Assembly (NCBI RefSeq): GCF_005298075.1 | Contig: NZ_SZZH01000001.1 | Location: 1,860,001 to 1,924,000 of the forward strand | Direction: 5' to 3' | DNA length: 64,000 nt | Origin: Nakamurella flava | GTDB taxonomy: Bacteria > Actinomycetota > Actinomycetes > Mycobacteriales > Nakamurellaceae | In this document: positions 1-64,000 of the stretch, piece after piece | How positions within the stretch are numbered: position 1 is the stretch's first letter | How the letters are laid out: each line of letters starts with the position of its first letter | Notes under the pieces: model-generated | What the model was told of the DNA's origin: nothing | Database searches by the model: none | The model's input: only the letters and a program-made list of their open reading frames with translations | Position numbers and translations under genes: made by a program

Positions 1-17
1 CAGGCATGGCCCCGAAC

Positions 18-1175
18 CTACTGCGTGGAACCCACCGGGTCGGGGACCGGACCGGTGCCCGCCCCCCGGGCGACGGCCGCGATCTCGGCCTGCGGGTCGT
101 CCACCGGGAAATGGCAGGCGGCCAGGTGCGGGCCGGCCGTCCCACCGGCGGGGTCGACCAGCGGCGGTTCCTCCCGAGCACAGATGTCCTGCGCCTTCCA
201 GCAGCGGGTGCGGAAACGGCATCCGGACGGTGGGTTGAGCGGACTGGGCACGTCACCGGTGAGGATGATGCGCTGGCGGCTCCGTTCGAGCCGGGGATCG
301 GCCTCCGGCGCGGCCGACAGCAGGGCGACGGTGTAGGGGTGCCGGGGGTTGGTGTAGACCTCGTCCTTCGGACCCGTCTCGATGACCTTGCCGAGGTACA
401 TGACGGCGATCCGGTCCGAGATGTGCCGCACCACCGACAGGTCGTGGGCGATGAAGAAGTAGGCCAGGCCGAGCCGCTCCTGCAGGTCCTCCAGCAGGTT
501 GACCACCCCGGCCTGCACCGAGACGTCCAGCGCGGAAACCGGTTCGTCCAGGATCAGCACCTCCGGTTCCAGGGCGAGCGCCCGGGCGATGCCGATGCGC
601 TGGCGCTGCCCGCCGGAGAACTCGTGCGGATACCGGTTGCCGTGCTCGGGCGACAGACCGACGAGCTTGAGCAGCTCCCCGACCCGGGCCAGCCCGGCCG
701 CGGTCTTCCCGCCCCTGGCACTCTCGGATCCGCCGGCGGTGTCCCACAGGCCGTGGATCTTCAGGGCCTCCCCGATGATGTCGTTGACCGGCATCTTCGG
801 GTTCAGCGAGGCGAACGGGTCCTGGAAGACGATCTGCAGGTTGCGGCGCACACCGCGCAGTTCGTCGGCGTCCATCGTGGTCAGTTCACGACCCCGCAGC
901 TTGACCGACCCGGACGTCGGCTTGTGCAGCTGCAGGATGGCCCGGCCGGTGGTCGACTTCCCGCACCCGGATTCGCCGACCACGCCGAGGGTCTCCCCCG
1001 CGTCCAGGTGCAGCGACACCTTCGACACGGCCTGCACCTTGCCGACGGTGCGGCGGACGAAGCCCTTGCCCTTGACCGGGAACTCCATCACCAGGTCGGT
1101 GACCTCGAGCAGCCGTTCACCGCCGGCCGGCCGGCCGGTCGACCCGGAATCGGCGGGCTTGGTCGAATCCGTCAT
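18..1175 (-). CDS. Peptide/nickel-type ABC transporter ATPase (DppF/OppF-like)
   Basis: This 385-residue cytoplasmic ATPase would energise uptake of a small peptide or similar solute. It has Walker [10 protein letters not shown] at residues 67-75, the signature FSGGQRQR, Walker [11 protein letters not shown], and a C-terminal tail with spaced cysteines ([15 protein letters not shown], then HLAACH) typical of the oligopeptide branch. It is the last gene of a five-gene minus-strand operon. Its ATG shares the four bases ATGA with the stop of the D-type ATPase, so the two are translationally coupled and probably form a heterodimer. The family is certain. The substrate cannot be read from the sequence. 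Confidence 0.93.
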
Positions 1176-2410
1176 GCGATACCCCCTACGGGTGCGCCCG
1201 CCGCCCCGGCCACGGTCTCGGTCCCCGGCCCCTCGCGGAAGAAACGGGTGGGGTCGTCGGTCGCGGCCAGCCGGTCCCAGTGGTGGCAGGCGGCGAGATG
1301 GTCGGGATCGTCGGTCGGAGCCAACGGCGGCTCCTCCTTCGTGCAGATGTCGGTGGCCACCGGGCAGCGGGGCGAGAACGGACAGCCCGGCGGCAACGAG
1401 ATCAACGACGGCGGAGCGCCCTTGATCGGACGGAGCCGACCGGTGTCGCCGGCCGACGGGATGGACCCGAGCAGGCCCGCCGTGTACGGCATCCGGGTGC
1501 GGTAGAAGATCTCGTCGGTCGAGCCGAGCTCCACCGGACGACCGGCGTACATGACCAGGGTGCGGTGGGCCATACCGGCCACCACCCCGAGGTCGTGGGT
1601 GATCAGCACGATGGCCGCGTTGACCGCGTCCTTGACCTCGATGAGCTTCTCGAGGATCTGCGCCTGAACCGTGACGTCCAGAGCGGTGGTCGGCTCGTCG
1701 GCGATGATCACGTCCGGGTTGTTGATCACGGCCATGGCGATCATCGCCCGCTGTCGCATGCCGCCGGAGAACTCGTGCGGGTAGGAGTCGAGCCGCGTCT
1801 TCGGCTGCGGGATGCCGACCAGGGCCAGCATCTCCTCGGCCCGCGCCAGCGCCTGCTTCTTCGGCATCAGTTCGTGGCTGAGAACGGCCTCGGCCAGCTG
1901 GAATCCCACGGTGTAGACCGGGTTCAGGGCGGTCATCGGATCCTGGAAGATCATCGCGATGCGCTTGCCGCGCAGGCCCCGGCGCTGCCGGGCCGACATG
2001 CTCAACACATCCTGGCCGCGGAAACTCACCTTTCCGGTGATCCGCGCCGACTTCGGCAGCAGACCCATCACCGCCATCGACGACACGGACTTGCCGGAGC
2101 CGGACTCGCCGACGATTCCCAGCACCTCGCGTTCCTTCAGGGCGTAGGACACTCCGCGGACGGCCTTGACCAGTCCGTCCTCGGTGGGGAACGCGACGGT
2201 CAGGTCCTCGACCCGCAGCACCTCGGGAGCATCCGCCGGGACCGGGTCGGCCAGGCCCGAGGACACCTGGACCCCCTCGCCGGCGACCCGGTCGCGGATC
2301 TCCAGCCCCTTGTCGATGGCATCCGGCTCGCCGTACAGCGTGCCCGAACTGCCCTCGTCCTCCATGCGGTGGTCGTCGGCCGGGCCCAGGCCCGGCAAGC
2401 TTCCCGTCAT
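1172..2410 (-). CDS. Peptide/nickel-type ABC transporter ATPase (DppD/OppD-like)
   Basis: This 412-residue partner ATPase has Walker A GESGSGKS, signature FSGGMRQR, Walker [12 protein letters not shown] and the cysteine-bearing oligopeptide-transporter tail ([15 protein letters not shown]). About 65 poorly conserved residues precede the ABC domain, which starts near [12 protein letters not shown], so the true start may lie further in. The ATG at 2410 is kept because it overlaps the stop of the upstream permease by four bases, a pattern repeated through this operon. It works with the F-type ATPase and two permeases. Confidence 0.92.
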
Positions 2411-3435
2411 GACCTCACTCGATTCTGGCGGGGGTCGAACGCGTCGCGCAGACCGTCACCGATGAAGTTGACGCACAGCGCGATCACCACGATGAACAGA
2501 CCGGGCCACCAGAAGAGCCAGGGCCGGGTGGTGAACGCGTTCTGATAGGTCGAGACCAGCAGGCCCAGCGAGGTGTCCGGCGCACGGACGCCGAAACCCA
2601 GGTAGGACAGGGCGGTCTCGAGCAGGATGGCGGTCGCCACCGAGAGGGTGGCGGCGACCGTGATGACACCCACCGTGTTGGGCATGATGTGCCGGAAGAT
2701 GATCCGCGTCGGCTTGGCCCCCAGAGCCCGCGCCGCCTCGACGAATTCCTTCTCCCGCAGTGACAGGAACTCGCCGCGGACCAGGCGGGCCAGCGTCATC
2801 CAGGTCACCGAGCCGACGACCAGCGCCAGCACGATCGGCCCGCCGTCGCCGTACTTCTGGCCGAGCACCGCGGCGATGACCAGCACCGGGATGGTGATGA
2901 TGACGTCGGTGAACCGCATCAGGACGGTCTCCACCCGGCCGCGGTAGTAGCCGGCCAGCGCTCCGATGACGGTGCCGATGACGGTGGAGAAGATGCCCAC
3001 CACGAAGGCGATGAGCAGCGAGATCTGCGCACCGCGCATGGTCAGGGCGAAGTAGTCGCGGCCCAGGTCGTCCTGCCCGAACGGGTGCTCGCCCCAGGCC
3101 AGCCCGTCCCCGCCCAGGAACGTCGGCACCACCGACAGGGTCGGGGCGCCGCGGTTGACGACGATGCCGGATTCCACGTAGCCGTACTTCCACCAGCCGG
3201 GGATCCCGAGCACCCCGATGGAGGTGGTCGCCAGCAGCAGCACGATGATCAGTACGGCCAGCGAGATCATCGCCGCCCGGTGCCGGAAGAACCGGCGCCG
3301 GACCAGTTGGCCCTGGCTGCGGGCCACGACAGCCAGGCCCTGCGCGGCGGTGTCGGCCTGGCCGGCCGGAGCGCCCGGAATCGGAGCGCCGGTCCCGGCG
3401 GTGTCCGGGACGGTCTTGTTCTTCTCGGTGGTCAT
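2407..3435 (-). CDS. Peptide/nickel-type ABC transporter permease (DppC/OppC-like)
   Basis: This 342-residue inner-membrane permease has a hydrophilic N-terminus, a first membrane helix near [16 protein letters not shown], then the BPD_transp_1 core with the EAA loop ([21 protein letters not shown]) that docks on the ATPases. The periplasmic stretch containing [13 protein letters not shown] is characteristic of the C subunit. A GAGGGAAG ribosome site precedes the ATG. It lies 19 bp after the B-type permease and overlaps the D-type ATPase start. Confidence 0.93.
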
Positions 3436-3454
3436 GACTTCCCTCGCTCGCCCG

Positions 3455-4978
3455 TCACGACAACCGGATCCGGGGGTCGAGAACCCCGTACAGGATGTCC
3501 ACGATCATGTTGAACACCACCACCGCGGTGCCGGTGACGAGGAAGAACCCCATCACCGGGTTCGGGTCGGGCACCCGTAGCGCGTCGGTGAAGAGCTTGC
3601 CCATCCCCTGCCAGCCGAAGACGGTCTCGGTGATGACCGCGCCGCCGATGACCGCGCCGAAGTCGATGGCCATCAGGGTGGTCACCGGGATCATGGCGTT
3701 GCGGAACGCGTGCCGGACGACGACGGTCCGCTCCGTCAGGCCCTTGGCCCGGGCGGTGCGGACGTAGTCCTGGTTCATCACCTCGAGCATCGACGACCGG
3801 GTGTACCGGGTGTAGGTCGCGAAGGAGATGAGCACGATCACGATCGACGGCAGCAGCAGGTGGCCGAGGGTGTCGAGCGTGGTCTGCCAGAAGTCGCCGG
3901 TGAAGTTCGGGGTGTTGGAACCGATGGTGGCGATCAGGATGCCCCGCACCTGCTGCGAGTAGTCCGGCACGGCGACCAGCAGCCGGTCGGCGAAGATCAG
4001 CGCCCCGACCCCCAGGCCGGTGAGGATGCAGGCCTTCACCGCCTGGGACCGCAGCAGACCGCCGCCGACGAAGCCGACCAGCCCGGACACCACGACGGTC
4101 ACGACGGCCAGGATGAGGATCGTGCCGAGCGTGGAGATGTCGAGCAGCCACTGCAGACCGAAGTAGCAGCCGATGCCGATGGCCGCGACGACCAGGCAGC
4201 AGATCAGCACGTTGTAGGTGCGGAAGCCGGCCAGCAGGGCGGTCGCCCCGACCGCGGTGGCCAACGAACCGACGATGATGATGCCGGGGCCGATGGCCGG
4301 CTGGGCGAACCACTTGGTCAGGTCCAAATACAGGCAGATCCCGGCCAGGATGGCCGCCCCGACCCCGAACGACAACAGCTTGGTCCGGCGGTCGCCGCCG
4401 ATCAGCGTCATCAGCAGCAGGCCGCCGATCAGCGCGACCGCGACGGTGATCCACAACGGGATGATCGGGTTCAGCAGCCACGAGTTGAACTTGATGGCCA
4501 GGAACTGCTTGAGCAGCACGGCGATCCAGAACGCCGGCAGCGAGAAGAAGAGGAACGCCAGGAACGTCACCGAGTAGTCCAGGCCGGAGTACTGCCGCAA
4601 CGCGGTGACGATGCCGACCAGCACGCCGAAGACGATGGCGGTCACGGTGGCGAACAGCACCAGCTGCAGGGTCGACCCGATGGCCACGGACAGCAGCCCC
4701 GCGACGGGGGTCCCGGTGACGTTGGTGCCGAGATCACAGCTGCCGACGAAGCAGCCGGCCACGCCCTTCAGCCAGATGAAGTACCGGCCGACGACGGGGG
4801 TGTCGAGATTCAGGTTCGCCGTCAGGGCGGCGAGTTTGGCCTCTCGGCTGGGGTCGGCGGACTCCAGCAGGGCCGTGCGCGGGTCACCGGCGTTCGCGAC
4901 CAGCACGTACACCACGAAGGTGGCGGCCAGCAGCACGAAGAACGAGATGACCAGGCGGCGCAGGATGAAGGTGGTCAA
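3455..4978 (-). CDS. Peptide/nickel-type ABC transporter permease (DppB/OppB-like) with large internal insert
   Basis: I chose the TTG at 4978 (product LTTFILRRLVISFF..., 507 aa). It has TAGGAG seven bases upstream, and the longer frame to 5095 would read through a perfect hairpin. The N-terminal 165 residues and the C-terminal 150 residues, including the EAA loop RTARAKGLTERTVVVRHAFR, match DppB proteins, which usually have 310-340 residues. About 170 extra residues at roughly 170-345 are strongly hydrophobic and could form five or six more membrane helices. The frame is continuous, so this is an insertion and not a sequencing break. Confidence 0.88.
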   Translation of the reverse strand: MTTFILRRLVISFFVLLAATFVVYVLVANAGDPRTALLESADPSREAKLAALTANLNLDTPVVGRYFIWLKGVAGCFVGSCDLGTNVTGTPVAGLLSVAIGSTLQLVLFATVTAIVFGVLVGIVTALRQYSGLDYSVTFLAFLFFSLPAFWIAVLLKQFLAIKFNSWLLNPIIPLWITVAVALIGGLLLMTLIGGDRRTKLLSFGVGAAILAGICLYLDLTKWFAQPAIGPGIIIVGSLATAVGATALLAGFRTYNVLICCLVVAAIGIGCYFGLQWLLDISTLGTILILAVVTVVVSGLVGFVGGGLLRSQAVKACILTGLGVGALIFADRLLVAVPDYSQQVRGILIATIGSNTPNFTGDFWQTTLDTLGHLLLPSIVIVLISFATYTRYTRSSMLEVMNQDYVRTARAKGLTERTVVVRHAFRNAMIPVTTLMAIDFGAVIGGAVITETVFGWQGMGKLFTDALRVPDPNPVMGFFLVTGTAVVVFNMIVDILYGVLDPRIRLS

Positions 4979-5060
4979 CGGTGGGCTCCTACCCGTTGCG
5001 GCGAGACGGGTGTCACGAAGGGTACGCACGCGCGGCGGCGGACGGACCCCTTTCCCCAAT

Positions 5061-5103
5061 CGGGGCCCGTGTCCGAGTGGATTCCACTCGGACACGGGCC
5101 CCG
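5061..5103 (-). terminator. Perfect 21-bp inverted repeat between binding-protein gene and permease
   Basis: Arms 5061-5081 and 5083-5103 are exactly complementary around one central base. No T-run follows on the minus strand. It is therefore better read as a partial terminator or an mRNA-stabilising hairpin than as a full intrinsic terminator. It sits just after the binding-protein stop, where it would keep that transcript more abundant than the downstream permease message. Confidence 0.75.
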
Positions 5104-5117
5104 ACGAGGGTGCTGGG

Positions 5118-6941
5118 TCAGCTACGAGCCCAGTCCTGCATGTTCCAGGTGCCCTGGGTCTGGCCGGAGTTCAGCTCGACGCCGGTGACGTTCGAGTTGC
5201 TCGCGAGCAGGCCCGGGAAGGTGAACAGCGGGATCGACCAGTACTTCTGGGCGTAGATCTGGTCGACCTTCTTCAGCTCGTCCACGATCGTCTGCTCGTC
5301 GGTCGAGGAGTTCAGCTTGGTGAACGCCTCGTCGACGGCCGGGTCCGACCAGCCGGCGGTGTTCTGCGGGCCACCGTTGTCCTTCGACGCGTACTGCGCC
5401 GAGATGGAGCCGAACAGACCGGATCCGGCCCAGGCGAACAGCGCGACGTCGTAGTCGCCGCCGGAGCGGGCGGCACCGAAGGCGTCACTGGCCAGCGGGG
5501 TGTCCTGGATGTTGAAGCCGACCTGGTCGCAGGACGACTTGATCAGGGCGACCTCGTTGGTCCGGCGCGGGTTCGGGTCGATGTGGATGATGCGGACGGT
5601 CTGTCCGGCCGGCGCCCCGGACGCGGCGTACGCGGCCTTGGCACCGTCCAGGTCGACCTGGTCGTAGGCGCTGAACCCGGAGGCGGCGGCCACCTCGTCG
5701 TACGCCGGCTGACCCTGCTGCAGCATCAGCGAGTTGAGGATGGTGGCGTCCGGCTGCGACGGCTTGATCAGGTTGTCGATGATCTGCTGCCGGGGCACGC
5801 ACTTGAAGAACGCCTCACGCAGCTTCTCGTTGCTGAACGCCTGGTTGACGTTCAGGTCGAGGTGCTCGTAGGTGAACAGCGAGCCGGACTGCACGTTGAC
5901 CGCGCTGCCCAGCGCGTTCAGTGCGGCCAGGCTGTCCGGGTTGGCCTGCGGCTCGATGACGTCGACCTCGCCGGACTGCAGGGCGGAAACCTGCTGGCTC
6001 TGGTCGATGAACCGCATGACGACGGTCCCGGTCTTCGCCGGGGTGCCCCACCACTTCGGGTTGGCCTTCAGCGTGATCGACTGACCCGGCTGCCAGGAGT
6101 CGATGTAGTACGGGCCGCTGGCCGGGATGACGTCGGCGCTGGGCAGACCGGTGTCCTTGTTCAGGGCCCAGCCGGTGTTCCAGAAGTCGGCGACCTTGGT
6201 CAGGACGTCGGCCTTGTCGTTGGTGATCGCGTCGACCACGCCGGCGGTGTCGGTGCCGGCGGCCTTGGCGGCGACGTGCGCCGGAACGATGCTGCCGCCC
6301 GAGGAGGTGGCGAAGGCGGACTCCCAGTCGACGAACGGGGTCCGGTAGACCAGCGTGATCGTCTTGTCGCCGTCCTTGCAGGTCGGCTTGTTGGTGTCCT
6401 CGATACCGGTGGTGGACGCGGCGTCGAACAGGTTGGTCGAGTCGGCGGTCGGACCGTTGGGGTTGGTCGAGCCGTCCTTGTTGTAGTAGCCCGACGAGGC
6501 GGCCCACAGCATGAGCAGGTCGGCGCAGCCGATCGGCTGGCCGTCGGACCAGACGGCCTTGTCGTTGAGCGTGTACTTGACCGTCAGCGGGTCGTCCGAG
6601 GTCTTTTCGATCGTCCCGAACTCGGTGTCCAGCTGGACGGCGCCCTTGTTGTCGACGTAGGAGAACCCGCGCAGCACCTGGTTGAGCACGGTCTGGTTGG
6701 CCGTCGCATTGCCGTCCACGGTGAAGGTGTTGTACGCGTAGAAGTCCTGCTCGGCCGCGTAGGTGATGGTTCCCTCGGACGGGGCGGTACCGGTATTGCT
6801 GGTCGCGCTGCCGCTGCCGCCGGTCGGAGCCGCGGACGACGACGTCGATCCGCCGCCCGATGTCGTGCACCCGGCCACCAGGGCACCCGCGGCGACAAGG
6901 CTCAGGAGCAGTGTCCCTGTGCCCTTCTGTGTCCGTCTCAA
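5118..6941 (-). CDS. ABC transporter substrate-binding lipoprotein, family 5 (DppA/OppA-like)
   Basis: This 607-residue extracellular receptor opens with a positively charged n-region, a hydrophobic stretch and the lipobox LVAGC (Cys25), so it should be lipid-anchored. A Ser/Gly/Thr-rich linker follows, then an SBP_bac_5 fold with typical segments such as YTLNDKAVWSDGQP and PASGPYYIDSWQPGQSITLKANP (split here across two strands of the fold). It is the first gene of the operon serving the permeases and ATPases below it. Residue content does not reveal the ligand. Confidence 0.92.
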   Translation of the reverse strand: MRRTQKGTGTLLLSLVAAGALVAGCTTSGGGSTSSSAAPTGGSGSATSNTGTAPSEGTITYAAEQDFYAYNTFTVDGNATANQTVLNQVLRGFSYVDNKGAVQLDTEFGTIEKTSDDPLTVKYTLNDKAVWSDGQPIGCADLLMLWAASSGYYNKDGSTNPNGPTADSTNLFDAASTTGIEDTNKPTCKDGDKTITLVYRTPFVDWESAFATSSGGSIVPAHVAAKAAGTDTAGVVDAITNDKADVLTKVADFWNTGWALNKDTGLPSADVIPASGPYYIDSWQPGQSITLKANPKWWGTPAKTGTVVMRFIDQSQQVSALQSGEVDVIEPQANPDSLAALNALGSAVNVQSGSLFTYEHLDLNVNQAFSNEKLREAFFKCVPRQQIIDNLIKPSQPDATILNSLMLQQGQPAYDEVAAASGFSAYDQVDLDGAKAAYAASGAPAGQTVRIIHIDPNPRRTNEVALIKSSCDQVGFNIQDTPLASDAFGAARSGGDYDVALFAWAGSGLFGSISAQYASKDNGGPQNTAGWSDPAVDEAFTKLNSSTDEQTIVDELKKVDQIYAQKYWSIPLFTFPGLLASNSNVTGVELNSGQTQGTWNMQDWARS

Positions 6942-7258
6942 CAGTCCTCCTCGAAGGTCCTCGCCAGTGGCGGCGCCACTACCGAACGCGTCTGAAGCCT
7001 CAGCTGTCAGTGACCTGTCGACCTTACGAGCGTTCCCACTATCCGGGCGCCCTGGTAACAGAATCGTGATCGACTGTGGCCCGGGTCACCCCGGTCCGCG
7101 AGCGATTCTGCCGCAGGATTCCGCGAAACACCAATTCCAGTCCGCAAACCTTGTCGGCAAGATGACCTGCGGCAACATTACTTTTCGTCGCCCAGTAGTT
7201 ACCAGAGGTTAACTAGGCCATTGTGCACCACAACGGCAGCTGCGGACGCGGACGCGCC
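6942..7258. other. Intergenic region upstream of the peptide ABC operon
   Basis: This 317-bp stretch between the two binding-protein genes is less GC-rich than its surroundings. It should hold the promoter of the five-gene operon. A TAAGGT box lies on the minus strand at 7021-7026 without a convincing -35 element. I see no ORF, RNA gene or strong inverted repeat. Confidence 0.5.
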
Positions 7259-9190
7259 TCAGCCGGACGGCCAGTTCTGGGCGCCCTGCAGCGGCGTGGT
7301 CCAGGTCCACCCCGCCACCGGCCCGTCCAGCAGGCTCTGCAGCCCACTGCCCACCGCGAACGTGGTGGTCGGCTGGGCGAGCGGCAGCACCGGCAGTGCC
7401 GCCCACAACGGCTCGTCGACGTCGGGTACCGTCCCGGCGGCCAACGCGGCGACCAGCCCGGGCTGGACCGCGGACGAGCACAGTCCCGACAGGTTGCCGG
7501 TGCGTGGCTCGGTGGCGACCGCGGCGGCGGCATCGGGGGTGGCTGTGGTCGTCGAGGGAGCGGTCGACGTCGACGCGGCATCGCCCTCGGGTTCGGCGGT
7601 CGTCTCCGAGCGGCCGGCGGCCGCGTCGACCAGCGGCTCGACGGCGGCCGAGGCGCCGGACGACGCCCCGGCCACCCGCGGACAGCTGAAGGCGGTGGCC
7701 GCGGCGACGGCGTCGTCGGCGCCCCGCGGGACGGTCACCAGCGCGAGGTCCAGGCTTCCGGTGGCCACCCGGGTGGCCAGCAGCGTGGTCGCGGCGTCCG
7801 CCAGCAGCACAACCTGGATCCCCGCGGCTCCGAGCTGGGTCTGCAGCGTCCGCGCCACCGCGGCCAGCCGGCGGTGGCCACTGGGGTAGCCCAGGGTCAG
7901 GGTCAGCACCTCACCGCCCCGGGTCGCGTACAGACCGTCCGTCGTCCAGCCGGCGTCGCTGAGCCGACGGCGGGCGGCCGCCGCGTCGCCGGTGGGCACG
8001 GGCAGTTCCGCGGACGACCAGTCCCCCTCGACCGCTGCGCCGTCGGACTGCGCCGGCAGGCGCACCTGCGAGCGCACCGGCAGGACCCCGGCGGCCCGAC
8101 CCGCGCCCAGTTCGGCTGCGACGTCCGCGGGGACGACGGCCTGCGCGATGGCCGCCCGGACGGCCGGATCGAGCGTCAGCCGTCCTGCGGAGCCGGTGCC
8201 CCCGGCGGTCGTGGCTCCCGTGGTCGACGGGGACCCGGTCGCCGCGGCGGACGCGGTGCCCGGTCCGATCGCGGCGTTGAACACCAACTGGACGGTGGCG
8301 GGGGCGGGCACGACGACCCGTCGCTCGGCCGGCACGGCGTCATCCAGCAGCGCATCGGTCTCCGCACCGGGGGCGAGCCACAGGGCCTGCACGTCACCGC
8401 GACCGTAGGCGGCGATGAGGTCGGCCGGGCTGCCCAGCCGCAGGACCACCGCCGCCGGCCCGGGCTGCGCGCCCCAGTACTTGTCGTTGCGGGCCAGCGT
8501 GATCTGCCCGGTCACCGGGTCGTACGGGTTCATCCGGAACCGGCCCCCGGAGACCGGGATGTCGGAGGAGAGCGCACCGGCCCACCCGGCGGGGCTGTCC
8601 TTGAGGATGTGGGACGGCAGCAGCGGCGAGAACAGCGACGGGTAGCCCGGGAACGAGGTCGCGAACTCGACGTCGACCGTCTTGCCGGCGTCCCGCGACC
8701 GGATCGCCGTGATGAGCCGGTAGCCGGCCGTGTCGACGGTGGCCGGCTGGGTGAGCAGTTGATCGCGCAGGTAGGCGAAATCCTCGGCAGTGACCGGGGT
8801 TCCGTCCGACCACGACGCCTTGCGGTCGAGGGTGTAGGTGACGGTGAACGGTTCGGTCGAGGTGACGGTGACGGCGTCGACCACGTCGACGTCGATCACC
8901 GCTCGGCCGTCCCGCCCGATGGTGAACACCGACGGCAGGACCAGCCCGGCCACCGCGGCGGCCGCCGGCGACCAGTCGGCGATGGCGTACGGGTTGAACC
9001 CGGTGACCGGGACCCCGGGCCCGTCCAACCCGACCACGATGGTCCCCGGTTCCGGCGGCCGGGCGGAGGCCGAGGACTCACCGCTGGGGGCGATCGGCGC
9101 GGGCAGCCCGTACGGCGTGCACGCCGCGGCCGCGAGGGCGGCCGCGCCCAGCGTGCCGACGCGCAGCAGCCGGCGCCGGGTCAGTGTCAC
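7259..9190 (-). CDS. Orphan ABC transporter substrate-binding lipoprotein, family 5
   Basis: This 643-residue protein has an N-terminal TRRRLLRVG twin-arginine stretch, a hydrophobic run and the lipobox ALAAAAC (Cys24), pointing to a Tat-exported or Sec-exported lipoprotein. Its core carries SBP_bac_5 segments (YTLDRKASWSDGTPVTAEDF, GRFRMNPYDPVTGQITLARN). Low-complexity Ala/Thr-rich insertions occur near residues 315-330 and 525-560. No permease follows directly. It may feed the transporter whose own receptor begins 317 bp downstream, or it may have a peptide-sensing role. Confidence 0.88.
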   Translation of the reverse strand: MTLTRRRLLRVGTLGAAALAAAACTPYGLPAPIAPSGESSASARPPEPGTIVVGLDGPGVPVTGFNPYAIADWSPAAAAVAGLVLPSVFTIGRDGRAVIDVDVVDAVTVTSTEPFTVTYTLDRKASWSDGTPVTAEDFAYLRDQLLTQPATVDTAGYRLITAIRSRDAGKTVDVEFATSFPGYPSLFSPLLPSHILKDSPAGWAGALSSDIPVSGGRFRMNPYDPVTGQITLARNDKYWGAQPGPAAVVLRLGSPADLIAAYGRGDVQALWLAPGAETDALLDDAVPAERRVVVPAPATVQLVFNAAIGPGTASAAATGSPSTTGATTAGGTGSAGRLTLDPAVRAAIAQAVVPADVAAELGAGRAAGVLPVRSQVRLPAQSDGAAVEGDWSSAELPVPTGDAAAARRRLSDAGWTTDGLYATRGGEVLTLTLGYPSGHRRLAAVARTLQTQLGAAGIQVVLLADAATTLLATRVATGSLDLALVTVPRGADDAVAAATAFSCPRVAGASSGASAAVEPLVDAAAGRSETTAEPEGDAASTSTAPSTTTATPDAAAAVATEPRTGNLSGLCSSAVQPGLVAALAAGTVPDVDEPLWAALPVLPLAQPTTTFAVGSGLQSLLDGPVAGWTWTTPLQGAQNWPSG

Positions 9191-9208
9191 TGACCCAGCC
9201 TAGAGAGC

Positions 9209-9236
9209 GCCGGCGACGGCCGTGGCCGTCGCCGGC
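9209..9236 (-). terminator. Hairpin after typA
   Basis: A perfect 13-bp inverted repeat (arms 9209-9221 and 9224-9236) lies just beyond the typA stop on the minus strand, before the binding-protein start. No T-run is evident. It is a probable factor-assisted or I-shaped terminator of typA. Confidence 0.65.
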
Positions 9237-9242
9237 CGCGAC

Positions 9243-11129
<1,887 letters not shown>

Positions 11130-11443
11130 GGCTCAGTACTCCTCAAGGTGGTGGGGGCCGGGCCCGACGCGGTCGTCGCGGCGGTCCGGCAGGGGTCAGC
11201 CACCTCGCAGCACGGCAGCACAACAGGCCCATTCTAGTCGGTGGAGCTTGCGATACCGCCAGACAGCACAGTGAGCCGGGCGACCACGCCTGGGCGACGA
11301 AGGAGCCCGGCGCGATCGACCGGCTAGTCAGGCGAGCGGCGGCGACGCGAGTCGGCGCCCGAACCGGTGGTGACCGTCACGTCCTGATCCGGCAGTGCCC
11401 GCCGACCCGTCATGATCTCGGACAGGACATCCCGGAGGCGGCC
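11130..11443. other. Divergent intergenic region between typA and the MFS gene
   Basis: This 314-bp region should hold the promoters of both divergent genes. A TAGAAT hexamer on the minus strand at 11231-11236 is a good -10 candidate for typA. No matching -35 element, no small ORF with a ribosome site and no RNA structure is apparent. Confidence 0.5.
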
Positions 11444-13087
11444 ATGACCAGCAACGATCGTTCCTCTCACCCGGATCCGGCGGACCCGCCGGAGTCGGCG
11501 GCGGACCCGGTCGAGCGGCTGGGCGCGCCCGCGGGCACCGTGGCGGGCGCGTCCCGTTCCAGCGATCCGATCGTCTGTTTCGACCTCCCCGGTCTGCCCG
11601 GGTCGGCACCCGGCGAGCCGGCCGCAACGGACCCCCGTCGCTGGTGGGTGCTGGCGGTGCTGGGCCTGGCCCAGCTGATGGTGGTGCTGGACGGCACGAT
11701 CGTGAACATCGCGTTGCCGTCGGCCCAGGCCGACCTCGGGTTCGGCGACCAGTACCGGCAGTGGGTGATCACCGCCTACGCGCTCGGGTTCGGCAGCCTG
11801 CTGCTGGTCGGTGGGCGACTGTCGGACCGGTTCGGTCGCCGGGAGATGTTCCTCGTCGGGCTGGTCGGTTTCGCGGTGGCCTCGGCGGTCGGCGGTACGG
11901 CCACCACCATCGGCCAGCTGCTCGTCGCCCGGGCCGTGCAGGGCGTCTTCGGGGCCCTGCTGGCCCCCGCGGTGCTGTCCGCACTGACCACGACGTTCCC
12001 CGATGTCAGGGAGCGCGGGCGGGCGTTCGGGGTGTTCGGCGCGGTGGCCGGCTCCGGCGCGGCGATCGGCCTGCTGCTGGGCGGGGCGCTGACCGAGTGG
12101 TTCTCCTGGCGCTGGTGCCTGTTCGTCAACCTGGGGTTCGCCGCCGTCGCGTTCGCCGGCGCCTGGGTGCTGCTCCCCCGCGGGCAGGAGCGCAATCGCA
12201 CGCCGATGGACTGGCCGGGGGTGGTCAGCGTCTGCCTGGGGCTGTTCGCGGTGGTCTACGGGTTCTCGTTGGCCGAGACGGACGGCTGGCTGGCCGCGCA
12301 GACCTTGTCGATGCTCGCCGCCGGGGTGGCGCTGCTGCTGGCGTTCGTGGTGGTCGAGAGCCGGTCTGGCCACCCGCTCCTGCCGCTGCGGGTGGTCGCC
12401 GATCGGGACCGCGGCGGGGCGATGCTGTCGATCTTCCTCACCGGGCTGGGCATGTTCGGGGTGTTTTTGTTCCTGACCTTCTACATGCAGCAGATCCTCG
12501 GCTTCTCGCCGGTCGTCAGCGGGGTCGGGTTCCTGCCGATGGCCGCGCTGATCGTGGTGACCTCGGCGGTCAGCGGCTCCCTGCTGGTCCCCCGGTACAG
12601 CCCCAAGCTGATGATGCCGATCGGGATGCTGGTCGCCGCCGCCGGGTTGATCCTCTTCACCCGCATCACGGTGGACGGCGAGTTCGTCACCCACGTGCTG
12701 CCGGCGTCGCTGGTCTTCGGCCTGGGACTCGGGCTGGTGTTCTCCTTCTCCACCAACGTGGCGACCCGGGGCATCCGACCGTCCGACGCCGGGGTGGGAT
12801 CAGCGATGGTCAACGTCGCCCAGCAGATCGGTGCGGCCATCGGCACGTCGCTGCTCAACACCGTCGCCGCGAACGCCACCATCGCCTGGCTGACCGACCA
12901 CCGACCAGGCCCCGACGCCACCGCCGCCCAGGCCGCGCGACTCCAGGCGGAGGCCGCGGTCAGCGGCTACAGCACCGCGTTCTGGGTGTCGGCCGCCGTC
13001 TTCGCGGGCGGGGCGCTGCTGACTGGTCTGCTGCTGCGCCCCGGCGTCGTCACCCCCGACCCGGACGTCCCGACCGCGGTCGGCTGA
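11444..13087 (+). CDS. MFS drug exporter, DHA2 (EmrB/QacA) family
   Basis: This 547-residue transporter has about 65 disordered Pro/Asp-rich residues, then 14 predicted membrane helices beginning at RWWVLAVLGLAQLMVVLDGT. The first helix contains the D-x-T-I-V-N-x-A-L-P pattern of DHA2 pumps, and the loop GRLSDRFGRREMF is the MFS motif A. GGAGG precedes the ATG. Members expel lipophilic drugs by proton antiport. There is no adjacent TetR or MarR regulator, so the substrate is open. Confidence 0.92.
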   Translation: MTSNDRSSHPDPADPPESAADPVERLGAPAGTVAGASRSSDPIVCFDLPGLPGSAPGEPAATDPRRWWVLAVLGLAQLMVVLDGTIVNIALPSAQADLGFGDQYRQWVITAYALGFGSLLLVGGRLSDRFGRREMFLVGLVGFAVASAVGGTATTIGQLLVARAVQGVFGALLAPAVLSALTTTFPDVRERGRAFGVFGAVAGSGAAIGLLLGGALTEWFSWRWCLFVNLGFAAVAFAGAWVLLPRGQERNRTPMDWPGVVSVCLGLFAVVYGFSLAETDGWLAAQTLSMLAAGVALLLAFVVVESRSGHPLLPLRVVADRDRGGAMLSIFLTGLGMFGVFLFLTFYMQQILGFSPVVSGVGFLPMAALIVVTSAVSGSLLVPRYSPKLMMPIGMLVAAAGLILFTRITVDGEFVTHVLPASLVFGLGLGLVFSFSTNVATRGIRPSDAGVGSAMVNVAQQIGAAIGTSLLNTVAANATIAWLTDHRPGPDATAAQAARLQAEAAVSGYSTAFWVSAAVFAGGALLTGLLLRPGVVTPDPDVPTAVG

Positions 13088-13099
13088 GCAGCCACCCGA

Positions 13100-14191
13100 T
13101 CAGCACGCCGTCAACGGCACCCGGGGCGGCACGGTCGGACGGGAGCGGACGGCGATCGCCGTGCCGTCCCGACGAGCGGACCGGCGCACGGCCAGCACGG
13201 TCTCCAGGACGTGCGCGGCGATGCCCGGGTCGGCCTGCGCCGGACGGCCGGTCGCGATGGCGTCCGCCAGGTCCAGCACCCCGGAACCGCGGGCGGCGTC
13301 CACCGCCCCGGCCCGGTCCGGCAGGTCGGTCCACTGCCGCTCCCCCAGGCGGCGCAACCGCACCGTGCCGGCGAAGTGGTTGGGGTCGGGTACCGCGATG
13401 GAGCCTCTCGTGCCGTGGATCTCGATCGGTGGCGCCAGTGTGCCCACGCCGTCGAAACTGATGGTGACGGTGCTGACCGCGCCGCCGGCGTGGCGCAGCA
13501 GCGCCGTCTCGTGGGTGTCCACCTCGACCCCGAATTCGTCGCCGGCCCGCGGACCTCGCCCGATGCGCCGCACCGGCCGTGGTCGGGTGCCGATCCCGTT
13601 GACGGTCGCCACCGGTCCGAGCAGATGCACCAGCGCGGTGAGGTAGTAGGGCCCCATGTCGAGCAACGGTCCGCCACCAGCCCGGTAGAAGAACTCCGGA
13701 TGGTGGTGCCAGCGCTCGTGTCCCGGAGTGACCATGACGGCGTGGGCGGACACCGGGGTCCCGATGAGCCCGTCCGCCACGGCGGCCCGGGCCGTCTGCA
13801 GACCGGTGCCGAGCACGGTGTCCGGAGCACAGGCCAGCCGGTGGCCGGGACCGGCCAGGGCCGGGAGGTCGACGGCGTCGGCCGCGGAGATGCCCAGCGG
13901 TTTTTCGCTGAACACGTGACGTCCGGCCCGCAGGCCGGCGCGCGTGATCGCGGCATGCTCCGACGGCACGGTGAGGTTGAGCAGCAGGTCGACGTCGGCG
14001 GCGGCAAGGACTGCGGACAACGTGGCGACACGCGCGCCGGGCAGGCGGTCGGCCAGCGCGGCGGCCCGGTCCGCGCGACGGTCGACCACGGCGACGAACC
14101 GCACCTGCGGGCGGCCGGCCAGCGTGGCCACGTACTGCTCGCTGACGGCTCCGGCTCCGACGACGGCGGTGCGCAACGGACGAACGGTCAC
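13100..14191 (-). CDS. Gfo/Idh/MocA-family sugar dehydrogenase (ThuB-like by context)
   Basis: The product is a 363-residue NAD(P)-dependent oxidoreductase with an N-terminal Rossmann motif AVVGAGAVSEQY, the family motif FSEKPLG near the nicotinamide site and a C-terminal alpha/beta domain. The GTG at 14191 is chosen because GTGA overlaps the stop of the ThuA-like gene. A much longer upstream frame is only an overlap artefact. In rhizobia ThuAB convert disaccharides to 3-keto forms, so a similar role is plausible here but not shown. Confidence 0.9.
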   Translation of the reverse strand: MTVRPLRTAVVGAGAVSEQYVATLAGRPQVRFVAVVDRRADRAAALADRLPGARVATLSAVLAAADVDLLLNLTVPSEHAAITRAGLRAGRHVFSEKPLGISAADAVDLPALAGPGHRLACAPDTVLGTGLQTARAAVADGLIGTPVSAHAVMVTPGHERWHHHPEFFYRAGGGPLLDMGPYYLTALVHLLGPVATVNGIGTRPRPVRRIGRGPRAGDEFGVEVDTHETALLRHAGGAVSTVTISFDGVGTLAPPIEIHGTRGSIAVPDPNHFAGTVRLRRLGERQWTDLPDRAGAVDAARGSGVLDLADAIATGRPAQADPGIAAHVLETVLAVRRSARRDGTAIAVRSRPTVPPRVPLTAC

Positions 14192-14850
14192 CGGGCCGCC
14201 CAACGCAACCCGCGCTGTACGACGGCCCGGGTGACCGGGTGGTCGAGGTCCTCCGGGGAGTGCCCGAGGGTGCAGACGAAAACCCTTCCGTGGCCCCAGT
14301 TCCTGGTCCAGACGGCCGGACAGGTCACCGGCCGGTCCCACTGCTCCCCCGGCGCGATCGTGGTGGTGGCCAGCACGTCGTTGTAATCGTCGGCCAACAC
14401 CCAGTACTGCTCGGTGTGCACGGCGAACGAGGACGGCAGGCCGGCGACGATCGGATGGTCGGCCCGTTCGGGAACCAGTTCGATCCGGTGGTCGACATGG
14501 CCGCCGGGGTGGGCGACGAACTGGCCGCCGACCATCTGCAGGTACTCGGGCCGGGAGCGGAACGCATCGACGACACCGCCGTGCCAGCCACCGAACCCGA
14601 CGCCGCTCGCGACCGCACCGGTCAACCCCGCGCAGTGCTCGGCCGACATCCGGCCCAGCGTCCAACACTGCACGATCACCGAGAGGTCCTGCAGGCGAGC
14701 GGCATCGAGGTAGACGTCGAGGTCGTCGGCGATCTCCACCGAGTGGCCGGCGTCGCGCAGCACGGGTACGACCAGGTCCGTCGTCTCCTCCGGCGCATGA
14801 CCCGGCCAACCACCTCGGACGACCAGCGCCCGGCGTCGTGGTGCGGTCAC
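14188..14850 (-). CDS. ThuA-like domain protein
   Basis: This protein of about 220 residues belongs to the ThuA family, a glutamine-amidotransferase-like fold. It shows GGWPGHAPEETTD near the start, GVGFGGWHGG (the nucleophile-elbow region), and AVWTRNWGHGRVFVCTLGHS near the end. The GTG at 14850 has GGAGGA with ideal spacing; an in-frame ATG at 14871 is the alternative. It forms an operon with the downstream dehydrogenase and diverges from a LacI regulator across a palindromic operator. The family is linked to trehalose and sucrose use. Confidence 0.85.
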   Translation of the reverse strand: MTAPRRRALVVRGGWPGHAPEETTDLVVPVLRDAGHSVEIADDLDVYLDAARLQDLSVIVQCWTLGRMSAEHCAGLTGAVASGVGFGGWHGGVVDAFRSRPEYLQMVGGQFVAHPGGHVDHRIELVPERADHPIVAGLPSSFAVHTEQYWVLADDYNDVLATTTIAPGEQWDRPVTCPAVWTRNWGHGRVFVCTLGHSPEDLDHPVTRAVVQRGLRWAAR

Positions 14851-14939
14851 GGCGTCCTCCCGGCTCGGCAATGCGTGGACTGGGTCCCCGCTCAGCGGAC
14901 TCGGACGGGGTTGCGGCCCACCTCACACGAGATCGGATA

Positions 14940-14949
14940 GTTGCGCAAC
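14940..14949. promoter_or_regulatory. Candidate LacI operator, GTTGCGCAAC
   Basis: This perfect 10-bp palindrome lies between the divergent thuA-like and lacI genes, 27 bp before the regulator start. The core TTGCGCAACA recurs exactly upstream of the sugar ABC operon at 16304. It is typical of LacI-family sites in having a central CG. Confidence 0.7.
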
Positions 14950-14975
14950 ACTTACGAGCCCGCGATGATCAGCCG

Positions 14976-16010
14976 GTGTCCACGCCCGCCCGTCGCCGTC
15001 GGTCCGGTTCCCCGACCCTGGCGGCCATCGCCGCCGAGGCGGGCGTCGCCGTGCCCACCGTGTCCAAGGTGCTCAACGGCCGCAGCGACGTCTCGGAGAC
15101 CACGCGTTCCCGGGTCACCGAGCTGTTGCGGTCGGCCGGCTACCCCTTCCCCGAGCCCGAGACCGCCCCGCGGACCCCGGGTCTGGTCGACCTGGTGGTT
15201 CCGGGCATCGAGGGCTCGTGGGCCACCTCGATGCTCGCCGGCGTCGAGGAGATCGTCTCCGAGTCCGGCCGGGACGTGGTGCTGACCGTGGCGCACGGCC
15301 GCCCCGACTCGCCGGACTGGGTCGACCGCTTGATCGCGCGGCGCAGCCGGGGCGCGGTGCTGGCCCTGGTGACGCCGACGGCGGCGGAGATCCGCCGGCT
15401 CCGGGCGGCCGAGATCGCCGTGGTGCTCCTGGATCCGGGGGCCGATCCCACCCCGGGGATCGCGACCGTCGGCGCGACCAATTGGGCCGGCGGGTACAGC
15501 GCGACCGAGTTCCTGCTCGGCCTCGGGCATCGGCGGATCGGCGTGATCGGCGGCCTGAGCAGTCACCTGTACAGCCAGGCCCGGCTGGACGGGTACCGGT
15601 CGGCCCTGGCCGCGGCCGGCGAGCGCATCGCCCCCGAGCTGGTCCGGGATGCCGATTGGACCCGGACCGGGGCGTTCGCCCAGGCCACCCGGTTGCTCGC
15701 GCTGCGTCGCCCGCCGACCGCGATCTTCGCCTGTTCCGACCGGATGGCCCTGGGGGTCTACGAGGCCGCGGCGGCCCGCGGTCTGAGCATCCCGGACGAC
15801 CTCTCGGTGGTCGGCTTCGACGACCTGCCCGAGGCCCGCTGGATCACCCCGGCGCTGACCACGGTGCGCCAGCCGGTCCGTGAGATGGGTGCCACCGCAG
15901 CCAGTGTGCTGCTCCGGTTGATGGCCGGCCAGACCGCGTCCAGCCAGCGTCTGGAGCTGTCCACCGTCCTGGTGGAACGGGCCAGTACCGGTCCGGCGCC
16001 GGCGCGCTGA
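14976..16010 (+). CDS. LacI-family transcriptional regulator
   Basis: This 344-residue repressor has an N-terminal helix-turn-helix TLAAIAAEAGVAVPTVSKVL, the hinge helix region, and a periplasmic-binding-like effector domain with ACSDRMALGVYEAA and DLSVVGFDDLPEARWITP. The GTG at 14976 gives the normal family length and places the HTH at the N-terminus. No clear ribosome site is visible. It sits between the two sugar gene groups and should repress both through the TTGCGCAAC sites, with a sugar as inducer. Confidence 0.94.
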   Translation: MSTPARRRRSGSPTLAAIAAEAGVAVPTVSKVLNGRSDVSETTRSRVTELLRSAGYPFPEPETAPRTPGLVDLVVPGIEGSWATSMLAGVEEIVSESGRDVVLTVAHGRPDSPDWVDRLIARRSRGAVLALVTPTAAEIRRLRAAEIAVVLLDPGADPTPGIATVGATNWAGGYSATEFLLGLGHRRIGVIGGLSSHLYSQARLDGYRSALAAAGERIAPELVRDADWTRTGAFAQATRLLALRRPPTAIFACSDRMALGVYEAAAARGLSIPDDLSVVGFDDLPEARWITPALTTVRQPVREMGATAASVLLRLMAGQTASSQRLELSTVLVERASTGPAPAR

Positions 16011-16303
16011 AGGCGCGCAGAACCGCAGAAGTCGGCGGTCCGGGCGCCATCGCCGCGGGCCAGGCGAATGCCTCCGGTGTGCCGGAATGTCGAAAGTTTC
16101 GACCCGCCGCCGCGTCAGCGCCGTGACGACCGGGTCCGGCCGACCATCCGTCTGGCCGGCCGGGTCGGGAGGGCCAGCAGCGCGTGACCCCGGGCCCGCC
16201 GTATTCGCCCGCTGCGCCAGTCGTCTCCGCGCTTCGTCCCGTCCCCGCGGCCATCCCGGCCTGCCGTAGTTCGGCGGTCACATCCCGATCACGCTTCGAA
16301 ATA

Positions 16304-16313
16304 TTGCGCAACA
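16304..16313. promoter_or_regulatory. Second candidate LacI operator, TTGCGCAACA
   Basis: This copy is identical over ten bases to the site between the divergent regulator and ThuA genes, and contains the 8-bp palindrome TTGCGCAA. It lies seven bases upstream of a -35-like TTGACG, a usual place for repression or for looping with the first site 1.36 kb away. Confidence 0.7.
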
Positions 16314-16317
16314 TTGC

Positions 16318-16347
16318 TTGACGCCGAGCGCTCGCGCCCCCCATAGT
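16318..16347 (+). promoter_or_regulatory. Predicted promoter of the sugar ABC operon
   Basis: TTGACG at 16318-16323 and CATAGT at 16342-16347 are 18 bp apart, a sigma-A/HrdB-like arrangement about 78 bp before the ATPase start. Confidence 0.55.
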
Positions 16348-16424
16348 CGTCCGCATCACACCGGGCGCCGCCGTCGCCGTCCCTCACCGGAGCAGGCGGG
16401 TGCCCTCGGCGCGAGAGGCGCAGC

Positions 16425-17987
16425 ATGACCGACCCGACACCCCCGGCCCCCGCCGGTGAACCCCTGCTGGCGATGCACGGCATCGTCAAGCAGTTCGCCG
16501 GTGTGCGCGCGCTGGACGACGTGTCGCTCCAGGTGCGGGCGGGCGAGGTGCACTGCCTGCTCGGCCAGAACGGGGCCGGCAAGTCAACCCTCATCAAGGT
16601 CCTGGCCGGGGTGCACATACCGGACGCCGGTGAGCTGCTGTGGGACGAGCAGCCCGTACGGTTCTCCGGGCCGGCCGCCGCCGTCCGCGCCGGCATCGCG
16701 ACGATCTACCAGGAACTCGACCTGGTCGACGGCCTGTCGGTCGCCGAGAACGTCTATCTGGGACACGAACTCAGCACCGCCGGCTACAGCCGTCGACGGG
16801 CCACCACCGACGCCACCCGACGACTGCTCGTGCGGCTCGGCCACCCGGAGATCCACCCGGACACCGAGCTGCGCCTGCTGTCGATGGCGCAGAAGCAGGT
16901 GGTCTCGATGGCCCGGGCACTGAGCCACGACGTCCGGCTGATCGTGATGGACGAACCGTCCGCGGTGCTCGACCCGCACGAGGTGGAGAGCCTGTTCCGG
17001 CTGGTCGAGGACCTGCGGCGGGACGGCATCGCCGTCGTCTACATCTCCCACCGACTGGAGGAGATCCGCCGGATCGGCGACCGGATCACCGTCCTGAAGG
17101 ACGGCCGGGTGGTCGCCGCCGGGCTGGCCGCCCGGGACACCCCGACGGCCGAACTGATCGCGCTGATGACCGGACGGTCCATCGAGTACGTCTTCCCCGC
17201 CCGACCCGGGGTGCCGGGCGACGCACCGGAAGTGCTGTCGGTGCAGGGTCTCTCGCGGCGCGGCGAGTTCACCGACGTGAGCTTCGGCGTCCGGGCCGGC
17301 GAGATCGTCGGCTTCGCCGGACTGGTCGGGGCCGGCCGCAGCGAGGTCATCGAGACCGTCTTCGGGGCCCGCCGGGCCGACGCCGGCCGGGTACTGGTCG
17401 ACGGCCGGCCGGTTCGTCGCGGGTCGGTCCCGGCCGCCGTCGCGGCCGGGATGGGCCTGTGCCCGGAGGAGCGCAAGGCCCAGGGTCTGCTGCTGGACGA
17501 GTCGGTGTCGGTCAACATCGGCGCCGCCACGCTGCGGCGGACGTCCCGCTTCGGCTTCCTCGACCGCGCGCGTGAGCTGCGGCAGGCGCGCACCCAGATC
17601 GACGACCTGGAGATCCGCCCGAACGACCCGCGCCGCATCATCCGCACGCTGTCCGGGGGAAACCAGCAGAAGGCCGTCCTGGCGCGCTGGCTGGCCCGCG
17701 GCTGCCGGGTGCTGCTGCTGGACGAACCGACCCGCGGAGTCGACGTCGGCGCCCGCTCCGAGATCTACGCCGTCGTCCGGACGCTGGCCGATTCCGGGGT
17801 GGCCGTCGTGGTCGTCTCCAGTGAGGTCGAGGAGGTACTCGGGTTGGCCGACCGGGTGCTGGTGATGGCCGACGGCGCCGTCGTCCACGAGGGCCCGGCC
17901 ACCGACATCGACGAGCACGGCGTGCTCGATCTCGTCATGAAAGGGACTGCCGTGCAGGGAACTTCCTCGAAGGGGACGGCGGCATGA
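16425..17987 (+). CDS. Sugar ABC transporter ATPase with two ABC domains (RbsA/MglA family)
   Basis: The 520-residue tandem ATPase has a complete first domain (GQNGAGKSTLIK, Walker B IVMDEPSAVLD) and a second domain with the degenerate Walker A typical of this family (GLVGAGRSEV) but an intact signature LSGGNQQKAVLARWL and LLLDEPTRGVD. Fusing two ATPase domains in one chain is the rule for the CUT2 sugar transporters. It begins an operon of five genes, and its stop overlaps the permease ATG by four bases. Confidence 0.94.
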   Translation: MTDPTPPAPAGEPLLAMHGIVKQFAGVRALDDVSLQVRAGEVHCLLGQNGAGKSTLIKVLAGVHIPDAGELLWDEQPVRFSGPAAAVRAGIATIYQELDLVDGLSVAENVYLGHELSTAGYSRRRATTDATRRLLVRLGHPEIHPDTELRLLSMAQKQVVSMARALSHDVRLIVMDEPSAVLDPHEVESLFRLVEDLRRDGIAVVYISHRLEEIRRIGDRITVLKDGRVVAAGLAARDTPTAELIALMTGRSIEYVFPARPGVPGDAPEVLSVQGLSRRGEFTDVSFGVRAGEIVGFAGLVGAGRSEVIETVFGARRADAGRVLVDGRPVRRGSVPAAVAAGMGLCPEERKAQGLLLDESVSVNIGAATLRRTSRFGFLDRARELRQARTQIDDLEIRPNDPRRIIRTLSGGNQQKAVLARWLARGCRVLLLDEPTRGVDVGARSEIYAVVRTLADSGVAVVVVSSEVEEVLGLADRVLVMADGAVVHEGPATDIDEHGVLDLVMKGTAVQGTSSKGTAA

Positions 17988-19042
17988 AGACCGGAGTCCC
18001 GGCCGCGGCCGGCGCAGCCGCGACCGGACCGGAACTGTCGGGCATCGGCAGCGAGCCGCCGCCGGAGCCGCCGACCGCCCGGCGCACGAGCGTGCTGTCC
18101 GGTCCCCTGGGCCGCCATCTGGGCCTGGTCGCCGCACTGGTCGTGCTCTGCGTCATCGGTTTCCTGACCGCGGGCGACCGGTTCGGCGCCGGCTCCAACA
18201 TCCGCACCATCCTGACCCTGTCGGTGGTCATCGGGGTGCTCAGCATCGGCATGACGTTCGTGATCATCGGCGGCGGGATCGACCTGTCCATCGGTTCGCT
18301 CGTCGCGCTCTCGTCGGTCTGGGCCACCACCGTGGCCACCCAGTCGCTGTCCGGGTCGTGGTGGCCGATGGTGATGGTGGCCCTGCTGGTCGGGACCATC
18401 TGCGGCGTCGTCAACGGCCTGTTCATCGCCTACGGGCCCATCGTGCCATTCATCATGACGCTGGCGACCATGGCCGCGGCCAAGGGACTGGCCGAGGTCA
18501 TCTCGGCCAAGCGGACCCAGGTGATCCGCGACGACGGCTTCAAGAACTTCTTCAACGGCGACCTGTTCGGCGTCCCGGTGCAGATCCTGGTCTTCCTCGC
18601 CGTCGGCGTGATCGGCTGGGTGCTGTTGAATCGCACCACCTTCGGGCGCCGCACCTATGCCGTGGGCGGCAACCCGGAGGCGGCCCGGCTAGCCGGGATC
18701 GACGTCCGCCGACACACGGTCGGCCTCTACGCGCTGATGGGCCTGTGCTGCGGCATCGCCGCCGTGCTGATCGCCGCCCGTACCAACTCGGGCTCGTCCA
18801 ACCTGGGCCTGGGGTACGAACTCGACGCCATCGCCGCGGTGGTCATCGGCGGCACGCTGCTGACCGGTGGCCGCGGCACCATCGTCGGCACCGTCATCGG
18901 GGTGCTGATCTTCACGGTGCTGTCCAACGTCTTCACACTCAACAACCTGGACACCTCGACCCAGGCGGTGGCCAAGGGCGTGATCATCGTCGTCGCCGTG
19001 CTGCTCCAGCAGCGCCTGGCCCGCAGCTCGATCTCGCCCTGA
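17984..19042 (+). CDS. Sugar ABC transporter permease (RbsC-like)
   Basis: This 352-residue CUT2-type membrane permease has about 40 polar N-terminal residues, then eight to ten hydrophobic segments. The family motif GGGIDLSIGSLVALSS is near residues 89-104, and AVGGNPEAARLAGIDV is the cytoplasmic loop that contacts the ATPase. Together with the tandem ATPase and the following binding protein it forms a complete monosaccharide-type importer. Confidence 0.94.
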   Translation: MKTGVPAAAGAAATGPELSGIGSEPPPEPPTARRTSVLSGPLGRHLGLVAALVVLCVIGFLTAGDRFGAGSNIRTILTLSVVIGVLSIGMTFVIIGGGIDLSIGSLVALSSVWATTVATQSLSGSWWPMVMVALLVGTICGVVNGLFIAYGPIVPFIMTLATMAAAKGLAEVISAKRTQVIRDDGFKNFFNGDLFGVPVQILVFLAVGVIGWVLLNRTTFGRRTYAVGGNPEAARLAGIDVRRHTVGLYALMGLCCGIAAVLIAARTNSGSSNLGLGYELDAIAAVVIGGTLLTGGRGTIVGTVIGVLIFTVLSNVFTLNNLDTSTQAVAKGVIIVVAVLLQQRLARSSISP

Positions 19043-19146
19043 CCGCCGGCACTGCCGTCGGTCCGGTCACTCCCGTTCGCCGGGCCGTACCGCCGGCGTG
19101 CCCGCTTCCGCCCCTGTCCCCGACCCGGTCATCCCAAGGAGCGCCC

Positions 19147-20250
19147 ATGCCCACCTCCGAACCGCCACCGCCGGAACCCGTTGTGCGGCGCGGGATCCCC
19201 CGTCGCTCGTTCCTGTTCGCCGGGCTCGCCTTCGGCGGCACCGCCGTGCTGTCGGCCTGCGTGTCCAACGCCGCCCCCGAGAGTGCCGCCACCAGCACCG
19301 CCGGAACCACCGGGGCGGCCAGCAGCCCCGCCGCCAGCAACCCAGGAGGACAGATGGTCAGGATCGGTTTCTCGGCCCCGGCGGCGGATCACGGCTGGAT
19401 GGCCTCGATCACCGACCAGGCCCGCAAGGTCGTCGAGCAGTACTCCGACGTGCAGGCCAGCTTCGTCGAGGGCACCAACGACGTGAACCAGCAGATCTCC
19501 CAGGTCGAGACCCTGATCAACGACGGGGTGGACGCCATCGTGCTGCTGCCCTACGACGGCGCCCAGATGACCGACGTCGCCCGCAAGGCGATGGACGCCG
19601 GCATCGAGGTCGTCAACGTCGACCGCGTCTTCTCGTCTCCACTGTCGTACCGGACCTACATCGGCGGCGACAACTACGGGATGGGCGTCTCGGCCGGCAA
19701 CTTCGTCGGACAGCGGCTCAAGGACGCCGGAGCGGCCGACCCGGTCATCGCCGAGATCCAGGGCATCGCCAGCCTGCCGCTGACCGTCGACCGGTCCAAG
19801 GGCTTCGCGGACGCCCTGCAGACGTACGGGTTCTCCGTCACCAACCAGGTGTCGGCCGAGTTCACCGCCGACTCCGGTGAGGCGATCACCGCCAACCTGC
19901 TGCAGGCCGCGCCGAAGATTGACGCGATCTGGAACCACGACGACGACCAGGGGGTCGGCGTGCTCGCCGCCATCGAGGCCGCCGGCCGCAACGAATTCTT
20001 CATGGTCGGCGGGGCCGGCTCCGCCAACGTCATGCGCTCGATCAAGGACGACAACACCGTCCTGAAGGCCACGGTCATCTACCCGTCCACCCAGGCCGCG
20101 TCCGGCCTGGAGCTGGCCCGGTTGATCGTGCTGGAGAAGGGCCTGTCGGAGATCGAGGAGCTCGAGGTGCCCAAGAGCTTCACCCTGTACTCCGCCGTGG
20201 TCACCAAGGACAACGTCGACAGCTACCTGCCGTCGGCCTTCGAATCCTGA
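19147..20250 (+). CDS. Sugar ABC transporter substrate-binding lipoprotein (RbsB-like)
   Basis: This 367-residue receptor has a twin-arginine signal (RRSFLFAG) running into the lipobox LSAC near Cys38, an Ala/Ser-rich linker, and a Peripla_BP_4 domain with IGFSAPAADHGWMASITDQA and IVLLPYDGAQMTDVARKAMD segments. AAGGAG lies four bases before the ATG at 19147. Export by Tat suggests folding before translocation. Its last base is the first base of the next gene's ATG. Confidence 0.93.
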   Translation: MPTSEPPPPEPVVRRGIPRRSFLFAGLAFGGTAVLSACVSNAAPESAATSTAGTTGAASSPAASNPGGQMVRIGFSAPAADHGWMASITDQARKVVEQYSDVQASFVEGTNDVNQQISQVETLINDGVDAIVLLPYDGAQMTDVARKAMDAGIEVVNVDRVFSSPLSYRTYIGGDNYGMGVSAGNFVGQRLKDAGAADPVIAEIQGIASLPLTVDRSKGFADALQTYGFSVTNQVSAEFTADSGEAITANLLQAAPKIDAIWNHDDDQGVGVLAAIEAAGRNEFFMVGGAGSANVMRSIKDDNTVLKATVIYPSTQAASGLELARLIVLEKGLSEIEELEVPKSFTLYSAVVTKDNVDSYLPSAFES

Positions 20251-21464
20251 TGAGCCCAGCGAGTACGGGGACCACGGTCACCCCGCGGCCGGTGCGGGTG
20301 GCGATGATCGGCTACGCGTTCATGGGCGCGGCCCACTCGATGGCCTGGCGCAACGTGCACCGGGCGTTCGAGCTGCCGGTGGCGCCCGAGATGAGCCTGC
20401 TGGTCGGCCGGGACGCCGAGAAGGTCGCCGCGGCGGCCCGGCGGCTCGGCTGGGCGCAGACGTCGACCTCCTGGCGGGACGCCGTCGAGCGGCCGGACGT
20501 CGACGTCGTCGACATCTGCACCCCCGGCGACTCGCACGCCGAGATCGCGCTCGCCGCGCTGGCCGCCGGCAAGCACGTGCTGTGCGAGAAGCCGTTGGCC
20601 AACTCGCTGGCCGAGGCCGAGCAGATGGCGGCAGCGGCCGCGGAGGCCCGGGGCGCGGCCATGGTCGGATTCACCTATCGCCGGGTGCCGGCGCTGAGCC
20701 TGGCCCGCCGCATGATCGCCGACGGCGAGCTGGGCACCATCCGGCACGTCCGGGCGGCCTACCTCCAGGACTGGATCGTGGACCCGGAGTTCCCACTGGT
20801 CTGGCGCCTGCAGGCCGAGCACGCCGGGTCCGGGGCCTTGGGCGATATCGGAGCCCACATCGCTGATCTCGCGCAATTCCTGACCGGGCAGCGGATCAGC
20901 GCGGTGTCCGCCCTGACCCGCACGTTCGTCCCGGAGCGGCCGCTGCCCGACGACGCTGCCGGGCTGGGTGCCACTCCCGGCTCGGGCCGGGGTCCGGTGA
21001 CCGTCGACGACGCCGCCCTGTTCCTGGCCCGGTTCGACGGCGGGGCCGTCGGCACATTCGAGGCGACCCGGTTCGCCACCGGCCGCAAGAACGCCCTCCG
21101 CATCGAGGTCAACGGCTCGGACGGCAGTCTGGCTTTCGACCTCGAAGCGCTCAACGAGCTCTGGTACTACGACGGCCGCCGCCCGGCCGCCGGCGAGGGC
21201 TTCCGCAGGCTGCTCGTCACCGAGCCCGAGCACCCGTACCTGGAGGGCTGGTGGCCACCCGGCCACAGCCTCGGCTACGACCACGCCTTCACCCACCAGA
21301 TGCGCGACTTCCTGCTCGCCGTCGCCGGAGCGGGTCGGGCGGAACCGGATTTCGCCGCCGGTCTGCAGGTGCAGCGGGTGCTGGACGCGGTGCAGCGCAG
21401 CGCCACGGACGGCACCTGGCGCGCCGTTCCGACCTCCGACCGAGTCGCGGCAACCGCGGGCTGA
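20250..21464 (+). CDS. Gfo/Idh/MocA-family oxidoreductase
   Basis: This 404-residue NAD(P)-dependent dehydrogenase of sugar or inositol type has the Rossmann stretch VAMIGYAFMGAAHS near residue 16, the motif LCEKPLANS and a catalytic-domain segment SGALGDIGAHIADLAQF with the conserved Asp and His. It is fused in expression to the transporter by a TGATG overlap. It probably oxidises the imported sugar, in sequence or in parallel with the ThuB-like enzyme at 13100-14191. Confidence 0.92.
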   Translation: MSPASTGTTVTPRPVRVAMIGYAFMGAAHSMAWRNVHRAFELPVAPEMSLLVGRDAEKVAAAARRLGWAQTSTSWRDAVERPDVDVVDICTPGDSHAEIALAALAAGKHVLCEKPLANSLAEAEQMAAAAAEARGAAMVGFTYRRVPALSLARRMIADGELGTIRHVRAAYLQDWIVDPEFPLVWRLQAEHAGSGALGDIGAHIADLAQFLTGQRISAVSALTRTFVPERPLPDDAAGLGATPGSGRGPVTVDDAALFLARFDGGAVGTFEATRFATGRKNALRIEVNGSDGSLAFDLEALNELWYYDGRRPAAGEGFRRLLVTEPEHPYLEGWWPPGHSLGYDHAFTHQMRDFLLAVAGAGRAEPDFAAGLQVQRVLDAVQRSATDGTWRAVPTSDRVAATAG

Positions 21465-21523
21465 ACCCGGTCCGTCGACCTCCAGAGCCCGAACCCGTTC
21501 GATCCGATGACAAGGACACCGCC

Positions 21524-22531
21524 ATGGCCCGACCGATCACCCTGTTCACCGGCCAGTGGGCCGACCTGCCACTGGAAAAGGTGGCCGAGATGGCCGCCTC
21601 CTGGGGTTACGACGGCTTGGAGATCGCCTGCTGGGGCGACCATCTCGACGTGTTCCGCGCGGCCGACGAACCCGGTTACCTGGACTCCCGCCGGGAGATC
21701 CTGGACCGCTACGGATTGCGGGTCTGGGCGATCTCCAACCACCTGACCGGGCAGGCCGTCTGTGACGACCCGATCGACGCCCGCCACCAGGCCATCCTGC
21801 CGCCGCAGGTATGGGGCGACGGGGACCCCGAGGGCGTCCGCCGCCGGGCGGCCCACGCGATGCAGCTGACCGCCCGGGCGGCCGCCGGCTTGGGCGTCGA
21901 CACCGTCATCGGGTTCACCGGATCGGCCAGCTGGAAGTACCTGGCCATGTTCCCGCCGGTCACCGAGCAGCAGGTCGCCGCCGGCTACCAGGACTTCGCC
22001 GACCGCTGGCACCCGATCCTGGACGTGTTCGACGAAGTCGGCGTGCGCTTCGCCCACGAGGTGCACCCCAGCGAGATCGCCTACGACTACTGGACGACGG
22101 TGGCCACGCTCGAAGCCATCGGACACCGCCCGGCCTTGGGCCTGAACTGGGATCCGAGCCACTTCGTCTGGCAGGACCTGGATCCCGTCGGGTTCCTGTG
22201 GGACTTCCGGGACCGGATCTACCACGTCGACTGCAAGGACGCCAAGCGGCAGGTCGGCAACGGACGCAACGGCCGGCTCGGCTCGCACCTGCCCTGGGCC
22301 GACCCGCGCCGCGGCTGGGACTTCGTCTCCACCGGGCACGGCGACGTGCCGTGGGAGGCCTGCTTCCGGATGCTCAACACCATCGACTACACGGGGCCGA
22401 TCTCGGTGGAGTGGGAGGACGCCGGGATGGACCGCGAGGTCGGCGCCCCGGAGGCGCTGGCGTTCGTCCGGCGGATGGCCTTCGACCGACCGCAGGCCGC
22501 CTTCGACAGCGCCTTCGCGCGACAGGACTGA
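21524..22531 (+). CDS. Sugar phosphate isomerase/epimerase family protein (xylose-isomerase-like TIM barrel)
   Basis: This 335-residue TIM barrel of the AP_endonuc_2 superfamily has putative metal ligands in FAHEVHPSEIAYDY, LGLNWDPSHFVWQDLDP and YHVDCKDAK and at the C-terminal ISVEWEDAG. An AAGGACACC ribosome site precedes the ATG at 21524. The 335-residue length is greater than for most IolE-like members. As last gene of the operon it likely handles the keto-sugar made by the dehydrogenases. Confidence 0.9.
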   Translation: MARPITLFTGQWADLPLEKVAEMAASWGYDGLEIACWGDHLDVFRAADEPGYLDSRREILDRYGLRVWAISNHLTGQAVCDDPIDARHQAILPPQVWGDGDPEGVRRRAAHAMQLTARAAAGLGVDTVIGFTGSASWKYLAMFPPVTEQQVAAGYQDFADRWHPILDVFDEVGVRFAHEVHPSEIAYDYWTTVATLEAIGHRPALGLNWDPSHFVWQDLDPVGFLWDFRDRIYHVDCKDAKRQVGNGRNGRLGSHLPWADPRRGWDFVSTGHGDVPWEACFRMLNTIDYTGPISVEWEDAGMDREVGAPEALAFVRRMAFDRPQAAFDSAFARQD

Positions 22532-22550
22532 CCAGGGCCAGGGGGGCGCG

Positions 22551-22585
22551 GGACGGGCGGTCGCTGACGGGCCGGCCGCCCGTCC
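22551..22585 (+). terminator. Terminator-like hairpin after the sugar operon
   Basis: GGACGGGCGG (22551-22560) pairs perfectly with CCGCCCGTCC (22576-22585) across a 15-base loop, 20 bases after the isomerase stop. It lacks a T-run. Confidence 0.6.
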
Positions 22586-22611
22586 GACGCGCTGATCGGA
22601 CCGACCGGCTC

Positions 22612-22617
22612 TACGGT
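22612..22617 (+). promoter_or_regulatory. Leaderless -10 box TACGGT
   Basis: TACGGT ends exactly six bases before the ATG of the small gene at 22624. This is the usual spacing for actinobacterial leaderless transcripts that start on the A of the start codon. Confidence 0.5.
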
Positions 22618-22623
22618 GGGCCG

Positions 22624-22779
22624 ATGGACGACGCCCATCCCACCCCGGCCGATGCCACCCACGGCCCGGCCGGCGAGACCGCTCCCCCGCTCGAGGTTCT
22701 CGAGGCGGACGAAACCGTCCCGCCGCGGCCGGAGGAGGAGTTCGCGGACCGCGAACGGGCCCGGCCGGACCCGCACTGA
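22624..22779 (+). CDS. Small acidic proline-rich hypothetical protein
   Basis: This 51-residue protein is rich in Pro, Glu, Asp and Ala, with no Cys and no hydrophobic segment, so it is probably disordered and cytoplasmic. It has no ribosome site but a well-placed leaderless promoter box. Codon use follows the high-GC third-position pattern of its neighbours. I do not recognise a family. It lies between two convergent operons. Confidence 0.5.
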   Translation: MDDAHPTPADATHGPAGETAPPLEVLEADETVPPRPEEEFADRERARPDPH

Positions 22780-22806
22780 CCTCGGACTCAGGGGCCGTCC
22801 AGGCGG

Positions 22807-23694
22807 TCAGATGACCCCGCCGTGGCCCCCACGGTAGGGATCGAGGGCTGTCTCCGGGAGCACGGGCGCATCGATCTCCCCGGTCGGCGGGGCGGCGAAC
22901 TCGTCGCCCTCCTGCACCGCCGTCGGGTTGAGCACCCGGGCCAGGAACGCCTGGGTGCGTTCGTGCTGCGGATTGCCGATGACCTGCTCGGCCGGTCCCT
23001 CCTCGACCACGTACCCGCCGTCCATGAACACGACGCGGTCGGCGACATCCCGGGCGAAGGCCATCTCGTGGGTGACGACCATCATCGTCATGCCCTCGGA
23101 CGCCAGCCCCTTCATGACGGCGAGCACCTCGCCGACCAGTTCGGGATCCAGGGCCGAGGTGGGCTCGTCGAACAGCATCAGCTCGGGCGACATCGACAGC
23201 GACCGGGCGATCGCCACGCGCTGCTGCTGACCGCCGGACAGCTGCGCCGGGAAGGCGTCCTCGCGGTGGGCCAGACCCACCCGTTCCAGGTTCTCGCGGG
23301 CGATCTTCTCCGCCTCGCCCTTCGACCGCTTGAGCACCTTGATCTGGGCGACGGTCAGGTTCTTCAGGACCGTGAGGTGCGGGAAGAGATTGAACTGCTG
23401 GAAGACCATGCCGATGCGGCGGCGGACCTTGTCGATGTCGACGTCGGGGTCGGTCATCTCGTCGGGGCCGACGAAGATCTTGCCCCCGGTCGGCTCCTCG
23501 AGCAGGTTGACGCAGCGCAGCAGGGTCGACTTGCCGGACCCGGACGGGCCGATGACACAGACGACCTCACCCGCGTGCACGTCGAGGTTGATCTTCTTCA
23601 GGACCTCGATGGGTCCGAACGATTTCACCAGACCCTGGATGGAGATGGCCGGACGATCCGACCCACCGGGGCGGGCGCTGACAGATGCGGACAC
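22807..23694 (-). CDS. Polar amino-acid ABC transporter ATPase (GlnQ/GluA-like)
   Basis: The 295-residue ATPase has Walker [10 protein letters not shown], the Q-loop [13 protein letters not shown], signature [15 protein letters not shown] and Walker [15 protein letters not shown], the exact pattern of PAAT-family importers. About 40 extra C-terminal residues after VLNPTAV are acidic and Pro-rich. The GTG start has a strong GAGGAGG site. It is the third gene of a receptor, permease, ATPase operon on the minus strand. Confidence 0.94.
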
Positions 23695-23704
23695 CGTGAC
23701 CTCC

Positions 23705-24502
23705 TCAGCCCTTGGCCCGGGCGTGACGCACTTCGAGCCGTCGCACCAGCTGCGACAGCGGCAGGGTGATGCAGAGGTACAGCAGGCCGCCGACGACCAG
23801 CGGGGTCGGGCTGACGGCCTTGTTGAGGAAGTCCTGGCTGAACTTGGTCAGTTCGTACTGCGCCGTCGTGACGCCGAGGACGTAGACCAGCGACGAGTCC
23901 TTGGTGAGCAGGACGATCTCGTTGGTCAATGGCGGGATGACCACCCGGAACGCCTGCGGCAGCACGATGGTGATCATCGTGCGCCCCGGGCTCATGCCCA
24001 GGGTGCGCGCCGCCTCCACCTGCCCCTTGGGGACGGCCTGGATACCGGCGCGCAGCGTCTCGGACATGTACGCCGCGGCGGTCAACCCGAGGCCGACGGT
24101 GACCTGCCCGAGGAAGCCGCCGGGGAACTCGAACGTCGGGAACGCGTTCGGGATGCCGTAGGCGACCATGAACAGCACCAGCAGGGCGGGCAGCCCGCGG
24201 AACAGTTCGACGTAAGCGGTCGCGACCCAGCGGTAGGGGCCGACGGACGACAGTCGCATCAGGGCGATGATCAGGCCCACCACCAGCCCGAAGATGAACG
24301 ACAGCACGGTGTAGAGCAACGTGTTCACCAGGGCCACCGTGAGCACCCGGGGGAACATGCGGGCGGCGACGTCAACATTCAGGAACGCGTCAGCGAACCT
24401 TCCCCAGTCGGCCGCGAACGCGATGAACACCAGGATGAGCACGAAGACCGCGTACTGCACACCACGGATTGCGCGGGTGCGTTGCCGGCGGGTCAGGGCC
24501 AC
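23705..24502 (-). CDS. Polar amino-acid ABC transporter permease
   Basis: This 265-residue permease of the HisM/GlnP type has an N-terminal membrane helix ([17 protein letters not shown]) and a BPD_transp_1 core with [20 protein letters not shown] as the ATPase-contacting EAA loop. The GTG start follows GAGGAG. A single permease gene implies a homodimer. It lies between its ATPase and binding-protein genes. Confidence 0.94.
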
Positions 24503-24544
24503 GCGGGTCTCCTCAGACAGGACCGTCGTTGCGGGACAAGAGAA

Positions 24545-24593
24545 ACCGACCGGCGGCGGGGGTCTGGTGAGGGCCGCCCGCGCGCCGGTCGGT
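24545..24593 (-). terminator. Hairpin between binding-protein and permease genes
   Basis: ACCGACCGGCG (24545-24555) pairs perfectly with 24583-24593, and an inner GCGGG/CCCGC stem extends it with one bulged base. There is no T-run. As in the peptide operon, it would lower permease expression relative to the receptor. Confidence 0.6.
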
Positions 24594-24606
24594 CAGGGAA
24601 CTCGGA

Positions 24607-25569
24607 TCAGCTGGTCGGCGCCTGGCCGATCCACTTGGTGTACAGCTGGTCGTACGTGCCATCGGCCTTGGCCTTGTTGATGGCCGCGTCGGCGACGCTC
24701 TTCAGCGCGGTGTTCCCGAGCTTCATCCCGAACCCGTACTGCTCGCCCGTGTCGAACTGGGCGACGATCTTGGTCTTGTCGGGCTGTTCCTTGACGAACT
24801 CCGACCACACCGGCAGGTCGTTGATGGCCCCGTCGATCTGGTTGGTGACCAGCGCCTGCTGCTCGGACGCCAGGTCCTGGTACTCGACGATCTCGTAGCC
24901 GTTCGCCGCGGCCTGCGCGTTGGCGTAGTCCAGACCGGTGGTCGACGACTGGGCGCCGAGCTTCTTGCCCTTGAGGTCGGCCAGCGAGGTCACGGACTCG
25001 TCCGACCGCACCAGCAGCGCCTGGGTGGCGTCGAAGTACGGCTCGGAGAACAGGATGACCTTCTCCCGGTCCGGGGTGATCGTCATACCCGCGGCGGCGA
25101 TGTCGCACTTGCCGGAGGACAGGTCCTGACCGGACTTGATCCCCTCGAACGGGGTGTCGACGATGGCCTGCTTGACGCCCAGTTCCTTGGCGACCAGGTC
25201 GATCATGTCGACGTCGAAGCCGACGGTGTTGCCGTCGTCGTCGTTCGACTGGAACGGTGCGTAGGGCAGGTGGGTGCAGGTGGTCAGCGTGCCCGACGCG
25301 ATGAGCGCGGCCTTGGCGGCGTCGATGTCGGACTGGCTGGCGGTCGTGCTCCCGGTGCCGGGGGCCGACGAGCCGCTCGAGGAGGCGCCGCTGGAGGAGG
25401 CCCCGCTGGAGGAGGCCGCCGAGGACGGCGCGGCCGTGGTCGTGGCACCGCTTCCGCTGCTGGAGCCACCGCCGCAGGCGGAGAGCACCAGGACGCCGGC
25501 GAGGCCGGCGGCGAGGGCGACGGAACGGACGGCACGGGCCGGACGCGGATGGGATCTCACAACAGTCAC
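24607..25569 (-). CDS. Polar amino-acid ABC transporter substrate-binding lipoprotein (family 3)
   Basis: The GTG at 25569 follows GGGGAG; a longer frame to 25713 lacks a signal at its start. The roughly 320-residue product has a Sec signal ending in LVLSAC, then a Ser/Ala-rich linker with three SSSGA-like repeats, then an SBP_bac_3 domain (NTVGFDVDMIDLVAKELGV, GKCDIAAAGMTITPDREKV). These segments match glutamate/glutamine-type receptors. It is first in the importer operon. Confidence 0.92.
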   Translation of the reverse strand: MTVVRSHPRPARAVRSVALAAGLAGVLVLSACGGGSSSGSGATTTAAPSSAASSSGASSSGASSSGSSAPGTGSTTASQSDIDAAKAALIASGTLTTCTHLPYAPFQSNDDDGNTVGFDVDMIDLVAKELGVKQAIVDTPFEGIKSGQDLSSGKCDIAAAGMTITPDREKVILFSEPYFDATQALLVRSDESVTSLADLKGKKLGAQSSTTGLDYANAQAAANGYEIVEYQDLASEQQALVTNQIDGAINDLPVWSEFVKEQPDKTKIVAQFDTGEQYGFGMKLGNTALKSVADAAINKAKADGTYDQLYTKWIGQAPTS

Positions 25570-25794
25570 AGCACTCCCCAGGAAGCGGCGGGTGATCGAA
25601 CAGGGCTGGGCTGCGGACCGGGACGGTGGACCCGGCCCGGCGACAGCATCGGGCCATGCTGCCACGTGGGGCGTGACGACCGCATGACACACCTGCCGTT
25701 CACGGTCGTTCACCGGCGTCCGTTGTCCGATCGTGACCTGACAACCCGAGTCGGTGACGTCCGGTCGCCCTCGGTGACCGAACCGGGCGCCGGG

Positions 25795-26634
25795 TCAGGT
25801 GACGGTCAACATTTCCGTCAGGGCCGGGACCCAGTCGCGATCGGCCGCCCGCCACGGCAAAGCTTGGAGTTCGTCGGCCGCGATCCAGCGCAGTGCGGTG
25901 TGTTCCCGGGCCTGCGGATCCGGCTCGCCGTCCTCGAGGTGGGCGGCCAGCGCCCGCAGCTGGAGACCGTCGCCGAGATCGACCGGTTCGCCGACCCGGC
26001 CACCCACCACGATCCGGACCCCGAGTTCCTCGTCGATCTCGCGACGTAGTGCCTCGGCCTCGGACTCGCGGGGCTCGACCTTGCCGCCCGGCAGCTCCCA
26101 CTCGCCCGACCGGCAACGACCGACCAGCAGCTCCGCGCGGCCCGGACCGGTACGGGTGATGGCGGCGGCGACCACCAGCCGGGGGGCTCGGGCGGTGCTG
26201 TCGATCAGACCGAGCAGCAGGCGCGCGGTGGCCGTGAGCCGCCGGCGGTCGGAGCCCAGCCACAGCCGGCCCGTCGTGGCGATGGCGACGGTCACCCGGG
26301 TGCCCGCACCCGCCGGCCCGACGGACACGTCGATCCGGTGCACGGGCCCCGGACCGGTAAGGACCGTCCAGGACGGCGGACCGGACGGATGGGGCCGGTC
26401 GGCGCGCAGGACGAGCGACCGGGCCCCCGGCCGCGAGCTCCGTCCGCGTCGCCGCAACCGCATCAGGTCGCCGTCGGCCACCGGCCCGGTGACTGCGGGG
26501 TGAACGTCGACGACGGCACCCCGCGCGGTGGCCGCCCGCACCCAGAGGCTCCGCTCCCCCACCACGGTGGTCACCCGGCCCGGCGAGACGGCGAGCACCG
26601 TCCCGACCGTCACGGTGTTGCCGCGCTCAGCCAC
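25795..26634 (-). CDS. NUDIX hydrolase with a long N-terminal extension
   Basis: The C-terminal half of this 279-residue protein is a NUDIX domain. GKVEPRESEAEALRREIDEE lies in the canonical GX5EX7REUXEEXGU box, preceded by SGEWELPGG, as in MutT-like (d)NTP pyrophosphohydrolases. The first 140 residues are beta-rich, basic and unfamiliar to me. The GTG start overlaps the end of the upstream membrane glycosyltransferase gene by eight bases, so the two are translationally coupled. The substrate may be an oxidised nucleotide but is not determined. Confidence 0.85.
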   Translation of the reverse strand: MAERGNTVTVGTVLAVSPGRVTTVVGERSLWVRAATARGAVVDVHPAVTGPVADGDLMRLRRRGRSSRPGARSLVLRADRPHPSGPPSWTVLTGPGPVHRIDVSVGPAGAGTRVTVAIATTGRLWLGSDRRRLTATARLLLGLIDSTARAPRLVVAAAITRTGPGRAELLVGRCRSGEWELPGGKVEPRESEAEALRREIDEELGVRIVVGGRVGEPVDLGDGLQLRALAAHLEDGEPDPQAREHTALRWIAADELQALPWRAADRDWVPALTEMLTVT

Positions 26635-28006
26635 GCCCCGGGTCCACCGCCCGCTGCCCGCGCCCGATGGGCACCGGGCCGTCGGTGACCGGCCGACCGG
26701 CCAGCCGGGCCAGTACGGCGAGGGTGACGAGTCCCAGCAGCGGATAGACGACGCCGAGCGCCGACTGCCACAGCGGACGCGACGCCGGCTGGTCCTCGTA
26801 CTGCTGGGCGATGAGGATGCTCACGACGTAGCTGCAGGTCGCGACCGTCCAGGCGATCGCCAGCCAGCGCGCCGCGGCCGACCGCTGCCGGGGGCCGAAC
26901 AGGCACCACAGCAGCAGCGGCAGCACCCACACCCAGTGGTGCGACCACGAGATCGGCGAGATAAGCAGCGCAGTGATCTGCACCGCCAGGAACGCCGCGG
27001 TCCGGTCGCCGGCCCGCAACGACCGCCACGCGCACCACAGGCCCAGGACGAAGGCCAGGGCCGCGCACACCAGCCACACTCCGACCCGGTCCTGCCCCTG
27101 CACCCGGGACAGCGCCCCGCGCAACGACTGGTTGATGGCCGACCAGATGGGACCGGTGCGGGCCGGGTCGAACATCAGCGACGTGAAGAAGCGGACGGTC
27201 TCGGACGGCGCGGCGATCCAGCCGACCGCGACGGTGGCGACGAACGTCGCCACCGACCAGAACACCGCCCACCACCGGCGTTGCAGCAGGTAGTACAGAC
27301 CCGACAGGGCCGGCGTCAGCTTGACCCCGGCGGCCAGCCCGACGCTCAGACCACCCCAGAAGTCCCCGCGCCGGGTGGTTTTCGGGTCGATCATCGGATC
27401 GCCCGGGACGGCCGGCGGGCCGGCCGCCGCCGCGCCGGTCAGCAACAGCGCCGCGAGGAACAGATTGATCTGGCCGTAGTTGAACGTCGTCCGTACCGGC
27501 TCCAGCCAGAGCCCGAGGGCGATGACCGTGACGACGATGCCGCGCAGGTGCCTGACCGGGTGGGGGGCACCGGGACCGGCCCGGCCGAGCAGCTTGAGCG
27601 TCGAATACGCCATGAGACCGATCGCCCCGAAGGACGCCGCCTGCCACAGCACCCGCAGCACCGTCCACGGGATCCAGACCATCGGCGTGAAGATGAGCGC
27701 CGAGAACGTCGGATAGGTGAACGGCAGGTGCAGCGGCTCGGAGAAGAAGTCGTACAGGGTGCCGTCGAACAGGTGGCCGGCTCCGTCGTAGTAGACCTTG
27801 AGGTCCACCATGTTGAAGGCGTCCGACCCCAGCAGGGTGACGACCACGTGCAGGATCAGACTGACCGCCAGCAGCGCCCACGGCGCCCAGGTCGAGGCCA
27901 CCAGGGACCGCATCGCCCGGACCATCGTGCGGGGCACCGCCTTCCATCCGTCGTCCGGTGGTGGTCGGCCGGACCGGCGCGACCGGTCCTGCCCGGTGGC
28001 GGCCAT
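26627..28006 (-). CDS. Polyprenol-phosphate mannosyltransferase-like membrane protein (DUF2029/GT87)
   Basis: This integral membrane protein of about 459 residues has ten or more hydrophobic segments and the early luminal motif MVDLKVYYDGAGHLFDG, whose Asp is the usual catalytic candidate in GT87. PSHTY-like sequence LPFTYPTFSALIF and an Arg-rich cytoplasmic loop fit actinobacterial PimE-type enzymes that mannosylate lipid-linked glycans outside the membrane. The ATG at 28006 is tentative; the ATG at 27925 loses 27 polar residues and no helix. Confidence 0.82.
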   Translation of the reverse strand: MAATGQDRSRRSGRPPPDDGWKAVPRTMVRAMRSLVASTWAPWALLAVSLILHVVVTLLGSDAFNMVDLKVYYDGAGHLFDGTLYDFFSEPLHLPFTYPTFSALIFTPMVWIPWTVLRVLWQAASFGAIGLMAYSTLKLLGRAGPGAPHPVRHLRGIVVTVIALGLWLEPVRTTFNYGQINLFLAALLLTGAAAAGPPAVPGDPMIDPKTTRRGDFWGGLSVGLAAGVKLTPALSGLYYLLQRRWWAVFWSVATFVATVAVGWIAAPSETVRFFTSLMFDPARTGPIWSAINQSLRGALSRVQGQDRVGVWLVCAALAFVLGLWCAWRSLRAGDRTAAFLAVQITALLISPISWSHHWVWVLPLLLWCLFGPRQRSAAARWLAIAWTVATCSYVVSILIAQQYEDQPASRPLWQSALGVVYPLLGLVTLAVLARLAGRPVTDGPVPIGRGQRAVDPGRG

Positions 28007-28141
28007 CGTAGGCAGCTCGGGAGTCCTGGGGCGGGAACACCCGCGGGGCTCATCGGGTTGCGCCCAGGGGCCGGCCCACCGCGCCGGCCTGCCAGGCATC
28101 CCACCCGGATGCCGTCCAGGTTCTCCAGAGAGGTCCGCACC

Positions 28142-29170
28142 GTGTCCGTCGACCACACCGCCATCAGCACGCAGATCCAGCTCGTCGCCCGCCCGGAGGG
28201 CTGGCCGACCCCCGACGACTTCCGGACGGTGACCGTCGAGTACGGCCCCCTGGAGCCGGGCCAGGTGCGGGTGGTCAACGAGTTCGTCTCGGTCGACCCG
28301 TACATGCGCGGCCGGATGAACGACGTGAAGAGCTACGTCCCGCCGTTCGCGCTCGGCGAGACGATGACCGGCGGGGCGATCGGGCGGGTCGTCGAGTCGA
28401 CGGCGGACACGGTGCCGGTGGGCAGTGTGGTCTCGCACCAGTTCGGGTGGAGGGACGTCGTCCAGGAGGACGCCCGCGGCTTCCAGGTGGTCCCGGAGAT
28501 CCCCGGTGTGCCGTTGTCGGTGCGGCTGGGCATCCTGGGCATGACTGGCCTGACCGCCTACGTCGGGTTGACCGACATCGCGCCGGTGAAGGACGGCGAC
28601 ACCGTCTTCGTGTCCGGGGCGGCCGGCGCGGTCGGCAGCGCGGCCGGCCAGTTCGCCCGGCTCCTGGGCGCGGCCCGGGTCGTCGGGTCGGCCGGATCGG
28701 CGGACAAGGTCGCCCGGCTCACCGACGAGTACGGCTTCGACGCCGCCTTCAACTACCGGGACGCCCCCGTCCGCGAGCAGCTGCCGACCGTGGCGCCGGA
28801 CGGCGTCGACGTGTACTTCGACAATGTCGGTGGCGACCACCTGACGGCCGCCCTGGACGTGCTCAACCGGCACGGACGGGTCGCTCTGTGTGGCGCGATC
28901 GCCGGCTACAACTCGACCGAACGCACCCCGGGCCCGGACAACATGTCGAACCTCATCACCCGCAGCCTCACCCTGCGCGGGTTCACCCTCGGTGACCACC
29001 TGCACCGGGCCGCCGACTTCCAGCAGTGGGTGACCCCGCTGTTCGCCGCCGGGAAGATCGCCTACGACGAGACGGTGGTCGACGGGCTGGAGAACGCCGT
29101 CGATGCGTTCCTGTCGATGATGCGCGGCGGCAACACCGGCAAGATGGTGGTCCGCGTCAGCCAGTCCTGA
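28142..29170 (+). CDS. NADP-dependent oxidoreductase, zinc-free medium-chain family (CurA/PTGR-like)
   Basis: The 342-residue enzyme has no zinc-binding cysteines. It shows the family segments VDPYMRGRMND near residue 55, VSGAAGAVGSAAGQFARLLG (cofactor site) and VDVYFDNVGGDHLTAALD. Relatives reduce the C=C bond of enones with NADPH. The GTG at 28142 has AGAGAGG upstream. It is transcribed divergently from the GT87 gene and converges with the metal transporter without any spacer. Confidence 0.92.
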   Translation: MSVDHTAISTQIQLVARPEGWPTPDDFRTVTVEYGPLEPGQVRVVNEFVSVDPYMRGRMNDVKSYVPPFALGETMTGGAIGRVVESTADTVPVGSVVSHQFGWRDVVQEDARGFQVVPEIPGVPLSVRLGILGMTGLTAYVGLTDIAPVKDGDTVFVSGAAGAVGSAAGQFARLLGAARVVGSAGSADKVARLTDEYGFDAAFNYRDAPVREQLPTVAPDGVDVYFDNVGGDHLTAALDVLNRHGRVALCGAIAGYNSTERTPGPDNMSNLITRSLTLRGFTLGDHLHRAADFQQWVTPLFAAGKIAYDETVVDGLENAVDAFLSMMRGGNTGKMVVRVSQS

Positions 29171-29944
29171 TCATCCGATGACCCCGCCGGCGAGGCCGCC
29201 CAAAAGATGGGTGACGCCCATGGCGAGGAGACCGCCGGCGACGTTCCGGACGACGGCCCGGCCGACCGGCGCCTTGCCCAGACGGGCGGACAGTGCGCCG
29301 GTGATGGCCAGCGCGACGGCCACGGCGATGACGGTGACCCAGCTGCTCGGTGCGAACGCCGCGCCGAGCAGCGGGATCGCCGCCCCGCAGACGAACGCGA
29401 CGAAGCTCGCGAACGCCGCGTGCCACGGCGAGGTGAGCTCGTCCGGGTCCAGGCCCAGCTCGGCCTCGGCGTGGGCACCGAGGGCGTCGTGCTCGGTGAG
29501 CTGCACGGCCACCTGCCGCGCCAGTTCCGGACTCAGGCCCTTGCCCTCGTAGATGGCGGCGAGCTCGTCGAGCTCCTCCTCCGGCATCTCCGCGAGCTCG
29601 CGGCGTTCGAGGTCCAGGACGGCCTTCTCGGTGTCGCGCTGGGTGGACACCGAGACGTACTCACCGGCGGCCATGGACATGGCCCCAGCGGCCAGACCGA
29701 CCAGCCCGGCGAGCACGATGGCGCTGCGGTCGCTGGTCGCCCCGGCGAAGCCGAGCACGATCGCCGCGGTCGAGACGATGCCGTCGTTGGCGCCCAGCAC
29801 ACCGGCGCGCAGCCAGTTCAGCCGGCCGGCCAGGCCGGGGTCGTGGGGTTCGTGCGGATGGGCGGGACCGTCGGTGGCCGGGTCGGCCACGGTCTTGGGG
29901 ACAGTCGGGGTATCGGGGACCGCCGGGTGCTCAGGAGCGCTCAC
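29171..29944 (-). CDS. VIT1/CCC1 family Fe2+/Mn2+ transporter
   Basis: This protein of about 257 residues has a polar 45-residue head, then LRAGVLGANDGIVSTAAIVLGF (first membrane helix with the metal-pathway Asn-Asp), a cytoplasmic metal-binding region rich in Glu (RRELAEMPEEELDELAAIYE) and three C-terminal helices. The domain order matches VIT1-like iron/manganese exporters. The GTG at 29944 is chosen over an upstream basic extension. Regulation is unknown. Confidence 0.9.
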   Translation of the reverse strand: MSAPEHPAVPDTPTVPKTVADPATDGPAHPHEPHDPGLAGRLNWLRAGVLGANDGIVSTAAIVLGFAGATSDRSAIVLAGLVGLAAGAMSMAAGEYVSVSTQRDTEKAVLDLERRELAEMPEEELDELAAIYEGKGLSPELARQVAVQLTEHDALGAHAEAELGLDPDELTSPWHAAFASFVAFVCGAAIPLLGAAFAPSSWVTVIAVAVALAITGALSARLGKAPVGRAVVRNVAGGLLAMGVTHLLGGLAGGVIG

Positions 29945-30029
29945 CGGACCAGCATGACCGACCGCGACCGCTTCCCGCCAGCTAGCAAAGGCTGCCCTGA
30001 CCTGCGCAAAGAGGCCCCGGATACGCGGA

Positions 30030-30055
30030 CGGGGCCGCCGTGACCGGCGGCCCCG
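30030..30055 (-). terminator. Terminator-like hairpin after the alcohol dehydrogenase gene
   Basis: Perfect 11-bp arms (30030-30040, 30045-30055) enclose a four-base loop 17 bp beyond the dehydrogenase stop on the minus strand. No T-run follows. Confidence 0.65.
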
Positions 30056-30072
30056 CACCCGGGGTGGATGAC

Positions 30073-31119
30073 TCAGCCGATGGTGCTGACGTCGATGACC
30101 GCCCGGTAGCGGACGTCGCCGTCGACCACCTTGTCGTAGTACGCGGTGGCGTCCTGGGCGTCGATGACCTCGACGGTGGCCGTCACGCCGTGCTCGGCGC
30201 AGAAGTCGAGCATCTCCTGGGTCTGCGGCAGCCCGCCGACCATGGAACCGGCGAAGGCCCGCCGCTTGGTCAGCAGCGAGAACACCCCGACCTGTTGGGG
30301 CTTCGACGGCGCCCCGACATTGACGAGCGTCCCGCCCCGGCCGAGCAGGCCCAGGTAGTCGTCCAGCGGCAGGTCGGCGGACACGGTGTTGACGATGAGG
30401 TCGAAGTGCCCGGCCAGCTCCTCGAAGACCTTCTCGTCCTCGGTGGCGTAGTAGTGGTCGGCGCCGAACTTGCGGCCGTCCTCCTCCTTGGCCGCGGTCC
30501 GGCTCAGGACGCTGACCTCGGCGCCCATGGCGGCCGCGATCTTGACGGCGACGTGCCCGAGGCCGCCCATACCGATGACGCCGACCTGCTTGCCCGGACC
30601 GGCGCCGTAGCGCTGCAGGGGGTTGTAGGTGGTGATGCCGGCGCAGAGCAGCGGGGTGGCCGCGGCCGGGTCGAGCCCGTCGGGGATGCGCAGCACGAAA
30701 TGCTCACGGACGACGACGCCCTGGCTGTAGCCGCCGTAGGTGGTGGCGCCGTCCTTGTCGTGGTCGCCGTAGGTCTGCACGACCCCCTGGTCGCAGAACT
30801 GCTCCTCGCCGTCCTTGCAGGCCTCGCACTCCAGGCAGGAGTTGACGAAGCAGCCGACGCCCACCCGGTCGCCGACGGCGAAGCGGGTGACCTCGTCGCC
30901 GATCTCCGCGACGGTGCCGACGATCTCGTGCCCGGGGACGAGGGGGAACTCCATCGGTCCCCATTCCTCGCGGACCTGGTGGATGTCGGAGTGGCAGATG
31001 CCGGCGAACTCGATGGCGATGCGGACGTCGTCCGGACGCAGATCGCGGCGCTCGATGCTGATGGTCTCGAAGGGCGCCCCGGCGGACGGAGCGGCCAGTG
31101 CGGTGACGGTGGTTGTCAT
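30073..31119 (-). CDS. Zinc-dependent NAD(P) alcohol dehydrogenase (cinnamyl-alcohol/YahK-like)
   Basis: The 348-residue medium-chain enzyme has the catalytic-zinc ligands in GICHSDIHQ and [10 protein letters not shown], the four structural-zinc cysteines in [15 protein letters not shown] and a cofactor loop [15 protein letters not shown]. These features place it with bacterial aldehyde reductases that act on aromatic and aliphatic aldehydes with NADPH. It is monocistronic on the minus strand. Its start is an ATG with no strong ribosome site. Confidence 0.93.
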
Positions 31120-31177
31120 GCCCCCCCAGTGCCCCCGCGGGGCAGTCGTCGAACGACCGATCGGCGTGACGCTGTCG

Positions 31178-32110
31178 TCAGGCGGTCGGCCGGTCCGGTG
31201 TCGGCAGACCGATGAGGGCCCGACGATCGGCGTGCCGGCGGATCGAGTCGGCGACGACGTCGGGATGGGCGGCGTAGCGCTCCAGATGCGCGGCTACCAC
31301 GTCGCGCAGCGGCAGACGCTCGCCCCGGAAGATCCACTCGGCCCGGTCGGGGTCCGCCGGCCAGTCGAGGGCGGCGGCCACCGCCGGTTCCAGCGGGGCC
31401 CGCCGCTCCCCCAGGTACTCGCGGTCGGGGACGGCGAAGGCGTCGGGCCCGTCGGGCAGTCCGAGCGCGGCGAGGATGCGGCGGGCCTGGGCGGCCAGCA
31501 GGGCGTTCGTCGGGTGGGTGATGGTGAACAGCGCGTCCGGTCCCAGTTCGTCGAGGAGATCGCTGACGGGGACGTCGATGTCGTGCTCGCGACGGCGCAG
31601 CTCGGCCCGGGACGCGGCGGTGGTGCGGAGTACGGCCTCGGCCGATGGCTGCGGCCACCGGTCCACCGTCTGGTCGACCGACCAGCCGCGCGCAGCCGCG
31701 TCCAGGATGCGCAGATCGTGGTAGTCGGTCATCGGCGCGGTCACCCGGTGTCCGTCGCCGTCGTGGGCGTTGACCTGGTAAGGGAACGCCCGGGTGTCGA
31801 AGGCGACCGGGAACGTGACCAGGCGCGCATCGGCGGGCAGCAGCGCGGCCAGCTGGCGGGTGCCGCACCCGGGTGTGGCGTACTCGTCACGGATGGGTTG
31901 GCTGACCAGTGCGGCCGCGTCCGCGAGCAATTCGCGGACCCGCTGCACGTCGTCGGCGTCGGCCAGGAAAACCGGTGGCACGTCCACGATCTCGCACCCC
32001 GCGGCGGCCAGCGGGGCGCGCAGCAGGTCGGCGGTCGGGGCGGCCTGGCAGTTGCCCCAGACCAGCACCGGTCGACCCCCGGACGGCAATGGCAGCGGAT
32101 GACGATCCAT
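31178..32110 (-). CDS. WcbI-like polysaccharide biosynthesis protein (putative acetyltransferase)
   Basis: This 310-residue protein opens with [16 protein letters not shown], the GNCQ block that marks WcbI-family proteins of capsule clusters, followed by [16 protein letters not shown] and a late helical region. WcbI of Burkholderia is thought to acetylate capsule sugars. No signal peptide or membrane helix is present. It has a leaderless TACGGT promoter box six bases before its ATG and diverges from a run of glycosyltransferase genes, supporting a role in glycan modification. Confidence 0.75.
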
Positions 32111-32116
32111 GAGCGG

Positions 32117-32122
32117 ACCGTA
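32117..32122 (-). promoter_or_regulatory. Leaderless -10 box TACGGT for the WcbI-like gene
   Basis: On the minus strand TACGGT is followed by six bases and then ATG at 32110. The hexamer and spacing are identical to those before the small gene at 22624. Confidence 0.5.
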
Positions 32123-32151
32123 GCCCCCCGGGTGGAGGTTTGGTCCCGCCG

Positions 32152-33264
32152 ATGCCGGGACACCTCTTCACGGTGAGCGGCTACTACATCCACCACCACG
32201 GGCATGGGCACCTGCACCGGGCCGGCACCATCGCCCGGGCGGTCGCTCGCGCCCACGGGTCGGTGGTCACCGGACTGTCGAGCCGGACCCGTCCGGCCGG
32301 CTGGTTCGGGCCGTGGGTCCACCTGGCCGATGACGCCGAGCCGGTCGCCGGACCGCAACACAATCCGTCGGCGTTCGGGCGTCTGCACTACGTCCCGACC
32401 GGTCACCCCGGGTTGCGGGCGCGGGCGGCCACCATCTCGTCCTGGATCGCCGCCACCGCTCCGCGGGTGCTGGTGGTGGATGTGTCCGTCGAGGTCGCCC
32501 TGCTCGCCCGCCTGCACGGCGTTCCGGTCGTCTCCATGGGAATGCCAGGGTTCCGGCATGACGAGGCCCACGAGATCGGTTACGGCGTCAGCGATCTGAT
32601 CGTCGGACCCTGGCCGGCCGCGGCCAGCCGCTGGTTGCACGGTGGCACCCCGGAGGATCGCCTCGTCGCGGTCGGCGCGATCAGCCGGTTCGCCCCGGCC
32701 GACGGCCCGGTCGACGTCCGACCGGGCAGCGTCGTGGTGCTCAACGGCACCGGAGCCGCGGCGTCCGATCCGACGGCGTTGTCCGCCGAACTCGTCGCCG
32801 CTGCCGACGCCGTCACCCCGGACTGGTCGCTGGAGTACCTGGCCGGGGCGGGCCACTGGGTCGAGGATCCTTGGTCCCGGCTGAGCACCGCCGAGGTGGT
32901 GGTGAGCCACTGCGGACAGAACGCGGTGGCCGAGATCGCGGCCAGCCGCCGGCCGGCGGTGCTGGTGCCGTCCGCCCGTCCCTTCGACGAACAGTGGGCG
33001 ACCGCACGGGCCCTGCGGGAGCTCGACCTGCCCGCCGTCGTGCTGGATGCGTGGCCGGCTGCCGAGGACTGGGCGCAGGTGCTGACCCGGGCTGCGCGGC
33101 TGGACGGGGCGGACTGGGTCCGCTGGAACGACGGCCAGGGCGCCGACCGCGCCGCGGCGCTCATCGGTGCGGTGTCCAGCCCCGCCGGGTCGACCACGAC
33201 GCCCGGCGGGAGGTGGTCGGTCGTCGACGGAGACGGCCACGACCACGACGCCCGGATCGCATGA
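32152..33264 (+). CDS. Glycosyltransferase, MurG/GT28-like GT-B fold
   Basis: This 370-residue protein begins GHLFTVSGYYIHHHGHGHLH, resembling the N-terminal glycine/histidine loop of GT28-type enzymes. Its C-terminal half has the nucleotide-sugar motif VVSHCGQNAVAEIAASRRP and AVLVPSARPFDEQW. No membrane segment is seen. The ATG at 32152 is 13 bases after GGAGG; a TTG at 32140 is possible. It starts a four-gene plus-strand operon with overlapping stops and starts. Confidence 0.82.
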   Translation: MPGHLFTVSGYYIHHHGHGHLHRAGTIARAVARAHGSVVTGLSSRTRPAGWFGPWVHLADDAEPVAGPQHNPSAFGRLHYVPTGHPGLRARAATISSWIAATAPRVLVVDVSVEVALLARLHGVPVVSMGMPGFRHDEAHEIGYGVSDLIVGPWPAAASRWLHGGTPEDRLVAVGAISRFAPADGPVDVRPGSVVVLNGTGAAASDPTALSAELVAAADAVTPDWSLEYLAGAGHWVEDPWSRLSTAEVVVSHCGQNAVAEIAASRRPAVLVPSARPFDEQWATARALRELDLPAVVLDAWPAAEDWAQVLTRAARLDGADWVRWNDGQGADRAAALIGAVSSPAGSTTTPGGRWSVVDGDGHDHDARIA

Positions 33265-34124
33265 CGACGCTGCGGACGGCCGTCATCACCACGGCCCACG
33301 GTCGACACGAACATCTGCACCGCCAGCAGCAGGTCCTGCAGGCCCTGCCCGACCCGGCCGACATCCGGGTGGTGGTCGCCCTCGACGATCCCGGGATCGC
33401 GGACGTCCTGCAGTCCGCCGGGGCCGGTCCGTCGACGACCGTGGTGGACGGACCACGCGGCGACCACGGCCTGGCCGTCGGGGCCGGTCGGAACGCCGGG
33501 GCCGCCGCCGCCCGGACCGCGGGCGCCGAACTCCTGGTCTTCCTCGACGTCGACTGCCTGCCGGGGCCGGGCACCCTGGCCGCCTATCGGCGATCCGCCG
33601 CCGGCGCCCGCCGCGACGATCTGCTCGCCGGCGTCGTGGCCTACCTGCCGCCACCCCCACCGGAGGGCTACGACCTCGACCGGCTGGCCGATCATCCCGG
33701 CCATCCCGGCCGACCGATCCCGGCGCCCGGCGCCGAGATCCGGGGCGACGACCCCCGGTTGTTCTGGTCGCTCTCGTTCGCCGTGCGACCCGAGATCTGG
33801 GACCGGGTCGGTGGATTCGACGAGGACTTCGAGGGATACGGCGCCGAGGACACCGATTTCGCGTTCCGGGCCGACCGGGTCGGTGTCGGACTGACCTGGG
33901 TGGGCGGGGCCGAGGCCTACCACCAGTGGCACCCCAGCGGGTCGCCGCCGGTGCGTCACCTCGACGACATCCTGCGCAACGGTGAGCTTTTCGCCCGGCG
34001 ATGGGGATTCTGGCCGATGGAGGGCTGGTTGCGACAATTCGCCGAGATGGGCCTCGTCCGGCCGACCACGGCGGTCGGCGGACCGGCCGATGGCACTGCG
34101 ATCCATGGATGGGAGCGAACATGA
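33261..34124 (+). CDS. Family 2 glycosyltransferase (GT-A)
   Basis: This 287-residue enzyme opens with RTAVITTAHGRHEHLHRQQQ and has VAYLP and LLVFLDVDCLPGPG as the metal-binding DXD region near residues 92-105. GGFDEDFEGYGAEDTDFAFR is the acceptor-side motif of galactosyltransferase-like GT2 proteins. Its ATG shares ATGA with the previous stop and its own stop overlaps the next start, so the three glycosyltransferases are tightly co-translated. Confidence 0.9.
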   Translation: MTTLRTAVITTAHGRHEHLHRQQQVLQALPDPADIRVVVALDDPGIADVLQSAGAGPSTTVVDGPRGDHGLAVGAGRNAGAAAARTAGAELLVFLDVDCLPGPGTLAAYRRSAAGARRDDLLAGVVAYLPPPPPEGYDLDRLADHPGHPGRPIPAPGAEIRGDDPRLFWSLSFAVRPEIWDRVGGFDEDFEGYGAEDTDFAFRADRVGVGLTWVGGAEAYHQWHPSGSPPVRHLDDILRNGELFARRWGFWPMEGWLRQFAEMGLVRPTTAVGGPADGTAIHGWERT

Positions 34125-35341
34125 TGTGGCCGACGGCGGGATTCATCGATCAGCCGGGTCACCGGCCCATCGCGCGATCGATGGCGACCGTCCCCCCGTT
34201 ACGCATCGCGATCCTGGGCCATTTCCGCCACGCCATCGCCGAACCGTTCCAGGGTGGTCTGGAGGCGCACACCGCCCTGCTGGCCGACGAACTGACCCGC
34301 CGCGGTCATGACGTGACCCTGCTCGCCAAGGAGGGCAGCGTCACCGCCGCCCGGCTGCGGCCGATCGTCCCGGCCGGTTTTCACTACGGCCCGCTGCCGG
34401 GCGAGACCATCGACCGGTCGGAGATGATGGCTGACGCCGCCCTGCTCGAGGCCATCCATGAGGTCGAGGACGAGGTCGACGTCGTCCTGAACAATTCGCT
34501 GTCCAAGGTCCCGTACCTGCACCTGGCCGATCGGCCGATGCTGACGGCGCTGCACACCCCCGCCTCGCTGGAACGGGTCGTCGAGGTCATCGCGGCCACC
34601 GACTGGCGACCGGGGCACCGGCACGTCTGGGCCGGGGTGTCGCGGACCACCAGCCGCGACTGGGCCCGGTGGCTGCCCGACGTCCGCTGCATCACCAACG
34701 GCATCGACCTGGCCCGCTGGGCCCCGCGGCCGGACGTCACCGCCCGGCCCCAGCACGCGGTCTGGTCCGGTCGTATCACTCCGGAGAAGGGCCTGGTACT
34801 GGCCATCGAGGCAGCCCAGTTGGCCGGGTGGAGCCTGTCGATCAGCGGTCCGGTCGCCGACCCGGTGTATTTCGCCGAACAGATCGCGCCGCGGCTGGAC
34901 GAGAAGATCCGGTACGTCGGCCATCTGCGGCACACCGAACTGCCCGCCTTCCTGCAGTCGGGTTCGGTGTACCTCTTCACGCCCATGTGGCCGGAGCCGT
35001 TCGGGTTGGCGCTCGTCGAGGCCCTGGCCGGCGGCACCCCGGCCGCGGTCCTGCCCCAGGGCGCGGTCGCCGAAATCGTCGGCCGCCGAGGGGGTGTCAT
35101 CGCCGCCGGGTGCACCGCGGTCGATCTCGCCGCCGCCCTGCCGCGGGCCGCGGAACTGGACCGCCGGGCGGTGGCCGCGTCCGTGGCCGGCTTCTCCAAG
35201 ACCGCCATGGTCTCGGCCTACGAGCAGGTCCTGGCCGAGATCGCCACTGTCGACAGTGATCTGATACCGGTTCCGGTCTCCGCGCCGTCCCGGTCCCACG
35301 AGCGCACCACCGACCGGGAGAAGGAGTCCCCATGCCGATGA
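34121..35341 (+). CDS. Family 4 glycosyltransferase (GT-B)
   Basis: The 406-residue enzyme has an N-terminal acceptor domain (GGLEAHTALLADELTRRGHDV) and a C-terminal nucleotide-sugar domain with AVWSGRITPEKGLVLAIEAA and the EX7E motif PEPFGLALVEALAGGTP. The first roughly 27 residues before LRIAILGHF may be dispensable. The start used, ATGATG at 34121, follows GGGAG and overlaps the preceding stop. Confidence 0.92.
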   Translation: MMWPTAGFIDQPGHRPIARSMATVPPLRIAILGHFRHAIAEPFQGGLEAHTALLADELTRRGHDVTLLAKEGSVTAARLRPIVPAGFHYGPLPGETIDRSEMMADAALLEAIHEVEDEVDVVLNNSLSKVPYLHLADRPMLTALHTPASLERVVEVIAATDWRPGHRHVWAGVSRTTSRDWARWLPDVRCITNGIDLARWAPRPDVTARPQHAVWSGRITPEKGLVLAIEAAQLAGWSLSISGPVADPVYFAEQIAPRLDEKIRYVGHLRHTELPAFLQSGSVYLFTPMWPEPFGLALVEALAGGTPAAVLPQGAVAEIVGRRGGVIAAGCTAVDLAAALPRAAELDRRAVAASVAGFSKTAMVSAYEQVLAEIATVDSDLIPVPVSAPSRSHERTTDREKESPCR

Positions 35342-35874
35342 GTTCCGCCGAGGGCAAAGACTGGACGCGGGAGCGCATCCAGCAGCTGTCCGAGGACCCG
35401 ATCACCGTCCTGGACATCGGTCCCGGAGTGGGCACCTACGCCAAGCTGCTGGCCGGGCCGAACCTGGCGCACATCACCGGTATCGAGATCTGGGAGCCCT
35501 ACGTCCACACCTACCGGCTCAAGGAGTACTACGACGAGGTCATCGTCGGGGACGCCCGGGAAGTGGAGTTCCCCACCGTCGACGTCGTCGTCCTCGGGGA
35601 CGTCGCCGAGCACATGAGCGAACCCGACGCGCTCCGGCTGTGGGAACGGGCCGCGGCGGCGGCCCGCCGCGCGGTCTACCTGTCGATCCCGATCGTGCAC
35701 TACCCGCAGGGGCACATCGAGGGCAACCCGCACGAGCACCACGTGGTCGACGACTGGGACCACGACAGGGTTCTCGCGACCTTCCCGGGGATCGGCGAGT
35801 CGTGGCGGGGCACCGAGGTCGGCGTCTACGAGCGGCGGACCGACGGTGGCGGGACGGTCGAATCCGCCGCCTGA
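35332..35874 (+). CDS. Small SAM-dependent methyltransferase-like protein
   Basis: This 180-residue Rossmann protein has motif I VLDIGPGVGTYAKLL, then ITGIEIWEPYV (motif II acidic residue) and VDVVVLGDVAEHM (motif IV region). It ends with short His-rich and acidic stretches. It overlaps the previous gene by ten bases, with AAGGAG eight bases before its ATG. Its place behind three glycosyltransferases suggests methylation of a sugar or lipid in the same glycan. Confidence 0.8.
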   Translation: MPMSSAEGKDWTRERIQQLSEDPITVLDIGPGVGTYAKLLAGPNLAHITGIEIWEPYVHTYRLKEYYDEVIVGDAREVEFPTVDVVVLGDVAEHMSEPDALRLWERAAAAARRAVYLSIPIVHYPQGHIEGNPHEHHVVDDWDHDRVLATFPGIGESWRGTEVGVYERRTDGGGTVESAA

Positions 35875-35885
35875 CCGGGCCCTGA

Positions 35886-35910
35886 CGGCCGGGCGGTCAC
35901 CGCCCGGCCG
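35886..35910. terminator. Bidirectional hairpin whose loop is a stop codon
   Basis: Arms 35886-35896 and 35900-35910 are perfectly complementary over 11 bp. The three-base loop TCA (35897-35899) is the stop codon of the minus-strand glycosyltransferase. It lies between convergent genes. Confidence 0.65.
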
Positions 35911-38344
35911 GTTCCTGGCCGACGTACTTCAGTTCGTGCGCCAGATCGACCGGACGCGTCGGCCGGGGATCGGGACGGTCGCGGCCGCCGAACAGCCGGG
36001 CGGTCACCAGCTCCACGTCCAGGGCCAGCCGGTCGGCCCATCGTCGGCTCCGGGCCTGGGCCCGGGCCGGCACCAGTCGGCCGGTCGGCAGCTGCAGCGG
36101 ACCCTCACGGTACGCGCGGTCGAGGAGATCCATGACCCCGGTGATCCGCGCCGGGGCGTGCAGAGTCAGCACCGCCAGCGCACTGGCCGCGACGTCCGCC
36201 GGCACCGGGCCGGCCTGGACGCGCGGATCGCCCAGCCGACCGGCTGTCTCGACGGCGGCCTGGATCGATGCCTCGTCCATGGCGACCAGCCAGACCCCGA
36301 CGTCGGCGTCCCCGGCGAACGCCGCCCGGGCGGTGGCCAGCACCTCGACCGGGTCGCTGAACGCCAGCTCCACGACCACCGCCGGCCGCGCCCACTGGCC
36401 GCCGCCCCGGGCCTCCGGATCGGGCAGACGCTCGGCCAGGACGAGGGTCTCGGCGTTCTTCGCCGCCCGGCGGTCCGGCTCCGGACGGTCGGCCCAGTCG
36501 GGCCCGTCGTGCCAGGCGACCGCGTCCCGCACGTGGGCCAGGACGGCACCGGCGGTGTAGGCCCGGTGGGTGAGCTCCCAGTCCTCGCCGCCGTAGCCGC
36601 GGAACGACTCGTCGAAGCCGCCGATCGCACGGAACAGGTCCCGCGGCACCGCCAGCACCGCCGAGATGACGGCGCGGTAGCTGCGGCGGTCGACGTGCCG
36701 CAGGTCGGCGCTGGCGGCATACAGATCGAGCAGCCACTGCGGCTCGGTGAGCTCACGAGGAGCCGGACCGAGGCCCAGCAACCAGTCGGTGATGGCGGCG
36801 GGGGTCCAGCCGTCCAGGTCGGCGTGCCGGCGGCGGCCGACGGTGAGCGCGTCCGGGCAGAGAGCGGGCAGCCGGGTCAGCCGGGTCAGATAGTCCGGTT
36901 CGGGAACGGTGTCACCGTCGAGGAACACCAGGATCTCGCCGTCCGCGGCAGCGGCGCCCCGGTTGCGGGCGGCCGCGGCCCGGAACCCGTCCCGGTCCTG
37001 GCGCACCACCCGCCCGGAGATGCCGGAGCCGTCCAGCACATCCAGGGAGGGCGGTCGGTCGCTGCCGTCGTCGGCCACCACCACCTGCACCCGCGTCCGC
37101 GGATGGGTGGTGACGGTCAATGCCGCCAGCACCTGGTCCAGCCCCGCCTGGGCCTGGAAGTACGGGACGACCACACTGACCGTGGGCGGCTCGACCGGCT
37201 CGACTCCGGCCAGCAGGTCCCACCGATTGCCCGGTAGCGCGGTCACCGACGCTCCCCCGGTCGTCGTCACCGTGACCGGCGCAGGTGCCGCACACCCGGC
37301 GAAGTGCCGGTGGTAGAACGCCGTGACCTCGACCGTCGACGGCGGGGGGACGGCGTCGGCCGGCAGCCGCGTCCGGGCGGGATCGGCCAGGGCGGCGGCG
37401 ATCTCGGCCCGCAACGCCCCCGGCCGATCGGCGTCGTAGAGGCGGACGCAGCCGGGGGTGCGCTGTTCCAGCTCGCGGGCGTACGGCGAGTCGGGGACCA
37501 ACGGTCGCCGGCCGTGCGCGTTCCAGGTGCTGATGGACGCGGAAGCGGCGACCCGCCGATTCGGGGCCACCGGCACCGCAGCCGCGGCCAGGGCGGCGGC
37601 GAGGTCGCGGTCGGGGACGAAACCGGTGACCTGCAGGCGGTGGCCGGCCGCGGCCGCCCGCTCACCCAGGGCGGCTGGCAGGTCCTCGTGCCCGGCGGGC
37701 GGCCGGCCGAGCGCGACCAGATCGACCCCGGGTGGCAGTTCGTCGATGGTGTGCTCGTAGCCGCGGTCGGGGAAGACGAAGCCGAGCACGGCGACCGCCC
37801 CCGCCAGCCCGTCGGGCGGGGCGGCCCCGTCCGCCGGGTCGCCCGCCCGCTCCATGGGCAGCGGGATGCAGCGGATGCTGCGGGGGCCCGGCTGGACGGG
37901 TTCCTCGGTGCCGTCGGGGGCGCCGGCCAGCAGAGTGTCGAGCAGCGCGAGTTCGCGCCACGAGTTCACGACCACGCCGTCGGCCCGCCGGACCACCTCC
38001 CGGTAGGCCGACCGGCGCCGACGGTCCCGGCCGGGGTCACCGGTGCCGTCGGGCAGATCGTGCAGCGTCACCGACAGGGCGACGCCGCGTTCCCGCCACG
38101 GGTCGACCAGGGCGGCGAAGGCGGCGGCACTGTTGGGTGCGAGATCGCCGAACAGGCGGTCGGTGAACGGCAGGTGCACGAGCGTGCCCGTCTCCGGGCG
38201 CAGGTCGGCGATGTCGGCCGCGGTCGTCCCGCGTGCGAGCCGGTGACCGCAGGCCCGGGCGACCTGGACGGCGTGGCGGACGACTCCGTGCTCGTCCGGT
38301 CCGACGACGACGTGCGTGGCATCGGTCCAGGCGGTCGGGTTCAC
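35897..38344 (-). CDS. Two-domain glycosyltransferase: GT-B-like N-half fused to family 2 C-half
   Basis: This 815-residue protein starts at GTG 38344, which overlaps the stop of the upstream gene. Residues 1-350 resemble a GT-B enzyme lacking the classic EX7E (VTGFVPDRDLAAALAAAAVP near 239-258). Residues 387-600 are a GT2 domain with VSVVVPYFQAQ, VVVADDGSD, FLDGDTVPEPDY (DGD near 476-478) and GGFDESFRGYGGEDWELTHR. About 200 further residues hold no clear family. Fusing the two folds suggests sequential sugar additions by one protein. Confidence 0.82.
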   Translation of the reverse strand: MNPTAWTDATHVVVGPDEHGVVRHAVQVARACGHRLARGTTAADIADLRPETGTLVHLPFTDRLFGDLAPNSAAAFAALVDPWRERGVALSVTLHDLPDGTGDPGRDRRRRSAYREVVRRADGVVVNSWRELALLDTLLAGAPDGTEEPVQPGPRSIRCIPLPMERAGDPADGAAPPDGLAGAVAVLGFVFPDRGYEHTIDELPPGVDLVALGRPPAGHEDLPAALGERAAAAGHRLQVTGFVPDRDLAAALAAAAVPVAPNRRVAASASISTWNAHGRRPLVPDSPYARELEQRTPGCVRLYDADRPGALRAEIAAALADPARTRLPADAVPPPSTVEVTAFYHRHFAGCAAPAPVTVTTTGGASVTALPGNRWDLLAGVEPVEPPTVSVVVPYFQAQAGLDQVLAALTVTTHPRTRVQVVVADDGSDRPPSLDVLDGSGISGRVVRQDRDGFRAAAARNRGAAAADGEILVFLDGDTVPEPDYLTRLTRLPALCPDALTVGRRRHADLDGWTPAAITDWLLGLGPAPRELTEPQWLLDLYAASADLRHVDRRSYRAVISAVLAVPRDLFRAIGGFDESFRGYGGEDWELTHRAYTAGAVLAHVRDAVAWHDGPDWADRPEPDRRAAKNAETLVLAERLPDPEARGGGQWARPAVVVELAFSDPVEVLATARAAFAGDADVGVWLVAMDEASIQAAVETAGRLGDPRVQAGPVPADVAASALAVLTLHAPARITGVMDLLDRAYREGPLQLPTGRLVPARAQARSRRWADRLALDVELVTARLFGGRDRPDPRPTRPVDLAHELKYVGQEPAGR

Positions 38345-39414
38345 CGGGCCGCTCCGACGAGCCGCGCGTAGAGCTCCGCGTGCTGGCTTCGGATGGTCGC
38401 GGCCTCGGCCAGCCGGGCGCCGCGGTCGGCCGGGGCGGGCGGCGGCTCGGACGCCGCCCGGGCGACCGCCGTCGACAGGGACGCCGGATCGAACCCGGCG
38501 CGCTCGTCGTTGACGAAGAGGTGCACACGGTCCCACTGGTCGCGGTAGTGACCGCAGCTGGGGGCGACGACCGCGGTGCCGAGATCCCGGGCCAGCTCCA
38601 ACCACCCGGAGTGAGTGCCCCACCGGTGCGGCAGCACGGTGACGTGGGCCCGTCGCAGGTACCGCTCCAGTTCCAGGTCGTCGAACCGGTCGTGGACCGC
38701 GATCTCCAGGCCCGGACCGGGCTGCAGGCCGGCGAGCCGGGGATCGTCGACGACGTCCGGATGCATGTCGACCCGCAACCGGCCGCCCCCGGCGACCGCA
38801 CCGGCAGCGGCCGCCGTCACCAGTTCCACCGGGTCGATGAGATTGCGCCGCAACGACTTCAGATGCAGGGCCACCAGACCGGGCTCGGTGTCGACGTCCG
38901 CCGTGCGGTCGGCGTCGACCAGGCTGGGGTGCGCGATGACCTGGGCGCGGCGCCCCCACCGGGAAGCGATCTCGTCGGCCGCGCCGTCGGTGAGGGTGAC
39001 GACGGCGGCGGCCCGGGCGAACAGCGCGTCCAGCACGTCGGCGTGGGGGGCCGGGTCGACGTGATGCGGGTTGCGCAGATCGTGCGCGGTGAGGACCAGC
39101 GGGACGCCCGCCGTGTCCAGGGCGTCGGCCCAGCGCTCGGCCGCGGCGCGGTCGAGATGGTCGAATCCGAAGTGCAGGTGGACCAGGTCGGCGCTCCCGG
39201 CCCACTGCGGGACCGACGCCGCTTCCAGGTACGGGTCCGGTTCCCACCCGCGCACCCGGTCGATGGCGACCGGACGCACCCCGTCCGGGCGGACGGTCTC
39301 GACGTAGGGGTGCCGGGCGGGCACGGTGACGACCCGCAGGCCGGCGGTGGGCGCGACGGGCCCCACGGTCGGTCCGGCGGCGGTCGAATCGGCGGCGGTG
39401 GTGCGGGACGGCAT
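38341..39414 (-). CDS. Glycosyltransferase (GT4-like)
   Basis: This 357-residue GT-B-like protein has ADLVHLHFGFDHLD and LVLTAHDLRNPHH in the acceptor half and TVLPHRWGTHSGWLELARDL, AVVAPSCGHYRDQ in the donor half. The ATG at 39414 gives a normal length; upstream in-frame sequence is an overlap of the MprF-like gene in another frame. It is co-translated with the fused glycosyltransferase through a GTGA overlap. Confidence 0.85.
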   Translation of the reverse strand: MPSRTTAADSTAAGPTVGPVAPTAGLRVVTVPARHPYVETVRPDGVRPVAIDRVRGWEPDPYLEAASVPQWAGSADLVHLHFGFDHLDRAAAERWADALDTAGVPLVLTAHDLRNPHHVDPAPHADVLDALFARAAAVVTLTDGAADEIASRWGRRAQVIAHPSLVDADRTADVDTEPGLVALHLKSLRRNLIDPVELVTAAAAGAVAGGGRLRVDMHPDVVDDPRLAGLQPGPGLEIAVHDRFDDLELERYLRRAHVTVLPHRWGTHSGWLELARDLGTAVVAPSCGHYRDQWDRVHLFVNDERAGFDPASLSTAVARAASEPPPAPADRGARLAEAATIRSQHAELYARLVGAAR

Positions 39415-39443
39415 GCTGGGGCTGTACCCCGCCGCCCGGTCGG

Positions 39444-41633
39444 TCAGTGCTTGACCACGGCCAGCATGTCGCGCAGGGACGCGGTCGGCAGGTACGCCCG
39501 GGTGATGGCGATGCCGATGCGCGGCAGGTCGCCCTCGTCCCGGAACGTCATCAGCATCGGCGACAGGCGTGGCTGGAACTTGGCCTTGAACGCGTGCAGC
39601 GAACGGAACCCGTAGACCGGTTCCAGGGTCTCGCCCAGGGTGCCGAGGAACTTCTCGATGGCCGAGCCGTGTTCCTCCTCGCCGTCCGAGCGGGCCAGCG
39701 GCGCCCCGGACAGCGACACGAACTGCGCACCCTGGGCCTTGAAATGCAGGCAGGACGAGGCGATGAGGAACTCCATCGCATTGCGGAAACCGCCGTCGGC
39801 CCGGCGCATCAGATCCAGGGTCCACCCGGCGATGTCGCCGCCTTCGGCGTACACCGGCATCCAGGACGTGACGCCGTGCAGCTTGCCGTCGGCGTCGACG
39901 GCCAGGCCGACCTTGACCTCCGGGTCGAGGGCCTCGGTGACCCCGCCGAGGGTGAAGCCCATCTCGGGCAGTTCCTTGTCGCCCAGCCACTGCTGCGAGA
40001 GGTGTTCGACCTGGCGCACCATCGCCCACGGCTCGTCGGACAGGGTGACCATGCGGAAGGTGATGCCCTCCTTGGCCCCCTTGTTGAGCGCGGTGCGGAT
40101 GTCCTGCCACTTCTTGCCCTTGAACTCCAGGGGCGGCAGGTCGATGAGGTTGTCCTCGGCCACCTGGACGTGCTGCCAGCCCAGCCCGTCGGTGACGTCG
40201 GAGGTCAGGCGCGAGCAGGAGAAGAAGTACGGGATGAGCGACGCCTGCTCGCACATCGTCAGGAACTCGCCGATCGCGGGCGCCGTAGAACCGGGCGGTC
40301 CGATGGGGTCACCGAGGACGACAGCCACCCCGGCGTGTTTGCGGAACGCCAGGTACGACTGTCCGTCGGCGGTGATGAAGTGCCGGTTCTCCGGCCACGT
40401 CGTCATCCACGACAGGGGGCTGCCGCCCCACTGCCGCAGCAGTTGCCTGGCCATCTCGGGGTGCGAGGTGCCGCTGGCCTGCCGACGGGTCGATTTCCGG
40501 GGGACCTTGAACGCCGATCGGGCGGCGATGAGCATCGCCAGGTAGCCGCCGAAGATGACCGCCGCGGCGATGAGTTCCGGAATGCCGTCGACCTGCGCGT
40601 CCGGGTCGTCCAGCGCTCCGACGATCTCCAGGAAGAGCAACAGCGCGAAGACGGCGGCGACGGCGAGCAGCGGGATGGATGCGACCACCACCGCGACCCA
40701 CCAGGCCCACCGGTAGCCGCGGCGCAGGCCGTTGGCGATGAGCAGCGCGATGACCAGGTACGGCAGCAGGTAGTACCAACTCCAGTCGTCGTCGTCGGTC
40801 ATGCCGAACGGCGTCAGGTGCGACGGGAGGAAGTTGGCCAGCACGTTGGCGACGGCCAGCACGATCAAGGCGACCATGGCGATCAGCCGGATCTCGTGAC
40901 GGGTGGGCAGCGCCCGTGCCTTGAGCGCACGCGGTCCGGCGAGCCGGCTGGAGAACGGCAGACTCAGGGCGACGGCGACGAAGTGTTCGGCGTCGGCCAT
41001 CTGCCCGACGAAGATGATCGAGAAGACCACGTAGGTCCAGATGACGATGCGCAGCCGTAGCCGCCACGGCGGGCGCACGGTGGCCGAGGCGATGCCGAGC
41101 ACGGCGAGCATGCCGGCCGAGAACCCGACGTCCGTCTCGGTGGCCCGGGTGGCCGCCCATTCCCACTGGGAATTGCGGAAGACGTAGAACACCAACGCGG
41201 TGACCAGGACCGCGACGATCTGGTAACCGAAGCACAGCAGTGCGGTCCGCCGGGTGCCGAGCTTCCATTCCGCGAAGCCGGTGAGGACGGCGAAGAAACC
41301 GACGACGAAGATGTAGTAGATCGGGTTCAGGGCGAAGAAGCAGCCCCACAGCAGGGACAGCCAGTTGCCGTCCTGCAACGCCGGCAGCCCGTAGCCGACC
41401 GTCGGGAAGAACGATTTCTCGTCGACCGGCGTCCACAGAGTGCCGAACCCGATGGCCAGGGCCAGCGTGATGACGACGTAGGTGGCCGTGAACGGCACCC
41501 GTCGAGCCAGTCTGGCCAGCGTCGCCCCGGTCCGGGCCAGCGCACCGGGTGGGGCGTCGTCGGCTGGCGTCTGCGGTGCAGGCGGCTCCGACGTCGTTCC
41601 CGGGGTCGTCCCAGGCGTCACAGTGGTCTCCAC
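39444..41633 (-). CDS. MprF-like aminoacyl-phosphatidylglycerol synthase with membrane domain
   Basis: The 729-residue protein has a Pro/Thr-rich cytoplasmic head, then about ten membrane helices, then a DUF2156 catalytic domain (from about residue 400) with YLAFRKHAGVAVVLGDPIGP, FKGKKWQDIRTALNKG and LDLMRRADGGFRNAMEFLI. Such enzymes move lysine or alanine from tRNA to phosphatidylglycerol and lower surface charge. There is no LysRS-like domain, unlike mycobacterial LysX. The GTG at 41633 has a leaderless TAGCGT box. Confidence 0.88.
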   Translation of the reverse strand: METTVTPGTTPGTTSEPPAPQTPADDAPPGALARTGATLARLARRVPFTATYVVITLALAIGFGTLWTPVDEKSFFPTVGYGLPALQDGNWLSLLWGCFFALNPIYYIFVVGFFAVLTGFAEWKLGTRRTALLCFGYQIVAVLVTALVFYVFRNSQWEWAATRATETDVGFSAGMLAVLGIASATVRPPWRLRLRIVIWTYVVFSIIFVGQMADAEHFVAVALSLPFSSRLAGPRALKARALPTRHEIRLIAMVALIVLAVANVLANFLPSHLTPFGMTDDDDWSWYYLLPYLVIALLIANGLRRGYRWAWWVAVVVASIPLLAVAAVFALLLFLEIVGALDDPDAQVDGIPELIAAAVIFGGYLAMLIAARSAFKVPRKSTRRQASGTSHPEMARQLLRQWGGSPLSWMTTWPENRHFITADGQSYLAFRKHAGVAVVLGDPIGPPGSTAPAIGEFLTMCEQASLIPYFFSCSRLTSDVTDGLGWQHVQVAEDNLIDLPPLEFKGKKWQDIRTALNKGAKEGITFRMVTLSDEPWAMVRQVEHLSQQWLGDKELPEMGFTLGGVTEALDPEVKVGLAVDADGKLHGVTSWMPVYAEGGDIAGWTLDLMRRADGGFRNAMEFLIASSCLHFKAQGAQFVSLSGAPLARSDGEEEHGSAIEKFLGTLGETLEPVYGFRSLHAFKAKFQPRLSPMLMTFRDEGDLPRIGIAITRAYLPTASLRDMLAVVKH

Positions 41634-41640
41634 CGGGGGA

Positions 41641-41646
41641 ACGCTA
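41641..41646 (-). promoter_or_regulatory. Leaderless -10 box TAGCGT for the MprF-like gene
   Basis: On the minus strand TAGCGT is separated by seven bases from the GTG at 41633 and no ribosome site is present. This supports both a leaderless transcript and the chosen start. Confidence 0.45.
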
Positions 41647-41685
41647 ACGGCCCGATGGCCGAAAAGCCCTCGGATCGCGAATCCT

Positions 41686-42630
41686 TCACCGTCTTGGGAC
41701 ACCCGACCGGGGCCGTCGGGGCCGGGTGGTGATCCGGGCGTCCGTGAGGACCAGGGGTGCCCAGCTGGGGGCCGGCCGCCGTCCGTGGCCGGGATCCACC
41801 CCGATGATCCGCCGGCCACCGATCTCGGTGGTGACGTGCCGCCGCACCGGGTCCTCCACGGTGACGATGCCCGGTCGGTCGGTCAGGTCGCTGCGGTACT
41901 GCCGTCCGGTGGTGAAGTCGACGGTACTGCTGTGGCCGTGGACCTGATGGAAAGGGGCCGGAGCGGAGCTGGCGGCCCACGACGGCAGCAGCTCGTCGGG
42001 CGCCGAGGCCCAGAAGGGACCGGCGGACGGGTCGACCTCCCCGGTGAGCATCACCCCGGGCCGGAAGAGCGACGAGTGGCGCAAACCCCGCACCAGTCCG
42101 TTGAGGGCGGCAGCTGCCGCGGTGGCGTCGGCGGGCAGCCCCAGCAGGTGCCGCCAGAATCCTTCTGTCAAGCCGGCGTGGGTGATGAGCCAGTCGCCGT
42201 CCGGTGTGGCGACGGCGGCCGCGACGCCCATGCGCCCGGAGTGCCACCAGCCGTAGATCGTTTCGATGTCGTCCTCGTCGAGGCGCTCGGGCCAGTGGAA
42301 CATCGGTGGGGCCAGGTACTGGGCCTCGTGGTTGCCGGCCAACTGGATCCACTGCTCGGGTTGGGCGAGCTGGATGCGGTCGACCAGGGCGATGGCGCCC
42401 GGGCTGTCCGGCCCCCGGTGGATGAGGTCGCCGACCTGGATGACGGTGAGGTCGTCGGGGAGCCGCCCGGTCCGTTCGTCGAATCCCAGATCGATGAGGG
42501 CATGCCGCAGTTCGTCCGCGTGGCCGCCCACATCCCCGATGACCGCCACGCGGCCGGTCGATCCAGCGACGGCCTCCGGCTCCGCGGAGCGGAGCGCCGG
42601 GGGCGCTGGTCGCGGTGGGTACGCGGTCAT
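41686..42630 (-). CDS. Metallophosphoesterase (PPP/Calcineurin-like)
   Basis: This 314-residue protein has the ordered metal motifs of the family: VIGDVGGHADEL, QVGDLIHRGPDS, LAGNHEAQYL, ITHAG and VHGHSS. These bind two metals and hydrolyse phosphoesters such as phosphoproteins or dinucleoside polyphosphates. The ATG at 42630 is preferred over an upstream basic start. It lies 52 bp upstream of the MprF-like gene in the same direction. Confidence 0.88.
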   Translation of the reverse strand: MTAYPPRPAPPALRSAEPEAVAGSTGRVAVIGDVGGHADELRHALIDLGFDERTGRLPDDLTVIQVGDLIHRGPDSPGAIALVDRIQLAQPEQWIQLAGNHEAQYLAPPMFHWPERLDEDDIETIYGWWHSGRMGVAAAVATPDGDWLITHAGLTEGFWRHLLGLPADATAAAAALNGLVRGLRHSSLFRPGVMLTGEVDPSAGPFWASAPDELLPSWAASSAPAPFHQVHGHSSTVDFTTGRQYRSDLTDRPGIVTVEDPVRRHVTTEIGGRRIIGVDPGHGRRPAPSWAPLVLTDARITTRPRRPRSGVPRR

Positions 42631-42714
42631 GCCGGGCAGTGGACCACACCGCAGCCGGCGCATCGTCCGTGATGTCCCACCGGCGGGTCGTGTCCACCGG
42701 GTCGGGGCAACCGG

Positions 42715-43047
42715 TCAGGGAGGCGGGAGCGACCGCGCATGGTCGAGACCGACGCGGACGTACCGTTGCAGCGCCGTTGGGTCGGCGATGGCGCTGGGGG
42801 CGACGTCCATCCAGCCGACCAGCTCGCGGCCACGCATCACCATGGGCTCCATTCCGGGCTCGGCCGCGTACTTCTCGGTGTCCTCCGGGGGAACCCGCAG
42901 CAGCAGTCCGCCCCGGCCACTCACCGCCATGGCCATGCGGCCGTGGACGAGGAACGCCAGCCCGCCGAACATCTTCTTCTCCGTGATCGCGGGCTCGCCC
43001 TCGAGGAGCTCCCGGATGCGCTCGGCCAGTTCCAGGTCGTAGGCCAT
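42715..43047 (-). CDS. TfoX N-terminal domain protein
   Basis: This 110-residue protein has ITEKKMFGGLAFLVHGRMAM and LLLRVPPEDTEKYAAEPG, the standard TfoX/Sxy N-domain pattern. In enteric bacteria such proteins help induce competence. Stand-alone domains in actinobacteria have no proven role. The ATG at 43047 is chosen by family length, and a GATACT box seven bases upstream could give a leaderless transcript. Confidence 0.88.
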   Translation of the reverse strand: MAYDLELAERIRELLEGEPAITEKKMFGGLAFLVHGRMAMAVSGRGGLLLRVPPEDTEKYAAEPGMEPMVMRGRELVGWMDVAPSAIADPTALQRYVRVGLDHARSLPPP

Positions 43048-43123
43048 GAACTGCAGTATCGCCCCGGACACCAGCATTCGGCCGGGATGGCGGGGCCGCG
43101 GTGACCGGTTCCGCCGGTCCTTC

Positions 43124-43129
43124 TAGGGT
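43124..43129 (+). promoter_or_regulatory. Leaderless -10 box TAGGGT for the amidohydrolase gene
   Basis: TAGGGT is followed by six bases and then the GTG at 43136, with no ribosome site, which indicates transcription starting at the codon. Confidence 0.5.
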
Positions 43130-43135
43130 CTGGGC

Positions 43136-44776
43136 GTGCCGCACTCCGAGCCGACCCGGATCTTTCTCAATGCGCGCGTCTTCACCGGGACCGGAGAGGA
43201 CGACTGGGCAGCGGCCTTTCGCGTCACTGCGGGCCGGTTCGATCGCGTGGGCGCGACGGCGGAGGTGATGGCCGACCGACCCGATGACTGCGAGATCGTC
43301 GACCTCGGCGGGGCGACGGTGCTGCCGGGGCTGCTCGACGTCCACAGTCATCCGGCGTTCCTCGCGGCGCTGGCGGACTCGACGCTGTGCTTCCCGCCCG
43401 CCGTGACCTCGCTGCGGGGGCTGGTGGAGCACCTGCGGGGAAACAGCGGGATCGGGCAGGGACCCGACGTCTGGATCGAGGGATTCGGTTACGACGAGTC
43501 GGCGTACCCGGAGAGGCGCGGACCGACGGCCGACGATCTCGATCAGGTCAGCCCGGACCAGCCGGTCTTCGTCCGCCGATGCGACGGGCACTCGGCGGCC
43601 GCGAACCACCGGGCCCTGGAACTGGCCGGGATCACCGCCGCCACCCCGGACCCGCCCGGAGCCCGTTTCGGGCGCGACGCCGCCGGCCGCCCCGATGGCC
43701 GGCTCATCGAGTCGGCGGCGACCGCCGCGGTGGCCCGGGTCGTCCCGCCACGAAGCTCGGCGGACCGTGCCCAGGATCTGGCCGGACTCGACTGTCACTT
43801 CCTGTCCCGGGGGATCGTCGGCGTGGCCGACCTGTGGGCCACCATGGTCCCGGAGCCGTTGGCCACCTTCCGCGCGGCCGAGGACCGCGGCCTGTCGGTG
43901 CAGTGCGCCCTGTACTACCCGTGGCCAGAGATCGTCGCGGCCGGACTGCAGGAGATCGGCGCGGACCAGCGGGCCGGCCGGATGCAGATCGCCGGAGCCA
44001 AGCTGTTCCTGGACGGCGCCTATTCCAACCGCACGGCCTGGACGGAACGCCCCTACCCCGGGTCCTGCGATCACGGACTGCGCACCGCGTCTGATGCCGA
44101 CCTGCACGCCGCGGTCGCCTGGGCTCGTCGCAACCGGTTGCAGGTGGCCATTCACGCCATGGGGGATGCCGCCATCTCGCACGTCCTCGATCTGTTCGCC
44201 GACGTCGAGCCCTGGCTGACCGGGATGCCGTCGATCCGCATCGAACACGCCACCCTGTTCTCCCCCGCCATGCTCGACCGCCTCACGGCCGGCCGGATGC
44301 GATTCGGCGTCGTCAGCCACGCCATCTTCCTGTATGCCGAGATCGACGCCTATCGCGACAATCTCGACACCGAACAATTCGCCATCGCCTACCCGCTGCG
44401 CTCCTTCTTCGAACAGGTCGGGGATGCCGCGCTGGCGTCCGACGTTCCGGCCACCGCCTGGGCGGACGCCGACAACGTCTTCCTCTCGGTGCAGGCGGCC
44501 GTAAGCCGTCGGGCCCACGACGGCACCGACATCGGCCAGCCGCAGGCGGTGACGGTGCCGCAGGCCCTGCTGCTGTACACGGGGCGCGCCCGCACCCTCG
44601 CTCCCCTGCAAGACGTCGGCCTGATAGCGCCCGGATACGAGGGCAGCTTCGTGATCCTCGACCGGGACGTGTTCACCGTTCCGGTCGCTGACATCGCAGC
44701 CACCCGGGTGGTCCAGACCTGGCTGGCCGGGCGGCTGGCGTACGACGCCGAGGCGAGCACCCCGACAGGCTCGTGA
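43136..44776 (+). CDS. Amidohydrolase family 3 (YtcJ-like) metal-dependent hydrolase
   Basis: This 546-residue TIM-barrel hydrolase has an N-terminal beta-sandwich strand set, the HxH metal motif LPGLLDVHSHPAFL near residue 70, GHSAANHRALEL, KLFLDGAYSNRTAW and the later ligands VAIHAMGDAAI and IRIEHATLF. Relatives cleave N-acyl or formyl amides, though most remain unassigned. The start is a leaderless GTG. It stands alone and converges with the asparagine permease gene across a shared hairpin. Confidence 0.9.
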   Translation: MPHSEPTRIFLNARVFTGTGEDDWAAAFRVTAGRFDRVGATAEVMADRPDDCEIVDLGGATVLPGLLDVHSHPAFLAALADSTLCFPPAVTSLRGLVEHLRGNSGIGQGPDVWIEGFGYDESAYPERRGPTADDLDQVSPDQPVFVRRCDGHSAAANHRALELAGITAATPDPPGARFGRDAAGRPDGRLIESAATAAVARVVPPRSSADRAQDLAGLDCHFLSRGIVGVADLWATMVPEPLATFRAAEDRGLSVQCALYYPWPEIVAAGLQEIGADQRAGRMQIAGAKLFLDGAYSNRTAWTERPYPGSCDHGLRTASDADLHAAVAWARRNRLQVAIHAMGDAAISHVLDLFADVEPWLTGMPSIRIEHATLFSPAMLDRLTAGRMRFGVVSHAIFLYAEIDAYRDNLDTEQFAIAYPLRSFFEQVGDAALASDVPATAWADADNVFLSVQAAVSRRAHDGTDIGQPQAVTVPQALLLYTGRARTLAPLQDVGLIAPGYEGSFVILDRDVFTVPVADIAATRVVQTWLAGRLAYDAEASTPTGS

Positions 44777-44781
44777 CGCCG

Positions 44782-44814
44782 CCGGCCCGCCGGAGGGTTT
44801 CTCCGACGGGCCGG
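44782..44814. terminator. Bidirectional terminator hairpin between convergent genes
   Basis: Arms 44782-44795 and 44801-44814 pair over 14 bp with one mismatch around a GGTTT loop, between the amidohydrolase and permease stops. Confidence 0.7.
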
Positions 44815-44835
44815 GTGCTCAGGAGGACGCTGTGG

Positions 44836-46410
44836 TCAGTCCTCCGACTCCCGCTTGGCCTGGTCGGCCAGCGGACGGTTCGCGACGATCGGGTACGCAC
44901 CGGTGAACCCGGAGCGCTCCTCGGCGATCGCGGTGATGCGGTCGCGGCACAGGAACCAGCCGAGGACCAGCAGCGGCACGATGATGACCAGCGAGCCGAT
45001 GGTGTAGGTACCGACCGGGTAGTCGAAGCCGATCAGCACGAGCACCGCGAGCAGGAACGCCAGCGTCAGGTACGAGGTGAACGGCGCCCCGAACAGCCGG
45101 AACGACGGCCGCTCCAGCAGGCCCTTGTCGGCCCACTGCTTGAGGCGGATCTGACACAGCATGATGGTGGCCCAGCTGGCCAGGATGCCGATCGAGGCCA
45201 CGTTCAGCACGATCTCGAACGCCTCGGACGGCACGATCGCGTTCAGCCCCACCCCGAGCAGGGTCACGACGGCGGTGATGGCGATGCCGCCGTAGGGCAC
45301 GCCGGCCTTGTTCATGCGGCCCGCGTACTTCGGTGCCGACCCGGCCTTGGACATCGAGTGCAGGATGCGGCCGGTCGAGTACAGGCCGGCGTTGAGCGAC
45401 GAGAGCGCCGCGGTCAGGACGACCAGGTTCATGATGACGTCGACGCCGTTGATGCCGATCGACGAGAAGAACGTGACGAACGGCGAGACCCCGGCCTGAT
45501 AGGCGTTGTAGGGCAGCAAGAGCACCAGCAACAGCACGGACCCGACGTAGAACAGCGCGATCCGCCAGATGACCGTGTTGATCGCCTTGGGCATGACCTT
45601 CTCGGGGTTCTCGGTCTCCCCCGCCGTCGTCCCGATCAGTTCGATGGCGGCGTAGGCGAAGACGACGCCCTGGATGATCACGAACGCGGGCAGGATGCCG
45701 TTGGGCAGCCAGCCGCCGTTGTCGGTGATCAGCGAGAAGCCCACCTGCTGGCCCTCGATCGGCGTGCCGAAGATGACGAAGTAGGTGCCCACGAGCAGGA
45801 AGGCGACCAGCGCCGCCACCTTGATGAGCGCGAACCAGAACTCCATCTCACCGAACACCTTGACCGAGACCAGGTTCAGGCTCAGCACGATCACCAGGCC
45901 GAGCAGCGCCCACACCCACTGCGGCACCGAGTTGATGAAGGTGGAGTACTTGCCGAAGAACTTCATGTAGAGCGCCACGGCGGTGACGTCGACGATGGAG
46001 GTCATCGCCCAGTTCAGCCAGTACAGCCACCCGGCGGTGAAAGCGGCCTTCTCGCCGAAGAACTCGCGGGCGTACGAGACGAACGAGCCCGACGACGGCC
46101 GGTGCAGCACGAGCTCGCCCATGGCCCGCAGCACGAGGAAACCGAAGAAGCCGCAGATCGCGTAGATGAACACGAGCGCCGGCCCGGCCTGCGCGAGCCG
46201 ACCGCCGGCCCCGAGGAACAGGCCGGTACCGATCGCGCCGCCGATGGCGATCATCTGGATCTGCCGGGCCTTGAGGCCCTTGTGGTAACCCGCTTCCTCC
46301 TCGGAGAAGATCTCCTTGAGGTGGGTTTCGGTCGCCTGCGGCGACGGCTGGTGGTAGCGGTGGTGCTCGCCGGGTCCGGTGGGCCCGGCAGGACCGGTGG
46401 ACGTCGTCAT
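44836..46410 (-). CDS. ansP: Amino-acid permease, probably L-asparagine (AnsP-like)
   Basis: This 524-residue APC-family transporter has 12 predicted helices beginning at [20 protein letters not shown], the family substrate motif, plus [20 protein letters not shown] and [20 protein letters not shown]. The sequence type is shared by AnsP, CycA and related proton symporters. The asparagine assignment rests on context, because it follows aspartase and asparaginase genes in the same direction. A 186-bp gap before it may hold a separate promoter. Confidence 0.85.
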
Positions 46411-46596
46411 GGAATGACCCTTTCGCGGGACGGGGGGAACGGGACGGGCGATCCGGGCGGGTGGGCGCCGTCAGGCAGCCCACCGGTGGATCACCGATGG
46501 CCTCCCGCGACGGCGCGGTGGGGGCAGCTGCGGCTTTCCCGGGGGTGGGTCGCTGCCGCAGTGACGCGTGGAACCAGAGGGGTTCGGATCAGGAAG

Positions 46597-47616
46597 TCAG
46601 GAGAACAGGTGCGGTACGACCGTGGCCGCCCCGACGGGGCGACCACCGCCCAGTACGACGTCCGCGGGCAGGTCGACATCGATGCCGAGCCGGCCGAGTG
46701 CGGCCTTGATCAAGGGCAACCGGGCGCGGTGCGCGCCGTCGGAGATCTTGAACGCGGCGGCGCGACCGTCGGGCAGGGCGAAAGCCTGCACCCCGTCGGC
46801 GCCGAGCTTGACCAGGATGCCGGGCACCGCGGTCATCACCTGGGTGTCGGGTGAGTGGGTGCCGCCCACCAACCAGGGGTGCGCCCGCATGGCGTCGGCC
46901 ACCCGTCGTTCCGGCGACCCGACTGGACCGGTGACCAGCGCGGCGAAGCCGCGGGCCAGCGCGACCAGGTCCGTGGCGAACACCGGCGCGCCACACCCGT
47001 CCACCCCGACCGCCGACGGCTCGGCACCGGTCAGCCGGGTGACGGTCGCACGGACCGCGATCTGCAACGGGTGGTCGACGGCCAGGTACCCGACGGTCGG
47101 CCAGCCCTTGACCAGGCAGGTGCGCAGCATCGCCGCGTGCTTGCCCGAGCAGTTCATCAGCAGCTTGCGGCTGGGTACGCCGGCGAGAACCGCCGCGTCA
47201 CGGGCGCTCTCGTCTTCCGGCCGGTCCGCCGGACAGCCCAGGTCGTCCTCGGACAGCCCGCCACCGGCGAGGATCCCGAGGATCCGCTCGACGTGACCCG
47301 CCTCGCCCGCGTGCGACGCCGCGGCCACCGCAAGGTCGCCGCCGTCGAGCGTCAGACCGGTTTCGAGCATGGCGGTCGCCTGGAACGGCTTGGCGCAGGA
47401 GCGGTGGAACACCGGTCGGCTGACGTCGCCGACCTGGTCGAGCACGGTGCCGTCCGCGTCCAGGATGACGAGCGCGCCGTAGTGGCTGTTCTCGTGCACC
47501 CCGGAACGGTGCACCCGGACGAGTTCGACGTCACCACTCGGAGCGCCCGCGGAGTGGGGGCCTCCCGGGCCGGCAGTCGGGGCGCCGGCCCGGGAGGAGT
47601 CGGTGGTGGCGCTCAC
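46597..47616 (-). CDS. L-asparaginase, Rhizobium etli AnsA type (Asparaginase_II family)
   Basis: This 339-residue enzyme belongs to the thermolabile class unrelated to E. coli asparaginases. FHRSCAKPFQATAM carries the Ser-x-x-Lys catalytic pair, and LMNCSGKHAAMLRTC holds the Cys and Lys of the second conserved site. GVDGCGAPVFATDL is also diagnostic. It hydrolyses asparagine to aspartate and ammonia. The GTG start overlaps the aspA stop by four bases, so the two reactions are made together. Confidence 0.92.
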   Translation of the reverse strand: MSATTDSSRAGAPTAGPGGPHSAGAPSGDVELVRVHRSGVHENSHYGALVILDADGTVLDQVGDVSRPVFHRSCAKPFQATAMLETGLTLDGGDLAVAAASHAGEAGHVERILGILAGGGLSEDDLGCPADRPEDESARDAAVLAGVPSRKLLMNCSGKHAAMLRTCLVKGWPTVGYLAVDHPLQIAVRATVTRLTGAEPSAVGVDGCGAPVFATDLVALARGFAALVTGPVGSPERRVADAMRAHPWLVGGTHSPDTQVMTAVPGILVKLGADGVQAFALPDGRAAAFKISDGAHRARLPLIKAALGRLGIDVDLPADVVLGGGRPVGAATVVPHLFS

Positions 47617-49016
47617 TGGCTCGCCGGCACGGGGCGGACGGCTGCGTCGAGCAGGGCGTCGATGGCCGCACGGTCAAGCAGACCGCGGGACTCGACGATC
47701 TCGGCCACCCCGCGACCGGACAGCAGTGCCTCCTGGGCGACCGCGGTGGCGTTCTCGTAGCCGATGACCGGGCTGAGTGCGGTGACCAGGCCGATGGAGT
47801 CGGCGACCCGGGAGCGCAGCAGGTCGGCGTTGGCGGTAATGCCGTCGACGCACTTCTCGGCCAGCACGACGGCCGCGCGGGCCAGGTGCTGGAGGCTGGC
47901 GAACAGCGAGTGGGCGATGATCGGCTCGAACGCGTTGAGCTGCAGCTGCCCGCCCTCGGCGGCCAGCGTGACGGTGACGTCGTTGCCGATGACCTCGAAG
48001 GCGACCTGGTTGACGACCTCCGGGATGACCGGGTTGACCTTGCCCGGCATGATCGACGATCCGGCCTGCCGGGCGGGCAGCACGATCTCGTTGAACCCGG
48101 CCCGCGGACCGGACGACAGCAGCCGCAGGTCGTTGCAGATCTTGGACAGCTTGACGGCGACCCGCTTGAGCACACCGGACAGCTGGACGAAGTGCCCGAC
48201 GTCCGAGGTGGCCTCGACGAGATCGGTGGCCGAGACGAGGGTTTCGATGCCGGTGATCGCGCGCAGCTCGGCCAGCGCCCGGGCGCGGTACTCGGGGTGC
48301 GCGTTCAGCTCGGTGCCGATCGCGGTTCCGCCGAGGTTGATCTCGTGCAGCAGCAGCCGCGCCTCGCGCAGCCGCTGCCGGTCCTCGGTGAGCGTGGCGG
48401 CGAAGGCTGCGAACTCACGGCCCAGCGTCATGGGGACGGCGTCCTGCAGCTGGGTCCGCCCCATCTTGACGACATCGGCGAACTCCTGCCCCTTGCGGGC
48501 GAACGATTCGACCAGCACGCCGAGCGCCGAGTCGAGGCGGACGACATACGCGTCGAGGGCGATGTTGACCGCGGTCGGGTACACGTCGTTGGTGCTCTGA
48601 CCGAGGTTGACGTCCTGCAGCGGGTGCAGGTGGGCGTAATCCCCACGCTCGTACCCCAGAAGCTCCAGGCCCCGGTTGGCCAGGACCTCGTTGGCGTTCA
48701 TGTTGGTCGACGTGCCGGCGCCGCCCTGGATCATGTCGACGACGAATTCGTCGTGCAACCGGCCCGCCCGGATCTCCTCCGCCGCCGCGATGATCGCGTC
48801 GGCCTTGGCCGGGTCGAGGACGCCGATCGCCTTGTTGGCGGTGGCGGCGGCCTGCTTGACGGCGGCCAGGGCGTTGACGAACGAGGGGTAGATGCCGAGC
48901 CGGATCCCCGAGATCGGGAAGTTGTCCACCGCGCGGGCGGTGTGGACCCCGTAGTAGGCCTCGGCGGGGACCTCGAGGTCGCCCAGCAGGTCGTGCTCGG
49001 AACGCGTGGTGGTCAT
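47613..49016 (-). CDS. aspA: Aspartate ammonia-lyase
   Basis: The 467-residue enzyme of the fumarase/aspartase superfamily has DLLGDLEVPAEAYYGVHT, GAGTSTNMNANEV, HPLQDVNLGQSTNDVYPTA (the first three conserved blocks), and the signature GSSIMPGKVNP that forms the active-site lid. The ATG at 49016 follows GGGAAGG; an upstream frame to 49061 is disfavoured. It converts aspartate to fumarate and ammonia, and is first in an aspA, asparaginase, permease operon divergent from a GntR gene. Confidence 0.95.
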   Translation of the reverse strand: MTTTRSEHDLLGDLEVPAEAYYGVHTARAVDNFPISGIRLGIYPSFVNALAAVKQAAATANKAIGVLDPAKADAIIAAAEEIRAGRLHDEFVVDMIQGGAGTSTNMNANEVLANRGLELLGYERGDYAHLHPLQDVNLGQSTNDVYPTAVNIALDAYVVRLDSALGVLVESFARKGQEFADVVKMGRTQLQDAVPMTLGREFAAFAATLTEDRQRLREARLLLHEINLGGTAIGTELNAHPEYRARALAELRAITGIETLVSATDLVEATSDVGHFVQLSGVLKRVAVKLSKICNDLRLLSSGPRAGFNEIVLPARQAGSSIMPGKVNPVIPEVVNQVAFEVIGNDVTVTLAAEGGQLQLNAFEPIIAHSLFASLQHLARAAVVLAEKCVDGITANADLLRSRVADSIGLVTALSPVIGYENATAVAQEALLSGRGVAEIVESRGLLDRAAIDALLDAAVRPVPASQ

Positions 49017-49078
49017 GTCACCTTCCCGGCGGTGGGCCTGCGGATCGGTCCAGGCTGTCAAGTGGTCTTGCTGTCCAG

Positions 49079-49089
49079 CTGTCTGACAG
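49079..49089. promoter_or_regulatory. Candidate GntR operator CTGTCTGACAG
   Basis: CTGTC and GACAG form a perfect palindrome around a central T in the divergent aspA/GntR spacer. CTGTCA (49055-49060) and CTGTCC (49071-49076) nearby look like further half sites. This placement fits control of both promoters. Confidence 0.45.
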
Positions 49090-49192
49090 GTGAACCATAA
49101 GAGAACCGTGAGAGTGCGTCAACGCCTTGGTGCGCCCCGTCACACTCTTTCGAGTCTCCCCAGGTCAGAGGGCTTTGGGCCGGTCTCTCGGC

Positions 49193-49198
49193 TACTCT
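49193..49198 (+). promoter_or_regulatory. Leaderless -10 box TACTCT for the GntR gene
   Basis: TACTCT is followed by six bases and the ATG at 49205, and there is no ribosome site. It also settles the start against a longer frame beginning at 49127. Confidence 0.5.
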
Positions 49199-49204
49199 GC
49201 ACGC

Positions 49205-49900
49205 ATGGACCCGTCGGACAGCTGGACAAGCGGACGGCCCGAGTTCGCCCGGGTGTCGGCCGCCGAAGCCGTGCTCGCCGACCTCCGGAACGCCATCGAG
49301 AAGGGCGAACTGGCCGTCGGCACCCGCCTGCCGTCCGAGGCCGCCCTGGCCGCCCGGTACGGCGTCAGCCGCTCGGTCGTGCGGGAGGCCCTGCGGTCCT
49401 GCGAGACCCTGGGACTGACCCGCACCCAGACCGGACGCGGCACGTTCGTCATCGCCGACCACGTCGCCACCGACCTGACGGTGGGCGAGTTCTCCAGTCG
49501 CGAGATCGCCGAGGCCCGGCCGCACGTCGAGATCCCGGCCGCCGGGCTCGCCGCACGGCACGGCAGCGAAGCCGTCCGCGCCGAGATCCGCCGGCTGGCC
49601 GACGAGATGAACCGGGTCACCGATCCCCCGCGCTGGGTCAAGCTCGACGGCGAATTCCACGCCGCCATTGCGCGGGCCGGCAACAACCGGCTGATCGCCG
49701 CCTGGCAGGCCACCATGCGCGCCGCACTGCTGCGGCAGTCCGAGACGCTCAACCTGGTCGCCCGCCGCCGGGACGCCGCCAACACCGAGCACGCGGCCAT
49801 CGTCACCGCCATCGAGGCCGGGGACGCCGACCGCGCGGAGGCCGCCATGGCCGAGCACCTGGATCGGGTCCGCGAGGCGTTGGAGCGGCTGCGCGGCTGA
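49205..49900 (+). CDS. GntR-family regulator, FadR subgroup
   Basis: This 231-residue repressor has a winged helix-turn-helix with LPSEAALAARYGVSRSVVRE near residues 41-60 and an all-helical FCD effector domain containing FHAAIARAGNNRLI and a late HAAIVTAIEAGD metal/ligand stretch. It is divergent from the asparagine operon and is its likely regulator, perhaps sensing aspartate, asparagine or fumarate. That link is contextual. Confidence 0.9.
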   Translation: MDPSDSWTSGRPEFARVSAAEAVLADLRNAIEKGELAVGTRLPSEAALAARYGVSRSVVREALRSCETLGLTRTQTGRGTFVIADHVATDLTVGEFSSREIAEARPHVEIPAAGLAARHGSEAVRAEIRRLADEMNRVTDPPRWVKLDGEFHAAIARAGNNRLIAAWQATMRAALLRQSETLNLVARRRDAANTEHAAIVTAIEAGDADRAEAAMAEHLDRVREALERLRG

Positions 49901-49968
49901 GGCGTGGTCACGGTCACACAGCCACCGGATGACGGAATGCCTGACCCCGGTGGACGTTCGACCCGTAC

Positions 49969-51051
49969 ATGACTTCCTTGTTCGATCCGATCACCGTCGG
50001 CGGTCTCACCGTCAAGAACCGCATCTGGCTCTCCCCCATGTGCCAGTACAGCGTGGAAAAGCAGGACGGTGTACCCACCGACTGGCACCTGGTGCACCTG
50101 GGCGCCCGCGCGGTCGGCGGGTTCGGCCTGCTGTTCACCGAGGCCACCGCGGTGCTGCCCGAGGGTCGGATCAGCCCGCAGGACACCGGCCTGTGGAACG
50201 ACGAGCAGGTCGCCGCCTGGCGCCGCATCGTCGACTTCGTCCACGCCCAGGACGCCGCGATCGGCGTGCAGTTGGCCCATGCCGGCCGCAAGTCCTCCAC
50301 CTACACGGCGTGGCTGGGCAGCGGAACCGTGCCGGTCGACCAGGGCGGCTGGACCCCGCAGGGCCCCTCGCCGCTGGCGTTCGGCGACTACGCCCAGCCG
50401 GCCGAGCTGACCGTCGACCAGATCGCGGACGTGGTGACCGGTTTCGCCGACGCCGCCGATCGGGCCGCGGCCGCCGGCTTCGACGCCGTCGAGATCCACG
50501 CCGCCCACGGGTATTTGCTGCACGAGTTCCTGTCCCCGCTGGCCAACCAGCGCACCGACGGCTACGGCGGTTCGTTCGAGAACCGGAGCCGGCTGGTGCT
50601 GGAGGTCGTCGACGCGGTACGGGCCCGCTGGACCGGCCCGGTGGTGGTCCGCATCTCGGCCACCGACTGGGTCGACGGCGGCTGGGACGTCGCCCAGAGC
50701 GTGGAGCTGGGCGAACGGCTGCGGGAGCGTGGCGTCGACCTGATCGACGTCTCCTCCGGTGGCCTGGACCCGGCCCAGCAGATCACCGTGGGTCCCGGCT
50801 ACCAGGTGCCGTTCGCCCGGGACGTCCGGACCAAGGCCGAGATCCCCACCGGGGCGGTGGGTCTGATCACCGAGCCGGCCCAGGCCCAGCAGGTCCTGGA
50901 CGAGGGCTCGGCCGACGTCGTACTACTGGCCCGGGCCGCTCTGCGCGAGCCGAGCTGGCCGGTGCGCGCCGCCTTCGAGCTGGGCCTGCCGGCCACGAAG
51001 GACCCCTTGCCGAAGCAGTACGAGCGGGGCGCCTACCGCCGGGCCCACTGA
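49969..51051 (+). CDS. Old Yellow Enzyme family NADH:flavin oxidoreductase (YqjM-like)
   Basis: The 360-residue FMN enzyme has the thermophilic-like subgroup marks SPMCQYS (Cys that tunes the flavin), LAHAGRKSS, EIHAAHGYLLHEFLSPL with the substrate-binding His pair, and NRSRLVLEVVDAVR. Such enzymes reduce activated C=C bonds of enones and nitro compounds. No NADPH-specific motif is evident. It is a single gene after the GntR regulator and ends just before a convergent two-component operon. Confidence 0.93.
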   Translation: MTSLFDPITVGGLTVKNRIWLSPMCQYSVEKQDGVPTDWHLVHLGARAVGGFGLLFTEATAVLPEGRISPQDTGLWNDEQVAAWRRIVDFVHAQDAAIGVQLAHAGRKSSTYTAWLGSGTVPVDQGGWTPQGPSPLAFGDYAQPAELTVDQIADVVTGFADAADRAAAAGFDAVEIHAAHGYLLHEFLSPLANQRTDGYGGSFENRSRLVLEVVDAVRARWTGPVVVRISATDWVDGGWDVAQSVELGERLRERGVDLIDVSSGGLDPAQQITVGPGYQVPFARDVRTKAEIPTGAVGLITEPAQAQQVLDEGSADVVLLARAALREPSWPVRAAFELGLPATKDPLPKQYERGAYRRAH

Positions 51052-51058
51052 GGCGTGG

Positions 51059-51673
51059 TCACAGCCAGCCGTTCTCGTCGGCCACCCGGACCGCCTCGGC
51101 CCGGGTGTGGGCCGAGGTCTTGCCGATCGCGGCCGAGAGATGGTTGCGGACGGTGCCTTCGGACAGGAACAGCCGCTGCGCGATGTCGCTGACCGGGGCG
51201 CCGTCCCGGGCGGCCAGCAGCACGTCCCGTTCCCGACCGGAGAGCGGTGACGCGCCGACGGTCATCGACTCGGCCGCCAGCTCCGGGTCGATGACCCGCA
51301 GGCCCGAGTGCACCCGGCGGACCGCGTCGGCCAGCAGATCGGGGCTGGCGTCCTTGACCAGCAGTCCGGACGCCCCGGCCTCCAGCGCCCGACGCAGGTA
51401 GCCGGGCCGGCCGAACGTCGTCACGATCAGCACCCGGCAGGTCGGCACCTGAGCACGGATGGCCGCGGTGGCACTGAGACCGTCCAGGCCGGGCATCTGC
51501 ACGTCCAGCAGGGCGACGTCGGGCTGCAGCTCGACCGCGAAGGCCACCGCGTCGTCGCCGGTGCCGACCGAGGCGACCACCTGCAGATCGGGTTCGAGTT
51601 CCAGCAGCGCCGCCAGGGCGCCGCGGATGAGCGCCTGGTCGTCGGCCAGCAGCACCCGGATCGGCGTGCTCAC
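51059..51673 (-). CDS. NarL/LuxR-type response regulator
   Basis: The 204-residue regulator has a receiver domain with acidic pocket LLADDQALI, phospho-acceptor Asp in VALLDVQMPG and Lys in LLVKDASPD, followed by a LuxR-type HTH (LSGRERDVLLAA, ISDIAQRLFLSEGTVRNHLS where read as VSDIAQ in the protein). It overlaps the kinase stop by four bases and ends the exporter operon, so it probably controls that operon in response to a membrane stress or drug. Confidence 0.95.
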   Translation of the reverse strand: MSTPIRVLLADDQALIRGALAALLELEPDLQVVASVGTGDDAVAFAVELQPDVALLDVQMPGLDGLSATAAIRAQVPTCRVLIVTTFGRPGYLRRALEAGASGLLVKDASPDLLADAVRRVHSGLRVIDPELAAESMTVGASPLSGRERDVLLAARDGAPVSDIAQRLFLSEGTVRNHLSAAIGKTSAHTRAEAVRVADENGWL

Positions 51674-52794
51674 CGGGCCGCCGCCAGCTCGGCGCGGACC
51701 ACGGTGCCGCGGGGTTCACGGCGGGCCACCGTGAGCCGTCCACCCGCTTCGGTCAGCCGGCCGTCCAACCCGGCCAGTCCCGATCCCGTCGCGCTCCGTT
51801 CGTCCAGACCCCGCCCGTCGTCGGCGATCTCAACCCAGTTGGGGCCCAGATCGATCCGGCACGCGGACGCCTGGGCGTGGCGCACGACGTTGGTCACCGC
51901 CTCGCGCACCACGAAGCCGAACAACTCCCGGCCGTCGGCCCGGACGTTGTCCACCGCGGACGGGAGGTCGGCGGCGACCCCGGCCGAGTCCAGGACCGCC
52001 CGGGCGACGGCCAGTTCGCCGGCCAGGGTCACCGCGCGGACGCCCTGGGCGGTGGCCCGCACGTCCTTGATCGCGCTGCGGGCCAGGTCCTCGATCTCGG
52101 TCAGTTCGGCCGTGGCCCGTTCCGGGGCGATGGGCACCAGCTTGCGGGCCAGCCCGGCTTTGACGCTGATCGCGGTGAGCGAGTGGCCGAGGATGTCGTG
52201 CAGGTCGCGGCCGATGCGTTCGCGCTCGGCGGCCACCGCGGTGCGGGCCAGCTGCTCCCGCGTGGCGTACAGCTCGCGGGTCAGCCGGATGTTGCCGGCG
52301 AACCCCATCATCCACAGGGTGACCGCGATCTGGACCCCGGCGAGCTCCCAGCTCGCGCCGTCCGGCGACGACCACGAGGTGCCGACGATGACCGCCGCGA
52401 CCGCGAAAGCCACCGTCAGCGACCACTTCCGGGGCAGCAGCAGTCCCCCGGCGACCGACGGGAAGATCAGCATCGACGCGGCGCCGGGGCCGATGACGAG
52501 CATCTGCACCCCGAACAGCAGGGCGGTCACCGCGACGTATCCGGCGGCCGTGCGGGTCGGCAGGCCGTCGTGCACCAGGCCGGCCGGACCGATGGCGTAC
52601 CAGACCATCGCGACCACCATCAGAACGGTGGCGACGACCTTGGTCGACACCGGGGCCACCGCCTGCCAGACCCCGGTGAGGTAGAAGACCGGGAAGACCA
52701 GGGCGACCAGGGACCCGAAGACCCACTCCCTGGACCCGGGGGTCCAGCGCCATCCCGTGCGTTCGAGCAGCGCGGTCGTCCTGGCCTGCGTCAT
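51670..52794 (-). CDS. Sensor histidine kinase (HisKA_3/HPK7 type)
   Basis: This 374-residue kinase has six or so N-terminal membrane helices with very short loops (an intramembrane sensor), then the phospho-acceptor box RIGRDLHDILGHSLTAI and an HATPase domain with VREAVTNVVRHAQAS and IADDGRGL. The ATG at 52794 has GGGGAG upstream. The domain order and the neighbouring ABC-2 exporter resemble DesK-like and drug-sensing pairs of Gram-positive bacteria. Confidence 0.93.
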   Translation of the reverse strand: MTQARTTALLERTGWRWTPGSREWVFGSLVALVFPVFYLTGVWQAVAPVSTKVVATVLMVVAMVWYAIGPAGLVHDGLPTRTAAGYVAVTALLFGVQMLVIGPGAASMLIFPSVAGGLLLPRKWSLTVAFAVAAVIVGTSWSSPDGASWELAGVQIAVTLWMMGFAGNIRLTRELYATREQLARTAVAAERERIGRDLHDILGHSLTAISVKAGLARKLVPIAPERATAELTEIEDLARSAIKDVRATAQGVRAVTLAGELAVARAVLDSAGVAADLPSAVDNVRADGRELFGFVVREAVTNVVRHAQASACRIDLGPNWVEIADDGRGLDERSATGSGLAGLDGRLTEAGGRLTVARREPRGTVVRAELAAAR

Positions 52795-52814
52795 GGTCGG
52801 ATTCTCCCCTGTCC

Positions 52815-53609
52815 TCAGGACCGCTTGCCGCTGCGCCGATAGGCGGCCACGCCGATCGCCCCGAGCCCCACGGTCCAGGCGGCCAGCACGCCGATGCCCT
52901 GCAGCGGGACCCCGCCGCCGGCCAGCACGGTGCGGCCGATGTCGGCGACCCAGTAGGCCGGGGTGTACTCGGCCAGCTGCTGGAACGTGGCCGAGAACTG
53001 GGTGACCGGCACCCACAGGCCACCGAGGATGGACAACCCCAGGTAGAAGATCATCGTCACCGGCTGCACGGTGTCGGGCTTGACCATCGAGCCGATGGCC
53101 AGACCGATGACGGCGAACGGGATGGTGCACAGCCACAGGGCCAGCCCGGTCAGCAGCCAGGTCGTCGCCGACAGCTGGACGTGCCCGATGGTCGCGCCGA
53201 GCAGGAACACCAGCACGATGGGCGGGATCGCGACCAGCAGGGCCACCGCGCACTTGCCGACGAGGTAGCCGGGGCCGGGCAACGCCGACAGCCGCAGCTG
53301 GCGGTTCCAGCCGGCCTGCCGTTCCAGGGCGACCCGGGCGCCGGAGTTGAGGCTGCCGCCGATCGCGCCGTAACAGGCCATCGACACCATCAGGTAGGCC
53401 CCGGCGGTGAGCGTCGAACCGTCCCCCGCGTCCTGGGTGCCGTAAAGGCTGTTGAACAGCAGGTACATCGCCACCGGCAGGATCGCGGTGAAGACCAGGA
53501 AGGCGGGGTTGCGGACGGCTCCCCAGGCGGACAGGGCACTGAACCGCAGTGTCATGGCGACGGGTCCGCGGGCGGCGGTGGCGCTTTCGCGGTGCACGGT
53601 GGTGGTCAT
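52815..53609 (-). CDS. ABC-2 type exporter permease
   Basis: This 264-residue membrane protein has six predicted helices, with the ABC-2 loop RVALERQAGWNRQLRLSALP after the second and MIFYLGLSILGGLWVPVTQF near the fifth. It forms the channel for the ATPase encoded just upstream, whose stop overlaps its ATG by four bases. Similar pairs export antibiotics or lipids. Confidence 0.92.
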   Translation of the reverse strand: MTTTVHRESATAARGPVAMTLRFSALSAWGAVRNPAFLVFTAILPVAMYLLFNSLYGTQDAGDGSTLTAGAYLMVSMACYGAIGGSLNSGARVALERQAGWNRQLRLSALPGPGYLVGKCAVALLVAIPPIVLVFLLGATIGHVQLSATTWLLTGLALWLCTIPFAVIGLAIGSMVKPDTVQPVTMIFYLGLSILGGLWVPVTQFSATFQQLAEYTPAYWVADIGRTVLAGGGVPLQGIGVLAAWTVGLGAIGVAAYRRSGKRS

Positions 53610-54541
53610 CGCTGTTCTCCGATCAGGGTGAGGAACGCGGCCTCGAGAGTGGGCTGGACGACCTCGATGTCGTGGGCGTCGGGGTGGCGGGACAGCAGGG
53701 CGCGCAGGGTGTCGTCGGAGCTGGCGGTGCGGACCGACAGGCGGCCGCCGACCGGCTCGACCGCGGTGGCCCCGGGCAGATCCGCCAGGCTCTGCGGGTC
53801 GGCCCCGGGGACGACCGCCGAGACCGTCCGGCCGACCGTCCCGGCCTTGAGCTGGGCGCCGGTCCCGTCGGCGACCACGGCCCCGTCGGAGACGACGACG
53901 ATGCGGTCGGCGAAGTCGTCGGCCTCCGGCAGGTAGTGGGTGGCGAACAGGACCGTGCGCCCCTGGGCGGCGAAAGACCGCATGGCCGCCCAGAACTCGC
54001 GGCGCACCTCGACATCCATGCCGACGGTCGGCTCGTCGAGGACGATGAGGTCCGGGTCGGGAACGAGGGCCAGGGCGAACCGGACCCGCTGGGCCTGACC
54101 ACCGGACAGGTTCTGGGTCTTGCGCTTGGCCAGATCGGCGATGCCCGCCCGCTCCAGCACCTCGCCGATCGGCAGCGGGTGCGGCTGCAGGCCGGCGAAC
54201 AGCAGGACCAACTCGCGGACGGTGAGATCGGGCAGCAGCGCGCCGGCCTGCAGCATGGCCCCGACCCGGCCGGCCGACACCGCCTGCTGCGGCGCCGCCC
54301 CGAACAGCCGGGCGGTGCCGCTGTCCGGGGTGGTCAGCCCGAGCAGCATGTCGATGGTGGTCGACTTGCCGGCGCCATTGCGGCCGAGCAGGGCGACGAC
54401 CTCGCCGGGAGCGATGTGCAGGCTCAGGTCACGGACGGCGCGGACGGTGCCGAACGACTTGCTGACGCCGGTCAGGCGGACGGCGGCCCCGTCCGGCGCG
54501 GCCAGGGAATCAGAGCCCTGGATCGGTGCGGTGGAAGTCAT
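53606..54541 (-). CDS. ABC exporter ATPase (DrrA/CcmA-like)
   Basis: The 311-residue ATPase has Walker A LGRNGAGKST, signature NLSGGQAQRVRFALAL, Walker B LIVLDEPTVGMDVEVR and the H-loop FATHYLPEADDFAD, followed by a short C-terminal domain. It is first in a four-gene operon: ATPase, permease, histidine kinase, response regulator. This arrangement indicates a self-regulated efflux system. Confidence 0.94.
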   Translation of the reverse strand: MTSTAPIQGSDSLAAPDGAAVRLTGVSKSFGTVRAVRDLSLHIAPGEVVALLGRNGAGKSTTIDMLLGLTTPDSGTARLFGAAPQQAVSAGRVGAMLQAGALLPDLTVRELVLLFAGLQPHPLPIGEVLERAGIADLAKRKTQNLSGGQAQRVRFALALVPDPDLIVLDEPTVGMDVEVRREFWAAMRSFAAQGRTVLFATHYLPEADDFADRIVVVSDGAVVADGTGAQLKAGTVGRTVSAVVPGADPQSLADLPGATAVEPVGGRLSVRTASSDDTLRALLSRHPDAHDIEVVQPTLEAAFLTLIGEQR

Positions 54542-54609
54542 GCGATGAGCTTCGGCCGAACGGCGGGCCCGTGCCTCGGCCGACTGTCATCGACCGACCA
54601 TGACATCCG

Positions 54610-55425
54610 TCAGGGGTGGTCGGGCACCTCCACCACCTCGACCGCCCGGGCGTGCTCACACAACGCGGCCAGGTGCTCGGGCGGGGTGCGGGAATCGGTG
54701 AAGACGACGTCGAAGTCGGCCACCGCGCCGAGTTTGTGCAGGGCGATGCGGCCGAACTTGGTGTGGTCGAGCAGCAGGTAGCGCTTGCTGGCGATGCGCA
54801 GCATGGCCTGCTTGAGCGAGACCACCCGAGGTTCCTGATGGAACACGTAGGGCCCCGAGATGGCCGACGTGGACAGGAATGTGGCATCGACCCGGATCGA
54901 GGCGATGGCGTCCTCACACATCAGCCCGACGAACGCGTCGTGCTGCGGGTCGTAGTCACCGCCCAGGGCCATCAGCCCGACGTTGTCCAGGGTCACCAGT
55001 TCCTTCATCGCGGCCAGGAAGTTGGTGGCGATGCGCAGCGGCGCGACATCCCGCAGGTGCGGCACCATCTGCAGCACGGTGGTCGAGTCGTCGAGCACGA
55101 TGGCCATGCCCGGTTCCACCAGTTCGGCCGCCCGGGCCGCGACCGCCTGCTTCTCCGCCAGTGCGGCGTTGTGCCGGTAGTTGACGCTGGCCTCGAATAC
55201 CCCGGACGGCTGGGCGGTGGCTCCGCCGCGGGACTTGCGCAACACCCCGCGACGCTCGAGCTCGTCGAGGTCGCGGTGGATGGTCATGACGCTCACCGCG
55301 AACTGCTCGGCCAAATCGGCGGCCTTGACGCTGCCGTGGTCGACCACCAGGCGCTCGATCTCGGCCTGCCGCTGGGTGCGGTCCAGGGGGCGGCTGGTGG
55401 TCACCGCCTGATTGTCGTCCCTCAC
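54610..55425 (-). CDS. DeoR-family sugar regulator
   Basis: This 271-residue repressor has an N-terminal HTH (VKAADLAEQFAVSVMTIHRDL without the last residue as core) followed by a DeoRC sensor domain of the ribose-phosphate-isomerase-like fold, with IVLDDSTTVLQMVPHL and LLLDHTKFGRIALHKL. The GTG start follows GGAAG. It diverges from the isomerase and kinase genes across two inverted repeats that overlap their promoter, and should respond to a sugar phosphate intermediate. Confidence 0.93.
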   Translation of the reverse strand: MRDDNQAVTTSRPLDRTQRQAEIERLVVDHGSVKAADLAEQFAVSVMTIHRDLDELERRGVLRKSRGGATAQPSGVFEASVNYRHNAALAEKQAVAARAAELVEPGMAIVLDDSTTVLQMVPHLRDVAPLRIATNFLAAMKELVTLDNVGLMALGGDYDPQHDAFVGLMCEDAIASIRVDATFLSTSAISGPYVFHQEPRVVSLKQAMLRIASKRYLLLDHTKFGRIALHKLGAVADFDVVFTDSRTPPEHLAALCEHARAVEVVEVPDHP

Positions 55426-55489
55426 CGGTCGCTTCCGTCCCTTTCTGGTCGCCTTCGGGTTGTCTAAAAGTCCACCGACATATCGCTCC

Positions 55490-55506
55490 TAACATCTTGC
55501 CTGTTA
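55490..55506. promoter_or_regulatory. Candidate DeoR operator TAACA-N7-TGTTA
   Basis: TAACA (55490-55494) and TGTTA (55502-55506) form a perfect inverted repeat that covers the -35 region of the predicted isomerase promoter. Confidence 0.55.
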
Positions 55507-55525
55507 ACTTCACGCCCGATACTGT
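55497..55525 (+). promoter_or_regulatory. Predicted promoter of the isomerase-kinase genes
   Basis: TTGCCT (55497-55502) and TACTGT (55520-55525) are 17 bp apart, about 50 bp before the isomerase ATG. Confidence 0.6.
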
Positions 55526-55536
55526 GTTCTTAACAC
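55524..55536. promoter_or_regulatory. Second candidate DeoR operator GTGTT-CTT-AACAC
   Basis: This perfect 5-bp inverted repeat covers the expected transcription start and contains the same TGTT/AACA halves as the site at 55490, so a bound repressor would block the promoter. Confidence 0.55.
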
Positions 55537-55576
55537 CGAGGAGTACTTCTCGGGACATCGACCAGAGGAGATCGAC

Positions 55577-56056
55577 ATGGCTGACCAGCTTCGTATCGTC
55601 ATCGGTAGCGACGACGCCGGGACGGCCTACCGCGAGACCCTGAAGAAGGACCTGCTGGCCGACCCGCGGGTGTCCGAGGTCGTCGACGTCGTCACGGACG
55701 GCCCGTTCGAGGACTCCACCGCGTACCCGCATGTGGCCGTCGGCGCCGCCCGTCGGGTCGCCGAGGGTAAGTCCGACCGGGCCCTGCTGATCTGCGGCAC
55801 CGGCCTCGGCGTCGCCATCAGCGCCAACAAGGTCCCCGGCATCCGCGCCGTGACCGCGCACGACAGCTTCTCCGTCGAGCGGTCCGTGCTGTCCAACGAC
55901 GCCCAGGTGCTGTGCCTCGGCCAGCGGGTCATCGGCCAGGAGCTGGCCCGCCGCCTGGTCAGCGAGTGGCTCGACTACCGCTTTGACCCGACCTCGGCCT
56001 CCGCCGACAAGGTCGCCGCGATCTGCAGCTACGAGCCCGAGCTGTCCGCCGTCTGA
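55577..56056 (+). CDS. RpiB/LacAB-family sugar-phosphate isomerase (DerI/EryI-like candidate)
   Basis: This 159-residue isomerase shows [20 protein letters not shown] at the start, the nucleophile-bearing [19 protein letters not shown] and [17 protein letters not shown]. RpiB proteins interconvert ribose and ribulose 5-phosphates. A subgroup isomerises erythrulose phosphate in mycobacterial and rhizobial tetritol use. Pairing with a DhaK-type kinase and a DeoR regulator favours the tetrulose role, which is inference. AGAGGAG precedes the ATG. Confidence 0.88.
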
Positions 56057-56080
56057 GTGACCGTCCCCTCGCACTGAACC

Positions 56081-56122
56081 AACGCGTCCGTCGCCCTCCC
56101 GCGACGGACGCGTTCGGCTTTT
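56081..56122 (+). terminator. Strong intrinsic terminator between isomerase and kinase genes
   Basis: A perfect 14-bp stem (56081-56094 with 56101-56114), a six-base loop and a trailing CGGCTTTT form the only classic rho-independent terminator seen here. It must be partly read through, or the kinase must have its own promoter. Confidence 0.88.
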
Positions 56123-56178
56123 GCCCTGCCCGACCGATCACCCCAGTCGCACCACCCATCTCACCGAGGAGAACCGCA

Positions 56179-57894
56179 GTGACGCGTCTGTTCAACGAGC
56201 CCGACGACTTCCTCGACGAACTCACCGAGGGCCTCATCGCCGCATCCGGACGCTGGGTCCGCGGCGTGCCCGGTGGTGTCGTCCGCTCGACCAGGTCCCC
56301 CGAGCCGCAGGTCGCGGTCGTCGTCGGTGGCGGGTCCGGGCACTACCCGGCGTTCGCCGGCCTGGTCGGCCCCGGCCTGGCCCACGGCGCGGCCATGGGC
56401 AACCTCTTCGCCTCCCCCTCCACCCAGCGCGCCCACTCGGTGGCCAAGGCCGCGAATGAGGGCCGCGGCGTGCTGTTCACCTTCGGCAACTACGCCGGTG
56501 ACGTGCTGAACTTCGCCGCCGCCGAGGAGCAGCTGCGGGCCGAGGGCATCGACTGCCGCACCGTTCTCGTCACCGACGACATCTGGAGCGCACCGGTCGA
56601 CGAAATCTCCAAGCGCCGCGGCATCGCCGGCGACCTCACCGTCTTCAAGATCGCTGGTGCGGCCGCCGAGGAAGGTGCCGACCTCGACGAGGTCGAGCGC
56701 ATCGCCCGGCACGCCAACGACCGCACCCGCTCCTTCGGCGTCGCCTTCGACGGTTGCACGCTGCCCGGCAAGTCCGAGCCGCTGTTCACCGTGCCGGCCG
56801 GCCGGATGGCCGTCGGCCTGGGCATCCACGGCGAACCCGGCATCGACGAGACCGCTGTGCCCACCGCGGCCGCACTGGCCGAGCTGTTCGTCTCCCGGCT
56901 GCTCGAGGAGGTGCCCGCCGGGGTCGAGAAGCAGGGCGCCCGCGTCGTACCGATCCTCAACGGCCTCGGCTCGGTGAAGTACGAGGAGCTGTTCGTCGTC
57001 TACCGGACGGTCGACAAGCTGCTCAAGGAAGCCGGTCTCGTGGTCGTCGACCCCGAGGTCGGGGAGTTCTGCACCAGCTTCGACATGGCCGGCTGCTCGC
57101 TCACCCTGCTGTGGCTGGACGAGGACCTGGAGCGGCTCTGGACGGCCCCGGCCGACACCCCGGCGTTCCGTCGTGGTTCCGTCACCGCCCGCGAACAGGT
57201 GTCGGTCAGCGAGACCGAGGCCGCCGCGGAGAAGACTTACGGGCAGGCCAGCGCCGAGTCCCAGGAGAGCGCCGGCCGCATCGCGGCGCTGCTCGGCTCC
57301 GCGGCCGGATCGATCGACTCCGCCGCCGACGAACTGGGCCGGCTGGACGCGGTGGCCGGCGACGGCGACCACGGCATCGGCATGCAGCGCGGCATCAAGG
57401 CCGGTGCGGCCGCGGCCCGTTCGGCCGCCGAGGCGGGTGCCGGTGCGGGCAGCGTGCTGATCGAGGCCGGCGACGCCTGGTCCGACCAGGGCGGCGGCAC
57501 GTCCGGCGTGATCTGGGGCCGGATGCTGCAGGCGTTCGGCAAGTCCCTGGGCGACGAGAAGCCCGTCGACGCGGCTGCTGTCGTCGCCGCGGCGAGCGAG
57601 GCCCGCGACGTCGTGATGGGCTTCGGCAAGGCCACCGTCGGCGACAAGACGATGATCGACGCGGTCGTCCCGTTCGTCGACACCCTGGCCGCCGACGTGC
57701 AGTCCGGGCTGTCGCTGTCCGAGGCCTGGGGCCACGCCGCCCAGGTCGCCGACCAGGCTGCGAGGGACACCGCCCAGCTGGTGGCCAAGCTCGGCCGGGC
57801 CCGCTCGCACGGCGAGAGGAGCGTCGGCACGCCCGATCCCGGTGCCGTGTCCTTCGCGCTGATCGCCACCACCGTGGCCGGCGAGCTCAGCTGA
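56179..57894 (+). CDS. DhaK-DhaL fused dihydroxyacetone/erythrulose kinase
   Basis: This 571-residue ATP-dependent kinase has a DhaK half with GGGSGHYPAFAGLVGPG (50-66) and GLGIHGEPGIDE, whose His217 forms the hemiaminal with the keto-sugar. The DhaL half has GDGDHGIGMQRGI (about 394-406) and SDQGGGTSGVIWG, with the Asp residues that bind Mg-ATP. Close relatives phosphorylate dihydroxyacetone or L-erythrulose. The GTG start follows GAGGAG. It lies 64 bp after a terminator, downstream of the isomerase. Confidence 0.93.
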   Translation: MTRLFNEPDDFLDELTEGLIAASGRWVRGVPGGVVRSTRSPEPQVAVVVGGGSGHYPAFAGLVGPGLAHGAAMGNLFASPSTQRAHSVAKAANEGRGVLFTFGNYAGDVLNFAAAEEQLRAEGIDCRTVLVTDDIWSAPVDEISKRRGIAGDLTVFKIAGAAAEEGADLDEVERIARHANDRTRSFGVAFDGCTLPGKSEPLFTVPAGRMAVGLGIHGEPGIDETAVPTAAALAELFVSRLLEEVPAGVEKQGARVVPILNGLGSVKYEELFVVYRTVDKLLKEAGLVVVDPEVGEFCTSFDMAGCSLTLLWLDEDLERLWTAPADTPAFRRGSVTAREQVSVSETEAAAEKTYGQASAESQESAGRIAALLGSAAGSIDSAADELGRLDAVAGDGDHGIGMQRGIKAGAAAARSAAEAGAGAGSVLIEAGDAWSDQGGGTSGVIWGRMLQAFGKSLGDEKPVDAAAVVAAASEARDVVMGFGKATVGDKTMIDAVVPFVDTLAADVQSGLSLSEAWGHAAQVADQAARDTAQLVAKLGRARSHGERSVGTPDPGAVSFALIATTVAGELS

Positions 57895-57921
57895 CCTGAG
57901 CCGCTGGCGCCATCGACCGGA

Positions 57922-57963
57922 CGCAGATGTACGGAATCCCCCCGAAGGTTCCGTACGTCTGCG
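57922..57963 (+). terminator. Hairpin after dhaK, duplicated at 59023
   Basis: Arms 57922-57936 and 57949-57963 pair over 15 bp with one mismatch. The core GCAGATGTACGG also forms the stem after the dhaK remnant. Confidence 0.7.
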
Positions 57964-57996
57964 TTCTTCGTCGAACGCCCATTCCTCTGCACCTGC

Positions 57997-58048
57997 CCAT
58001 GGTTCTTCCTTGTCGTCATCCTTTCCACCACGGATACTGGAACCATGG
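57997..58048. promoter_or_regulatory. Candidate VapB operator: CCATGGTTC inverted repeat with GATACT box
   Basis: CCATGGTTC (57997-58005) pairs perfectly with GAACCATGG (58040-58048), which includes the vapB start codon. GATACT (58033-58038) lies six bases before the ATG, so antitoxin binding could block a leaderless promoter. Confidence 0.4.
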
Positions 58049-58299
58049 CACTGAACATCAAGGATCCGGAGACCGATCGGTTGGCCCGGGAGCTGGCTGC
58101 TGCCGCCGGCGAATCCATCACCACCGCGACCAAGCGGGCGTTGGAAGAACGGCTCGAACGGGTCCGAGCGCGGGCACGGGCGGAGTCGCTACCGGTGGAT
58201 CTCAGTGACGTCATCGCCCGGGGGCGAGCCCGGGCAGTCCTTGATGGCCGACCCGAGGCAGAACTGCTGGGCTACGACGACAGCGGCATCCCGGCATGA
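58045..58299 (+). CDS. vapB: VapB-type antitoxin
   Basis: This 84-residue protein begins MALNIKDPETDRLARELAAA, the PSK_trans_fac (Rv0623-like) antitoxin start, with a ribbon-helix-helix DNA-binding head and a basic helix followed by an acidic C-terminal tail that would wrap the toxin. Its stop overlaps the toxin ATG by four bases, the usual antitoxin-first order. Autoregulation through the inverted repeat at its start is plausible. Confidence 0.9.
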   Translation: MALNIKDPETDRLARELAAAAGESITTATKRALEERLERVRARARAESLPVDLSDVIARGRARAVLDGRPEAELLGYDDSGIPA

Positions 58300-58700
58300 C
58301 CCAGGTCGTCGTTGACACCTCGGCCGTCGTGGCCGTCGTGCTGGGTGAACCGGACGCCGAGCAGTTCGCCGCTGTTCTGGTCCACCATCGCGGCGAATTG
58401 TTGATCAGCGCCACGACCCGCGTCGAGCTGGGCATCGTGGTCGAGGCACGCCATGGCCCGGAGGGAACCCGGGAACTCGAGGCGCTGTTGACGAGGCTGT
58501 CCGTCACGGTCGAGCCGTTCGACGCAGTCCAGTCGACAGTGGCGCTCGCCGCATGGCGACGGTTCGGGAAGGGACGCCACCCGGCTGGCCTCAACCTCGG
58601 CGACTGCTACAGCTACGCACTCGCCAAGTCCCGCGGCGCACCGCTGCTGTTCAAGGGTGACGACTTCTCACAGACGGATGTGGACGCCGTGCCGGGCTAA
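58296..58700 (+). CDS. vapC: VapC-type PIN-domain toxin
   Basis: The 134-residue PIN nuclease has the first catalytic Asp in VVVDTSAVVAVVLGEPDAE, Glu in TRVELGIVVEA, and the C-terminal pair LNLGDCYSYALAKSRGAPLLFKGDDF (split over 26 residues) that completes the metal site. Such toxins cleave tRNA or rRNA when the antitoxin is lost. All four acidic positions appear intact, so it is probably active. Confidence 0.92.
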   Translation: MTQVVVDTSAVVAVVLGEPDAEQFAAVLVHHRGELLISATTRVELGIVVEARHGPEGTRELEALLTRLSVTVEPFDAVQSTVALAAWRRFGKGRHPAGLNLGDCYSYALAKSRGAPLLFKGDDFSQTDVDAVPG

Positions 58701-58838
58701 TGCACTCGGGCAGCCCCAACCTCTGCGAGCCGTTCGGTGACGAACCGGTCGTTGACATCAATGTTGATCCGACTCGGACAGCCACGATCGAGCACTCCGG
58801 AGCGGTGCGGGGCCACGTCGGGGCGACGAGGAGCCAAA

Positions 58839-59004
58839 GGCCGGATGACCGTTGGGCTGGTGATTGACGGCGAGCCCGGTATCGACGCGACCGATGTACC
58901 CAACGCGGCCGAGCTGGCCAAACTGTTGGTCACCAAGCTGCTGGCCGAGGTGTCCGAAGGCGTCGACGAGCAGAGAGCGCGTGGTCTCGATCCTGAACGG
59001 GCTG
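58839..59004 (+). pseudogene. Fragment of a dihydroxyacetone-kinase gene
   Basis: Translated sequence GRMTVGLVIDGEPGIDATD and onward aligns with residues 209-263 of the intact kinase at 56179 (GRMAVGLGIHGEPGIDETA...). The catalytic His is replaced by Asp. A frame change near 58970 restores VVSILNGL in another frame. The rest of the kinase is missing. The fragment is followed, as is the intact gene, by the GCAGATGTACGG hairpin. It looks like the remnant of a duplicated dhaK after internal deletion. Confidence 0.8.
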
Positions 59005-59022
59005 TGATGTCACCGACTGGAT

Positions 59023-59061
59023 GCAGATGTACGGATGATCGTCATCGGGCCGTACATCTGC
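59023..59061 (+). terminator. Hairpin after the dhaK fragment
   Basis: GCAGATGTACGG (59023-59034) pairs perfectly with 59050-59061 across 15 bases. Stem core and flanking bases match the hairpin at 57922 after the intact kinase gene. Confidence 0.7.
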
Positions 59062-59069
59062 GCCTGTGA

Positions 59070-59667
59070 CTAGCTCGATCTGCTTGACGACTGCGTCTTC
59101 TACTGCTGGAAGCGCTGACGATCCGTTAGCACCTACTAGTGGTCCCGAGGGGTACCGGCTCCCACTTAGCTGGTCGGCTGACCGCCAAGCGCGGGCCGTT
59201 TCCCCGCCGGACCTCAACAGAGGGGTACCGCAACCTGCACACACGAACGCGTCACTTCCTGTCGGCCGCAGTTGACGCGGTCCTTTACTCTGCTTCGTCG
59301 TCGCTCGGAAGGGGACCAAGCGGCCGGCTGCCGAGACACATATAGCACCAGAATTCCGCGTACGAGAGCGCGGGATGCGTTGTCAATATTCGTGACGGTC
59401 TTGCGCGCGGTACTTGAAACGGGTTCGTACCCGATCAGGAAGACCTGAGACATGCACTGGGCCCCAATGCAGCATCCGTGTATCACGAACCTGCATGAGT
59501 TCATCCGTGTGTGTCAAGAACGTGCATCGGTTAGCATGCCCGACCCTGAGACTCGACACCCCGTTTGCGGCTCAGCATCACCTCTTTGAGCCAACACATT
59601 GAAATCATGCGATCCTTGCCCTAGGCTCCCGAGGTCTGCACTGTAGACACTCACGAGGGGGACTGCA
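59070..59667. other. Noncoding stretch with falling GC before the HEPN islet
   Basis: About 600 bp without a supported gene. Base composition shifts visibly from the GC-rich backbone to AT-richer DNA after about 59280. It includes GAGGGGTACCG twice (59147-59157, 59220-59230) and a pair of longer imperfect repeats near 59473-59532. No tRNA, integrase or recognisable attachment site is seen. Confidence 0.5.
59473..59532 (+). repeat. Two adjacent imperfect 29-31 bp direct repeats
   Basis: Both copies (59473-59501, 59502-59532) start CATCCGTGT, then share TCA(C/A)GAAC(C/G)TGCAT and end in GTT. Placed 136 bp before the DUF5343-like gene, they may be binding sites for a regulator of that pair. Confidence 0.5.
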
Positions 59668-60279
59668 ATGGACTATCCGTACACAAAAAGTGTGAAATCA
59701 ATTCCAAAGTTGTTCTCTGAGATTCGTAGGGTGGCAACGCCCGCAAAGGTCACTACATCCTATTTGAAATCGATCGGCTTCACGAGCAGCAATGATGGCT
59801 AATTGGTTGGGCTTCTTAAAGCTATCGGCTTTGTAGACCCAAGCGGGGTCCCAACTTCTCACTGGAAAGAATATCGGGGCAACGACCACAAACGAGTAGC
59901 GGCCGAGGCCACGCGTAAAGGGTATGCCAGCCTCTTCGAGGTTTATCCGGATGCAGACAGTCGCGACGATGAGGCAATTGCTAATCTTATTCGCCAGAAC
60001 TCAAACTACAGTTCCGACACTGTTGCCCGGGTTGTGGGCTCTTTCAAAGCGCTCTGCTCCCTTGCCGACTTCGGTGAACCGAACGAAGTCGCGGAGACCA
60101 TCCACGGCCACGTTGCTCCGACCGAGACTTCCATCAAGCCTACAAGTATCCCGATGGTGACCCTCACACCCGGTCTTCCAGCAATAAACCTGAACATTCA
60201 GCTGGAGCTTCCGTCGAATGCAGATGAAAAGTTCTACGACGCATTCTTCGCCGCACTTAAGAAACACCTGATGCAGTGA
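59668..60279 (+). pseudogene. DUF5343-like gene interrupted by an in-frame TAA
   Basis: The frame opens at ATG 59668 after GAGGGG, giving MDYPYTKSVKSIPKLFSEIR and LKSIGFTSSNDG, then TAA at 59800-59802, and continues in the same frame as LVGLLKAIGFVDPSGVPTSH to 60279. The two parts together resemble a single DUF5343 domain, with the stop inside its most conserved stretch. A single-base change would repair it (for example TAA to CAA). The downstream 158-residue part could start at TTG 59803, but no ribosome site is seen. Codon use is AT-rich compared with the backbone. The function of the family is unknown to me. Confidence 0.7.
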
Positions 60280-60815
60280 GCGACGCTGACTTAAGTGACT
60301 TCGCAGGAAGGTTGGCGCGGTTCGAGACCGAGGCACGGGGGATGGTAGTCGGCTATGAGACAAGCCGACGAGCCCGAGTGATGACTCTCTCCGCTAGCTT
60401 GACCGACGTCACCAATCTGAATGTGCGTCAGGACGAGCTCCTGAAGCAAGCCCTTCGATGTGCTGAGCACGAGCTCTACCGTGCAGCACATGTGATGGCC
60501 TGGGCGGCCTATGTGGACTGTCTGCAGCAGAAACTTGCAAGCGACGGTCTCGTCAAATTGCGCAAGTTGCGAACTAAATGGATATTTAGCCATCTGAACG
60601 ACCTTGTGGAGAAGTTCACCGAGTTTGCGTTACTCGAGGCTTCACGCGACTTGCGGCTCTTATCGAAGGCCGACTTCAAGGCACTGTCCGGCGACCTGTC
60701 CAGACGTAATGAGTGCGCCCACCCTTCGGACTACCTGCCGGGGCTGAACGAGACACTGGGGTACGTCTCTGGCCTCGTGCAGCGGATTCGGAACCTTTCA
60801 GCGAAGGGCTACTGA
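60276..60815 (+). CDS. HEPN-domain protein, putative RNase/abortive-infection type
   Basis: This 179-residue, mostly helical protein carries RRNECAHPSDYLPG at residues 143-156. It contains R144-N145-x3-H149, the RNxxxH motif of HEPN ribonucleases. An upstream helix pair (LLKQALRCAEHELYRAAHVM) fits the HEPN bundle. The GTG start overlaps the stop of the DUF5343-like frame, so the two are one operon. Base composition is AT-richer than the backbone, suggesting transfer. A defence or toxin role is inference from the motif and setting. Confidence 0.7.
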   Translation: MSDADLSDFAGRLARFETEARGMVVGYETSRRARVMTLSASLTDVTNLNVRQDELLKQALRCAEHELYRAAHVMAWAAYVDCLQQKLASDGLVKLRKLRTKWIFSHLNDLVEKFTEFALLEASRDLRLLSKADFKALSGDLSRRNECAHPSDYLPGLNETLGYVSGLVQRIRNLSAKGY

Positions 60816-60846
60816 CTAATCTTTCAGCGAAGGGCTACTGACTAAT
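60795..60846 (+). repeat. Exact 26-bp tandem duplication at the 3' end of the HEPN gene
   Basis: Bases 60795-60820 are repeated without change at 60821-60846. The unit covers the last codons, the stop and five following bases of the HEPN gene, so it looks like a recent slippage or an integration scar at the islet edge. Confidence 0.9.
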
Positions 60847-60889
60847 TACGCCTCTCGCGAATTTTGCCGGGCTGCTCGCTGATTTCACC

Positions 60890-61969
60890 TCACACGTTGA
60901 AGCGGAACTCCACCACGTCCCCGTCGGCCATGACGTAGTCCTTGCCCTCCATGCGGACCTTGCCGGCGGCCTTGGCCGCGGCCATCGATCCGGCGGCGAT
61001 GAGGTCGGCGAAGGAGACGATCTCGGCCTTGATGAAGCCGCGTTCGAAGTCGGTGTGGATGACCCCGGCGGCCTGTGGGGCGGTGTCGCCCTTGCGGATG
61101 GTCCAGGCCCGGGATTCCTTAGGGCCGGCGGTGAGATAGGTCTGCAGGCCCAGGGTGTGGAAACCCGCTCGCGCCAGGGAGTAGAGCCCCGGCTCGGACT
61201 GGCCGACCGATTCCAGCAGCTCGCGGGCCGACTCCTCGTCCAGTTCCAGCAGTTCGGATTCGACCTTGGCGTCCAGGAACACGCAGTCGGCCGGGGCGAC
61301 CGCGGCGGTCAGCTCGGCCCGCTTGGCCTCGTCGGTCAGGACGGCCTCGTCGGCGTTGAAGACGTAGAGGAACGGCTTGGCCGTCATCAACGACAGTTCG
61401 CGCAGCGCCGCCACGTCGACCTTGCCGGCGGCGGCGAACAGGGTGGTCCCGGAGTCGAGGACGGTGACGGCGGCCTCGGCCGCGTCCAGCACCGGCTTGC
61501 GGTCCTTGGCGGTGCGGGCTTCCTTCTGCAGTCGCGGGATGGCCTTCTCCAGCGTCTGCAGGTCGGCGAGGATGAGTTCGGTGTTGATGACCTCGATGTC
61601 GGCCAGCGGGTCGACCCGGCCGTCGACGTGCACCACGTCGTCGTCGGCGAACACCCGGACCACCTGGCAGATGGCGTCGGCCTCACGGATGTTGGCCAGG
61701 AACTTGTTGCCCAGCCCGGCCCCCTCGGACGCACCCTTGACGATGCCGGCGATGTCGACGAACGAGACCGACGCGGGCACCGTCTTGACCGAGCCGAACA
61801 CCTTGGCCAGCTCGTCCAGCCGCGGGTCGGGCAGCGGAACCACGCCGACGTTGGGCTCGATGGTCGCGAACGGGTAGTTCGCGGCCAGAACGTTGGCCCG
61901 GGTCAGGGCGTTGAAGACGGTGGACTTGCCGACGTTGGGCAGGCCGACGATGCCGAGGGTCAGACTCAC
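60890..61969 (-). CDS. ychF: Ribosome-associated ATPase/GTPase YchF (OLA1 family)
   Basis: This 359-residue Obg-superfamily protein has G1 GIVGLPNVGKSTVFNALT at its start, G3 FVDIAGIVKGASEGAGLGNK, a helical insert, the noncanonical G4 of the family within YVFNADEAVL, and a C-terminal TGS domain ending YVMADGDVVEFRFNV. The GTG at 61969 gives the usual family length; a 21-residue upstream extension is rejected. TAAACT eight bases before the start could give a nearly leaderless message. Confidence 0.97.
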   Translation of the reverse strand: MSLTLGIVGLPNVGKSTVFNALTRANVLAANYPFATIEPNVGVVPLPDPRLDELAKVFGSVKTVPASVSFVDIAGIVKGASEGAGLGNKFLANIREADAICQVVRVFADDDVVHVDGRVDPLADIEVINTELILADLQTLEKAIPRLQKEARTAKDRKPVLDAAEAAVTVLDSGTTLFAAAGKVDVAALRELSLMTAKPFLYVFNADEAVLTDEAKRAELTAAVAPADCVFLDAKVESELLELDEESARELLESVGQSEPGLYSLARAGFHTLGLQTYLTAGPKESRAWTIRKGDTAPQAAGVIHTDFERGFIKAEIVSFADLIAAGSMAAAKAAGKVRMEGKDYVMADGDVVEFRFNV

Positions 61970-61997
61970 AAGGAGCCAGTTTAGGTGCCCGGGGGGC

Positions 61998-62555
61998 TCA
62001 CCTTCGGCCGTCGAGAGCCATCGGCCCCGCAACAGCGGGGGCCTTCCGTGGCCAGACGGTGTCGCAGACGGCGACCACCACCTCGATCGCGAGGATCAGC
62101 GCCAGCAACTGGACGGTCGCGACGAACGGGTCGAACGGTACGTCCGCGAACCAGGCCAGCCCGGCCATCACGGCGACGGCGACCGCGGCAGCCAGTCCGG
62201 TCCGGCCGACGTCCCGCCAGCTGGCCCGGGCCCGGGCGGCCCCGTACACCCTGACCGGCGCCGGTCCCCCGGCGAACCGATGGGCGAACCGGACGTCGGC
62301 CCAGCGGATCATGGCGTGCCCGTAGGCCAGTGAGAAGCCGAGGTAGAGCGCCGCCAGCGAGTGCGCCCCGCTCGGCTCCGCTCCCGACCGCAGGTGGACC
62401 GCAGTCGCCACCAGCAGGACGCCGTCGAGTACCGGGGCCGTGACCAGCAGGGCCGCCCCGAGGCGCGGGCGCCGCAGCAGGTAGCGGGCAGCCAGGCCGA
62501 GCCCGATCGCGACCCAGAAACCGATCTCGCAGGCCAGGATCACCGCATAGATCAT
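61998..62555 (-). CDS. Putative integral membrane protein under TetR control
   Basis: This 185-residue protein has five predicted membrane segments, starting MIYAVILACEIGFWVAIGLG and ending in a short basic tail. AAGGAGAG lies three bases before the ATG at 62555. I do not recognise a family with confidence. It diverges from a TetR regulator over a 65-bp spacer filled by a perfect inverted repeat, so it is the likely main target of that repressor. Confidence 0.78.
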   Translation of the reverse strand: MIYAVILACEIGFWVAIGLGLAARYLLRRPRLGAALLVTAPVLDGVLLVATAVHLRSGAEPSGAHSLAALYLGFSLAYGHAMIRWADVRFAHRFAGGPAPVRVYGAARARASWRDVGRTGLAAAVAVAVMAGLAWFADVPFDPFVATVQLLALILAIEVVVAVCDTVWPRKAPAVAGPMALDGRR

Positions 62556-62571
62556 GACTCTCCTTGTCAGT

Positions 62572-62602
62572 ACGACTGTGTTACTTAAGCTAGCACAGTC
62601 GT
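62572..62602. promoter_or_regulatory. Candidate TetR operator ACGACTGTG-N13-CACAGTCGT
   Basis: Perfect 9-bp arms (62572-62580, 62594-62602) surround 13 bases with a CTTAAG centre, between the divergent membrane-protein and TetR genes. Confidence 0.75.
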
Positions 62603-62608
62603 GCCACA

Positions 62609-62614
62609 TAGACT
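62609..62614 (+). promoter_or_regulatory. Leaderless -10 box TAGACT for the TetR gene
   Basis: TAGACT ends six bases before the ATG at 62621 and follows the operator arm by six bases, so repressor binding would occlude it. Confidence 0.5.
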
Positions 62615-62620
62615 GGGCCG

Positions 62621-63232
62621 ATGCCCCGACTCATCGACCACGACCAGCGGCGCGACGAACTGGCCCAGGCCGTCTGGCGCATCGTCACCGCGAAGGGCAT
62701 CGGGGCCCTGTCGATCCGCGAGGTCGCCGCCGAGGCCGGCGTCTCCGCCGGATCGCTACGGCACCTGTTCCCGACCCGTGAGCAGCTCGTCATCGCGGCG
62801 GCCGAGCAGATGCTTCTCGGCGTGGAACGACGCATTCGCGCACTGCCGCAAGACATCTCGCCGCTCGACTTCGCCGAGCGGGCGTTGGCGCAGACACTCC
62901 CGCTCGACGACGCGCGGCGCACCGAGTTCGCCGTCAACCTGGCCCTCGTCGCCGAGGAACCGGCCGTCCCCGCTCTGGCCGGCATCCGCCGGCAGACCTA
63001 CGACGACCTCCGCCGGCTGTGTCGCGGCCTGGTCGGGATGCTCCGCCCGCAGGACGACACCGCCGGCCGCGACCGCGCCGACCTCGACGACGCCGCCCGC
63101 CGACTGCACGTCCTGGTCGACGGTCTGGGCTTCCACCTGTTTCAGACCGGTGAGGACGACGGGTGGTCCCTGGCCACGCTCCGCGCCGAACTCCGGCAGC
63201 TGGCCGCCGACCCGAGGCCCGTCAGCCAGTGA
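62621..63232 (+). CDS. TetR-family transcriptional regulator
   Basis: This 203-residue repressor has an N-terminal HTH (LSIREVAAEAGVSAGSLRHLF) and a helical ligand domain including a TetR_C_6-like stretch (TLPLDDARRTEFAVNLALVA). It diverges from the membrane-protein gene and sits beside a perfect operator, indicating autoregulation. Its 3' end overlaps the convergent methyltransferase gene by 11 bases. Confidence 0.92.
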   Translation: MPRLIDHDQRRDELAQAVWRIVTAKGIGALSIREVAAEAGVSAGSLRHLFPTREQLVIAAAEQMLLGVERRIRALPQDISPLDFAERALAQTLPLDDARRTEFAVNLALVAEEPAVPALAGIRRQTYDDLRRLCRGLVGMLRPQDDTAGRDRADLDDAARRLHVLVDGLGFHLFQTGEDDGWSLATLRAELRQLAADPRPVSQ

Positions 63233-63857
63233 CCGACGGCGCCTTCCGCAACACCGTCACGCACCAGTCCGCATCCTCGGCCCACGGATCGAGGTGCCAG
63301 GTCGAGAACGTGTGTTCCACGGCCAGCCCGACCGCCGCGGCGGCCACGCGGAAGGCCGACACCTGGTAGTCGCGGTCGGTCGCGAACCCGGTCACCATCC
63401 GGCCGCCGGGAACGAGCAACCCGGCCAGGTTGGCCAGCACCGCCCGCTCGGTCCCCGGAGCCACGAAGACCAGCACGTTGCCGGCCAGCACGATCGCATC
63501 GAACTCGGCCACGACCCCGGCCTCGGCGAGTTCGGCCGCCGTGAGCGTGAGCAGGTCCCCGACCAGGTACCGACCGTCCGGATAGCGGAAACGGGCGATG
63601 GCGACCAGGCCGGCGTCCCGGTCGACCCCGACGGTGTCGTGCCCGGCCCGCCGCAGTCCCTCCGCCACCCGGCCGGTGCCGCACCCGGCGTCCAGCACCC
63701 GGGATCCCCGCGCCAGCAGCACGTCGACGAACCGGGCCTCCCCGTCGACATCGGCACCGGAGTGGTGCAACTCGGCGAACCGCTCGACGTAGTGCTGCCA
63801 GGAGGGGCCGTCGTGGAACGTTTCCCACCGGGTCGGGGGCGACTGCTCGGGACTCAT
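63222..63857 (-). CDS. Class I SAM-dependent methyltransferase
   Basis: This 211-residue protein has motif I RVLDAGCGTGRVAEGL near residue 53, the acidic loop TVGVDRDAGLV, motif IV FDAIVLAGNVLVFV and GLLVPGGRMVTGF. It fits small-molecule methyltransferases. The substrate is unknown. It is a single minus-strand gene convergent with the TetR gene. Confidence 0.9.
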   Translation of the reverse strand: MSPEQSPPTRWETFHDGPSWQHYVERFAELHHSGADVDGEARFVDVLLARGSRVLDAGCGTGRVAEGLRRAGHDTVGVDRDAGLVAIARFRYPDGRYLVGDLLTLTAAELAEAGVVAEFDAIVLAGNVLVFVAPGTERAVLANLAGLLVPGGRMVTGFATDRDYQVSAFRVAAAAVGLAVEHTFSTWHLDPWAEDADWCVTVLRKAPSVTG

Positions 63858-63964
63858 GGCCCGATGATGCCCGGCCGCGCCGCGCGCCGGAAACGCGCCG
63901 ATGACAACGGAGGTCTAGCGTCCCGGACGTCCGGGTGACGCACGACGAAAAGGAGCCACACCCA

Positions 63965-64000
63965 ATGGCCATCGGCTGGAAGTTGGTGGGCGACAACGGC
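63965..64000 (+). CDS. Start of a gene cut by the window edge
   Basis: ATG at 63965 follows AAAAGGAG with good spacing and opens MAIGWKLVGDNG before the window ends. The short start vaguely recalls VOC-family proteins, but twelve residues cannot decide. Confidence 0.5.
   Translation, partial: MAIGWKLVGDNG

Follow-up and report, generated by a model that had tools for sequence, protein, structure and literature searches.

The window, the whole 64,000-nucleotide stretch of Nakamurella flava DNA analysed here, holds a glycan module at 31178–39414 that comprises a WcbI protein, five glycosyltransferase (GT) genes and a methyltransferase. Four of the GT genes (GT4b, GT4a, GT28 and GT2a) recur as a core operon across Actinomycetota. 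On balance, we favour the view that the module's product is a single short, defined oligosaccharide or glycoconjugate, assembled stepwise in the cytosol, and that its core serves the stress response in many relatives.

Gene content and limits of the module

One GT gene is a two-domain fusion, so the five GT genes encode six GT units (Table 1). The initial annotation had set the right limit at 41633. All the genes it listed are there (WcbI, five GT genes, a methyltransferase and an MprF-like gene), but the MprF-like gene was present in 0 of 103 other cluster loci and lies outside the conserved unit. Its picture of tightly overlapping operons converging at 35.9 kb agrees with the overlaps at 33261/33264, 35332/35341 and 38341/38344 and with the facing gene ends at 35874 and 35897; the WcbI gene stands apart, divergent from the plus-strand operon.

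Table 1. Positions of the module genes and of the neighbouring MprF-like gene in the window.
Feature	Positions	Strand	Support
WcbI-family protein, putative CoA-dependent acyl (acetyl) transferase	31178..32110	-	PF18588 E=1.9e-53
GT28/GT1-like glycosyltransferase, core gene	32152..33264	+	PF04101 E=2.9e-5
GT2a, GT2/galactosyltransferase-like glycosyltransferase, core gene	33261..34124	+	PF10111 + PF02709
GT4a, GT4 glycosyltransferase, core gene	34181..35341	+	PF00534 E=6.8e-15
SAM-dependent class I methyltransferase	35332..35874	+	PF08241 E=4.3e-9
Fused GT: N-terminal GT4-like unit (GTN) + C-terminal GT2 unit (GTC)	35897..38344	-	PF00535 E=6.2e-16
GT4b, divergent GT-B glycosyltransferase, core gene	38341..39414	-	No Pfam match; confident GT-B model
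MprF-like membrane protein with LPG_synthase_C domain, outside module	39444..41633	-	PF09924 E=7.8e-73

Polymer machinery is lacking locally, as the initial annotation had also stated: no polymerase, flippase, glycan exporter or sugar-nucleotide gene was found by Pfam among 20 genes (22807–46410). Predicted membrane segments are likewise missing: none of the module proteins has a strongly hydrophobic stretch. An ABC transporter of amino-acid type is among the 20 scanned genes, as is a membrane GT87 transferase.

The 103 cluster loci (11 + 79 + 13) range from 3.8 to 21 kb, and a few genomes are apparently represented twice among them (L145/L062, L147/L120, L042/L072 and L038/L056). Three window genes were rejected on the basis of this set: an alcohol dehydrogenase (30073–31119; 1/103) and a phosphoesterase (41686–42630; 0/103) as module members, and the GT87 transferase (26627–27925; 0/103) as a missing partner. 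No other window gene recurs beside the cluster in the 103 loci above the level of the control stretches (L158–L177), which were hand-placed and non-random.

Conservation across Actinomycetota

The GT set was found in 11 of 60 relatives, giving 12 carriers (with the window genome) and 49 non-carriers among 61 genomes. It stays together in all 11 carrier loci, with shuffled gene orders and differing fusions: GTN-GTC in the window, L035 and L046, GT2a-GT4b in L035, and GT28-GT2a in L036. GTN and GTC are separate genes in 10 of the 11 relatives, adjacent in 7; a joint alignment of the fused GT with its split relatives was unusable. Among 79 wider loci (80 minus L093, which has no gene calls), 56 contain all four core genes, within four consecutive genes in 52. 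Since the 103 loci were located by way of GT4b or the fused GT, the counts for these two genes follow by construction.

The initial annotation had suggested checking whether relatives conserve the gene set, and had named scattered, unlinked orthologues as a sign of chance adjacency. The set recurs far beyond chance adjacency, and because the GT genes stay linked in the 11 carrier loci and most wider loci, scattering is not what we see. Protein distances of the four core members, compared by mirror-tree in 50 loci, showed mixed agreement (Spearman 0.06–0.69); therefore, the core genes were not simply inherited as a single block.

Neighbour families in relatives were annotated by exemplars only, so that the survey of partners is not exhaustive. 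Members of an ABC ATPase family are found close to the core in 11 loci, and epimerase-family matches (PF01370, either short-chain reductases or sugar epimerases) account for 5 of 150 nearest genes and are absent among the 25 families listed for the control.

Individual enzymes

The GT28-like protein was modelled by AlphaFold with a pLDDT of 89.1, and its best PDB folds are macrolide GTs, with MurG also among them; a PDB profile search returned weak MurG, YjiC and EspG2 matches only, from which no product can be named. GT4a matches 7fg9 and, at E=7e-55, tetrahydrobiopterin glucosyltransferases; 7fg9 scores higher but is named just “glycosyl transferase”. In the fused GT, PF00535 covers residues 390–507 and a weak PF13439 match residues 72–131, and the profile search with GTN gave weak Tll1590 and HepE matches that likewise name no product. 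GT4b, with no Pfam match and an empty PDB profile search at E 0.01, has a model with a pLDDT of 90.6 whose best folds include GlgM, MshA and SenB; 545 related stretches occur in the genome contig collection.

The WcbI protein scores 181.6 bits against the Pfam profile (cut-off 29.2) and is the sole copy found in the window genome. Its Cys21 aligns with Cys14 of the Burkholderia pseudomallei prototype (PDB 4bqn/4bqo), which binds CoA according to PMC4104973; the two share family membership by Pfam, this cysteine and an HP(T/G)N-like motif. The prototype comes from the machinery for a capsule polymer, whereas the window cluster is actinobacterial, with a four-GT core and no adjacent polymerase. 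The same source reports that acetyltransferase activity of the prototype was not detected in assays. Nine of the ten WcbI proteins from cluster loci retain the CoA-binding-type cysteine; in the remaining one, the called gene starts downstream of that position.

Both putative decorating genes track the GT set in the 61 genomes. WcbI was found in 10/12 carriers versus 0/49 non-carriers (p=7e-10), and the methyltransferase, at E<=1e-20, in 7/12 versus 0/49 (p=2e-6), two of the seven being unlinked to the cluster. The methyltransferase is 66–77% identical in eight other cluster loci.

Mycofactocin carries an oligosaccharide with a methyl cap, a logic similar to that of the window module. The GT2 units and the methyltransferase show weak NCBIfam matches to its glycosylation system (MftF, MftM), yet membership was rejected, as the scores (43.8 and 85.5 of 280, and 16.7 of 200) fall far under the equivalog cut-offs.

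Association with stress regulation

Statistically, ANTAR regulators near the core and sigma-F/B-type motifs upstream of it are more frequent than for control genes; the motif result replicated weakly. ANTAR genes make up 12 of 150 nearest genes (sampled from 181 near genes at 50 loci) versus at most 1 of 150 control genes (sampled from 306), the latter an upper bound because ANTAR was absent among the 25 listed families, a list that runs down to families of a single member.

The motif follows the consensus for M. smegmatis SigF and Streptomyces SigB homologues, as given in PMC4694148 and PMC8346170. A first look covered every GT4b gene whose upstream neighbour was usable, 75 in all: the relaxed pattern G[GT]TT...GGG[TA]A preceded 17/75 versus 43/689 control genes (p=2e-5), and GTTT-N13-18-GGGTA 6/75 versus 19/689 (p=0.03). 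In a set of 54 loci, the relaxed pattern was found upstream of GT4b in 20/54 versus 43/581 (p=1e-8), and the stricter GTTT-N14-18-GGGTA in 8/54 versus 19/581. This set arose by dropping 15 loci (mostly with GT4b close behind another gene) and 7 of the remaining 61 without a usable anchor; dropping the 15 raised the motif rate, since none of them had a site in the first look. With all 22 omitted loci scored as misses, the figure is 20/76 (p=4e-6). The relaxed pattern belonged to the three tested at the outset, and related loci are non-independent. Replication on 28 new loci gave 6 sites, three of them identical to sites of the first set; without those, 3/25 remained (p=0.29).

On Rhodococcus plasmids, all four core families are contiguous in 6/6 annotated records, with a SigB/SigF/SigG gene within 12 kb in 5/6; the motif was absent in both plasmid loci tested. 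Core operons of some relatives are candidate members of sigma-B/F general-stress regulons, with GTTT-N14-19-GGGTA-like sites upstream and SigB/F genes nearby on plasmids. The window copy differs in having no such site (0/15 window genes examined have one upstream). No ANTAR or sigma factor was found among 10 flanking window genes scanned.

Proposed product and alternatives

A short decorated product is still the best reading of this locus, and the initial view of a coherent glycan cluster holds: GT genes are linked in carriers, with no adjacent polymerase or flippase. As we infer it, sugars would be transferred stepwise in the cytosol by about one enzyme per linkage, with GT4b, GT4a, GT28 and GT2a building the portion shared by many Actinomycetota. 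In the extended form, the two further GT units, fused in the window genome, would lengthen or branch the chain, WcbI would add a CoA-derived acyl group to the glycan and the methyltransferase a methyl cap. The core would act within the general-stress (sigma-B/F) response in many relatives, and the window copy may also serve under stress. Against this reading, the recurrent ABC ATPase and the epimerase-family matches leave room for export and sugar-nucleotide partners.

The module could instead use a lipid carrier to build a surface glycan, be it a wall decoration, a capsule repeat or the head group of a glycolipid, with export and perhaps polymerisation encoded elsewhere and WcbI acting as in capsule synthesis. 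The WcbI prototype is a capsule protein (PMC4104973), the GT2 units resemble the exopolysaccharide transferases EpsD and HfsG in NCBIfam with scores under cut-off, and MurG is among the GT28 fold matches. However, the lack of polymerase and flippase among the 20 scanned window genes, the lack of any other recurrent window gene beside the cluster and the lack of strongly hydrophobic segments in module proteins make this possibility rather unlikely.

Less probable still, the GTs might glycosylate a small stress-protective metabolite, such as a pterin or carotenoid, into a methylated, acylated oligoglycoside. Tetrahydrobiopterin glucosyltransferases (5zer, 5ze7) are the best specifically named solved relatives of GT4a, to which they appear homologous by sequence over nearly the full GT4 length; the GT28 model is nearest to macrolide transferases, and a CrtO-like oxidoreductase family, under the CrtO cut-off, lies near the core in 7 loci. 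Yet the acceptor cannot be read from GT4/GT-B similarity, the neighbour families of core loci include no constant metabolite-forming gene, and four to six transferases are many for such a compound, GT4a being one of six GT units in the window.

The initial annotation had also read WcbI and the lipid aminoacylation gene as coordinated surface-charge control, but joint tuning of surface charge by WcbI, the GTs, the methyltransferase and the MprF-like enzyme is very improbable: the MprF-like gene adjoins GT4b on the same strand with a 29-base gap, but it sits beside the cluster in the window genome only, in carriers G002, G004, G012 and G013 the full-length orthologue is encoded on a different contig or no closer than 90 kb, and within the genus full-length MprF occurs in 5/8 carriers versus 5/9 non-carriers (p=1). 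Linkage and co-occurrence rule it out as a module member, and it looks like a chance neighbour.

Significance

A literature search, whose coverage left out most subscription papers, found no published description of the operon. We tentatively suggest that the short, defined product favoured here is an undescribed general-stress oligosaccharide of Actinomycetota, encoded by a portable four-GT operon that is carried both by chromosomes and by plasmid-borne stress islands containing a SigB/F-type sigma factor, and extended in some lineages (Nakamurella, Klenkia, Kineosporia and others) by two GT units and, in part, an acyl and methyl cap. Shared by many soil actinobacteria, a four-GT operon without adjacent polymer genes and often near stress regulators suggests that a short glycan is widespread. 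Core-only and extended lineages are predicted to make products of two sizes. The gene set is defined enough for deletion, with desiccation, osmotic, oxidative and UV stress as phenotypes, and it provides a setting for studying WcbI, a proposed acyltransferase that comes here with few, conserved candidate partners.

Gene content and limits of the module

Gene starts were set from translation and overlaps, and family assignments were backed by Pfam and NCBIfam, which bear out the gene parts named in the initial annotation. GT4b, GT4a, GT28, GT2a, GTN and GTC are labels coined in the present analysis.

Genes of the 30-43 kb region and a nearby membrane transferase
Feature	Position	Strand	Remarks
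GT87 membrane transferase	26627-27925		PF09594, E=2.6e-48; 3.3 kb from module
Alcohol dehydrogenase	30073-31119	-	
WcbI	31178-32110	-	
GT28-like glycosyltransferase	32152-33264	+	
GT2a	33261-34124	+	
GT4a	34181-35341	+	
Methyltransferase	35332-35874	+	
Two-domain transferase (GTN + GTC)	35897-38344	-	
GT4b	38341-39414	-	no Pfam family; AlphaFold model
MprF-like	39444-41633	-	
Phosphoesterase	41686-42630	-	
TfoX_N-domain protein	42715-43077		upstream of phosphoesterase

We conclude that the module is real and that its right-hand limit lies before MprF. The boundary first drawn at 41633 is wrong: the MprF-like gene occurs in none of 103 cluster loci from other records, and its orthologues in relatives lie at other genome positions. 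Window genes outside 31178-39414 were each found in 0 to 15 of these loci, with no clear excess of flanking genes over 20 control stretches (highest for an ABC ATPase, 15/103 versus 4/20). With MprF outside the conserved module, the earlier proposal of coordinated surface-charge control is not supported. The GT87 gene is absent from all 103 loci and is therefore ruled out as a partner of the module. The TfoX_N-domain gene was also found in 0/103. Elsewhere in the window, positions 58000-61000 have few called genes and a G+C of 0.57-0.61 versus about 0.71, possibly a recent insertion.

Conservation of the module among relatives

Strong homologues of the fused transferase (E <1e-55) were present in 11 of 60 relatives, as a single protein in one (locus L035) and as two separate genes in ten, adjacent in seven. 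Up to 20 kb was fetched around each. The gene set proved conserved. In all 11 stretches, GT4a, GT2a, GT4b, GTN and GTC are confined to some 11 kb, and GT28 is present in ten, the eleventh contig being cut and its genome having a GT28 on another contig. WcbI was found in eight stretches (a ninth genome has it on a separate small contig) and the methyltransferase in four. The order and strand of module genes differ between relatives, as do fusions: GTN-GTC in the window, L035 and L046, GT2a-GT4b in L035, and GT28-GT2a in L036.

Across 61 genomes, the window genome included, WcbI occurred in ten, all among the 12 carriers of the fused-transferase family (Fisher p=7e-10), and the methyltransferase (E<=1e-20) in seven, all carriers (p=2e-6), two of which (G004 and G012) have it far from the cluster. 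GT28 (E<=1e-20) was found in 14 genomes, namely all 12 carriers plus G026 and G032.

A four-transferase core across Actinomycetota

A GT4b profile run against genome_contigs found 545 related stretches, of which the best 80 were retained. All of these 80 bear actinobacterial titles except L056 (1-8542; Candidatus Melainabacteria), which is probably mis-binned because its length equals that of G020:C72, a contig from a genome of the window's order. Among the 79 of these best 80 loci with gene calls, all four core families (GT4b, GT4a, GT28, GT2a) were present in 56, and inside four consecutive genes in 52; examples come from Streptomyces, Nocardioides, Gordonia, Rhodococcus, Nocardia, Arthrobacter and Pseudonocardia. 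As an extension of the core, 18 of the 79 have GTN or GTC; the methyltransferase occurs in four and WcbI in three. The distribution is patchy: at E<=1e-30, GT4b turned up in 14 of 396 genomes sampled from the phylum, and at E<=1e-60 in 53 of 394 sampled from the class. Of those 14 genomes, five fall outside the class, four of them with all four core families around GT4b. No account of the four-transferase operon was found in the open-access literature searched; it is conserved across Actinomycetota and apparently undescribed.

Two genomes outside the class (L152, L153) have two GT4b copies each beside the core. Three Kineosporia loci (L054, L055, L058) combine the methyltransferase, GT4b and GTC, with GTN called in two; GT4a, GT28 and GT2a are absent within about 10 kb.

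Stress-related genes and promoter motif

Several families recur no more than about 10 kb from the core, as judged from one annotated exemplar per family: SDR reductases, GAF- or PAS-ANTAR regulators, a SigF-type sigma factor, HPII catalase, Hsp20, DUF7218 and spore-photoproduct-lyase-like proteins. An ABC ATPase family recurs in 11 loci. As a guard against picking, a Pfam scan compared 150 of the nearest genes with 150 drawn from 20 control stretches in genomes that bear GT4b; ANTAR was the commonest family beside the core (12/150 versus at most 1/150; p=0.0014). GT4b was also found on seven Rhodococcus plasmids. In the six annotated ones, several closely related, the four core families are contiguous (the fourth labelled hypothetical in one), a SigB/SigF/SigG sigma factor lies within 12 kb in five, and an ANTAR protein occurs in three. 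Rhodococcus plasmid islands (L179, L180, L206-L209) carry the operon and, in most, a SigB/F sigma factor, along with genes for an ATP-binding anti-sigma-like protein, BrkB, the xanthine dehydrogenase family and CinA.

The M. smegmatis sigma-F/B consensus is given as GTTT-N14-19-GGGTA in PMC4694148, and looser site forms are described for Streptomyces SigB homologues in PMC8346170. A relaxed motif matching these stood upstream of GT4b in 20/54 loci versus 43/581 other genes (p=1e-8), with 5/54 on the reverse strand; a stricter motif gave 8/54 versus 19/581 (p=0.001), and the count with no locus left out was 17/75 versus 43/689. In a second locus set the motif occurred in 6/28 versus 1/28 on the reverse strand, and at no wrong spacing, but three of the six sites repeat the first set, and with these repeats removed (3/25, not significant) the replication fails. 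Such a site was absent from the 15 window genes examined and from two plasmid copies tested, and a scan of ten flanking window genes turned up no stress regulator. Evidence for the stress link thus comes from the core family in other genomes rather than from this one.

Protein features and proposed product

The AlphaFold model of GT4b (mean pLDDT 90.6) has GT-B enzymes as matches, among them GlgM, MshA and SenB, a selenosugar synthase; that of the GT28-like protein (pLDDT 89.1) lies nearest to macrolide transferases, with MurG among other matches. The usual GT4 motif is E-x7-E. The GT4b family has an invariant block, GTHSGWxE, which stands where the first glutamate is expected, leaving GT4b without it.

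The glycan reading of the initial annotation is supported. As it had noted, polymerase, flippase and sugar-nucleotide genes are absent, here from the 20 window genes scanned. In none of the module proteins does the mean hydropathy of a 19-residue stretch exceed 1.9, a value that is passed in MprF, the permease and the VIT protein. Taken with a ratio of roughly one enzyme to each linkage, and with four transferases in the core version against six in the extended one, these absences suggest a short, fixed oligosaccharide, which would be assembled in the cytosol using common nucleotide sugars. A less likely rival product is a pterin glycoside, suggested by the homology of GT4a to tetrahydrobiopterin glucosyltransferases.

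On the oligosaccharide, the methyltransferase of the module would add a methyl cap. An acyl cap added by WcbI is plausible, because the window protein retains the cysteine corresponding to the one that bonds CoA in the prototype; PMC4104973, which describes that bond, reports no detected acetyltransferase activity for the prototype. The main interest lies beyond the coordinates of this cluster, in the four-transferase operon.
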